A DNA stretch of 25,070 nucleotides from a virus: positions 1 to 25,070 of IMG/VR virus record IMGVR_UViG_3300007511_000137. One strand, 5' to 3'. Positions within the stretch are counted from its first letter, which is position 1; the number at the start of each line of letters is the position of its first letter. Shown piece after piece: positions 1 to 25,070 of this stretch. Below the pieces are notes generated by a model. That model saw only the letters and a program-made list of their open reading frames with translations, had not been told where the DNA came from and ran no database searches. Both the position numbers and the translations under genes were made by a program.

Positions 1-18
1 TAGATGCGTGGCCATCCA

Positions 19-58
19 TAATTGGAGAGGTCCAATTAAGTCATTCCGCAGGGAATGA
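19..58 (+). terminator. Tandem hairpins before the gp26-like gene
   Basis: Two perfect inverted repeats stand back to back: TAATTGGA/TCCAATTA (19-26 with 31-38, GAGG loop) and TCATTCC/GGAATGA (41-47 with 52-58, GCAG loop). The second is followed by AGTTTTAAAA. They may terminate or process the upstream late transcript. The T-tract is short, so termination is an inference. No gene is visible in 1-125; the bases TAG at 1-3 could be the stop of an upstream gene. Confidence 0.4.
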
Positions 59-125
59 AGTTTTAAAATTACCTGTCACCTTCATGTATAGGAGATGGGA
101 AACTGTTATTTGATAGGAGATTATA

Positions 126-860
126 ATGTCATTACCAAAACTGAATACAGCATTACATACATTAAAGTTACCATCAACAGGAAAGGAAATAAAATTTAGG
201 CCATTTCTTGTGAAAGAAGAGAAAATTCTCATGATGGCAATGGAAAGTGGAGAGACACAAGATATGGTGAACTCTCTAAGGACAATAATTGAATCTTGCA
301 TAGAAGAAGATATTAATGTCAAAGAACTTCCAATGTTTGACATTGAATATATTTTTCTTCAACTCAGAGCAAGGTCTGTAGGAGAAGAAATTGAAGTAAT
401 ATTCAACATACCAGATAATAAATGTGAAAAGATGGAAGATACTGATTGTAAATTTACTACAAAAATAAAAGTTGACGAAATAAAAGTTGAAAAGGATAAA
501 CAACATAAAGATTTGATTGATTTGACTGACAATATAAAAGTAAAAATGAAATATCCAAGGGTTGAAGATACCACTCAATTAGCTGGATTAGAGGGGAAAG
601 CTCTGGTTAATAAAACCTTTGAGATGATTGGTAATTCTATGGAGTACATTATGGAAGGTGAAGAAATGCACCAGACAAAAGATTACTCACAGGCTGAAAG
701 AGATGAATTTGTACAATCTTTATCATCTGGTCAATTTAGAGATATACAAGAATTTTTTAATACTATGCCTAAACTGCAAAAGTCAGTAGAAGGTGAATGT
801 CAAAATTGTGGAAAGAAAGGTACTACTGTCCTTGAGGGGATGGCCTCTTTTTTCGCATAG
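126..860 (+). CDS. 26: T4 gp26-like baseplate hub / tail assembly protein
   Basis: The 244-residue product looks like the T4 baseplate protein family (Pfam T4_baseplate, gp26-like). It opens with LPKLNTALHTLKLPSTGKEI, followed by a conserved RPFLVKEEK segment and LQLRARSVGEEIE. There are two cysteine pairs, one around residues 98-106 and one near the C-terminus (CQNC), which could bind zinc. The start is set by the ribosome-binding site AGGAG just upstream of the ATG. In T4, genes 26 and 51 are neighbours and their products are needed to make the baseplate hub. Here the gene lies directly upstream of the tape measure gene, and its last codons form a slippery sequence that leads into a -1 frame extension. 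The family call is from memory of the pattern; the exact T4 number is less certain than the family. Confidence 0.75.
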   Translation: MSLPKLNTALHTLKLPSTGKEIKFRPFLVKEEKILMMAMESGETQDMVNSLRTIIESCIEEDINVKELPMFDIEYIFLQLRARSVGEEIEVIFNIPDNKCEKMEDTDCKFTTKIKVDEIKVEKDKQHKDLIDLTDNIKVKMKYPRVEDTTQLAGLEGKALVNKTFEMIGNSMEYIMEGEEMHQTKDYSQAERDEFVQSLSSGQFRDIQEFFNTMPKLQKSVEGECQNCGKKGTTVLEGMASFFA

Positions 861-917
861 GGCTGAGTCATGACTCCTTGGCGAATCATTACACTACAAA
901 TTTCGCCATGATTCAGC
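848..917 (+). promoter_or_regulatory. Programmed -1 frameshift signal (slippery heptamer plus stem)
   Basis: The heptamer T TTT TTC at 848-854 is in the correct register for the gp26-like frame (codons TTT 849-851, TTC 852-854). The zero-frame stop TAG follows at 858-860. After a 7-base spacer, 862-872 pairs with 907-917 as 11 consecutive base pairs, one of them G-U. Inside that loop, GCGAA (881-885) can pair with TTCGC (902-906). Heptamer, spacer and stem have the textbook geometry of a bacterial or phage -1 frameshift site. Frameshifting itself is an inference. Confidence 0.75.
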
Positions 918-1048
918 ATCATAATTGGAGTCTAACAGAGTTAGACAATATGTTACCATTTGAGAGAGCAATCTATGTTGAGATGTTACAAACATGGATT
1001 AAAGAAGAGAATGAAAGGATTGAAGAACAAAATAGGCAAAGAGGTTAG
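848..1048 (+). CDS. -1 frame extension of the gp26-like protein (gp51-like position)
   Basis: The -1 frame is open from 848 through the zero-frame stop to a TAG at 1046-1048. A slip at 848-854 would give a 307-residue product: 243 residues of the gp26-like protein plus 64 more, beginning RIGLSHDSLANHY and containing NFAMIQHHNWSLTELDNMLP. The added part ends in a charged helix (WIKEENERIEEQNRQRG). Alternatively, a 46-residue protein could start at the ATG at 908, but no good ribosome-binding site precedes it and the protein-like sequence extends upstream of it. That favours frameshifting over a separate start. It sits where T4 has gene 51, though T4 gp51 is much longer. The stop lies 3 bases before the tape measure ATG. 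Confidence 0.7.
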   Translation, partial: FFRIGLSHDSLANHYTTNFAMIQHHNWSLTELDNMLPFERAIYVEMLQTWIKEENERIEEQNRQRG

Positions 1049-1051
1049 TAG

Positions 1052-4000
1052 ATGGTTGAAGAAGATGTAGAGAAACAAAATAAAGAAGAGATAGTTAAAA
1101 ATATTGGTGAGAATATTGGCAATATTGACAACATTGAAATCAAATATTTCAATAATAATTTAGGTGCTCCTGCCCCCACACCAGAAGGAATTTCTCGAAC
1201 TGAACCTGTTGCTGATACTTCTATCCTTACTGGTCTTGAAAAACTTTTCAAAAATTTTATTTCTGTTCTTCCCAAACCTGTCACTGATACTACTAGTACT
1301 GATTCTTCAGAAACAAATAAAATTATTGAATCTACATCAAATAATATAGTCAATAGTATACAAGAAACTGCAACTGATTCTATCAACTCCATAAAAAATG
1401 TTCAATCTGCAGGCGCTAATGTATTAAAAGGTTTTGAAAAATCTGTTAGTACTATAAAAGTTGGATTGGATTCATTAGACCCAATACAAACTGTACAGGG
1501 TATATCTCGTCTTGCTGCCCAAGTAAATCAACAAACAGACCATCAAAGATTAGATGCTTTCAATATAGCCTCTGGTATCTCAAACATGGATGAAAAGTTT
1601 GTAGAAAGTATTAAAAAACAAACACAGATACAAATAGATGAAATTTCTGCAAGAAGAGATGTAATGGCAACTGAAAAGGTTTTAGCTCAGGAAGCTGCCA
1701 GAGAACAACAACTACAGATGAACAGGATGTTGGAAGCTCTTGAAGGAATAGAACTTACTACTACTGAAATGCCTGAAAAAATTGATTCGGGTGAAATTCC
1801 TTTGATGATACTTGCTGGAATAGGTGGGCTACTTACTGGAATTGGTATCGGTGTTGCAGAATCTATCAGAGATATATTTTCTGCTGTATTTGGAAAAGAT
1901 AGTTACATCGGAAAACAATTACAAAAATTAAAAGCTGCATTTGGTAAAGATGGAAGAATAGGAAAATTCATAGTAAGAATAAAAAATTTTTTCACAAATA
2001 GCAAACTATTCAAAACTATAGATACTGCAATAGACTCTTTTAAAGTAGCATTGAAAGAAAGTTCTATAGGTAAATTTGTAGGTAGGATTAAATCATTTTT
2101 CACAAACGGAAAACTATTTAAGAAAATTGATGATGCAATAGACACCTTCAAAGCCGCCCTCAAAAATAATGCAATAACAAGATTCGTTGGAACATTAAAA
2201 ACCTTCTTTATGGAAGGTAAAGTGTTTAAACAAACCAGAATTGCCATAGATGCAATAAAAAATGTATTCAGTAGTAAAACAGGATTTCTTAATACTATTG
2301 ATGATTTTATAAAACCTGTCCGTACTCTTTTTGGTGGTGGTGGAAAACACACGAAAACCATTAGTAAAGTTATAGGAGATATGGGAAAAGTATTCGGATA
2401 TTTCAAAAATATTGGCAAAGTTATAGGAAAACTTTTCCTACCATTCACTATTGTAATGGGTCTGTTTGAAACCTTCACAGGTGCATTTGATGCATTCAAG
2501 AAAAAAGGGGATGATGACACCAGAGGATTTGGTGAAAGACTGTTAGATGGTATAGGTGGTGGTTTGAAAGCCATCCTTGACTTTTTCATCTTTGATTTGG
2601 CAAAACTCATTGAAGATGGTGTAAAGTTCCTAGTTACATGGTTTATGGGTCTATTCGGTGTAGAAGAAGAAACCATAAAAGCAGTATCTGATTTTAGTCT
2701 GGTAGATAATATCAGAGATGCTGTAATGAAAGCCGTAGATTATCTGGTTGGTCTTTTCAAGTTTGAAGATACCTCTTTTACTGGTATAGCAAAATCTCTC
2801 GTTGACATCGTTACTGCACCTCTAGGACTTGCCATTAACTTCATAAAAGATTTATTTGGATGGGGTGACCCAGAAGAACCATTCAGATTTTCCACATTCG
2901 TAGTGGATGTATTCAACTCAGCAGTAACTTGGATTAAGAATCTATTTGTTGACCCAGTAGGAACACTCACCACAACTCTATCATCTCTAGCTGCAGGAGT
3001 TGGTTCTTTTGCAGACTTCATAACTGCACCACTCAAAAGTGGTATTGCTTGGATACTTGGTATATTCGGATGGGATGAAGCAGCAGCTGCAACTGAAGAG
3101 TTCTCCTTTGAGAAAACTATCACAGATGTATTTGATAAAGCTGTTGCATGGATTAAGGGTATATTTGCTGACCCAGTAGCAGGATTAACTGAATTACTTG
3201 GAACTATAGCTACAGGAGTTGGAAGTTTCTTAGACTTTGTTACCGCACCATTAAAGAAAGCAGTAGCTTGGGTACTTGGATTATTTGGATGGGATGAAGC
3301 TGCACAAGCAGCAGAAACATTTTCCTTTACAAAAGTTATTAATGATGCCTTCAATGCCGCAGTCAAGTGGGTTAAAGACCTCTTCACATGGAGTACAGAA
3401 CCAGTAAAAGAAGGTGACAGTTTTATCGTTAAGACTGTTAAGACTGTAGTTCAAACTGTAGAAGATTGGTTTGGAAGTATGTTTAAGTTTGATAGTACCT
3501 CTGATATAATTGCTAGTTTGGTCAATGTTGTCACATGGTTACCAAATCTAGTAGCAAAAGGAATTACTGCTGTTACCGCATGGTTCTTAAAACTTCTTGG
3601 ATTTGATGAGAAATCTAAAGCTGTTGCAGATGCTGGAAAGAAATTTAGTATTGGTGATATGTTAATGGATGCAGTTAGTGGTATAGTTACATGGTTTGGA
3701 GATTTGTTTGATAAAATCACAAATTTTGATTTCGCGTCTATAGCAAAATCTATAATGCCAACAAAATTATATGATTGGATATTCGGTGGTGGTCAAGAAG
3801 TATCTGAAGCAGCCAAGAAAACTGTTGCTAAAGCTGAAGAAGGTTTCTCTGAAGAGAAAGCCAAAAAGTCCAGAAAAGAACTTGTTAAAATGGATTTACT
3901 GGATGAAGATTGGTTCTCAAAGGATAATCTTGAATTAGAAAAAATTCAAGAAGCATTGAAAGGTCAACAAACGAAGGGTGGTGGCTTGACAGATATGGGT

Positions 4001-4696
4001 AAAAGCTTAGTACAAGCACTAACAGTCCAATTAGGTGATACTGATATAGCAGAGGAAGAACGACAAAAACTTGCAGAAATGTTGGAAGAGGCAAAAGGTA
4101 CGAGGAAAAAAGCCATTGCAGCTAAACAACCTATTAATGTTGCTAAGACTGCAGAAACAGTTACTGCACCAGTTGAAGCAATAAAGAAAAAACCGACTAG
4201 AAGAGAATTACAGATTGAGAGAAAAGAACAAGAAGAAAATGCATATAAGACTATTATGCGAGTTCTTGGAATGGAAACAGGTTCAAGATTTGATGTTGTA
4301 AAATCACTTTCCCAAATGAAAGTAGAAGCTGGTGTTGAAAGTATATCTAAATTATTTTCACCAGAAACATTAAAAGCAGCAAATATCAAACTTGAACATT
4401 TGGAACAGGGTGGACTAATAAAAACTTCTGGACTTGCTGAAGTTCATAAACATGAATTAATGTTAGACAATCAAGCCGCTAACGTTTTCATGAAAGCTGC
4501 TCAACTCTTGACTAATTCACAAGCATTAGAACAAGCTAGAATGGGAAATGGGTCACCTGTCATAATAAATAATGTTGACAACAGCCAAAGAAATCCTGTT
4601 GTCTCAAATCAAGCAACTCAGATTAAAGTACCAGATAATCCAAGACCAAGTGACCCAACTATGTTAGCAGTTCAAGGTTCTCAAATGTTTAATTAG
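1052..4696 (+). CDS. Tail tape measure protein
   Basis: The 1214-residue protein fits a tail length (tape measure) protein. It is long and repetitive, with coiled-coil-like charged stretches (residues 60-240), a glycine-rich hydrophobic segment near 250-270 (LAGIGGLLTGIGIG), and amphipathic/hydrophobic repeats through the middle. Three 36-residue repeats start at residues 304, 340 and 376. A 73-residue unit starts at 611, 684 and 757, with looser copies before (about 548) and after (about 865). The C-terminal region, with GGLIKTSGLAEVHKHELMLD, resembles the tail end of many tape measure proteins. Such proteins fill the tail tube, set its length and leave ahead of the DNA. T4 gp29 (about 590 residues) is half this length, so a longer tail or an unrelated tape measure type is possible. 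The ATG follows AGAGG and lies 3 bases after the frameshift ORF. The stop overlaps the convergent stop of gp32 by 2 bases. Confidence 0.8.
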   Translation: MVEEDVEKQNKEEIVKNIGENIGNIDNIEIKYFNNNLGAPAPTPEGISRTEPVADTSILTGLEKLFKNFISVLPKPVTDTTSTDSSETNKIIESTSNNIVNSIQETATDSINSIKNVQSAGANVLKGFEKSVSTIKVGLDSLDPIQTVQGISRLAAQVNQQTDHQRLDAFNIASGISNMDEKFVESIKKQTQIQIDEISARRDVMATEKVLAQEAAREQQLQMNRMLEALEGIELTTTEMPEKIDSGEIPLMILAGIGGLLTGIGIGVAESIRDIFSAVFGKDSYIGKQLQKLKAAFGKDGRIGKFIVRIKNFFTNSKLFKTIDTAIDSFKVALKESSIGKFVGRIKSFFTNGKLFKKIDDAIDTFKAALKNNAITRFVGTLKTFFMEGKVFKQTRIAIDAIKNVFSSKTGFLNTIDDFIKPVRTLFGGGGKHTKTISKVIGDMGKVFGYFKNIGKVIGKLFLPFTIVMGLFETFTGAFDAFKKKGDDDTRGFGERLLDGIGGGLKAILDFFIFDLAKLIEDGVKFLVTWFMGLFGVEEETIKAVSDFSLVDNIRDAVMKAVDYLVGLFKFEDTSFTGIAKSLVDIVTAPLGLAINFIKDLFGWGDPEEPFRFSTFVVDVFNSAVTWIKNLFVDPVGTLTTTLSSLAAGVGSFADFITAPLKSGIAWILGIFGWDEAAAATEEFSFEKTITDVFDKAVAWIKGIFADPVAGLTELLGTIATGVGSFLDFVTAPLKKAVAWVLGLFGWDEAAQAAETFSFTKVINDAFNAAVKWVKDLFTWSTEPVKEGDSFIVKTVKTVVQTVEDWFGSMFKFDSTSDIIASLVNVVTWLPNLVAKGITAVTAWFLKLLGFDEKSKAVADAGKKFSIGDMLMDAVSGIVTWFGDLFDKITNFDFASIAKSIMPTKLYDWIFGGGQEVSEAAKKTVAKAEEGFSEEKAKKSRKELVKMDLLDEDWFSKDNLELEKIQEALKGQQTKGGGLTDMGKSLVQALTVQLGDTDIAEEERQKLAEMLEEAKGTRKKAIAAKQPINVAKTAETVTAPVEAIKKKPTRRELQIERKEQEENAYKTIMRVLGMETGSRFDVVKSLSQMKVEAGVESISKLFSPETLKAANIKLEHLEQGGLIKTSGLAEVHKHELMLDNQAANVFMKAAQLLTNSQALEQARMGNGSPVIINNVDNSQRNPVVSNQATQIKVPDNPRPSDPTMLAVQGSQMFN
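1961..2284 (+). repeat. Three 36-codon tandem repeats in the tape measure gene
   Basis: Units begin at 1961, 2069 and 2177, exactly 108 bases apart. Each encodes a variant of GKFxxRIKxFFTNxKLFKxI followed by a D-A-I-D-type helix. The copies have diverged at the DNA level but keep the protein pattern. Confidence 0.8.
2882..3400 (+). repeat. 73-codon tandem repeats in the tape measure gene
   Basis: Units start at 2882, 3101 and 3320, exactly 219 bases apart. Each opens with F-x-F-x-x-x-[VI]-x-D-x-F and the first two carry DPV, GVGSF, TAPLK and LFGWDEAA-type blocks in order. The third copy diverges after the first 25 or so codons. Degenerate copies start near 2693 and 3644. Confidence 0.8.
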
Positions 4697-5571
4697 ACCT
4701 TTTCTGCTGCTAGTTTCTGAAAATAATCAAGGTCATCATCAGTTGCTGTTTCTTCAGCAACAGGTTTAGGTGGTGGTGTATAAGGTTGTCCACCATCAAA
4801 TGGAACCTCTTCTTGTTTAGGTTTAAATTCTGAACCCAAACCAAGTACACGATCTAACTTTGTCTTCAAATCTTCATAAGACTTGAACTTATCTGGACCT
4901 ACCAATTCTTTAAGAGAATGTTGAGTTTTCCAGATTTCTTCCATACGAGTATCATCGTCAAGGACTGCTGAAGGGGATTCAAACTCCGACTTATCATAAT
5001 TGGAATAACCCTCAACTTTACGAATCTTCATCTTGAAGTTCGCACCTTCCCAAAAATCAAAAGGATTTATTGGTGACTCATCTTCAAATTCAGGATTCAT
5101 CACATCATTAATCTTATCAAAGATTTTCTTTCCGTAACGGAAGAGTTTTACCTGTCCTTCATTTTGAGGATTAGCAGGATCTTTGATAATGTAAACATTT
5201 GAGGTATAGTTCAACCTACGTTTCTGTTTACGGGCAATCTCTTTGTTTGCCTCAATACCAGAGTTCCAAAGTTGTGAGTTGTGTTCACTCACAGGGTCTT
5301 TCTGCCCAAGAGTTGTCAGAGAGTTTTCAATATACCAGCCACCTGGCCCCTGAAAACCATGATTCCAAATACGTGCCCAAGGCAGTTCTTCACCATCTGG
5401 AGCCGGAAGAAATCGAATGATGGCATAACCATTACCTGACTTGTCCAATTCTGGACGCCAGTAGCGTTCATCTGCATCACCGAAATTACTAGGGTTGGAA
5501 ATTTTTTCAGTCTCTTTGATTAGAGATGAAAGATCTGACTTACTACGTTTCTTCATATCTGCAAACGACAT
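4693..5571 (-). CDS. 32: Single-stranded DNA-binding protein gp32
   Basis: The 292-residue product is the T4 gp32 type ssDNA-binding protein. It coats replication intermediates and helps recruit the replication and recombination machinery. Family features seen are a basic N-terminal segment (MKKRSKSDLSSLIKETEK), the core block YWRPELDKSGNGYAIIRFLP, WARIWNHGFQGPGGWYIENS, and an acidic C-terminal tail (ETATDDDLDYFQKLAAE). In T4, one His and three Cys after this block bind zinc. Here the matching stretch (GQKDPVSEHNSQLWNSG) has no cysteine, so the zinc site is absent, as I recall also for cyanophage gp32. The gene is last on its operon after gp33, has its own strong promoter, and meets the tape measure gene stop to stop. 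The ATG follows AAAGGAAACT. Confidence 0.93.
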   Translation of the reverse strand: MSFADMKKRSKSDLSSLIKETEKISNPSNFGDADERYWRPELDKSGNGYAIIRFLPAPDGEELPWARIWNHGFQGPGGWYIENSLTTLGQKDPVSEHNSQLWNSGIEANKEIARKQKRRLNYTSNVYIIKDPANPQNEGQVKLFRYGKKIFDKINDVMNPEFEDESPINPFDFWEGANFKMKIRKVEGYSNYDKSEFESPSAVLDDDTRMEEIWKTQHSLKELVGPDKFKSYEDLKTKLDRVLGLGSEFKPKQEEVPFDGGQPYTPPPKPVAEETATDDDLDYFQKLAAEKV

Positions 5572-5620
5572 AGTTTCCTTTCGTATAATTGTTTGTGCAA
5601 TGTATTAACGTATTAAAAAT

Positions 5621-5648
5621 ATTATAACATATATTCAAGATTTGTCAA
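5621..5648 (-). promoter_or_regulatory. Sigma70-like promoter for gp32
   Basis: Read on the - strand: TTGACA (5643-5648), 16 bp, TATAAT (5621-5626). Both boxes are perfect. It lies in the spacer between gp33 and gp32, leaving a leader of about 45 bases, so gp32 can be made separately from the operon upstream. Confidence 0.8.
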
Positions 5649-5652
5649 GTAC

Positions 5653-5877
5653 TTACAATGGTAACTTGGCAGTCTTAGGAAGAAAATTGAGAACCTCAGC
5701 TTCCTCCCTTATCTGGGCCTTGAGTTTGGTATTCACCAACTGGGCCGCAGTCTCTGGTTCCATATTGTTCTGGTCACAATAATGTAGAACCGCATCCATA
5801 TAACTTAATTTCGTATCTGCTACTAATTTAACAATTTTTGTATAAAATTCACTTGATGTTTGTGTATTCAGCGCCAT
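5653..5877 (-). CDS. 33: Late-transcription coactivator gp33
   Basis: The 74-residue product looks like T4 gp33, which bridges host RNA polymerase and the sliding clamp to switch on late genes together with the sigma-like gp55. The signature is SSEFYTKIVKLVADTKLSYM near the N-terminus and a C-terminal block ending LNFLPKTAKLPL. I chose the ATG at 5875-5877, which has AAGGG about 8 bases upstream; an in-frame TTG two codons earlier overlaps the stop of the previous gene and is less likely. It sits directly upstream of gp32. No gp55 is in the window. Confidence 0.8.
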   Translation of the reverse strand: MALNTQTSSEFYTKIVKLVADTKLSYMDAVLHYCDQNNMEPETAAQLVNTKLKAQIREEAEVLNFLPKTAKLPL

Positions 5878-5879
5878 AA

Positions 5880-6410
5880 TCAACCCTTATATTTGAAAAA
5901 CTCATTAAACCCTTTTATTACTACCTTAACATCTTCCCATTCAGAAACATGACATATTTCAATCTCATATTTTGATTCCATAACTGAAATATCTTTTTGA
6001 ATATCTCCCAAAGTTGTTGGTTTTATAATTTTATTTTCAGTATCAAAAAGAACAGGAGTTGTTGTATAATCTACAACATCTCCTATCCCAGAACTTAAAA
6101 GTTTATCTGCCCATTTATAAATATGTTTTTTAGCCTTACCAGCTAGTCTCTTGACATTAACTGTATAGCCTAAATTTTTATATTTACGAATTCTAATGTA
6201 ACCATCTTGGAAAAGTTTTAATAAAATTTCTTCTCTGGCCTTACCTTCTTTTCTCAAAGGTTCATCATGTTTATCGTATATCTTCTTAATATCCCCAAGA
6301 GACATTCCAAACTTTTTGGGATATGAAATAACATCACTAATATGAGTCATCCTAACATTATAAACCTGACCTTTAGGGTTAATCCAAAATGCAGCATCTT
6401 TACTAGCCAC
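5880..6410 (-). CDS. Conserved phage protein of unknown function, upstream of gp33
   Basis: I do not recognise a named family for this 176-residue protein. The N-terminal half (AAFWINPKGQVYNVRMTHISDVISYPKKF) and the later block DGYIRIRKYKNLGYTVNVKRL look like a helical domain followed by a small beta-rich domain. It is lysine-rich and soluble, with no signal or membrane segment. The start overlaps the end of the previous gene by 8 bases and the stop lies 2 bases from the chosen gp33 start, so it is translated as part of the gp33 operon. Confidence 0.75.
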   Translation of the reverse strand: MASKDAAFWINPKGQVYNVRMTHISDVISYPKKFGMSLGDIKKIYDKHDEPLRKEGKAREEILLKLFQDGYIRIRKYKNLGYTVNVKRLAGKAKKHIYKWADKLLSSGIGDVVDYTTTPVLFDTENKIIKPTTLGDIQKDISVMESKYEIEICHVSEWEDVKVVIKGFNEFFKYKG

Positions 6411-7011
6411 TAATATCCTTCCAATGTTTTTTGGCTACACTATTTAATGCCCACCATCCCATTCCATTGCCAGGATTTAAATGTTCATCCCCAACTTCCT
6501 CAAAAATAAATGGTCTGCCGTTGACATAAGAAGTGTAGATTGGGGAATCATATCCCAGCTTACCCTTACCAAATGTTTCTTTTTTATTAAACCCTAACCA
6601 ATTATTTTTACATCTATTCGTTCCAATTAAATATGCTTTAGCAGTATTTTGAATTGCCCCTTTTGGAATAAACAAAACACTATCCTGTTCAAATTCCTCA
6701 CCAAATTTTTTCATATCAGATTCTAAATTATCAGAATCTTCTAAATCAACAATAAAATAACTAATCTCTTTACCAACTGTTCCACCCTCTGGATACTTAC
6801 CTTTTAGAGTTGTTGCTCCATATCCTTTAGATTTTATTTTTGCCAATAAAGACCTATTTCGTTTTGCATTATCTGCATTTGAATATTTTTCTCCCTCACC
6901 ACAATCTGCAGCCTTACGGAAAGCAGTCATTGCACCACAATCATGTTCTTCATTATGTTTCCATAGTCTGGATAAACTAGATTCTATTATGTACTGATTA
7001 AATTGTTTCAT
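6403..7011 (-). CDS. Unknown protein with a T4-like capsid-targeting N-terminus
   Basis: The function of this 202-residue protein is unknown. Its first ten residues, MKQFNQYIIE, closely match the capsid-targeting peptide of T4 internal proteins (MKTYQEFIAE), which prohead protease gp21 cuts after the glutamate. This suggests, by inference, that the protein is packed in the head and injected with the DNA. The body contains NRSLLAKIKSKGYGATTLKG and a long aromatic and glycine-rich C-terminus (GNGMGWWALNSVAKKHW). The start overlaps the iscU stop (ATGA) and no strong ribosome-binding site is visible, so translation is probably coupled to iscU. A weak resemblance to DUF3293-like phage proteins is possible but unverified. 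Confidence 0.75.
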   Translation of the reverse strand: MKQFNQYIIESSLSRLWKHNEEHDCGAMTAFRKAADCGEGEKYSNADNAKRNRSLLAKIKSKGYGATTLKGKYPEGGTVGKEISYFIVDLEDSDNLESDMKKFGEEFEQDSVLFIPKGAIQNTAKAYLIGTNRCKNNWLGFNKKETFGKGKLGYDSPIYTSYVNGRPFIFEEVGDEHLNPGNGMGWWALNSVAKKHWKDISG

Positions 7012-7397
7012 GTTGTTATATTGTTTTTAGATTTGTAATCGTTTATTGCTGCCTTGATTGCATCTTCGGCTAATACCGAACAATGAATCTTGACAGGCGG
7101 TAACGAAAGTTCTTCCACGATTTCCACATTACTGATTCCTTCCGCCTCTGATATAGATTTACCAGTAACCCAATCAGTAGCAAGGGAAGAAGCAGCAATA
7201 GCGCTGCCACAGCCAAAAGTTTTGAACTTAGCGTCAGTAATTTTTCCACCATTATCGACCTTTATTTGAAGTTTCATAACATCTCCACATGCTGGAGCAC
7301 CCACAAGACCAGTACCGACATCATCACTCCCAGAATCCAAACTTCCAATATTTTTGGGTTGTGCATAATGCTCCAATACCTTCTCAGAGTAGGCCAT
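7008..7397 (-). CDS. iscU: IscU-type iron-sulfur cluster scaffold protein
   Basis: The 129-residue product matches bacterial IscU over its whole length. In cells IscU receives sulfur from the desulfurase IscS, builds a [2Fe-2S] cluster and passes it on with the chaperones HscA/HscB. All key residues are present: Cys37 in VGAPACGDVMKLQI with Asp39, Cys63 in FGCGS, Cys106 in KIHCS with His105, and the HscA-binding motif LPPVK at 99-103. It is not the longer NifU form. No iscS, hscA or ferredoxin gene is nearby, so it presumably works with host partners. The start overlaps the previous stop (TAATG) and the stop overlaps the next start (ATGA), so it is a fixed part of the operon rather than a recent insertion. 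A phage target for the clusters, such as a ribonucleotide reductase helper or an oxidised host enzyme, is a guess. Confidence 0.93.
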   Translation of the reverse strand: MAYSEKVLEHYAQPKNIGSLDSGSDDVGTGLVGAPACGDVMKLQIKVDNGGKITDAKFKTFGCGSAIAASSLATDWVTGKSISEAEGISNVEIVEELSLPPVKIHCSVLAEDAIKAAINDYKSKNNITT

Positions 7398-7780
7398 TAA
7401 AAGTCGCCTCTTGTAACTTCTCTAATTTTATCTATTTGTGCATTTAGAATGTCTGTCCTATTTGGCCAACGAATCCATTCTTTCTTGTCACCATCCTTGG
7501 CTAAATTCTGTAGTAATGGAAGAATCATACCTTCCACTTCATTCATTCTCGTGCTCCACTTATCATTGAGTTCTTCTTTCCTATCAGCCATTTCATCACT
7601 CATGACTCTCATACTATCGGTTAGACTTGCAATCTTAGATTCTATTTTTTCTAACTCTGGTTGGATACTCGCCGTAGCCGTAGAGACTACTTCTTTGGCT
7701 GTATCTACTGTCTTTGTTTGTTGTGCTGCGTATTCATCAGCACTCACTGTACTAAAACCAAAATCATTAAAATCAGACAT
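7397..7780 (-). CDS. Coiled-coil protein of unknown function
   Basis: This 127-residue protein starts MSDFNDFGFSTVSADEY. The ATG at 7778-7780 is preceded by GGAGATACTA, which fixes the start; a longer in-frame reading extends far into the gene before it and is rejected. Residues about 20-80 form a long heptad-like coiled coil (ELEKIESKIASLTDSMRVM). A short conserved tail (EWIRWPNRTDILNAQIDKIR) follows. The first codons overlap the end of the membrane protein gene by 8 bases. A pairing with that membrane protein is possible from gene order only. Confidence 0.75.
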   Translation of the reverse strand: MSDFNDFGFSTVSADEYAAQQTKTVDTAKEVVSTATASIQPELEKIESKIASLTDSMRVMSDEMADRKEELNDKWSTRMNEVEGMILPLLQNLAKDGDKKEWIRWPNRTDILNAQIDKIREVTRGDF

Positions 7781-8174
7781 TAGTATCTCCGTTTCCGTAT
7801 AGTTGCTGAGACTCTTTATCTTCAGCATCTTCCTTGTCCTTGAACCAGTAGTCCGTTGACTTTGCCAACACACCTACATAGGCACCGACAAGGATATTAA
7901 TTAAATCTCTATGTCCATCTTTGAGGTCTGTAAAAAATAACAGGTATAATAAAATCAAAAAAGTTCCTGACACAATCAAAGAAAGAGTGAACCTTGCAAT
8001 CCAGTTCATCTTCTTTCTGGTTTCTATTCTTTCATACTTTAAAGCTTCCACTGGATTTTTCTCCCACAAAGCCTCTTCCGAGGCGTTAACCATTTCGACA
8101 CTGGTATTTACCTTTCCATCGTCTTTTCTTTCTTCTCTAACTTTTTTAAGATTCTTTGGTATCTTGATGGCCAT
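7773..8174 (-). CDS. Small membrane protein with two transmembrane segments
   Basis: The 133-residue protein has a charged cytoplasmic N-terminus (about 55 residues). A first membrane segment at about 59-81 (WIARFTLSLIVSGTFLILLY) is followed by a second at about 90-106 (LINILVGAYVGVLAKSTDYW) and an acidic tail. Proteins with the same outline (two helices, then G-V-L-x-K-x-T-D-Y-W) are common in marine T4-like phages, but their role is not known to me. Its ATG is preceded by GGAGGAATA, the strongest ribosome-binding site in the neighbourhood. It overlaps the nuclease stop at one end and the coiled-coil start at the other. Confidence 0.75.
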   Translation of the reverse strand: MAIKIPKNLKKVREERKDDGKVNTSVEMVNASEEALWEKNPVEALKYERIETRKKMNWIARFTLSLIVSGTFLILLYLLFFTDLKDGHRDLINILVGAYVGVLAKSTDYWFKDKEDAEDKESQQLYGNGDTNV

Positions 8175-8680
8175 TATTCCTCCATTAACAGTTCTTGTAT
8201 TCCTTGTTCAGCAAGATACTTCCTGTTTACTATATGTTCATCGGCAACATCATTTTTATTTTGGCCCCAATAACCTACTGCATAACCATTCTCACACATC
8301 CATTTATTTATATTAGTCCATCCACCATACTCACCTTCTGCATTACAGTTGACCCAAAGTTCACCTAAAATTCTACCAAACTTTCCTCTTGAATCTGCTT
8401 CTGGACATCTGAGTTCGATTTCAATGTCATCTCTGTCATCCATGATTGCCCAGTGAACCCATGATTTGATGGCTGACTTGCTTAACAAGCCGTACACCTT
8501 TTCCACTTTGTTTCTCGTTCTTGATTCTGGGGTATCAATTCCAAGGAGTCTGACCCTTGATCGGAAAAGAACATCAAAACCTAAATCAAACATACAATCA
8601 ACAGTATCTCCATCTACTACCTTCTCTACTGCTGCTATACGATAAACAAAAGAACAATCTTCACTCTTATACTCAGCCAT
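8174..8680 (-). CDS. Staphylococcal nuclease-like (thermonuclease) protein
   Basis: The 168-residue product has the SNase fold signature: VVDGDTVD at 21-28 and RVRLLGIDTPES at 42-53. Arg44, Asp49, Thr50 and Glu52 align with the calcium/catalytic residues Arg35, Asp40, Thr41 and Glu43 of staphylococcal nuclease. A second arginine in RGKFGRILGELW matches Arg87. So the active site looks complete. There is no signal peptide, so the enzyme should act inside the cell, perhaps in host DNA or RNA breakdown. The ATG is preceded by AAGGAGAGGAA. Similar genes are common in T4-like marine phages. Confidence 0.88.
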   Translation of the reverse strand: MAEYKSEDCSFVYRIAAVEKVVDGDTVDCMFDLGFDVLFRSRVRLLGIDTPESRTRNKVEKVYGLLSKSAIKSWVHWAIMDDRDDIEIELRCPEADSRGKFGRILGELWVNCNAEGEYGGWTNINKWMCENGYAVGYWGQNKNDVADEHIVNRKYLAEQGIQELLMEE

Positions 8681-8689
8681 TTCCTCTCC

Positions 8690-8905
8690 TTAAAAGTATT
8701 CAAAACTCCATTGGTTATCAGCCCAAGAAACTTTACACCTACCACTATTGTATGGTAGGTCATACCATTTATATGTTTCTTCTTGTTTCTCAGGAATCAA
8801 ATAATATGGTGGTACATCACCGCGTACTACATCCCTCTCAAATCTTTGTCTTGTTACTATGACTTGAGCAGAAGTTGTTGGTTCGTTTTGTAATCCACCT
8901 GCCAT
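8690..8905 (-). CDS. Unknown small protein
   Basis: The protein is 71 residues, has no recognised family, and starts MAGGLQNEPTTSAQVIVTRQ. It has a mixed charged and aromatic composition (YKWYDLPYNSGRCKVSWADN), suggesting a small beta-rich fold, and no membrane segment. It stops 9 bases before the nuclease gene, and GGAA lies upstream of its ATG. It probably shares a transcript with the nuclease and membrane protein. Confidence 0.65.
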   Translation of the reverse strand: MAGGLQNEPTTSAQVIVTRQRFERDVVRGDVPPYYLIPEKQEETYKWYDLPYNSGRCKVSWADNQWSFEYF

Positions 8906-8924
8906 ATTCCCTTTCTGTAACGAA

Positions 8925-8952
8925 GGAAGGAAATGTAAGAGTATTTCCTTCC
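8925..8952 (-). terminator. Perfect 10-bp hairpin between two small genes
   Basis: GGAAGGAAAT (8925-8934) is the exact complement of 8943-8952, with an 8-base loop. It lies downstream of the 75-residue gene on the - strand and is followed only by TTCGTT. It is therefore more likely an mRNA-stabilising or partial terminator hairpin than a full terminator. Confidence 0.45.
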
Positions 8953-8966
8953 CAATTTATCAAAAA

Positions 8967-9194
8967 TTATTTCTTCTCTACGAATTCATACAACTCAGAT
9001 GCCTTCTTCTTAATATCATCAATGGTGTAAGATTCAGGTTGAAGTTCTTTCCATAACTTCATATTTGCATCACCTTGAGCTTTTGCATCATCCCATGCTT
9101 GATACATCATATTTTCAGATCTGGCATAATTATCACTAAGATAACTTTGTGCCATCTCTAAAAGTTTAAATCGTAGTTCAAATGGATTAGACAT
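8967..9194 (-). CDS. Unknown small helical protein
   Basis: This 75-residue, almost wholly helical protein (MSNPFELRFKLLEMAQSYLS, ending ASELYEFVEKK) has a pattern I associate with conserved small proteins of T4-like marine phages. No function is known to me. The ATG has AAAGGAAATT upstream. It is the first gene after the tmRNA terminator, so it either has its own unseen promoter or depends on read-through. Confidence 0.7.
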   Translation of the reverse strand: MSNPFELRFKLLEMAQSYLSDNYARSENMMYQAWDDAKAQGDANMKLWKELQPESYTIDDIKKKASELYEFVEKK

Positions 9195-9224
9195 AATTTC
9201 CTTTCTATGTGTGTGTTATGTGTG

Positions 9225-9262
9225 TATTAAAAATGAGGGTCTTCTGTTCCCAAGTGACCCTC
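9225..9262 (-). terminator. Terminator-like hairpin at the 3' end of the tmRNA gene
   Basis: On the - strand GAGGGTC (9256-9262) pairs with GACCCTC (9235-9241) across a 14-base loop and is followed by ATTTTTAATA. This is a plausible intrinsic terminator for the tmRNA transcript. The same helix could instead be the last helix of the coding piece. Confidence 0.55.
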
Positions 9263-9278
9263 TGTACTCGGCTATCGG

Positions 9279-9332
9279 TTATGCTGCAAGAGCATAATAT
9301 TCCGATGCAGAAATATAATCGTTATTATCTGC
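9279..9332 (-). CDS. tmRNA degradation-tag reading frame
   Basis: The frame starts at the resume codon GCA (9330-9332) and ends with TAA (9279-9281). It encodes ADNNDYISASEYYALAA. The C-terminal YALAA is the form recognised by ClpXP/ClpAP in many bacteria. It is translated only by trans-translation, without its own start codon. Confidence 0.88.
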   Translation of the reverse strand, partial: ADNNDYISASEYYALAA

Positions 9333-9424
9333 GATTATGTTTAATTGGACTTTTTTACAACTGTACCTATGTTGGATACCTCCCCAACTGCCGTCACAAT
9401 CAATCGAATTCCCGAACATCCCCA

Positions 9425-9511
9425 TCATACGAGCACAAATTCAAGACCCCAAATAAGTAAAATAGCAATTCCAAATACTGCAAATGCTATGGTAATTTCT
9501 CGCGCGTCCAT
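9425..9511 (-). CDS. 28-residue membrane peptide in the tmRNA spacer
   Basis: An ATG at 9509-9511 opens a 28-residue frame starting MDAREITIAFAVFG and ending WGLEFVLV. It has a charged N-terminus and then one continuous hydrophobic helix. It fills nearly all of the sequence between the tmRNA halves, and its TGA ends 2 bases before the 5' base of the coding piece. The upstream AAGAG is only a weak ribosome-binding site. A second 28-residue membrane peptide of similar build lies at 17231-17317. It may be chance, since the spacer is short, but a clean membrane helix with a start codon is suggestive. Confidence 0.45.
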   Translation of the reverse strand: MDAREITIAFAVFGIAILLIWGLEFVLV

Positions 9512-9583
9512 CTGATGCTCTTATGGTGGAGATGGGCGGAGTCGAACCGCCGTCTTAACTGCTATCCAATTGTATCATCAGTA

Positions 9584-10237
9584 TCATGAATATTTAGTAA
9601 TCACCTGTCTCAGTGGCTCTATCCACCTCTCTTTCGTTTCTCTGAACAGCAGAGGTTCATCACCTTCTACTGCCATAATTATTACAATATCGTTTATGGA
9701 GATTCCAGTAAGTTCTTCATAAGCATATGCATAGAAAGCTCCTTGCATGAAATAACTATGACACATTTCCCATGTCTTTCTTTTTCTGGAAGTCTTATAA
9801 TCTATGACTGATAGTTTCTCATCAAACTCACCTATCAAATCCGTTCTTCCAGCAACACCCAAGTCATCTGAAAATAATGCACCCTCAACCACATGAATGT
9901 TATCTATTCTATCTAAAAGTGGCACAATAGAATTAAACATTTCTATTGCGTCTGGTAACTCACCCTCTAATATCCCGACTTGGTTCTGGATATACGACTC
10001 ACAGATATTATGTACGCGGGTGCCTCTACTGCTAGCCTGTCTACTAATCTTGTTGGCCTCTGCCTCACCAACCCTTCTTCTCCATTCGATAATTCCTTGC
10101 TTGGAGAGGTTGCCGAGTAGCGTTGTAATGCTAGGGTACTTATTGCCTTGAGTAGTGACATAATATCTCTTCCCTTCAATGTTTTCAGTTTTTAAATCTT
10201 TAAGGTCATTACCCACATGATTAAAAGTTTTCATCAT
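9584..10237 (-). CDS. PD-(D/E)XK (RecB/Cas4-like) exonuclease
   Basis: The 217-residue protein carries the PD-(D/E)XK nuclease core: RGTRVH at 71-76, Glu119 in VVEGALF, GRTDLIG at 130-136 and VIDYKTS at 144-150. Asp133, Asp146 and Lys148 are the metal-binding/catalytic set. YFMQGAFYAYAYEE, with the conserved glutamine, is the QxxxY-type motif of the RecB/Cas4 subfamily. This points to a DNA exonuclease for recombination or end processing. The start ATG overlaps the previous stop (TGATG). It ends right where the tmRNA acceptor piece begins. Confidence 0.85.
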   Translation of the reverse strand: MMKTFNHVGNDLKDLKTENIEGKRYYVTTQGNKYPSITTLLGNLSKQGIIEWRRRVGEAEANKISRQASSRGTRVHNICESYIQNQVGILEGELPDAIEMFNSIVPLLDRIDNIHVVEGALFSDDLGVAGRTDLIGEFDEKLSVIDYKTSRKRKTWEMCHSYFMQGAFYAYAYEELTGISINDIVIIMAVEGDEPLLFRETKERWIEPLRQVITKYS

Positions 10238-10497
10238 CAGTCTGGTATGTTCATTGTTGCACCGGGCTGAGATTTCTTAACTTCTTTTAGTTTGTCCTTC
10301 ATCCAGCCTGGAGTTTTCTTCAAATGACCTGGCGATGAAATGTTGTCATAAGCAAAATAGGGAGTCCCAATCACTTGACGAACATCGCCGTCATTACATT
10401 CCATACATCTACCCTCTGGTACTTTTCTTTGTGAAATAGAAAAAGTTTCTTCAAAAGAATATCCACAATTATCACATCTATAATCATACGTTGGCAT
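10237..10497 (-). CDS. FmdB-type zinc ribbon protein
   Basis: The 86-residue protein starts MPTYDYRCDNCGYSFEETFS, the classic opening of the FmdB/CxxC zinc ribbon family. Cys8, Cys11, Cys31 and Cys34 form the zinc site. The second half is basic and probably disordered (HLKKTPGWMKDKLKEVKKSQ). FmdB proteins are called regulators, but their target is rarely known. The ATG has AAAGG upstream. A structured RNA element lies 24 bases upstream of the start, and the exonuclease follows with overlapping codons. Confidence 0.85.
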   Translation of the reverse strand: MPTYDYRCDNCGYSFEETFSISQRKVPEGRCMECNDGDVRQVIGTPYFAYDNISSPGHLKKTPGWMKDKLKEVKKSQPGATMNIPD

Positions 10498-10520
10498 ATA
10501 TACCTTTCATTAGATACAAG

Positions 10521-10591
10521 AATAGGAACTAGGTGGTAGAGTTTTTTACTCTTTACGGCTTGCGCCCACACTTTCGTACCTAGTTCCTATT
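10521..10591 (-). ncRNA. Three-way-junction RNA element upstream of the FmdB gene
   Basis: A perfect 14-bp inverted repeat (10521-10534 with 10578-10591) encloses two more hairpins. One is a 5-bp stem with a 5-base loop (10538-10542 with 10548-10552). The other is GGC/GCC (10557-10559 with 10564-10566), whose loop reads GCAA on the - strand, a GNRA tetraloop. The 71-base segment fills the spacer between two - strand genes. It could be a cis-regulatory RNA, a processing signal or a small ncRNA; it is not a tRNA. I do not recognise a known family. Confidence 0.6.
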
Positions 10592-10594
10592 ATA

Positions 10595-10900
10595 TTAGAC
10601 AGAACCTACATTTTTCAAAAATACTACACGATTAAGATATGTCTCAGGTTCATTATTATACTCACGATGCTCTGATACAGTCGCCTTGACTAAAATACAA
10701 TCTTTCTCTTTAAAATTATCATTTCCTAAATCTTGTCCATCTCTCGACACACTATACCGATAGAACATTGCTTTTCTACCATGACGATCTACCATTTTAT
10801 GAACTGAATATGGTACACCATCTTGTCCTATTTTATCAAATCTTTTCTCAAGTCTCAAAAAGAATTCTTTACGGACTCCAACATCATCAAGATAATTCAT
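10595..10900 (-). CDS. Unknown protein, possibly a small beta-barrel domain
   Basis: The protein is 101 residues with no firm family. The N-terminus is charged and helical (MNYLDDVGVRKEFFLRLEKR). The C-terminal half, CILVKATVSEHREYNNEPET with LNRVVFLKNVGSV, resembles short phage proteins with an OB-like, nucleic-acid-binding appearance. That is only an impression. The ATG has GGAGG about 9 bases upstream and overlaps the previous stop (ATGA). Confidence 0.7.
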   Translation of the reverse strand: MNYLDDVGVRKEFFLRLEKRFDKIGQDGVPYSVHKMVDRHGRKAMFYRYSVSRDGQDLGNDNFKEKDCILVKATVSEHREYNNEPETYLNRVVFLKNVGSV

Positions 10901-11094
10901 ACGAATGCCTCCACAGCTTCTTCAACGAGTCTAGCTTCATCCTTCGCGAATCGGTATCCCTCTTCATAGGAACGAGCAGTTTCTTCTCGCATCATAGAAG
11001 TCAGTTCACTGGCAGCTTCTCTCAATGATTCCCCTTCCATCCATCGGGAAAGGACCGACATCACTCTCTCTTCATAACTCATAACAATTCTCAT
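10897..11094 (-). CDS. Unknown small helical protein
   Basis: The frame gives 65 residues from ATG 11092-11094; an inner ATG at 11080-11082 (MSYEERVMSVLSRWMEGESL) is equally possible and neither has a strong ribosome-binding site. The protein is acidic and helical, with many Glu and Arg residues, and looks like a coiled-coil or helix-bundle protein. It is the first gene behind the promoter at 11124-11152 and is coupled to the next gene by ATGA. Confidence 0.6.
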   Translation of the reverse strand: MRIVMSYEERVMSVLSRWMEGESLREAASELTSMMREETARSYEEGYRFAKDEARLVEEAVEAFV

Positions 11095-11123
11095 TAAGGT
11101 TACTCAATCATCATTACAATAAT

Positions 11124-11152
11124 ATAATAACATGGGATTGTCAGATTGTCAA
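11124..11152 (-). promoter_or_regulatory. Sigma70-like promoter
   Basis: TTGACA (11147-11152), 17 bp, TATTAT (11124-11129) on the - strand. It lies just after the cell-wall hydrolase gene and starts the transcript for the 65- and 101-residue proteins and probably the FmdB and exonuclease genes. Confidence 0.7.
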
Positions 11153-11153
11153 G

Positions 11154-11783
11154 TTAAAAGCTAAAATTATTTCTCTTTTTATAGAATATGTGTGTGTCAA
11201 TCCTCACCAATTTCTTTTTCTGATATGCCCATTTTGGATATTTCTTCATCCAATCTGCATGATAATGAGTAGCACAATCTGTAATATCTAACAGACTTGG
11301 TGTACGAATGACATACTCAGCTATATCTTGTGAATCTCTCCACGCTTTCGTTGGTCTTGGTTCATCACCCTTTCCATCACAGTACCAACTAAATTGGCAT
11401 CTATCTCTTACTGGAAAACCATTTGAATGATGTTTACCTTCATAAACCACTTTACAAATTGAGTCTGGATAATATTGTGACCTTACTCTGTTTATGGTCA
11501 CTTGTGCTACTGCTATTTTTCCTGCAGTTGATTCTATCGCAGCTTCAAAATAAATATTTTTTGCTAGACACTCCTTTTCTTTGGGGTCTATCATCGGTTC
11601 CAAGTTTCTCAGATGGTCATTTAAATTTACCATTTCGGCTGTTCTACTTGCAACCTCTTCTTTGTAGATACCAGGCACCCAGTTATCACTCACTGGAGGC
11701 ACCCATATCTCGTTTGTTTGGGCTGTATTCACGCTTGTTGCAGTCAATAAAATGAGGCCCAACATTAGGATGAATTTCTTCAT
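11154..11783 (-). CDS. Secreted SleB-type cell wall hydrolase
   Basis: The 209-residue protein begins with a signal peptide: MKK, a hydrophobic stretch FILMLGLILLTA, then a likely cleavage near NTA|Q at residue 21. The rest carries a Hydrolase_2 (SleB/CwlJ-like) domain from about residue 65: KNIYFEAAIESTAGKIAVAQ with likely catalytic Glu80, VTINRVRS, CQFSWYCDG, and a His-rich end (ATHYHADWMKKYPKW). SleB-type enzymes cleave peptidoglycan. With a Sec signal this could be the phage endolysin, exported without a holin channel, or an enzyme that remodels the wall. No holin or spanin is recognisable nearby. The ATG has AGAGGA upstream. Confidence 0.87.
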   Translation of the reverse strand: MKKFILMLGLILLTATSVNTAQTNEIWVPPVSDNWVPGIYKEEVASRTAEMVNLNDHLRNLEPMIDPKEKECLAKNIYFEAAIESTAGKIAVAQVTINRVRSQYYPDSICKVVYEGKHHSNGFPVRDRCQFSWYCDGKGDEPRPTKAWRDSQDIAEYVIRTPSLLDITDCATHYHADWMKKYPKWAYQKKKLVRIDTHIFYKKRNNFSF

Positions 11784-11817
11784 AGTCCTCTTTTTATCGG
11801 GTTTATAATAAGGAAGT

Positions 11818-12126
11818 CTATTTTCGGCGGGAACTTCTTACATAATATTTACCAGATTCCCATGGCGTGGCCACGTAATCCTTATAATCAAAATCCGAAG
11901 TCCAAGTAATTCCACCAATCTCTGTAGTAAATGCTTGAATCGAATCTTTCCATAATAAATCCAATTGCACTCCAAACTGTCTGGCAAGAACCACTTTGAC
12001 TGTTCTTGGTACTGTACCATTCATATCCAAATGCCGAAGTTCAGCTTCCTCCGAACTGCTAATTCCATCAACAGTTCTACTCTTTAATTTAACAATCCTA
12101 TCTTCTAAAGATTTAGTATTCTTCAC
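11818..12126 (-). CDS. Unknown protein
   Basis: The protein is 102 residues with no recognised family. The first half (KSLEDRIVKLKSRTVDGISS, with VPRTVKVVLARQFGV) looks helical and the second half (GGITWTSDFDYKDYVATPWE) beta-rich. It ends in basic residues (SSRRK). Its start overlaps the previous stop by 4 bases and TGAAGA lies upstream. Confidence 0.65.
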   Translation of the reverse strand: MKNTKSLEDRIVKLKSRTVDGISSSEEAELRHLDMNGTVPRTVKVVLARQFGVQLDLLWKDSIQAFTTEIGGITWTSDFDYKDYVATPWESGKYYVRSSRRK

Positions 12127-12539
12127 GGCAATAATTCTGGAAATGTTTCTTTTATAAGTTTATAAGTTAAACCTCTACATTTAATTTTTTTATCTTTAAT
12201 CTGTAGAAGTAATTTTGCTTCATCATCATGAATACTTTCTAATAATTCAATAAACAAATACTCTCTCCTTGCAGGTTTGAGATTTGGATTTCCACCCTCA
12301 ACAAACAAATACAACTTCCTTAAAAGTCCATACAAGTAGGTTGGATTCTCTGAATCATCAACTACTGTTTTGTATGGTGGGTCACCTGACGGAAGCAGGA
12401 ATTTGATTTCTGGATGAAAAGCATATTTAAGTATCTCCATTAATGGAGTTGACCTATACTTTAATAATAATTCTTTCTTCTCTTTTTGACTTTTAGCCTT
12501 GTCTATCTCTGAAAAGATTATTGGAAAACCTTTAGTCAT
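12123..12539 (-). CDS. Conserved T4-like phage protein (DUF6433-like)
   Basis: The pattern of this 138-residue protein is one I associate with a conserved family of T4-like marine phages (DUF6433): STPLMEILKYAFHPEIKFLL, then PSGDPPYK, then LYLFVEGGNPNLKPARREYL and LLESIHDDEAKLLLQIKDKK, ending LTYKLIKETFPELL. The family assignment is from memory. It always seems to sit beside DNA replication genes, and here it follows RNase H with TAATG overlap. The function is unknown; a link to replication is inferred from position only. Confidence 0.75.
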   Translation of the reverse strand: MTKGFPIIFSEIDKAKSQKEKKELLLKYRSTPLMEILKYAFHPEIKFLLPSGDPPYKTVVDDSENPTYLYGLLRKLYLFVEGGNPNLKPARREYLFIELLESIHDDEAKLLLQIKDKKIKCRGLTYKLIKETFPELLP

Positions 12540-13378
12540 TATTCAAACTCTTCAATATGTTCCATTAAATTTTTCAATCGTTTCTCAATAAAGTACTCCA
12601 TGAGCCTACCATGTTGCGGAGTCTGCTCTTTGTACTGATTGATTATATTTATACAAATTGTTTCTGGAGTTTTTGATAAATCCACCATCGTTTCATTACG
12701 ATTGAAGTTTCTGTGCATCTCATCAGTCCATGTAGACCTATCTGTTTTCCACAATTCCATCTTCTTTTTGGTTATCGGTCTCTGCCGTTTACCCTCTGTA
12801 ATCAGAGTATCATCGGATGAAAGTATATTCGGCACACCATCTCCAACATCACCCTTGATACATTTTTCCCAAAGTGATTCTTCTGGATTACCTCTTACAA
12901 AATCCTTGATCAAGGGCGACCATTGTTGTACCCCTTGATATTTCTGTAACTGAATGAAGTCCTTATCGCTTGAGATAATAAGAGTTGGATTTGTTGCCAC
13001 ATAATCATTCAATACAGCAATAATATCATCAGCCTCAGCACCATCTACCTTCATTACTTTGTAGGGAAAGTAGTTGCGAAGGTCTTCAATCATCTGGTGT
13101 AGAAAATCAAACAAAGATTGCCAATCTGTGTCATCCTCTGCTCTTCTTTTCTTCCGATTTGCTTTGTACTCTGGAAAAGATTCCTTTCTCCAATTCTTGT
13201 ACGAATCACAACATATAACAAGACCACCAGTATCGTAGATATACCGATGTGTTTGTTTGTATTGTCTAATTGTGTTTAATACAGTATGGCGTAAAAGGTC
13301 TTCTTCAATGACCAGCTGACCTCTTGACATTGCCATGAAGCTGCCGATCATTGTTTGACTGAAATCTAGCAGGATCAT
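12539..13378 (-). CDS. rnh: T4-type RNase H (5'-3' exonuclease, FEN family)
   Basis: The 279-residue protein matches T4 RNase H, which removes RNA primers and some adjacent DNA from lagging-strand fragments. The acidic metal-binding residues of the FEN/PIN-like fold are visible: Asp5 in ILLDFSQ, Asp in VICCDSYKNWRKE, DGAEADD, and SSDKDF, followed by CIKGDVGDGVPNILSSDDTL, the helix-hairpin-like block typical of the family. The length is close to the T4 protein (305). In T4 it works with gp32, whose gene lies further along this strand. Its ATG overlaps the end of the glycosyltransferase gene. Confidence 0.9.
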   Translation of the reverse strand: MILLDFSQTMIGSFMAMSRGQLVIEEDLLRHTVLNTIRQYKQTHRYIYDTGGLVICCDSYKNWRKESFPEYKANRKKRRAEDDTDWQSLFDFLHQMIEDLRNYFPYKVMKVDGAEADDIIAVLNDYVATNPTLIISSDKDFIQLQKYQGVQQWSPLIKDFVRGNPEESLWEKCIKGDVGDGVPNILSSDDTLITEGKRQRPITKKKMELWKTDRSTWTDEMHRNFNRNETMVDLSKTPETICINIINQYKEQTPQHGRLMEYFIEKRLKNLMEHIEEFE

Positions 13379-14379
13379 AATTTTTTTTCTTCAATACCCA
13401 TTTTCAAACCTTTCAAAAATGAATTCCACTGGTTTATACGCAAGTCCCAATTATAAAAAATATCAAAGTAATTCTTCTGGACATTCAGAAGACTTTGAGT
13501 TTCATCTACCCAGTAGTTGTCTATTGCTTTAGACAGGATATGGGCATGAACTTGTACGTGTCTGTCTGGATTCGGTTCATAGTTATACATCCAAGCAAAG
13601 TTTGCACAAGTTTCAGCTAGAGCACCAAGGTTTGGTAAAACACATAAACACTTTGCACTCATGGCCTCTAATGCAGTAATACAAGCAGTCTCCATATAAG
13701 TTGATGGATATGCCAGTATATGCATATTTTCTAAACTACTTCTAATCTCATCGTTTGAAACAGAACCAGAATAGTTCACCTGTGGCATGTCTTTGGCTTT
13801 TTGATACACATGCCTGAACTGTTCGTCCATGTGCGGTCTATCATAAATCTTGAAACTAGAAAAGATATTCAACTCGGCAGCATCTACAGCCTCAGATGAA
13901 TACTTATCCTTCATCAGAGTCCACGCCTCAAGCAGAAGTTCTAATCCTCTATGCGGTGTGCTGAAATATATACAATTAACTTTATCTTTTGGTTTTTCAT
14001 GGGTTGGAATGGGTTCAATAGCATGTTGAATCACAACACCATGGTCATAGGGTACACCAAGATACACACCATACTGATATTGTTGCCAGTGTGATACAAA
14101 AATGATTTTCTCAAAGTCAAGCATGTTCTTGTGTTCTTTGAGAAATTCAACCTCTGGGTCTTGAGCCAAATCATGGACCCAAAACAATCTTGGTTTATCT
14201 TCTAGTGTTCTTTTTCTGGAGGCAATCCATTGGTAGTAATCTTTCAACTCAGGGTCAAGTCTATTGAATAACCATTTCTGAACTAGTTCTGTACCACCCA
14301 AAGCCTTGGGTGTATCTGGATTGAAACTTTCTTGAGGTTCTTGTTCTTCTGTGGAAAAGTCTATCTTAAGTTCTGTCAT
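13375..14379 (-). CDS. GT-B glycosyltransferase (family 4-like)
   Basis: The 334-residue protein looks like a GT-B fold enzyme with a Glycos_transf_1-type C-terminal half. Seen are an N-terminal GGTELVQKWLFNRL, IIFVSHWQQYQYG, a linker with YFSTPHRGLELLLEAW, then SGSVSNDEIRSSLENMHILA followed by YPSTYMETACITALEAMSAK with the EA(M)-type motif that binds the nucleotide sugar. Substrate and acceptor are unknown; phage enzymes of this kind may modify phage DNA bases, phage proteins or host surface sugars. The ATG has GGAGATATA upstream and follows a strong promoter and a long structured leader. Confidence 0.83.
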   Translation of the reverse strand: MTELKIDFSTEEQEPQESFNPDTPKALGGTELVQKWLFNRLDPELKDYYQWIASRKRTLEDKPRLFWVHDLAQDPEVEFLKEHKNMLDFEKIIFVSHWQQYQYGVYLGVPYDHGVVIQHAIEPIPTHEKPKDKVNCIYFSTPHRGLELLLEAWTLMKDKYSSEAVDAAELNIFSSFKIYDRPHMDEQFRHVYQKAKDMPQVNYSGSVSNDEIRSSLENMHILAYPSTYMETACITALEAMSAKCLCVLPNLGALAETCANFAWMYNYEPNPDRHVQVHAHILSKAIDNYWVDETQSLLNVQKNYFDIFYNWDLRINQWNSFLKGLKMGIEEKKL

Positions 14380-14399
14380 TATATCTCCATTATATTAGT

Positions 14400-14529
14400 G
14401 TAGTGCCAAGACAGTTTTCGGACTAACCATATCACTTTGCTTGGTATGAGTTGGTCTGGAAAATACTAGCTGAAGGACTAACTTCATACTAGACGGAGAG
14501 GCGACCACCAAACTTCCCCTTGGCACTAC
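14400..14529 (-). ncRNA. Four-way-junction RNA in the glycosyltransferase leader
   Basis: A perfect 11-bp helix (14400-14410 with 14519-14529) encloses three arms on the - strand transcript. They are a GGGGA/TCTCC stem with inner GGT/GCC, a CTAG/CTAG stem extended by GAAG/CTTC, and a long arm TTTTC/GAAAA continued by about 12 pairs of GACCAAC...GTTAGTC type. The start site predicted from the promoter at 14549-14577 lies about 13 bases upstream of the first helix, so the element is the 5' end of the mRNA. It is likely a cis-regulatory or mRNA-protecting RNA. I do not recognise a known riboswitch. Confidence 0.6.
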
Positions 14530-14548
14530 GATTATTCTTTATTTTATC

Positions 14549-14577
14549 ATTATACCATATTATTATTTATTTGTCAA
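14549..14577 (-). promoter_or_regulatory. Sigma70-like promoter for the glycosyltransferase/rnh genes
   Basis: TTGACA (14572-14577), 17 bp, TATAAT (14549-14554) on the - strand, both boxes perfect. The TGA inside TTGACA is the stop codon of the gene before it. Confidence 0.82.
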
Positions 14578-15167
14578 GTTTCAGAAGTGAACTGTTTATC
14601 TGTCAAAGCAACTAATGGATTTGATTTAATGCCCTCTCTCATGTAAGCAAAATCTTCTTCATCCATATCTCTTGACCAGACTGCCATAATGTCTTCATAG
14701 AAAACACCAACAGTCCTTTTGGGTGTACCATCTGGATAATACGCCATAGAGGTACATTTTGGTATCACTTTATGTTCTTCATTTTTGCCAGAATACATAC
14801 CAATCCAATCACCACTCTTGAGATAGTGTTCACAGATACGAATGTATGCTTTTGTATTCTCAGCAGTATTCATTGCAATCTGTCTGTCACTTGGAGAATT
14901 CTTTGAAGACCTTGCTGACTTATTGTATGCAGAAACTCTGTCTCTTGATTCTTTAATCCACTCTTTTACATTCTTCATTGAGTATTCATCCTCTTCAGGC
15001 AGAGCCAGAACAGATGAATGGATATTCTTGTATTCAGCTGGTTTCTTCTTTGCCCTCATCTCTGCCAAACGAGCACGTAACTTCTCTTTATGTTCTTCTG
15101 AAAGTTTCCTTTTCTTCTTCAGGGGTTTCACTCTCTCACGTTGAACTACAATCTTTTTTCTTGCCAT
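14574..15167 (-). CDS. Basic protein of unknown function
   Basis: The 197-residue protein has a strongly basic first 45 residues (MARKKIVVQRERVKPLKKKR, EKLRARLAEMRAKKKP), which look like a nucleic-acid-binding or disordered tail. A mixed domain follows, with SVLALPEEDEYSMKNVKEWI and a tyrosine-rich block (AYIRICEHYLKSGDWIGMYS). I associate the outline with conserved phage proteins but know no function. The ATG has AGAGAG about 8 bases upstream. It stops inside the -35 box of the next promoter. Confidence 0.75.
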   Translation of the reverse strand: MARKKIVVQRERVKPLKKKRKLSEEHKEKLRARLAEMRAKKKPAEYKNIHSSVLALPEEDEYSMKNVKEWIKESRDRVSAYNKSARSSKNSPSDRQIAMNTAENTKAYIRICEHYLKSGDWIGMYSGKNEEHKVIPKCTSMAYYPDGTPKRTVGVFYEDIMAVWSRDMDEEDFAYMREGIKSNPLVALTDKQFTSET

Positions 15168-15192
15168 TTGACTCTCTATCTATTAGGTGTAA

Positions 15193-15243
15193 ATTTATCC
15201 GTCACTTTTCCGTCAGATTGAAAGTGACGGATAAATGACGGAT
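15193..15243 (-). repeat. Inverted repeat with four TGACGGA-type sites
   Basis: A perfect 16-bp inverted repeat (15193-15208 with 15221-15236, 12-base loop) contains CCGTCA at 15199-15204 and again at 15210-15215. TGACGG occurs at 15225-15230 and 15236-15241. The repeated core, facing both ways, could be a protein-binding operator for the basic-protein gene, whose start is 25 bases away. It could also be a hairpin in the leader. Confidence 0.6.
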
Positions 15244-15402
15244 ATTAAAATAACCATGGCCCCTGCCCCGTTACTGAACACTGTCGAACAGGGACCACAT
15301 AATCAACCTACCTCCAAGCACCACTAGGGGAACTACCCACGCCTTAGAGTTGTGAACTCGTTGCGTCTTGGAACCTCATCCACCTCGCTATCCTCGGCTG
15401 AC
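15244..15402 (-). other. Non-coding, GC-richer spacer with possible RNA structure
   Basis: No credible reading frame exists here on either strand. The segment is clearly richer in G+C than its surroundings. On the - strand, TCCAAG/CTTGGA encloses ACGC/GCGT with an inner GAGTT/AACTC hairpin. Near the 3' end GGTCCCTG pairs with CAGGGGCC and is followed by ATGGTTATTTT, like a terminator. An alternative CCCTGTT/AACGGGG helix would exclude it. This may be a small RNA or an untranslated leader; it is not a tRNA. Confidence 0.4.
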
Positions 15403-15702
15403 TTAGGTTACTTCATATATCGTATAAGTCCAAGTTAATTCTTCACCTACACTTACATCACGTTTCGTGCGAAGATACCAACCCGCACCGTTCTCTAATG
15501 AATCCCAATACTTTTCACAAGTAGGGTCATCAGAATGATTTCCAAATGCACCCAAAGGGGTTCGCACCAATTCACCACTGAATTCAAAATGAATCATCCC
15601 CAAAGACACACCCTTTGGAATATCAATTTTTGCAAACAAACCCAGACCATGAATACCTGAATCTTTTATTGTGACCACATCTGGTAAAGGTTTGTATGAC
15701 AT
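15403..15702 (-). CDS. Minimal SET-domain protein (putative lysine methyltransferase)
   Basis: The 99-residue product has the SET signatures in order: KDSGIHGLGLFAKIDIPKGV (cofactor-binding GxG), FGNHSDDPTC (the NHS core), and RDVSVGEELTWTY (the GEELxxxY end with the catalytic tyrosine). SET enzymes use S-adenosylmethionine to methylate lysines. At 99 residues it is shorter than viral vSET (about 119), with little or no pre/post-SET region, so activity is uncertain. It overlaps the end of the glycosyltransferase gene by 37 bases and has only a weak ribosome-binding site, so translation is probably coupled. A target among host or phage proteins cannot be inferred. Confidence 0.8.
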   Translation of the reverse strand: MSYKPLPDVVTIKDSGIHGLGLFAKIDIPKGVSLGMIHFEFSGELVRTPLGAFGNHSDDPTCEKYWDSLENGAGWYLRTKRDVSVGEELTWTYTIYEVT

Positions 15703-16631
15703 TTTTTATCTATCCAATCTTGCCCTAACACAAGAATTAATTCTTCGTATAATAAGGAACCAACTTTGATACCCTGCCAAAAACCAGCAGTTAGACTACG
15801 TGCATTCTTAAAAGCAGATTCAAAGAAATGTTGTACACAGTATGACTCTTGCAAAATTTGGTCAATTGACGGCAATACATATCCGTACACATTAGTTACA
15901 CCATCCAGTTTTGTTGGAGCATCCAAAGAATAACACTTTCCAGCAGATTTCCAAGCAGGAAAAGGTGTAGTGTCTATGGGTTTCATTACATGCACATTAT
16001 CATATTTATTAGCAATTTCTTTAAGAGTCCAGACAACATAATTCCAACCCTTTGTACCCTTTGTTGGTAATTTGGATAATGAGGATTCAATTTTATCGCA
16101 CAGTTCTTTTATATCTTCTGTTATTGATTTATGTACCTTTGTAGGAAATACAGAAAGTGCTTTACCATCCCAAGAACCATCCTTGATTTTGAAAGGTGGA
16201 TGATTATCTTTAAACTGAATTGCCATAGCACCAGTAGTTTTGGCCGGCATTGTTGAAGTAAAAGTATCTATCTCAGGAAATGGTCGCAGAGCAATGTTGT
16301 CAATATCCATGACAACTGCTTCATGTTCTATTGCTGACCTCAAACGTACTACATCTGATATATGAGCAATACTATGTCCACGTTTCAATGCTGAAAAGGC
16401 ATCTTCTGCTGAAAAATACCTATCGGCATCCTCAACGATTATCTCAGATGGAATAGGTACAGACTCATCAAAATTTTGATAAGTGTAAAGACGCACAGTA
16501 TTACCTGCCTTCACATGCGATAACAAAGTTGCCTCATGAAAAGTAGAGAGACTTATCCTTCTGTGTCGCCAGTGGTTAAAAGTCTCACTATCTTTTCTGA
16601 GATTTGTACTCCAAAACAAAGATATATTCAT
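15666..16631 (-). CDS. GT-A glycosyltransferase (GT32-like)
   Basis: The 321-residue protein opens MNISLFWSTN and has the sugar-transferase region AHISDVVRLRSAIEHEAVVM followed by a D-x-D motif (Asp109-Ile-Asp111) that binds the metal and nucleotide sugar. This is the pattern of GT32/capsular polysaccharide-type GT-A enzymes. The second half is less conserved, with WNYVVWTLKEIANKY likely near the acceptor site. No membrane segment is seen. Its ATG overlaps the previous stop (TAATG). With the GT-B gene at 13375-14379 the phage has two sugar transferases in 3 kb. Confidence 0.8.
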   Translation of the reverse strand: MNISLFWSTNLRKDSETFNHWRHRRISLSTFHEATLLSHVKAGNTVRLYTYQNFDESVPIPSEIIVEDADRYFSAEDAFSALKRGHSIAHISDVVRLRSAIEHEAVVMDIDNIALRPFPEIDTFTSTMPAKTTGAMAIQFKDNHPPFKIKDGSWDGKALSVFPTKVHKSITEDIKELCDKIESSLSKLPTKGTKGWNYVVWTLKEIANKYDNVHVMKPIDTTPFPAWKSAGKCYSLDAPTKLDGVTNVYGYVLPSIDQILQESYCVQHFFESAFKNARSLTAGFWQGIKVGSLLYEELILVLGQDWIDKKCHTNLYQMWSQ

Positions 16632-17221
16632 TACGCAGCCATCGCTTCTGAAGCAACCTCACCCATACCATATCGATGCCACTTTTCAATAACAGTTTCT
16701 AGTTCATCGGCGTGATTATTATATTCAGCAGTATCTCTATTGACATCAAGAGCAAGTTCTCTATATCGTACTACAGTCTTACGACCTGCACGAACAAAGG
16801 TAGAAACCAACCAAGAAAAACCATTCCAAGTTGACTCATAATGAGGACCATCACCAAACTCTGCGGTGAAAGGTTTTGGATAAATTTTCTCAGTAGTCCA
16901 AGAAGAAACCACCCACTTCCCGCCAGTCCAGAGATAACCAAACTCAAGATGGCTGTTGTCCATCAAATATAATTCAAACTCAGTCATAGAATCAAACATT
17001 TCAGGTTCTTCAGTATGAACTGAACCCTCTAATGACTCTTTCAGGTCTTCACTCAGACTTGAGTAGTATCCCCCGACTGAGACAGCCAGAGCTCTCTCGT
17101 CTGTATTGTAATGTTCCAGAAGGGTCATACCGACACCAGTTTCATATCCATCGTAGTGAACATAGGAACTAACAATCGAACCATCTTTTCTCAAATAACC
17201 AACAACAGAATTTGTACTCAT
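16631..17221 (-). CDS. Conserved phage protein of unknown function
   Basis: The first part of this 196-residue protein, VGYLRKDGSIVSSYVHYDGY then ETGVGMTLLEHYN, is a pattern seen in many phage hypothetical proteins that begin with a short beta-hairpin and a YxHxDGY motif. The middle is acidic and the second half rich in Trp and Tyr (YLWTGGKWVVSSWTTEKIYP). The function is unknown to me. The strong site AAGGAGATATT precedes the ATG. It follows the short membrane peptide gene behind the promoter at 17395-17423. Confidence 0.78.
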   Translation of the reverse strand: MSTNSVVGYLRKDGSIVSSYVHYDGYETGVGMTLLEHYNTDERALAVSVGGYYSSLSEDLKESLEGSVHTEEPEMFDSMTEFELYLMDNSHLEFGYLWTGGKWVVSSWTTEKIYPKPFTAEFGDGPHYESTWNGFSWLVSTFVRAGRKTVVRYRELALDVNRDTAEYNNHADELETVIEKWHRYGMGEVASEAMAA

Positions 17222-17230
17222 AATATCTCC

Positions 17231-17317
17231 TTATAATGAAAAAGCAATTACTGTTACAACATACCAAAGACCCAAAGCAAAGGTCCAACCAACTATTCCT
17301 TCAACAACTGAAATCAT
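17231..17317 (-). CDS. 28-residue membrane peptide
   Basis: An ATG at 17315-17317, with GAGAGGTGAT directly upstream, opens a 28-residue frame starting MISVVEGIVGWTFALG and ending VVTVIAFSL. It is one hydrophobic helix with a single Glu. The same GAGAGGTGATATG context starts the SprT-like gene, which supports real translation. It lies 9 bases before the next gene. The small size and single helix fit a regulatory or holin-like membrane peptide, but no function can be assigned. Confidence 0.6.
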   Translation of the reverse strand: MISVVEGIVGWTFALGLWYVVTVIAFSL

Positions 17318-17355
17318 ATCACCTCTCTTACAATCAACATTAATAACTGTCCCAT
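17314..17355 (-). CDS. 13-residue leader peptide overlapping the membrane peptide
   Basis: The shared promoter leader (ACCCTTTTCGGAGAAAGTT) ends at an ATG (17353-17355) for MGQLLMLIVREVI. Its TGA overlaps the next ATG (ATGA). In the other cassettes this ATG position is the true gene start, so the peptide may be translated and coupled to the 28-residue peptide, or it may be a remnant. Confidence 0.35.
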   Translation of the reverse strand: MGQLLMLIVREVI

Positions 17356-17394
17356 AACTTTCTCCGAAAAGGGTTTCTCTCACTCAACAAATAT

Positions 17395-17423
17395 ATTATC
17401 TCATAAAGACGAATCATTGTCAA
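17395..17423 (-). promoter_or_regulatory. Early promoter, cassette type
   Basis: TTGACA (17418-17423), 17 bp ending in TGA, GATAAT (17395-17400) on the - strand. The leader carries TGAGTGAGAGA and CCCTTTTCGGAGA, as in the other cassettes. The -35 box contains the stop codon of the preceding gene (17420-17422). Confidence 0.8.
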
Positions 17424-17512
17424 GTCTTTTTTTCTTTGAGATATTTTTTGTAATGCTCAATATCCTTTTTAAGACAATGATTAAACCTTGGGTCTTTTGG
17501 GTCAAAATCCAT
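17420..17512 (-). CDS. 30-residue basic peptide
   Basis: ATG 17510-17512 lies one base after the stop of the 44-residue gene (TAATATG), with AAGGATGG just upstream. The product starts MDFDPKDPRFNHCLKKDIEH and ends in lysines. A longer in-frame reading starting further upstream would overlap the 44-residue gene in another frame and is rejected. Confidence 0.55.
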   Translation of the reverse strand: MDFDPKDPRFNHCLKKDIEHYKKYLKEKKT

Positions 17513-17513
17513 A

Positions 17514-17648
17514 TTATTTCCATCCTTCACGAGCCATGTCGGCAAGTTCGATACGGGCCTCTTCTTCGACCGCAAGTTCATCAATGTAAGTGAGGACTTC
17601 CTCATCACTCATATCCTCACCAATCCAACCCATAAGTTCAATTTCCAT
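17514..17648 (-). CDS. 44-residue acidic protein
   Basis: ATG 17646-17648 to TAA 17514-17516. The product MEIELMGWIGEDMSDEEVLT, continuing through an acidic helix (ELAVEEEARIELADMAREGW), is typical of small acidic phage proteins. AGAGGATAT precedes the ATG. It sits in line with its neighbours with only 7 bases to the gene before it, which supports it over the overlapping frame. Confidence 0.6.
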   Translation of the reverse strand: MEIELMGWIGEDMSDEEVLTYIDELAVEEEARIELADMAREGWK

Positions 17649-17655
17649 ATATCCT

Positions 17656-17889
17656 CTATTCAATATGTTCAACAATTACCATGTCCCTATCTTCGGGCAG
17701 GTCAATCCATCTCCACTCTGACCTGCGGGATTCTTCCAAAGGAATCACACAAACCTTTGTGGTAAGTAGTGGAGAGTCAGCACCATCAACATTGATGACT
17801 CGCCACATATCACCATTCTCACGAATACGATTCTTACCATGTCTGGTCTTACCAGCAAGTCTCAAATGATTTCCAACAAAAACTTTCAT
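17656..17889 (-). CDS. Unknown small protein
   Basis: The 77-residue protein begins MKVFVGNHLRLAGKTRHGKN and is probably a small beta-barrel (alternating hydrophobic residues, WRVINVDGADSPLLTTKVCV, WRWIDLPEDRDMVIVEHIE). I do not recognise the family. The strong site AGGAGAGTGAT precedes the ATG. Confidence 0.7.
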   Translation of the reverse strand: MKVFVGNHLRLAGKTRHGKNRIRENGDMWRVINVDGADSPLLTTKVCVIPLEESRRSEWRWIDLPEDRDMVIVEHIE

Positions 17890-17890
17890 A

Positions 17891-18064
17891 TCACTCTCCT
17901 AATTCATCAATTACCATTACCAAACGACCTTCAAAACTTGAAGACTCTGATTCCAATCTTTTAATCTCACTAATGGCCCACTCACGAGCCAAGTCAATAG
18001 AATGGAAAATACACATACCTGTCATTGACAACCAACCATCTAATTTAACAATCACTTTCCACAT
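17891..18064 (-). CDS. Unknown small protein, first gene of a cassette
   Basis: The product is 57 residues from ATG 18062-18064 (MWKVIVKLDGWLSMTG). An in-frame TTG four codons upstream lies inside the ribosome-binding site GGAGATTGAT and is rejected, because in every sister cassette the ATG after GGAGATT is the start. The protein seems to be a small alpha/beta fold. One base separates it from the next gene. Confidence 0.7.
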   Translation of the reverse strand: MWKVIVKLDGWLSMTGMCIFHSIDLAREWAISEIKRLESESSSFEGRLVMVIDELGE

Positions 18065-18102
18065 ATCAATCTCCAAAAGGGTTTCTCAATCACTCAGGTA
18101 AT

Positions 18103-18131
18103 AGTATCTCATAGGCGAGGGTCACTGTCAA
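18103..18131 (-). promoter_or_regulatory. Early promoter, cassette type
   Basis: TTGACA (18126-18131), 17 bp ending in TGA, GATACT (18103-18108) on the - strand. The leader (CCTGAGTGATTGAGAAACCC, then GGAGATTGATATG) is almost identical to that of the promoter at 20733-20761. The preceding gene's stop codon lies in the -35 box. Confidence 0.82.
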
Positions 18132-18328
18132 GTAGTTTTTTCAAAAAAGTTTTCTTTTATTTCGGCATCTGTCTCATGGCCACAATGGGGGCAGAAGATA
18201 TATTTTCCAGCCACTCCCCAAGTCAATGTTGTCTGATTGAAGTCAGGTGTTAAAGTCTGACTCCACCAGTTCTTGCATTTACCACAGTTGAAGTGGTAGA
18301 GCACCTCAACTGTGAATTCATGACTCAT
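18128..18328 (-). CDS. Small zinc-ribbon protein
   Basis: The product is 66 residues with two CxxC pairs, Cys15/Cys18 (FNCGKCKN) and Cys46/Cys49 (FCPHCGHE), the layout of a zinc ribbon. It likely binds nucleic acid or a protein partner; no specific role can be given. The start overlaps the previous stop (ATGA) and the stop is in the next promoter. Confidence 0.75.
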   Translation of the reverse strand: MSHEFTVEVLYHFNCGKCKNWWSQTLTPDFNQTTLTWGVAGKYIFCPHCGHETDAEIKENFFEKTT

Positions 18329-18525
18329 AATGTCCGCTCTTCAAGAGCTTCAATCTGTTTCTTACTGCCTGGGTCTTCCACGGCAGTCAAATCAACATTG
18401 TTACTCTTTGGGACTCTCACACCATAAGTCTGAAATCTCCAATCAGGCCCATCTGGTAACTTGGTTACCTTACCACCATCAGCAAAGAATCTTACCATGG
18501 CTTCGTTAATTTCACTTCTTGTCAT
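18325..18525 (-). CDS. Unknown small protein
   Basis: The product is 66 residues from ATG 18523-18525 (MTRSEINEAMVRFFADGGKV). This start has GAGAG upstream; an in-frame GTG six codons earlier is less likely. A short helix, GGKVTKLPDGP, then a beta segment and an acidic end are visible. It overlaps the previous gene by 14 bases and the next by 4. Confidence 0.7.
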   Translation of the reverse strand: MTRSEINEAMVRFFADGGKVTKLPDGPDWRFQTYGVRVPKSNNVDLTAVEDPGSKKQIEALEERTL

Positions 18526-18688
18526 TTTGATACTCTCTGACACAGGCTTCCGCCTCGGTTATTGTTTTGAAGAAACCACCACCCATTTCTTCACCATCTT
18601 CATACTCACGCACGAAGTACTCTCCTGCAGTGCGAGAACCAAACACAGTCTCGCCCTCATGCAGAATCTCAATTGTCGCCGTTTTCAT
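18512..18688 (-). CDS. Unknown small protein
   Basis: The product is 58 residues from ATG 18686-18688 (MKTATIEILHEGETVFGSRT), chosen because AAAGGAAAA directly precedes it; a longer in-frame start lies inside the gene before. It is a probable beta-hairpin plus helix (FFKTITEAEACVREYQNDKK). It overlaps the previous gene by 20 bases and the next by 14. The function is unknown. Confidence 0.68.
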   Translation of the reverse strand: MKTATIEILHEGETVFGSRTAGEYFVREYEDGEEMGGGFFKTITEAEACVREYQNDKK

Positions 18689-18827
18689 TTTTCCTTTCTT
18701 TGGCTTCTCGTTTCTTTTCCATGTAACGCTCACGTTTAGTTTTAGTTCTACCTACATCATAAGTACCTTCATTGTAGGAATCCCAAAACAAAAATGCCTG
18801 ACTTTCTACTTTCGTCTTTTCACTCAT
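18669..18827 (-). CDS. Unknown 52-residue basic protein
   Basis: ATG 18825-18827 to TGA 18669-18671. The ATG overlaps the stop of the previous gene (ATGA). The product begins MSEKTKVESQAFLFWDSYNE and ends in a long basic helix (KRERYMEKKREAKERKNENG). Without it there would be a 90-base hole in an otherwise overlapping gene string, which supports it. Confidence 0.62.
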   Translation of the reverse strand: MSEKTKVESQAFLFWDSYNEGTYDVGRTKTKRERYMEKKREAKERKNENGDN

Positions 18828-19141
18828 ATTGCAAGTTCCCTTTCAATTGCTTTCAATACACGTTTTGAGCCACCGCTCTTCTTCATTTCAAATGTGCCAG
18901 ACTTGAGAGCACTTATAGCCCCAACTCCACCACCATCAGTACCCCAAACCGAACCCGGCTCGGTCATAGGAAGCAAACTGAGTATTTCATAATACTCCAT
19001 ATCACACTCTACAAAATCTTCCATACTACCAACAGCAAAATGTTTGGTAATACAGAGGACACCACCTCTGACATTAACTGCCCAGTTCAACTTCTCAGCA
19101 GTTTCCAGAAGTTTGACTGCTTTCTCACTAGCTTTACTCAT
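18824..19141 (-). CDS. Unknown protein
   Basis: The 105-residue protein has an N-terminal helix MSKASEKAVKLLETAEKLNW, a central alternating segment, a glycine-rich turn (WGTDGGGVGAISALKSG) and a basic C-terminal helix. No family is recognised. GGAGATTGTT stands before the ATG. It lies second in the cassette behind the promoter at 19491-19519. Confidence 0.7.
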   Translation of the reverse strand: MSKASEKAVKLLETAEKLNWAVNVRGGVLCITKHFAVGSMEDFVECDMEYYEILSLLPMTEPGSVWGTDGGGVGAISALKSGTFEMKKSGGSKRVLKAIERELAI

Positions 19142-19150
19142 AACAATCTC

Positions 19151-19447
19151 CTATAGAGTAGTGTACATTCCAGTATGGGATTCAAAAATACGGACTAACA
19201 TATCATTATAAACATTGTCGTATGTCTTGACTGACTTCATCTCACCCATCTTGGTGAGCTTGGCGAAGGTGACATCATAAAGGTCAAGTCCATTCAGACT
19301 GACTTCCATGAAGTTCGCATTGGTCTTGTTACGACCAATTCGCATACGGATACCATTTTCAGTTGAAACCATCATCTTGGCTCCTGTCATAACTCTGAAC
19401 CTGTTTCCGCCGAGTTGTCTGAAAATTTCATTCGCTATGTGACTCAT
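19151..19447 (-). CDS. Conserved small phage protein of unknown function
   Basis: The 98-residue protein contains GGNRFRVMTGAKMMVSTENG and RIGRNKTNANFMEVSLNGLD with LYDVTF, a beta-rich pattern I associate with a widespread phage hypothetical protein. The function is unknown. The start is fixed by the cassette leader (GGAGATTTGATATG). Confidence 0.75.
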   Translation of the reverse strand: MSHIANEIFRQLGGNRFRVMTGAKMMVSTENGIRMRIGRNKTNANFMEVSLNGLDLYDVTFAKLTKMGEMKSVKTYDNVYNDMLVRIFESHTGMYTTL

Positions 19448-19490
19448 ATCAAATCTCCAAAGGGGTTAATGTCTCTCTCACCATGATTAT

Positions 19491-19519
19491 ATTGTCTCAA
19501 ATTTGACCATCATTGTCAA
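19491..19519 (-). promoter_or_regulatory. Early promoter, cassette type
   Basis: TTGACA (19514-19519), 17 bp ending in TGA, GACAAT (19491-19496) on the - strand. The leader has GGTGAGAGAGACATTAACCC then GGAGATTTGATATG. Confidence 0.78.
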
Positions 19520-19523
19520 GTCT

Positions 19524-19970
19524 TTATTTTCTGACATCATATTCAGGATATTCATAATAGAATGAATTCTTTCTCAACTTCTGAGATTTTTTAGTCCATC
19601 GACAGCCACATTCACAATGACCTTCCAGTTCAAAACCTCTTCTATGTACCAGATAGGATTTTCTGGATTTAATATCTTGTCGATGAACCTTTCCATCTTT
19701 CCGAATTCTCATCGGTTCTTTCCAGAAAGAATCAAGATAGTCATATCCCCAATCAACACTCAGACCTTCTTCACCATATCTCTTAGGAAAATGAGAATCG
19801 GCTACACCTTTCAGTTGAGACGCAAACCTTTCCCCATGTTCATCAGAGGCTTCTCTGAGAATTACCATAGGACTTTCAACCTCAAAGTCATAATCTTCAT
19901 CGTAATGATAGTATTCCAACTCAGGGTCAGTTGCATATCTCATACGATTTACATATTCAATTTTTTCCAT
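19524..19970 (-). CDS. Unknown acidic protein
   Basis: The product is 148 residues from ATG 19968-19970 (MEKIEYVNRMRYATDPELEY), preceded by AAAGGAACATT; the longer in-frame reading runs into the untranslated leader and is rejected. The first half is very acidic and tyrosine-rich (YHYDEDYDFEVESPM); the second is basic and carries HCECGCRW near residue 125, perhaps a small metal site. The function is unknown. Confidence 0.7.
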   Translation of the reverse strand: MEKIEYVNRMRYATDPELEYYHYDEDYDFEVESPMVILREASDEHGERFASQLKGVADSHFPKRYGEEGLSVDWGYDYLDSFWKEPMRIRKDGKVHRQDIKSRKSYLVHRRGFELEGHCECGCRWTKKSQKLRKNSFYYEYPEYDVRK

Positions 19971-20063
19971 AATGTTCCTTTCGATAGGATTGAAGAAAAG
20001 CAGTTTTGAGTTTCGATTTGTTTTTTTGTAAAAATTTCTCTCTCTCTGGGCGGTCGTACTGCT

Positions 20064-20094
20064 CCCCCACCCCCCACTGACGGAGGGGCTCCGT
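20064..20094 (-). promoter_or_regulatory. G-rich leader with a tight hairpin
   Basis: On the - strand, ACGGAG-CCC-CTCCGT (20080-20094) forms a 6-bp hairpin and is followed by runs of six and five G separated by one T (20064-20075). It lies in an untranslated leader of about 145 bases, against 35-45 in the other cassettes, and has no ATG. A role in RNA stability or translation control is possible. Confidence 0.4.
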
Positions 20095-20120
20095 TTTATT
20101 CTCACTCACTCAACAGTTAT

Positions 20121-20148
20121 ATAATAACATAGTATAATAAAGTGTCAA
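20121..20148 (-). promoter_or_regulatory. Sigma70-like promoter
   Basis: TTGACA (20143-20148), 16 bp, TATTAT (20121-20126) on the - strand. It lacks the TGAGATA box of the cassette promoters but the leader starts with GTTGAGTGAGTGAGA. It drives the 148-residue gene. Confidence 0.7.
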
Positions 20149-20155
20149 GACTTTT

Positions 20156-20341
20156 TTAGCCAGTTAATTGGCTGAAAAATCTGATTGGCCAGTTTTTCTT
20201 TGCTTCCTCAGCACATTTCTCAGAACATGCATAAACCATCTCTTCTCTACAGTTCCAGAAGTCTCCAATATCAATTTTACATTCATCTTTATTAAAGACT
20301 TTCTTACAACCATTACAGATTCTTTTGTCTGGCCAAACCAT
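20156..20341 (-). CDS. Small cysteine-rich (zinc finger-like) protein
   Basis: The product is 61 residues from ATG 20339-20341 (MVWPDKRICNGCKKVFNKDE), which overlaps the previous stop (TAATG) and has AGGAG upstream; an in-frame start six codons earlier is less likely. Cys9/Cys12, Cys21, Cys31 and Cys39/Cys43 (YACSEKCAEEA) suggest a treble-clef zinc site. The function is unknown. Confidence 0.72.
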   Translation of the reverse strand: MVWPDKRICNGCKKVFNKDECKIDIGDFWNCREEMVYACSEKCAEEAKKNWPIRFFSQLTG

Positions 20342-20694
20342 TACAGAGCTCCTGTCCAACGCACTCGGTCAAAAGACCTTTCCAGTACATTTCCTCTTCG
20401 GAAGTTTCTGGCCGGAGCCTTCCAACCAGCAGGCTTCAGAATGTCACCAAACTCAAACTTCTTATCATTCTCACAGGCGACAACGAAAGCACAAACTGAT
20501 TCGTTTGTGACTACCTTGACATATTTCTTACCCATATAGTAGGTAAGTGAAGCGTGATACTCATTACACATTCGCTTCTTGATTGGGTCATCGGTTTTCA
20601 TCCACTCACGATAACTATCGTTCATGTGGTCTAACATAGCGTCAAGACCTTCTACTAACGCTTCAACTTTTTCACCATCTATACTTACGGCCAT
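20341..20694 (-). CDS. Conserved small phage protein of unknown function
   Basis: The product is 117 residues. After a helical N-terminus (MAVSIDGEKVEALVEGLDAM) comes KYVKVVTNESVCAFVVACEN, then FEFGDILKPAGWKAPARNFR and RVRWTGAL. I recall this second block from many T4-like phage hypothetical proteins. The start is fixed by the cassette leader (GGAGATTGAAATG). Confidence 0.75.
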   Translation of the reverse strand: MAVSIDGEKVEALVEGLDAMLDHMNDSYREWMKTDDPIKKRMCNEYHASLTYYMGKKYVKVVTNESVCAFVVACENDKKFEFGDILKPAGWKAPARNFRRGNVLERSFDRVRWTGAL

Positions 20695-20732
20695 TTCAAT
20701 CTCCGTTAGGGTTTCTCAATCACTCAGGTAAT

Positions 20733-20761
20733 AGTATCTCACGGCAAGATACCATTGTCAA
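20733..20761 (-). promoter_or_regulatory. Early promoter, cassette type
   Basis: TTGACA (20756-20761), 17 bp ending in TGA, GATACT (20733-20738) on the - strand. The TGA of the TGAGATACT box (20739-20741) is the stop codon of the preceding methyltransferase gene. The leader matches that of 18103-18131 over more than 25 bases. Confidence 0.82.
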
Positions 20762-21602
20762 GTCTTTTTTTAAAAATAAGCAACTCTTCATGGATTCTTA
20801 CAGTTTTTCGTTTATTCCAGAGTTTCAGTCTGGAAGGTGCTGTTCCCATAGGTTTCTTGATTATCACCTTGTCATATAAACTCAAACCAGCATCTTCGCC
20901 ACATCTTATCATATCTGAAACAAAAGGAACCAACCGATTTATCAACTTACGACCTTCAGAATAATCTCTGAAATCTGCCACTACAAAACAACAATACGAT
21001 TCTTCATACATCAGAGAAGAACATTTTGAATACACACGGCCCATCTCTACAAGAAAATCAGCATAATTAGATATGGCGCTCATATCATTATCCTGTTCAG
21101 AGTATGTTTCCAGATTCCAGTAAGGTGGGCATGTGAATATCAAATCAAACTTCTTATCAGACTCAAACTCTCTGCAATCCATGTTCAATACATTGACTTC
21201 ACTCGTTTCAAATAAAGCATTAGTGTTCAATATATTGTTTATCTTATCACACTCATCTTTTCTAACTTCACATCCAGTATAGTTGTAGTCAAGTATTTTT
21301 GCCACATAGGGTCTGACTACAGAACTGAAAGGGTCAAAGATAGTGCCGTTCTTCGGACAGTATGAAGAGTAGACCATCTTACAAAGTTTTGGATTGAAGT
21401 AACTTGTGGTTGCAGTGTAGGCTGTATTTTCACCAGCTCCACCAAAACTCTTTAGAGTATTTTCTCTGGTGGATTTACCCTGTCTTTCTTTGAGGTATTT
21501 TAGGATAGGATTTGAAAACTTTGGGTCATCGCTTTCCCAAATAGAATATGGAATCATGCCGTAAGTAGACATGAAATCCACTCGTTCATATTTCTCACTC
21601 AT
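20739..21602 (-). CDS. DNA methyltransferase-like protein (N4/N6 amino type)
   Basis: The product is 287 residues from ATG 21600-21602 (MSEKYERVDFMSTYG), which overlaps the previous stop (ATGA); a longer in-frame start is inside that gene. The S-adenosylmethionine site is IFDPFSSVVRPYVAKIL at about 88-104 with GCEV; the catalytic motif is TCPPYW at 157-162, the form (S/T)xPPYW typical of N4-cytosine and some N6-adenine enzymes. A C-terminal block (EELLIFKK) closes the fold. No restriction partner is adjacent, so it is an orphan enzyme, probably for protecting phage DNA. The target sequence cannot be read from the protein. Confidence 0.83.
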   Translation of the reverse strand: MSEKYERVDFMSTYGMIPYSIWESDDPKFSNPILKYLKERQGKSTRENTLKSFGGAGENTAYTATTSYFNPKLCKMVYSSYCPKNGTIFDPFSSVVRPYVAKILDYNYTGCEVRKDECDKINNILNTNALFETSEVNVLNMDCREFESDKKFDLIFTCPPYWNLETYSEQDNDMSAISNYADFLVEMGRVYSKCSSLMYEESYCCFVVADFRDYSEGRKLINRLVPFVSDMIRCGEDAGLSLYDKVIIKKPMGTAPSRLKLWNKRKTVRIHEELLIFKKRLDNGILP

Positions 21603-21835
21603 CTGATGCCATAGGCCCTGGCCAAAGTTCCATAGTCCTTGTATCCTAATCTGGACCATTTAGCAAAACCTTCTCTACCCAACTCCCAGAATACACGCCT
21701 ATTTACAGCCAGTTGGATTCTGTTCGTCTCTGCGATGTGTTCTGCATTTGGTTGGAGTTTTGGTGTGACCTTGGCACCTTTGTTCTTCAGTACATTCAGA
21801 CGCCAAAAGAATTGTTTGTTGGACTTGAATTTCAT
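21599..21835 (-). CDS. Unknown basic protein
   Basis: The 78-residue protein begins MKFKSNKQFFWRLNVLKNKG and is helical and basic throughout (NRIQLAVNRRVFWELGREGF). It could bind nucleic acid. The ATG overlaps the stop of the 58-residue gene and its stop overlaps the methyltransferase start. GAGGTG lies upstream. Confidence 0.68.
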   Translation of the reverse strand: MKFKSNKQFFWRLNVLKNKGAKVTPKLQPNAEHIAETNRIQLAVNRRVFWELGREGFAKWSRLGYKDYGTLARAYGIR

Positions 21836-22008
21836 ATTTCTAATTCACCTCTGTCAATTGCTTCAATCGCACGAACACGAAACTTGGCACGTTCTACAAT
21901 AGACATACCCTTCTCTCTCGCAATCTCATCAATACGAGACTCTAACCTTGCCTTCTTTGAGGCCAGATGAGCCTTAGCGATACCTTCTACAATTTCTAAT
22001 TCTCTCAT
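21832..22008 (-). CDS. 58-residue helical protein
   Basis: ATG 22006-22008 to TGA 21832-21834, coupled at both ends by ATGA overlaps, which makes the frame convincing. The product MRELEIVEGIAKAHLASKKA and REKGMSIVERAKFRVRAIEA is nearly all amphipathic helix and charged. The function is unknown. AAGGG lies upstream of the ATG. Confidence 0.65.
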   Translation of the reverse strand: MRELEIVEGIAKAHLASKKARLESRIDEIAREKGMSIVERAKFRVRAIEAIDRGELEI

Positions 22009-22265
22009 AATGTAAACCCTTCCTTAATAATGTTAATTTTCTCATGGAGAGTCAAAGCCTCTCCCTTCTCTATACATTCAAAAGCAGCATTGTTCTCAAG
22101 TAACTTAATCTTGTTTACCAGTTCCCACTTGGTTCTTCGGGCACCATCAAGGTCACTTTCCAGAACAGCGATTCGGGAACACACATCTATCAAATCATCG
22201 TTGGCCATTTCCAACATTATGTCACGTTTACCACGATTGTAATCATTCATTTCTTTTTCCGTCAT
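22005..22265 (-). CDS. Coiled-coil protein of unknown function
   Basis: The 86-residue protein starts MTEKEMNDYNRGKRDIMLEM. A heptad pattern runs through SRIAVLESDLDGARRTKWEL and VNKIKLLENNAAFE, so it is likely a dimeric coiled coil. The ATG has GGAGACCGC upstream and overlaps the previous stop. The partner is unknown. Confidence 0.7.
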   Translation of the reverse strand: MTEKEMNDYNRGKRDIMLEMANDDLIDVCSRIAVLESDLDGARRTKWELVNKIKLLENNAAFECIEKGEALTLHEKINIIKEGFTL

Positions 22266-22465
22266 GCGGTCTCCATTGTCAAATGAGGATAAACCTCAAA
22301 TTCACTATCGAAAAAGTTAGCCATTCGTGAACAGCGAACCTCAACCCACTCACCAGTATAGTCTTTAAAAGTCTTGACACCATACTTGGTCAACCACTCA
22401 AGACCTGCCTCTAAACTCTCAAGACCAGTTTCGTACTCAATAAACTCTTTTTTTACCATTCCCAT
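22262..22465 (-). CDS. Unknown small protein, first gene of a cassette
   Basis: The product is 67 residues from ATG 22463-22465 (MGMVKKEFIEYETGLESLEA), as set by the cassette leader GGAGATTGAATATG; the in-frame TTG two codons earlier lies in the leader. The protein is mixed alpha/beta and acidic, with WLTKYGVKTFKDYTGEWVEV in the middle. No family is recognised. Confidence 0.7.
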   Translation of the reverse strand: MGMVKKEFIEYETGLESLEAGLEWLTKYGVKTFKDYTGEWVEVRCSRMANFFDSEFEVYPHLTMETA

Positions 22466-22507
22466 ATTCAATCTCCGAAAGGGTTATTGTCTCTCTCACT
22501 TGACTAT

Positions 22508-22536
22508 AGTATCTCAAATTTTGGAGTCAATGTCAA
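22508..22536 (-). promoter_or_regulatory. Early promoter, cassette type
   Basis: TTGACA (22531-22536), 17 bp ending in TGA, GATACT (22508-22513) on the - strand. The leader reads CAAGTGAGAGAGACAATAA, CCCTTTC, then GGAGATTGAATATG. It starts the run of five overlapping genes down to the methyltransferase. Confidence 0.82.
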
Positions 22537-22544
22537 GAAAAAAA

Positions 22545-22847
22545 TCACGCCTCCAAATGGGCAATTCCATCTTTCTGCATTCCCTGTTCCGACCAACGAA
22601 CCTCACGACCAATTGCGTCAGAGATGGCTCTCTCAAAACCAGAGTCAGTATAGATTGTCCAATCAGCGTCATGACGAACATAGACATCAAAGTAGTGAAA
22701 CTCATCAATATCATACTCACGAATGGTAATTGACTCTATTGAAACAATCTCATCAGCCCCAGAAGACTTTCTCCAAAGGGAATCACCACTCAGGGACACA
22801 GCAATTTTTGACTCAATAATTTTTTCTGTTTCGTTTCGTATTGTCAT
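22545..22847 (-). CDS. Unknown protein
   Basis: The product is 100 residues from ATG 22845-22847 (MTIRNETEKIIESKIAVSLS), which has GAGAG upstream and lies 11 bases after the previous stop; a longer reading would overlap that gene. A beta-rich middle (SIESITIREYDIDEFHYFDV with YVRHDADWTIYT) and an acidic helix are visible. No family is recognised. Confidence 0.68.
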   Translation of the reverse strand: MTIRNETEKIIESKIAVSLSGDSLWRKSSGADEIVSIESITIREYDIDEFHYFDVYVRHDADWTIYTDSGFERAISDAIGREVRWSEQGMQKDGIAHLEA

Positions 22848-22858
22848 ATTGATTCTCT

Positions 22859-23221
22859 CTATGAATTCATTAACATTCCATATTCTGACCAATAATGCTT
22901 CTTCTCTCTTGAATAAACATTATGTTTTTTGATATTCCATTTCTCAATCACAGGTTCACCTTCTTCATCTTCATCCATAAGAATATAGACTACAGTTTTC
23001 AGAACCCGTGCCATACGAAATCCTCTGTCCATTTTCCAAGGGGTAGTTACCCAGACTCTATGAATATACTGTGCCCTCAAACCATAATCAGCATATGCTA
23101 TCCAATCTTCTTCCTTGGCTTCTGAATATTCAAAAAGATTTCCTGTTTCCTTTTCCTCAAAGGAACCTATAATCGAACTGTCACCTACATTAAAATAAGT
23201 ACTAGAATCAGCGAATGCCAT
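22859..23221 (-). CDS. Unknown protein, first gene of a cassette
   Basis: The 120-residue protein starts MAFADSSTYFNVGDSSIIGS and continues with an acidic, aromatic-rich core (EEDWIAYADYGLRAQYIHRV) and TVVYILMDEDEEGEPVIEKW. The beta-strand pattern suggests a small barrel. The function is unknown. The start is fixed by GGAGATTTGATATG in the leader. Confidence 0.7.
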   Translation of the reverse strand: MAFADSSTYFNVGDSSIIGSFEEKETGNLFEYSEAKEEDWIAYADYGLRAQYIHRVWVTTPWKMDRGFRMARVLKTVVYILMDEDEEGEPVIEKWNIKKHNVYSREKKHYWSEYGMLMNS

Positions 23222-23268
23222 ATCAAATCTCCAAAAAGGGGGTTATTATCTCTCTCTCACTTGATTAT

Positions 23269-23297
23269 ATTATCTCAAATGCTGTAGTCATTGTCAA
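23269..23297 (-). promoter_or_regulatory. Early promoter, cassette type
   Basis: TTGACA (23292-23297), 17 bp ending in TGA, GATAAT (23269-23274) on the - strand. The leader has CAAGTGAGAGAGAGATAATAA then GGAGATTTGATATG. The stop codon of the SprT-like gene (23294-23296) is within the -35 box. Confidence 0.82.
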
Positions 23298-23809
23298 GAA
23301 GAAAAATCAAATTCTTCTGAAATGCTTTTCCAAAAGGATAGAAAGGAAATCAACAGCCCTTTCTCTCTACCATAGGCTTCGATTTCATAGGGGAGTTCAA
23401 AATACTCTGTCAGAGTATCTACGACATGATGGACACCGCGGTAGCAGAGTCCTTCTCTTCGTATGGATAATTCACCCATTACATACTGTTTAACGTGTAC
23501 CAGTTCATGGGCCAGAGTCTTGAGTACTTCGTGTGCCCATTCTGTAGTATCTCGTTTACGCCCGTAGTTATCTACTTCGAGGCGATGATGGTCAATCATT
23601 ACTCTGAAATGTCTAGGCCGATACGGATTGGCATCTCTATCAATCATCGCCTCTCCCTCTGCAGAGTGATGTCGAAAATGTACATCAATCGAAAGATTGT
23701 TTCGTAATCGTTTGGATTCTACCAGACGGGCCATGGCAAACTCGACCATGCCGTAGAGGGCCATTCTGAATTCAGTACCGAAATTTCTACTGTGAATTTT
23801 GACTCGCAT
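23294..23809 (-). CDS. SprT-like zinc metalloprotease
   Basis: The product is 171 residues from ATG 23807-23809 (MRVKIHSRNFGTEF), set by GAGAGGTGAT directly upstream. It carries the zinc/catalytic motif HELVHVKQY at 101-109 (HExxH variant H-E-L-V-H) and a downstream LPYEIEAYGRE block like the E-x-x-A-Y region of SprT/Spartan-type proteins. In cells Spartan proteases cut proteins crosslinked to DNA; in bacteria and phages the role of SprT proteins is poorly known. No zinc-ribbon tail is seen, so this is the short form. It ends in the next promoter. Confidence 0.83.
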   Translation of the reverse strand: MRVKIHSRNFGTEFRMALYGMVEFAMARLVESKRLRNNLSIDVHFRHHSAEGEAMIDRDANPYRPRHFRVMIDHHRLEVDNYGRKRDTTEWAHEVLKTLAHELVHVKQYVMGELSIRREGLCYRGVHHVVDTLTEYFELPYEIEAYGREKGLLISFLSFWKSISEEFDFSS

Positions 23810-23838
23810 ATCACCTCTCTCTCTCATTGTTGAGTCTT

Positions 23839-23867
23839 ATTATCTCATACTAACGAATCGTTGTCAA
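23839..23867 (-). promoter_or_regulatory. Early promoter, cassette type, for the SprT-like gene
   Basis: TTGACA (23862-23867), 17 bp ending in TGA, GATAAT (23839-23844) on the - strand. The leader is short and goes from CAACAATGAGAGAGAGAG straight into GTGATATG, without the CCCTTT/GGAGATT part. The -35 box lies within the coding end of the previous gene. Confidence 0.8.
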
Positions 23868-23990
23868 GTCTTTTTTTTGCTGTGGTGGTGGTGGGTCTTT
23901 ATCGTAATCTGCAGGACACATATTACGCTCATAGCGGGCTAGTTCTTTAGCAGTCATAGTCTTGGGATGTTCTCGTAAGATTATGACCAT
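23850..23990 (-). CDS. 46-residue protein of unknown function
   Basis: ATG 23988-23990 (MVIILREHPKTMTAKELARY) has AAGGAAG upstream. An alternative ATG 45 bases earlier would overlap the previous gene and has no ribosome-binding site. The end is proline- and lysine-rich (DPPPPQQKKDLTTIR). The final codons run through the next promoter. Confidence 0.6.
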   Translation of the reverse strand: MVIILREHPKTMTAKELARYERNMCPADYDKDPPPPQQKKDLTTIR

Positions 23991-24003
23991 TCTATCGTCT
24001 TCC

Positions 24004-24225
24004 TTATCCTTTGCTAGTATTCCCTGTATCGGCATTAGGCAATTCTATTATGGGTAAAAGCCCTCTGTGGTCTTGATGTTGCACGAACCAATACTGTGTA
24101 TCCAGCATATGCATCTCTTTCGATAGATTACGATGATGTTGTACCTGTTTCCGCATAGTCTTGAGTTCGCGGATCAACTCATCATAGGTCATACCATCTT
24201 CTCTTTCCATAAGAGTATTTATCAT
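24004..24225 (-). CDS. Unknown small helical protein
   Basis: The product is 73 residues from ATG 24223-24225 (MINTLMEREDGMTYDELIRE), which overlaps the stop of the oxygenase gene (ATGA); an in-frame start further up lies inside that gene. A helical first half with basic residues (LKTMRKQVQHHRNLSKEMHM) and a C-terminal tail are visible. No family is recognised. Confidence 0.68.
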   Translation of the reverse strand: MINTLMEREDGMTYDELIRELKTMRKQVQHHRNLSKEMHMLDTQYWFVQHQDHRGLLPIIELPNADTGNTSKG

Positions 24226-24986
24226 CTGAAAGAGTTGCCGTGTACCCAACCTACTACCACATATCTAGTACCCTTAGTCATAGGCATTACTCTATGTACC
24301 ATATATGTTGGGAACAAGACCATATTACCAATAGATTCTTTATCCGTCTGGCCGGGATATGGGTCCATGTTTCTACCGATGTGGAAACACAACTCACCAC
24401 CCTCATATTCGCCTGGATTGAGCAATATACTGTAACTTATCTTTCGCATGGATGGCACTGGCCCCGGCCCCATATCCATATGCCAATCATATTTGCCGGG
24501 TTTACCATGCACATTAATATCTGGTGCTTGATACCGCATTACATTAGGTGGTTCTGCCAGGCCGTGTATGTCGAAACCATAACCCTGTTCTTGATTATTA
24601 AAACTCACGATATTCTGCATAATCTTACCGAATAACCACTCGTCAGGGCCTTTTGGTATGAATAATGTAGTATTGCGATAGTCGTGGTCCTCTTCAAAGT
24701 TTTGTTTTATCTCAGCACCCTTATCACGCTGGATCATAGACTCACGTTCATCCCAATCATTCAGAGCGGTGTTTATAATCTGGTTACACTCGTCTGCAGT
24801 AAATACATTAGGTAACATAGCGACCCTATCCAGATATGGACACTGCCGTTGCGGTACTTGTTCTGGTGCATCACTCATTGGTTTAGCAGTTCTATAATCT
24901 GCTTGACCTTCATTCCGCCCACTGCGTGCTACTGGTCTTCTATCACCTCTACCCTTACCTTTTCTACTATGTTTACTCTTTGGCAT
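24222..24986 (-). CDS. 2-oxoglutarate/Fe(II)-dependent oxygenase
   Basis: The 254-residue protein has the iron and 2-oxoglutarate ligands of the double-stranded beta-helix oxygenases: His169 and Asp171 in YDWHMDMG, His231 in YMVHRV and Arg241 in GTRYVVVGW. The region ISYSILLNPGEYEGGELCFH is the typical core of the prolyl-4-hydroxylase/PiuC-like subfamily. The first 40 residues are basic and disordered (KHSRKGKGRGDRRPVARSGR) and may bind nucleic acid. Such enzymes are very common in marine T4-like phages; hydroxylation of a protein, peptide or modified base is possible, but the substrate is unknown. The ATG has AGGAATAAACT upstream. Confidence 0.88.
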   Translation of the reverse strand: MPKSKHSRKGKGRGDRRPVARSGRNEGQADYRTAKPMSDAPEQVPQRQCPYLDRVAMLPNVFTADECNQIINTALNDWDERESMIQRDKGAEIKQNFEEDHDYRNTTLFIPKGPDEWLFGKIMQNIVSFNNQEQGYGFDIHGLAEPPNVMRYQAPDINVHGKPGKYDWHMDMGPGPVPSMRKISYSILLNPGEYEGGELCFHIGRNMDPYPGQTDKESIGNMVLFPTYMVHRVMPMTKGTRYVVVGWVHGNSFR

Positions 24987-25070
24987 AGTTTATTCCTGCA
25001 TGTTTTTCTATAATACGCTTTTTCATTTATTCTGCTCTGCCACAGTTATTCTGCTGTCACTGCCCTGTGC
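24987..25070. other. Window edge, no gene assigned
   Basis: The last 84 bases hold no clear gene. On the - strand GCAGAATAA occurs twice within about 25 bases, and a 17-codon frame starting MKKRIIEKHAG would overlap the oxygenase start. The upstream gene and promoter are outside the window. Confidence 0.4.

Follow-up and report, generated by a model that had tools for sequence, protein, structure and literature searches.

A permuted tmRNA gene of a T4-like phage with a candidate membrane microprotein encoded in its spacer

The window analysed here, a stretch of 25,070 bases from an IMG/VR virus record, carries on its minus strand a permuted tmRNA gene, and the spacer between the two halves of this gene contains a conserved ORF for a small protein with one TM segment. 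We consider it likely that the locus is a dual-product late gene that gives rise to a two-piece tmRNA and, from the spacer, to a membrane microprotein. A first-pass annotation, made from the sequence letters, recognized the tmRNA and overlooked the ORF filling the spacer. The tmRNA headline is not new, and its novelty was overstated, because two-piece ssrA had already been reported in the Methylophilales phage Melnitz (MZ577097) and the Pelagibacter phage Mosig (MT647606) (PMC9004378) and 79 phage tmRNAs have been reported elsewhere (PMC11915505). The part that we have not found described is the conserved membrane microprotein of 28-30 residues that appears to be encoded in the tmRNA spacer of this marine phage and many of its relatives. 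The full-text literature, in which coverage of subscription journals is limited, yielded no report of a protein-coding tmRNA spacer, and priority is unproven.

The permuted tmRNA and its relatives

In ARAGORN the stretch 9188-9616 (-) is predicted as a permuted tmRNA with the tag ADNNDYISASEYYALAA. The only hit of cmscan at the gathering threshold anywhere in the window is RF04321 (tmRNA_permuted) at 9585-9279 (-), which scores 93.2 bits against a cut-off of 47 (E=3.9e-17) and is full length and untruncated (model positions 1-213). The 3' half is encoded before the 5' half, with the acceptor stem joining both; the G3-U70 alanine identity pair and an encoded CCA are present (CUCCACCA), and the tag frame in the ARAGORN prediction has a resume codon and an (A)LAA end (ADNNDYISASEYYALAA*). 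The features of the locus, listed from 5' to 3', are as follows.

9584..10237 (-): upstream exonuclease gene, in conserved synteny (phrog_298, E=1.4e-68)
9591..9598 (-): T4-type late-promoter-like motif ACTAAATA; the same motif class lies upstream in relatives
9524..9585 (-): 3' half of the tmRNA (RF04321 alignment and covariation)
9559-9555 (-): P2 3' strand, pairing with 9403-9399
9551-9535 (-): T-arm GGCGG-TTCGACT-CCGCC, read from the sequence
9534-9528 (-): acceptor 3' strand CATCTCC, pairing with GGGGATG at 9423-9417, the G3-U70 wobble included
9527-9524 (-): encoded ACCA, read from the sequence
9424..9523 (-): intervening spacer of 100 nt, predicted to be lost on tmRNA maturation (ARAGORN domain boundaries)
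9515..9520 (-): GAGCAT, comprising the SD-like GAG and the 5' strand of the spacer end-stem, pairing with 9436-9431 (from the sequence)
9425..9511 (-): spacer ORF for a putative 28-aa single-TM microprotein, MDAREITIAFAVFGIAILLIWGLEFVLV (ORF, hydropathy and selection analyses)
9431..9436 (-): GTGCTC, 3' strand of the spacer end-stem, within the end of the ORF, pairing with 9515..9520
9279..9423 (-): 5' half of the tmRNA, from the acceptor 5' strand to the end of the tag (ARAGORN, Rfam, covariation)
9423-9417 (-): acceptor 5' strand GGGGATG, 7 bp, read from the sequence
9403-9399 (-): P2 5' strand (covariation)
9279..9332 (-): tag frame ADNNDYISASEYYALAA and stop (ARAGORN)
9229..9262 (-): terminator-like hairpin GAGGGTC...GACCCTC with a 14-nt loop, followed by ATTTTT, read from the sequence

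The hairpin at 9229..9262 probably marks the end of the tmRNA 5' half; it is missing from the output of a consensus terminator scan.

In a comparison of 29 relatives, each position of the acceptor and the T-stem is paired in all 29, with compensatory changes at acceptor positions 5 (AU/GC/CG) and 6 (UA/CG/GC) and at T1-T3 of the T-stem (T2 being GC/CG/UA), while G3·U70 is invariant (GU at position 3 in 29/29). P2 is paired in 23-29 of the 29, with up to five pair types. Thus, the complete permuted two-piece tmRNA that the first-pass annotation proposed for a T4-like phage is borne out by ARAGORN, by RF04321 and by the covarying acceptor, T-stem and P2, and the acceptor and P2 pairings on which that proposal leaned recur in related phages. 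The setting is conserved as well. Relatives of the upstream exonuclease are encoded on 35 viral contigs, and in 16 of the 21 closest ones (L002-L022) ARAGORN places a permuted tmRNA directly after the exonuclease gene. Three further contigs (L017-L019) have the same spacer ORF in the same place, though without an ARAGORN call, and two (L014 and L016) stop too early for the presence of a tmRNA to be judged. The neighbouring genes of the window are phage-like, encoding a ssDNA-binding protein, a baseplate hub protein, an exonuclease and an endolysin. A blastn search of the window tmRNA against named phages gave no match.

Since tmRNA genes are common integration sites, the locus might have been captured through recombination as a piece of host ssrA or of an att site, but the completeness of both halves, the covariation across the 29 relatives and the constant synteny of the T4-like contigs render this exceedingly improbable. 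As judged from these comparisons, the match is neither due to chance nor a decayed fragment, and the first-pass rejection of an att-site remnant stands. It is very likely that the window phage possesses a working two-piece tmRNA. A decoy or inhibitor of host trans-translation would have no need of the tag frame, the ALAA end, the resume region, the CCA and G3-U70, all of which are retained in diverged relatives, and we view such a role as distinctly improbable; rescue of ribosomes or replacement of the host tag by the phage tmRNA, as previously suggested, is plausible. Eight phage records, several being fragments, were searched for smpB with a negative outcome, whereas the same search was positive in 10 of 14 control genomes, so that the tmRNA would depend on the SmpB of the host.

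The alphaproteobacterial host read from the tmRNA by the first-pass annotation fares less well. A covariance model does match, as that annotation expected, but the model is RF04321; alpha_tmRNA (RF01849) is unlisted, also at the gathering threshold, and the best listed clade model, beta_tmRNA, reaches 43.2 bits against a cut-off of 84. The inference is weak because the clade models fall below cut-off and the hosts of this phage group include both SAR11 and OM43 (PMC9004378). A degenerate pattern of the tag type, run against a genome collection, hit a one-piece tmRNA of a spirochaete and nothing else, which does not decide the host.

The reading frame in the spacer

The ORF (28 codons plus stop, 9511-9425) occupies 87 of the 100 spacer nt, and its TGA stop sits one base before the GGGG of the acceptor stem. 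Directly after the CCA there is an SD-like site, which is weak (AAGAG) in the window; most relatives have an AGGAG-like site 3-11 nt before the ATG. The predicted product contains a hydrophobic TM segment (best 19-residue Kyte-Doolittle mean, 2.53). In nearly the whole marine clade the ORF retains a length of 28-30 aa despite divergence, almost always with an SD, and diverged relatives encode other sequences on the same plan, including MDGDLIFFTVVILIGTAGFLWVIEAVLL, MEKAGIILVISLLLWCAIIYGVVYFGFL, MNDTSRLALWTLFIVAVVILLELLEMLTV and MDDMGVIMLWVFILSMIIGFYYILEIILVT. In nearly all members the ORF stops one to nine bases short of the acceptor 5' strand. A TGAT leader before the acceptor stem is also found in spacers without an ORF, such as that of HTVC008M, so the position of the ORF stop in part reflects this leader; the SD, too, overlaps a motif that ORF-less spacers show.

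Of 55 non-redundant spacers, 15 have a TM ORF, where dinucleotide shuffling of these spacers gives an expectation of 0.34, the requirements being a spacer of at least 66 nt, an ATG ORF of at least 20 aa and a hydropathy peak at TM level. The loci for this test were found via the exonuclease, the T-arm or the tag, independently of the spacer; spacers selected by SD plus ATG, which add further lineages, were left out because they are biased for those two features. In close relatives, pN/pS is 0.32 in the ORF frame and 0.64 and 1.95 in the other two frames. Differences at codon positions 1/2/3 of the ORF frame amount to 90/24/141, sums that reuse sequences, and to 34/12/57 (chi-square about 29, 2 degrees of freedom) when restricted by hand to seven separate pairs (L001-L002, L005-L248, L013-L022, L106-L107, L157-L213, L161-L192 and L178-L186). 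Between the ORFs of L015 and L022 there are 7 synonymous changes and no non-synonymous one. By these measures, the spacer ORF is under purifying selection specific to one frame, and the microprotein is likely to be translated.

The excess of TM ORFs over expectation, the confinement of purifying selection to the ORF frame and the near-constant length of 28-30 aa across strongly diverged sequences all speak against an ordinary two-piece phage tmRNA with a chance frame or an unselected leftover in its spacer. We hold that alternative to be improbable, even though the tmRNA as such is known from phages (PMC9004378), the ORF is missing from some relatives and from every named isolate checked, and chance SD-led TM ORFs do exist, for example out of frame within the NifU gene described below.

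The distribution of the ORF is indeed patchy. In the sister pair L248/L249 the tmRNA, the flanks and the tag are nearly the same and the spacer of L249 has 24 nt and no ORF, which, on sequence comparison, is a near-exact loss of the ORF. The TM ORF is also missing from the spacers of L009-L011 and from those of the named isolates checked (HTVC008M, Mosig and Melnitz), and hence it appears to be separable cargo that the tmRNA does not require. TM ORFs of 22-41 aa occupy the spacers of L047, L134, L178, L186, L195 and L218, beside AND-type or otherwise different tags, and are perhaps of independent origin; given the differently built tags of L047, L134, L178, L195 and L218, the spacer-ORF design may have arisen more than once.

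Several named phages yielded further observations. The Melnitz spacer (L254, 2485-2937) holds another SD-led frame of 54 aa, basic and non-hydrophobic, that reads into the tmRNA 5' half. HTVC008M (L240/L255, NC_020484, about 145161-145370) has an unannotated permuted tmRNA with the tag ANFNEYALAA. ARAGORN also predicts permuted tmRNAs in ON615601 (L256), PQ569993 (L257), OK149171 (L259), OQ427096 (L260), KU682439 (L261), OQ383211 (L262) and AP018399 (L263), which are named Synechococcus, Xanthomonas, Alcaligenes, Stenotrophomonas and Pseudomonas phages whose records carry no tmRNA there; no TM ORF was found in the spacers of these seven.

Melnitz, Mosig and HTVC008M resemble the window in being T4-like (Kyanoviridae) with a permuted tmRNA, located in all of them 3' of a PD-(D/E)XK exonuclease gene and 5' of late-transcription coactivator genes. 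They differ from it in their tags (ANDNYVPVDYALAA, GEDNFALAA and ANFNEYALAA, respectively) and in their spacers (142, 44 and 49 nt), which encode no TM ORF. The RF04321 model is confined to the tRNA-like domain, with the spacer handled as filler, and a protein-coding spacer is not mentioned in the available portion of its source (PMC11915505). Where tmRNA genes have group I introns with LAGLIDADG endonuclease ORFs, these are likewise protein genes nested in RNA that is discarded on maturation; those, however, are homing endonucleases in self-splicing introns, whereas the window would encode a membrane microprotein in a permutation spacer (PMC11915505).

Promoter motif, spacer folding and proposed expression

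Of 37 non-identical relatives, 33 have the motif [AC]TAAATA 26-53 nt ahead of the 3' tRNA domain, against a background of 0.6% (probability 0.006). The window has the CTAAATA variant, which overlaps the last exonuclease codons, so that its conservation in the window alone is unconvincing; the motif is also retained in L058, L077, L094, L106, L248, L249 and Melnitz, loci in which the exonuclease gene terminates 160-840 nt upstream or none was found. It resembles both the T4 and the cyanophage late promoter (TATAAATA/NATAAATA; PMC2984593), and transcription starting about 6 nt past the motif, near 9585, would begin just where the Rfam match has its 5' end. Conservation of the motif points to late expression of the phage tmRNA gene and predicts that the tmRNA acts late in infection, contrary to the early promoter and early expression proposed for the Melnitz tmRNA (PMC9004378), upstream of which TATAAATA is found.

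Pairing between the two spacer ends is a general trait of permuted tmRNAs (median shuffle p 0.005 in 91 other loci). It is also seen in the ORF-bearing family (median shuffle p 0.015), whose end-stem contains the SD, frequently together with the start codon, in one strand and the final codons of the ORF in the opposite strand. In predicted folds the SD is mostly paired, with a mean unpaired probability of 0.16-0.18. A simple hairpin switch between the SD and the CUCC of the acceptor was considered and is generally unsupported (mean pairing 0.10), the SD pairing with the end of the ORF instead. Location of the SD within the end-stem suggests that translation of the ORF is low or gated by processing; with the SD mostly paired, translation and tmRNA maturation should compete at the spacer, or translation would await processing.

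Both the enclosure of SD and start codon in the end-stem and the termination of the ORF within one to nine bases of the acceptor 5' strand would also suit a leader-peptide type of control, in which the act of translating the spacer, rather than the peptide, matters, the ribosome opening the end-stem and timing tmRNA processing. A pure leader, however, needs neither conserved hydrophobicity nor purifying selection at the amino acid level, and this reading strikes us as unlikely. In the scheme that we propose, comparison provides the tmRNA structure, the selection on the ORF, the end-stem, the promoter motif and the presence or absence of the ORF, whereas the timing of transcription, processing, charging, translation and the role of the microprotein are inferred.

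Late in infection, the phage's own late promoter would drive transcription of the tmRNA gene, and the transcript would fold into an alanyl acceptor stem that is built from the 5' and 3' halves and encloses the spacer. Host RNase P and 3'-processing nucleases would then remove the spacer to leave the two-piece tmRNA, which, together with host AlaRS, EF-Tu and SmpB, would rescue stalled ribosomes and add ADNNDYISASEYYALAA. Either this transcript or the spacer cut from it would also act as a mini-mRNA in which the SD-like site after the CCA drives translation of the 28-aa microprotein, most likely a late membrane effector acting on the envelope or on lysis timing.

That role is our best guess, held with low confidence; it comes from the single TM helix in 28-30 residues, the predicted late expression and an endolysin gene located about 1.5 kb upstream, and it is a guess because the microprotein belongs to no recognised family. 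A search against PHROG gave no recognised relative, and tblastn of the microproteins against phages produced no match, a result that is uninformative given low-complexity filtering. Bacteria have small single-TM proteins of 20-50 aa, among them the type I toxins TisB, ShoB and Hok and the subunit-like KdpF and CydX, and hok-type mRNAs occlude their own ribosome-binding site via end-to-end pairing. The microproteins of the window family are similar to TisB, ShoB, Hok, KdpF and CydX in small size and one TM helix, with no homology in the PHROG search, and differ in an N-terminus that is often acidic rather than cationic. A type I toxin-like or respiratory subunit-like role may also be considered; of the traits of a holin or type I toxin-like membrane peptide, the hydrophobic TM segment is present and a PHROG match is lacking.

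We lean slightly towards the broader view that such phage genes form a class, each with a single precursor RNA that would yield a working tmRNA and, from the discarded spacer, a membrane microprotein, both expressed late and linked by competition between translation and maturation. Spacers of tmRNAs have so far been treated as waste RNA; a spacer that is a conserved gene would make the precursor a natural dual-function RNA, coding and non-coding, in which a conflict of translation with RNA maturation could be put to the test in a concrete instance. It would also point to an unstudied family of phage membrane microproteins, whose genes would be overlooked by annotation pipelines because they lie inside an RNA gene.

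Neighbouring genes

On the strand opposite to most genes of the window, a 1214-aa ORF (1052-4696, +) has no PHROG or Pfam match. The gene at 7008-7397 (-) matches NifU_N (E=3e-50) and encodes a putative phage Fe-S cluster scaffold; in L011, an ORF resembling an IscA/ErpA-type carrier (3610-3975, +) adjoins the IscU-like gene (4120-4509, +). ORFs of 29-30 aa with a TM segment near L009-L011, at 7366 (-) in the window and in L013 were considered as standalone copies of the microprotein and rejected as alternative-frame artefacts because they lie out of frame inside the NifU_N/IscU-like gene. Finally, 2.3 kb downstream of the tmRNA, the product of 6403-7011 (-) matches the Pfam S-adenosylmethionine lyase family (PF23780, E=4e-12) and is possibly an anti-restriction enzyme that degrades SAM.

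Follow-up and report, generated by a model that had tools for sequence, protein, structure and literature searches.

Copies of a repeat about 80 bp long probably form the borders between modules of small early genes in a marine T4-type phage and its relatives, and crossovers between these copies would shuffle the genes. The unit, in the following called the cassette, recurs in the relatives in the same strand orientation, and its copies resemble each other more within a genome than between genomes. Changes in gene order and gene content are concentrated at the cassettes, with some of the breakpoints lying inside them. The cassette promoters are predicted to act early in infection, judging from their sequence.

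The window, i.e. the whole stretch of DNA analysed here, is a virus record of 25,070 bases that covers part of a genome; the wider distribution of the cassette was read from longer contigs of relatives. A gp32-type single-strand DNA-binding protein is encoded at 4693-5571 (E 1e-117) and an exonuclease family match is located at 12539-13378. Both are T4-type core genes, and by these the window virus is a T4-type phage. The nearest isolates to its gp32 are marine cyanophages with up to 58% identity, and a near-exact DNA search of phage isolates with the window gave no match. Relatives were gathered by scanning viral contigs with promoter patterns together with several early proteins; the HExxH gene of the window recovered no relatives when used as query.

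Seven cassettes in the window

The preliminary description had placed promoters at 17395, 18103, 19491, 20733, 22508, 23269 and 23839, and all seven were confirmed with TTGACA, a spacing to the -10 box of exactly 17 bp ending in TGA, and the -10 boxes given for them: GATAAT at 17395, 23269 and 23839, GATACT at 18103, 20733 and 22508, and GACAAT at 19491. The pattern TTGACA-N14-TGAGA(T/C)A(A/C)T matches every one of them exactly, always on the minus strand, and these seven matches compare to 0.01 on average, and at most 1, in dinucleotide shuffles of the window. The leader that most promoters were said to share is present with exceptions. AACCC is present in six of the seven leaders, the exception being 23839, and GGAGATT in five, with GGAGAAA at 17395 and GAGGTGAT at the deviating 23839. 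The exact GTGAGAGAGA is found in three leaders only (19491, 22508, 23269), and GTGATTGAGAAACCC takes its place at 18103 and 20733. Long stretches are nearly identical between some copies, with 92% identity over 50 nt for 18062-18111 and 20692-20741 and 87% over 55 nt for 22490-22544 and 23251-23305. Two further features had gone unmentioned: an A-rich tract, in several window cassettes AAAAAAGAC, stands immediately 5’ of TTGACA, and the stop codon of the upstream gene often overlaps the -35 box as T[TGA]CA. As aligned on the coding strand, the window cassettes share the A-rich tract, the promoter, a leader of 30–50 nt and GGAGATT-(n)-ATG.

All window copies lie on the minus strand. Cassette 1 (23807-23874) carries the A-tract and TTGACA-17-GATAAT (promoter 23867-23839), and its short leader lacks AACCC and ends in GAGGTGAT-ATG, heading gene 23809-23294 for an HExxH protein; the upstream gene 24035-23850 has its stop within the promoter spacer. 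In cassette 2 (23219-23302, promoter 23297-23269) the -35 box holds the upstream gene’s stop codon, T[TGA]CA, and gene 23221-22859 follows a leader that contains AACCCCC and GGAGATT. Cassette 3 (22463-22541, promoter 22536-22508) heads the genes from 22465-22262 onward to 21599. The promoter of cassette 4 (20692-20770, promoter 20761-20733) encloses the 3’ end and stop codon of an N6/N4 DNA methyltransferase gene (20739-21602, minus strand), and the cassette heads gene 20694-20341. Gene 19447-19151 follows cassette 5 (19445-19528, promoter 19519-19491 with GACAAT) and gene 18064-17891 follows cassette 6 (18062-18140, promoter 18131-18103). Behind cassette 7 (17359-17432, promoter 17423-17395) the first ATG, at 17360-17358, opens a reading frame of 13 codons.

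When the profile was iterated on relatives, two weaker copies that the preliminary description did not contain were detected in the window. The copy at 20155-20097 shows TTGACA-16-TATTAT at 20148-20121. It is followed first by an element that is conserved and non-coding and then by gene 19970-19524. That this element is a leader peptide was considered and rejected, as TAG occurs in that frame in 4 of 9 homologs. The copy at 11154-11080 has TTGACA, a TTATTAT-type -10 box and a leader of the form GATTGAGTAACC...GAGAATTGTTATG, and heads gene 11082-10897; it has a syntenic counterpart at 11413 in locus L222 (the same contig as L105 and L211). The claim that each small gene is given the same ribosome-binding site was too strong, since between one and six genes form the module behind each cassette and small genes without their own cassette exist.

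Distribution of the cassette in relatives

Absence of the cassette elsewhere had been named as evidence against the proposed role. A profile built on the window copies and iterated on relatives detected 139 copies in 37 loci comprising 0.5 Mb, window included, and none in the reversed sequences of the same loci. The coding strand carries 137 of the 139 copies; the other two are both found on the other strand of L209, a locus without assigned orientation. A consensus of 44 copies reads AAAAAAnACTTGACAnTGTnnnnnnAATTTGATATAATATAAnTnnnnGATTGAGAnTAACCCTTTCGGAGATTnGATATG. In 719 kb around the gp32 genes of T4-type relatives the profile found a single copy, and neither positions 145-169 kb of T4 nor 10 kb of cyanophage S-T4 contained any. 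On long contigs the copies cluster: all seven copies of a 53-kb contig are located in its last 12 kb (41.9-53.4 kb), and most copies of a 117-kb contig at 92-114 kb, with a few elsewhere, e.g. at 21-24 and 39 kb.

Gene order and gene content change at cassettes

The order of the small genes is strongly permuted among the relatives, while the strand is always kept. Some genes are found behind a cassette in many relatives and others never; gene 19447-19151 lies directly behind one in 7 of 9 relatives. Where both genes of a window pair were present, adjacency across a cassette was kept in 0 of 8 cases as compared to 24 of 44 within modules (p = 0.005), a count in which g28-g29, a pair without cassette whose genes are separated by 235 bp in the window, was scored as broken by the distance cut-off and so counts against our conclusion. 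For orthologous genes of at least 78% DNA identity, homology extended into the upstream 150 bp in 7 of the 53 pairs with a cassette and in 61 of the 96 pairs without one (p = 2e-9); counted by genome pair, 15 were in favor of this contrast and 3 against it. The preliminary description would also have been contradicted by a lack of gene exchange at these sites in relatives, and we found order and content to change at cassettes far above elsewhere.

Single loci illustrate such changes. The methyltransferase gene 21602-20739 is a module that some relatives have at cassette junctions and others lack; in L222 it is missing from the cassette 4 junction. Cassette 6 and gene 18064-17891 have moved jointly relative to their neighbors in L207 and L208, with the spacer nearly unchanged in both (GTGACCCTCGC); in L207 the two are located after instead of before the neighboring gene.

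Breakpoints inside cassettes

The 5’ limits of homology blocks fall within cassettes of both genomes in 42 of 129 cases, as compared to 0.4 by chance, a number which is inflated because similar cassettes align with one another anyway; the single cases therefore matter. Only 4 of 125 3’ limits lie in cassettes in both genomes, and many exchanges therefore have one end elsewhere. Among 34 pairs of cassette-led genes of at least 82% DNA identity, two stay collinear, and in the other 32 the upstream homology ends inside the cassette or at its border: ten in the spacer or -10 box, ten in the leader, five at the 5’ edge, two at the ribosome-binding site or ATG and five at intermediate positions. Seven further pairs are the mirror image, with the upstream side kept and the gene differing; the 34 and 7 pairs share some events and are thus not independent.

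Three exchanges could be resolved at the level of bases, to the -10 box or to the ribosome-binding site and ATG. In L237 and L265 no base differs between the -10 box and the end of the leader, the gene that follows is 96% identical, and the sequence upstream is unrelated. At another cassette the same two loci agree almost completely in upstream gene and promoter and differ in the leader and the gene start. Between the window and L222, gene 19970-19524 is replaced from the ribosome-binding site/ATG behind one cassette copy to the leader end of the next. These breakpoints support the earlier proposal that the cassette serves as a site of homologous recombination, a process which we infer from the sequence.

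Alternatively, illegitimate recombination or homing endonucleases could move the genes, with selection keeping those products that have a working promoter at the junction. Several insertions do have a left-hand junction that coincides with a stop or start codon and has no cassette, and the two-gene insertion at 3096-3958 of L222 codes for an HNH-like protein whose Pfam score falls slightly short of the cut-off. This insertion, however, occupies a non-cassette junction, no recognised endonuclease is carried by the exchanges examined at cassettes, and up to 50 nt of sequence are shared at the breakpoints, so that we regard this route as improbable.

Cassettes are slightly more alike within a genome

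Leaders in front of different genes showed a similarity of 0.659 within a genome and 0.616 between genomes, and the 14-nt spacers 0.613 and 0.566, respectively. The differences are small in size, and for both leader and spacer the excess was reached by none of 1000 label shuffles. Mosaic cassettes also occur, in which the same spacer is combined with different leaders or the same leader with different spacers.

These data bear on the main rival to a role in recombination, a purely regulatory repeat. Cassettes would then be alike since the same host polymerase and ribosomes read each of them, and their borders would tolerate rearrangement by any mechanism. The best conserved positions of the cassette are indeed the functional ones, -35, -10 and GGAG, and the cassette borders are borders of transcription units, which may tolerate rearrangement better than operon interiors; that 3’ ends of homology blocks lie mostly outside cassettes also fits. 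Under such a reading, however, one would not expect positions without function, in the leader and the 14-nt spacer, to be more alike within a genome, nor mosaic combinations of the two, nor breakpoints inside the cassette and not just at its outer edge. We consider a repeat of solely regulatory nature unlikely.

The upstream edge of the cassette

Of 87 cassettes, 70 have an upstream reading frame that terminates between -60 and +32 relative to the -35 box, most often (14 of the 70) at the TGA of TTGACA. Compared with L222, L207 carries a deletion that fuses an upstream gene to the cassette, so that the gene now terminates at the stop codon in TTGACA. All three reading frames are closed by a stop within 40 nt in 49 of 90 cassettes, as compared to a mean of 29 and a maximum of 42 in shuffles; the promoter consensus by itself may account for this excess.

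The unit begins with an A-rich tract over the stop codon of the preceding gene, followed by a sigma-70 promoter that is close to consensus and has an extended -10. The leader behind it is rich in purines and carries AACCC, and the unit closes with GGAG as ribosome-binding site and the ATG. Recombination in T4-type phages is of the UvsX type and is fed by recombination-dependent replication. In the reading we favor, homologous recombination of the phage would cross over between cassettes of the same or of co-infecting genomes, by which a gene or gene group would be swapped, gained or lost. The incoming gene would at once receive a promoter readable by the host and a working ribosome-binding site, the upstream gene would still end at a stop codon, and repeated exchange would keep the cassettes of one genome alike. 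Carried further, and put forward tentatively, the cassette could be a two-sided socket for gene acquisition, with a stop codon at the 5’ edge, a host-type promoter in the middle and ribosome-binding site and start at the 3’ edge. A crossover anywhere in its approximately 80 bp would then leave two working genes, and homogenisation within the genome would keep each phage’s cassettes recombining.

Comparison with PeSL and other repeats

PeSL cassettes were reportedly described by Arbiol et al. in 2010 and by Comeau et al. in 2014. According to PMC4503421 and PMC4177764 they are promoter(early)-stem-loop cassettes of T4-type phages, and a homology of about 50 bp, which is in the length range of the cassettes here, is given as sufficient for T4 recombination (PMC4177764). 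As PeSL is described there, both systems show, in a plastic region, small genes interspersed with copies of an early-type promoter, and genes shuffled among relatives at the repeats. The cassettes studied here differ from PeSL as described there in having neither stem-loop nor terminator, in a repeat which spans the 5’ leader, ribosome-binding site and ATG as well as the upstream gene’s stop codon, and in a -35 box TTGACA instead of the T4-type GTTTAC. Terminator-like hairpins accompany 2 of 84 cassettes, as compared to 3 of 84 randomly chosen places, and none lies near the seven window cassettes; the leaders fold like their shuffles (mean fold z -0.11). The preliminary description was thus right in taking promoter plus leader, not promoter plus stem-loop, as the repeated unit. 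A strict PeSL identity of the cassettes, with early promoter and stem-loop terminator, is very improbable on these counts, even if the kind of phage, the region and the promoter as repeated part are the same. Measured against the PeSL definition, promoter repeats and changes that break at them are present and the stem-loop is absent; the behavior is PeSL-like.

T4-like phages have numerous early promoters that are read by the host polymerase, precede novel small ORFs and carry GTTTAC in the -35 region (PMC1524935). They resemble the present promoters in number and placement, but all seven of the window have TTGACA, and the conserved unit described is the promoter in the former and promoter, leader and ribosome-binding site here. 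The SAS of Cluster K mycobacteriophages, a 13-bp GGGATAGGAGCCC adjoining gene starts, which in the ESAS is extended by an inverted repeat (PMC3203893), likewise stands beside the start codons of unrelated genes, includes the ribosome-binding site, has nearly always one orientation and occurs in group-specific versions. In contrast to the cassette it comprises only 13 bp and is not described as promoter-linked, and the cassette consensus, TAACCCTTTCGGAGATTnGATATG, does not correspond to GGGATAGGAGCCC. Phage mosaicism has also been ascribed to boundary sequences, short conserved stretches at module borders that would serve homologous recombination (discussed in PMC3029335). They are rarely identifiable at mosaic borders, whereas here one cassette occurs in multiple copies within a genome and across relatives.

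The cassette bears on how T4-type phages continue to exchange small early genes without breaking their expression. The border element is well defined, is found in dozens of uncultured relatives and has base-resolved breakpoints, which makes exchange guided by a regulatory repeat testable in populations and in crosses. The cassette also provides a way to locate module borders, and hence candidate early genes, in unannotated marine phages.

Non-coding elements

A phage-encoded, permuted (two-piece) tmRNA on the minus strand of the window, at 9188-9616, was detected with ARAGORN, which gives its tag as ADNNDYISASEYYALAA, and is matched by Rfam RF04321 at 93 bits. Among the related viral loci, L222, L241 and L244 carry a tmRNA by Rfam and L290 by ARAGORN.

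The stretch 14577-14388 on the same strand holds a perfect sigma-70 type promoter (TTGACA-17-TATAAT) and, 3' of it, a candidate structured RNA of about 150 nt. Comparison of its eight homologs across related loci, the window included, showed compensatory changes in 12 of 22 predicted pairs and an invariant core, GTCCTTCAGCT; comparison of this candidate with Rfam gave no match. A G-rich non-coding element, GGAGCYCCTCCGTCAGYGRGGRRTGNGGGAGNAGYACGACCGCCCAG, at 20090-20020 (minus strand), 3' of a weaker copy of the promoter-leader cassette, shows high conservation and has nine distinct homologs, with slight covariation.

Cassettes and neighboring genes

Two cassettes at 1174 and 1500 of the related locus L240, 326 bp apart, each head a different gene. 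Their 14-nt promoter spacers are identical and their leaders 88% identical; the pair probably reflects a recent duplication or conversion. Relative to the window, L222 carries a two-gene insertion (3096-3958) that lies at a non-cassette junction; one of its genes has a sub-threshold HNH endonuclease match.

Behind cassette 7 of the window (17432-17359), visual inspection of the minus strand at 17360-17236 showed a 13-codon reading frame followed by a small hydrophobic one, MISVVEGIVGWTFALGLWYVVTVIAFSL, which possibly encodes a membrane peptide.
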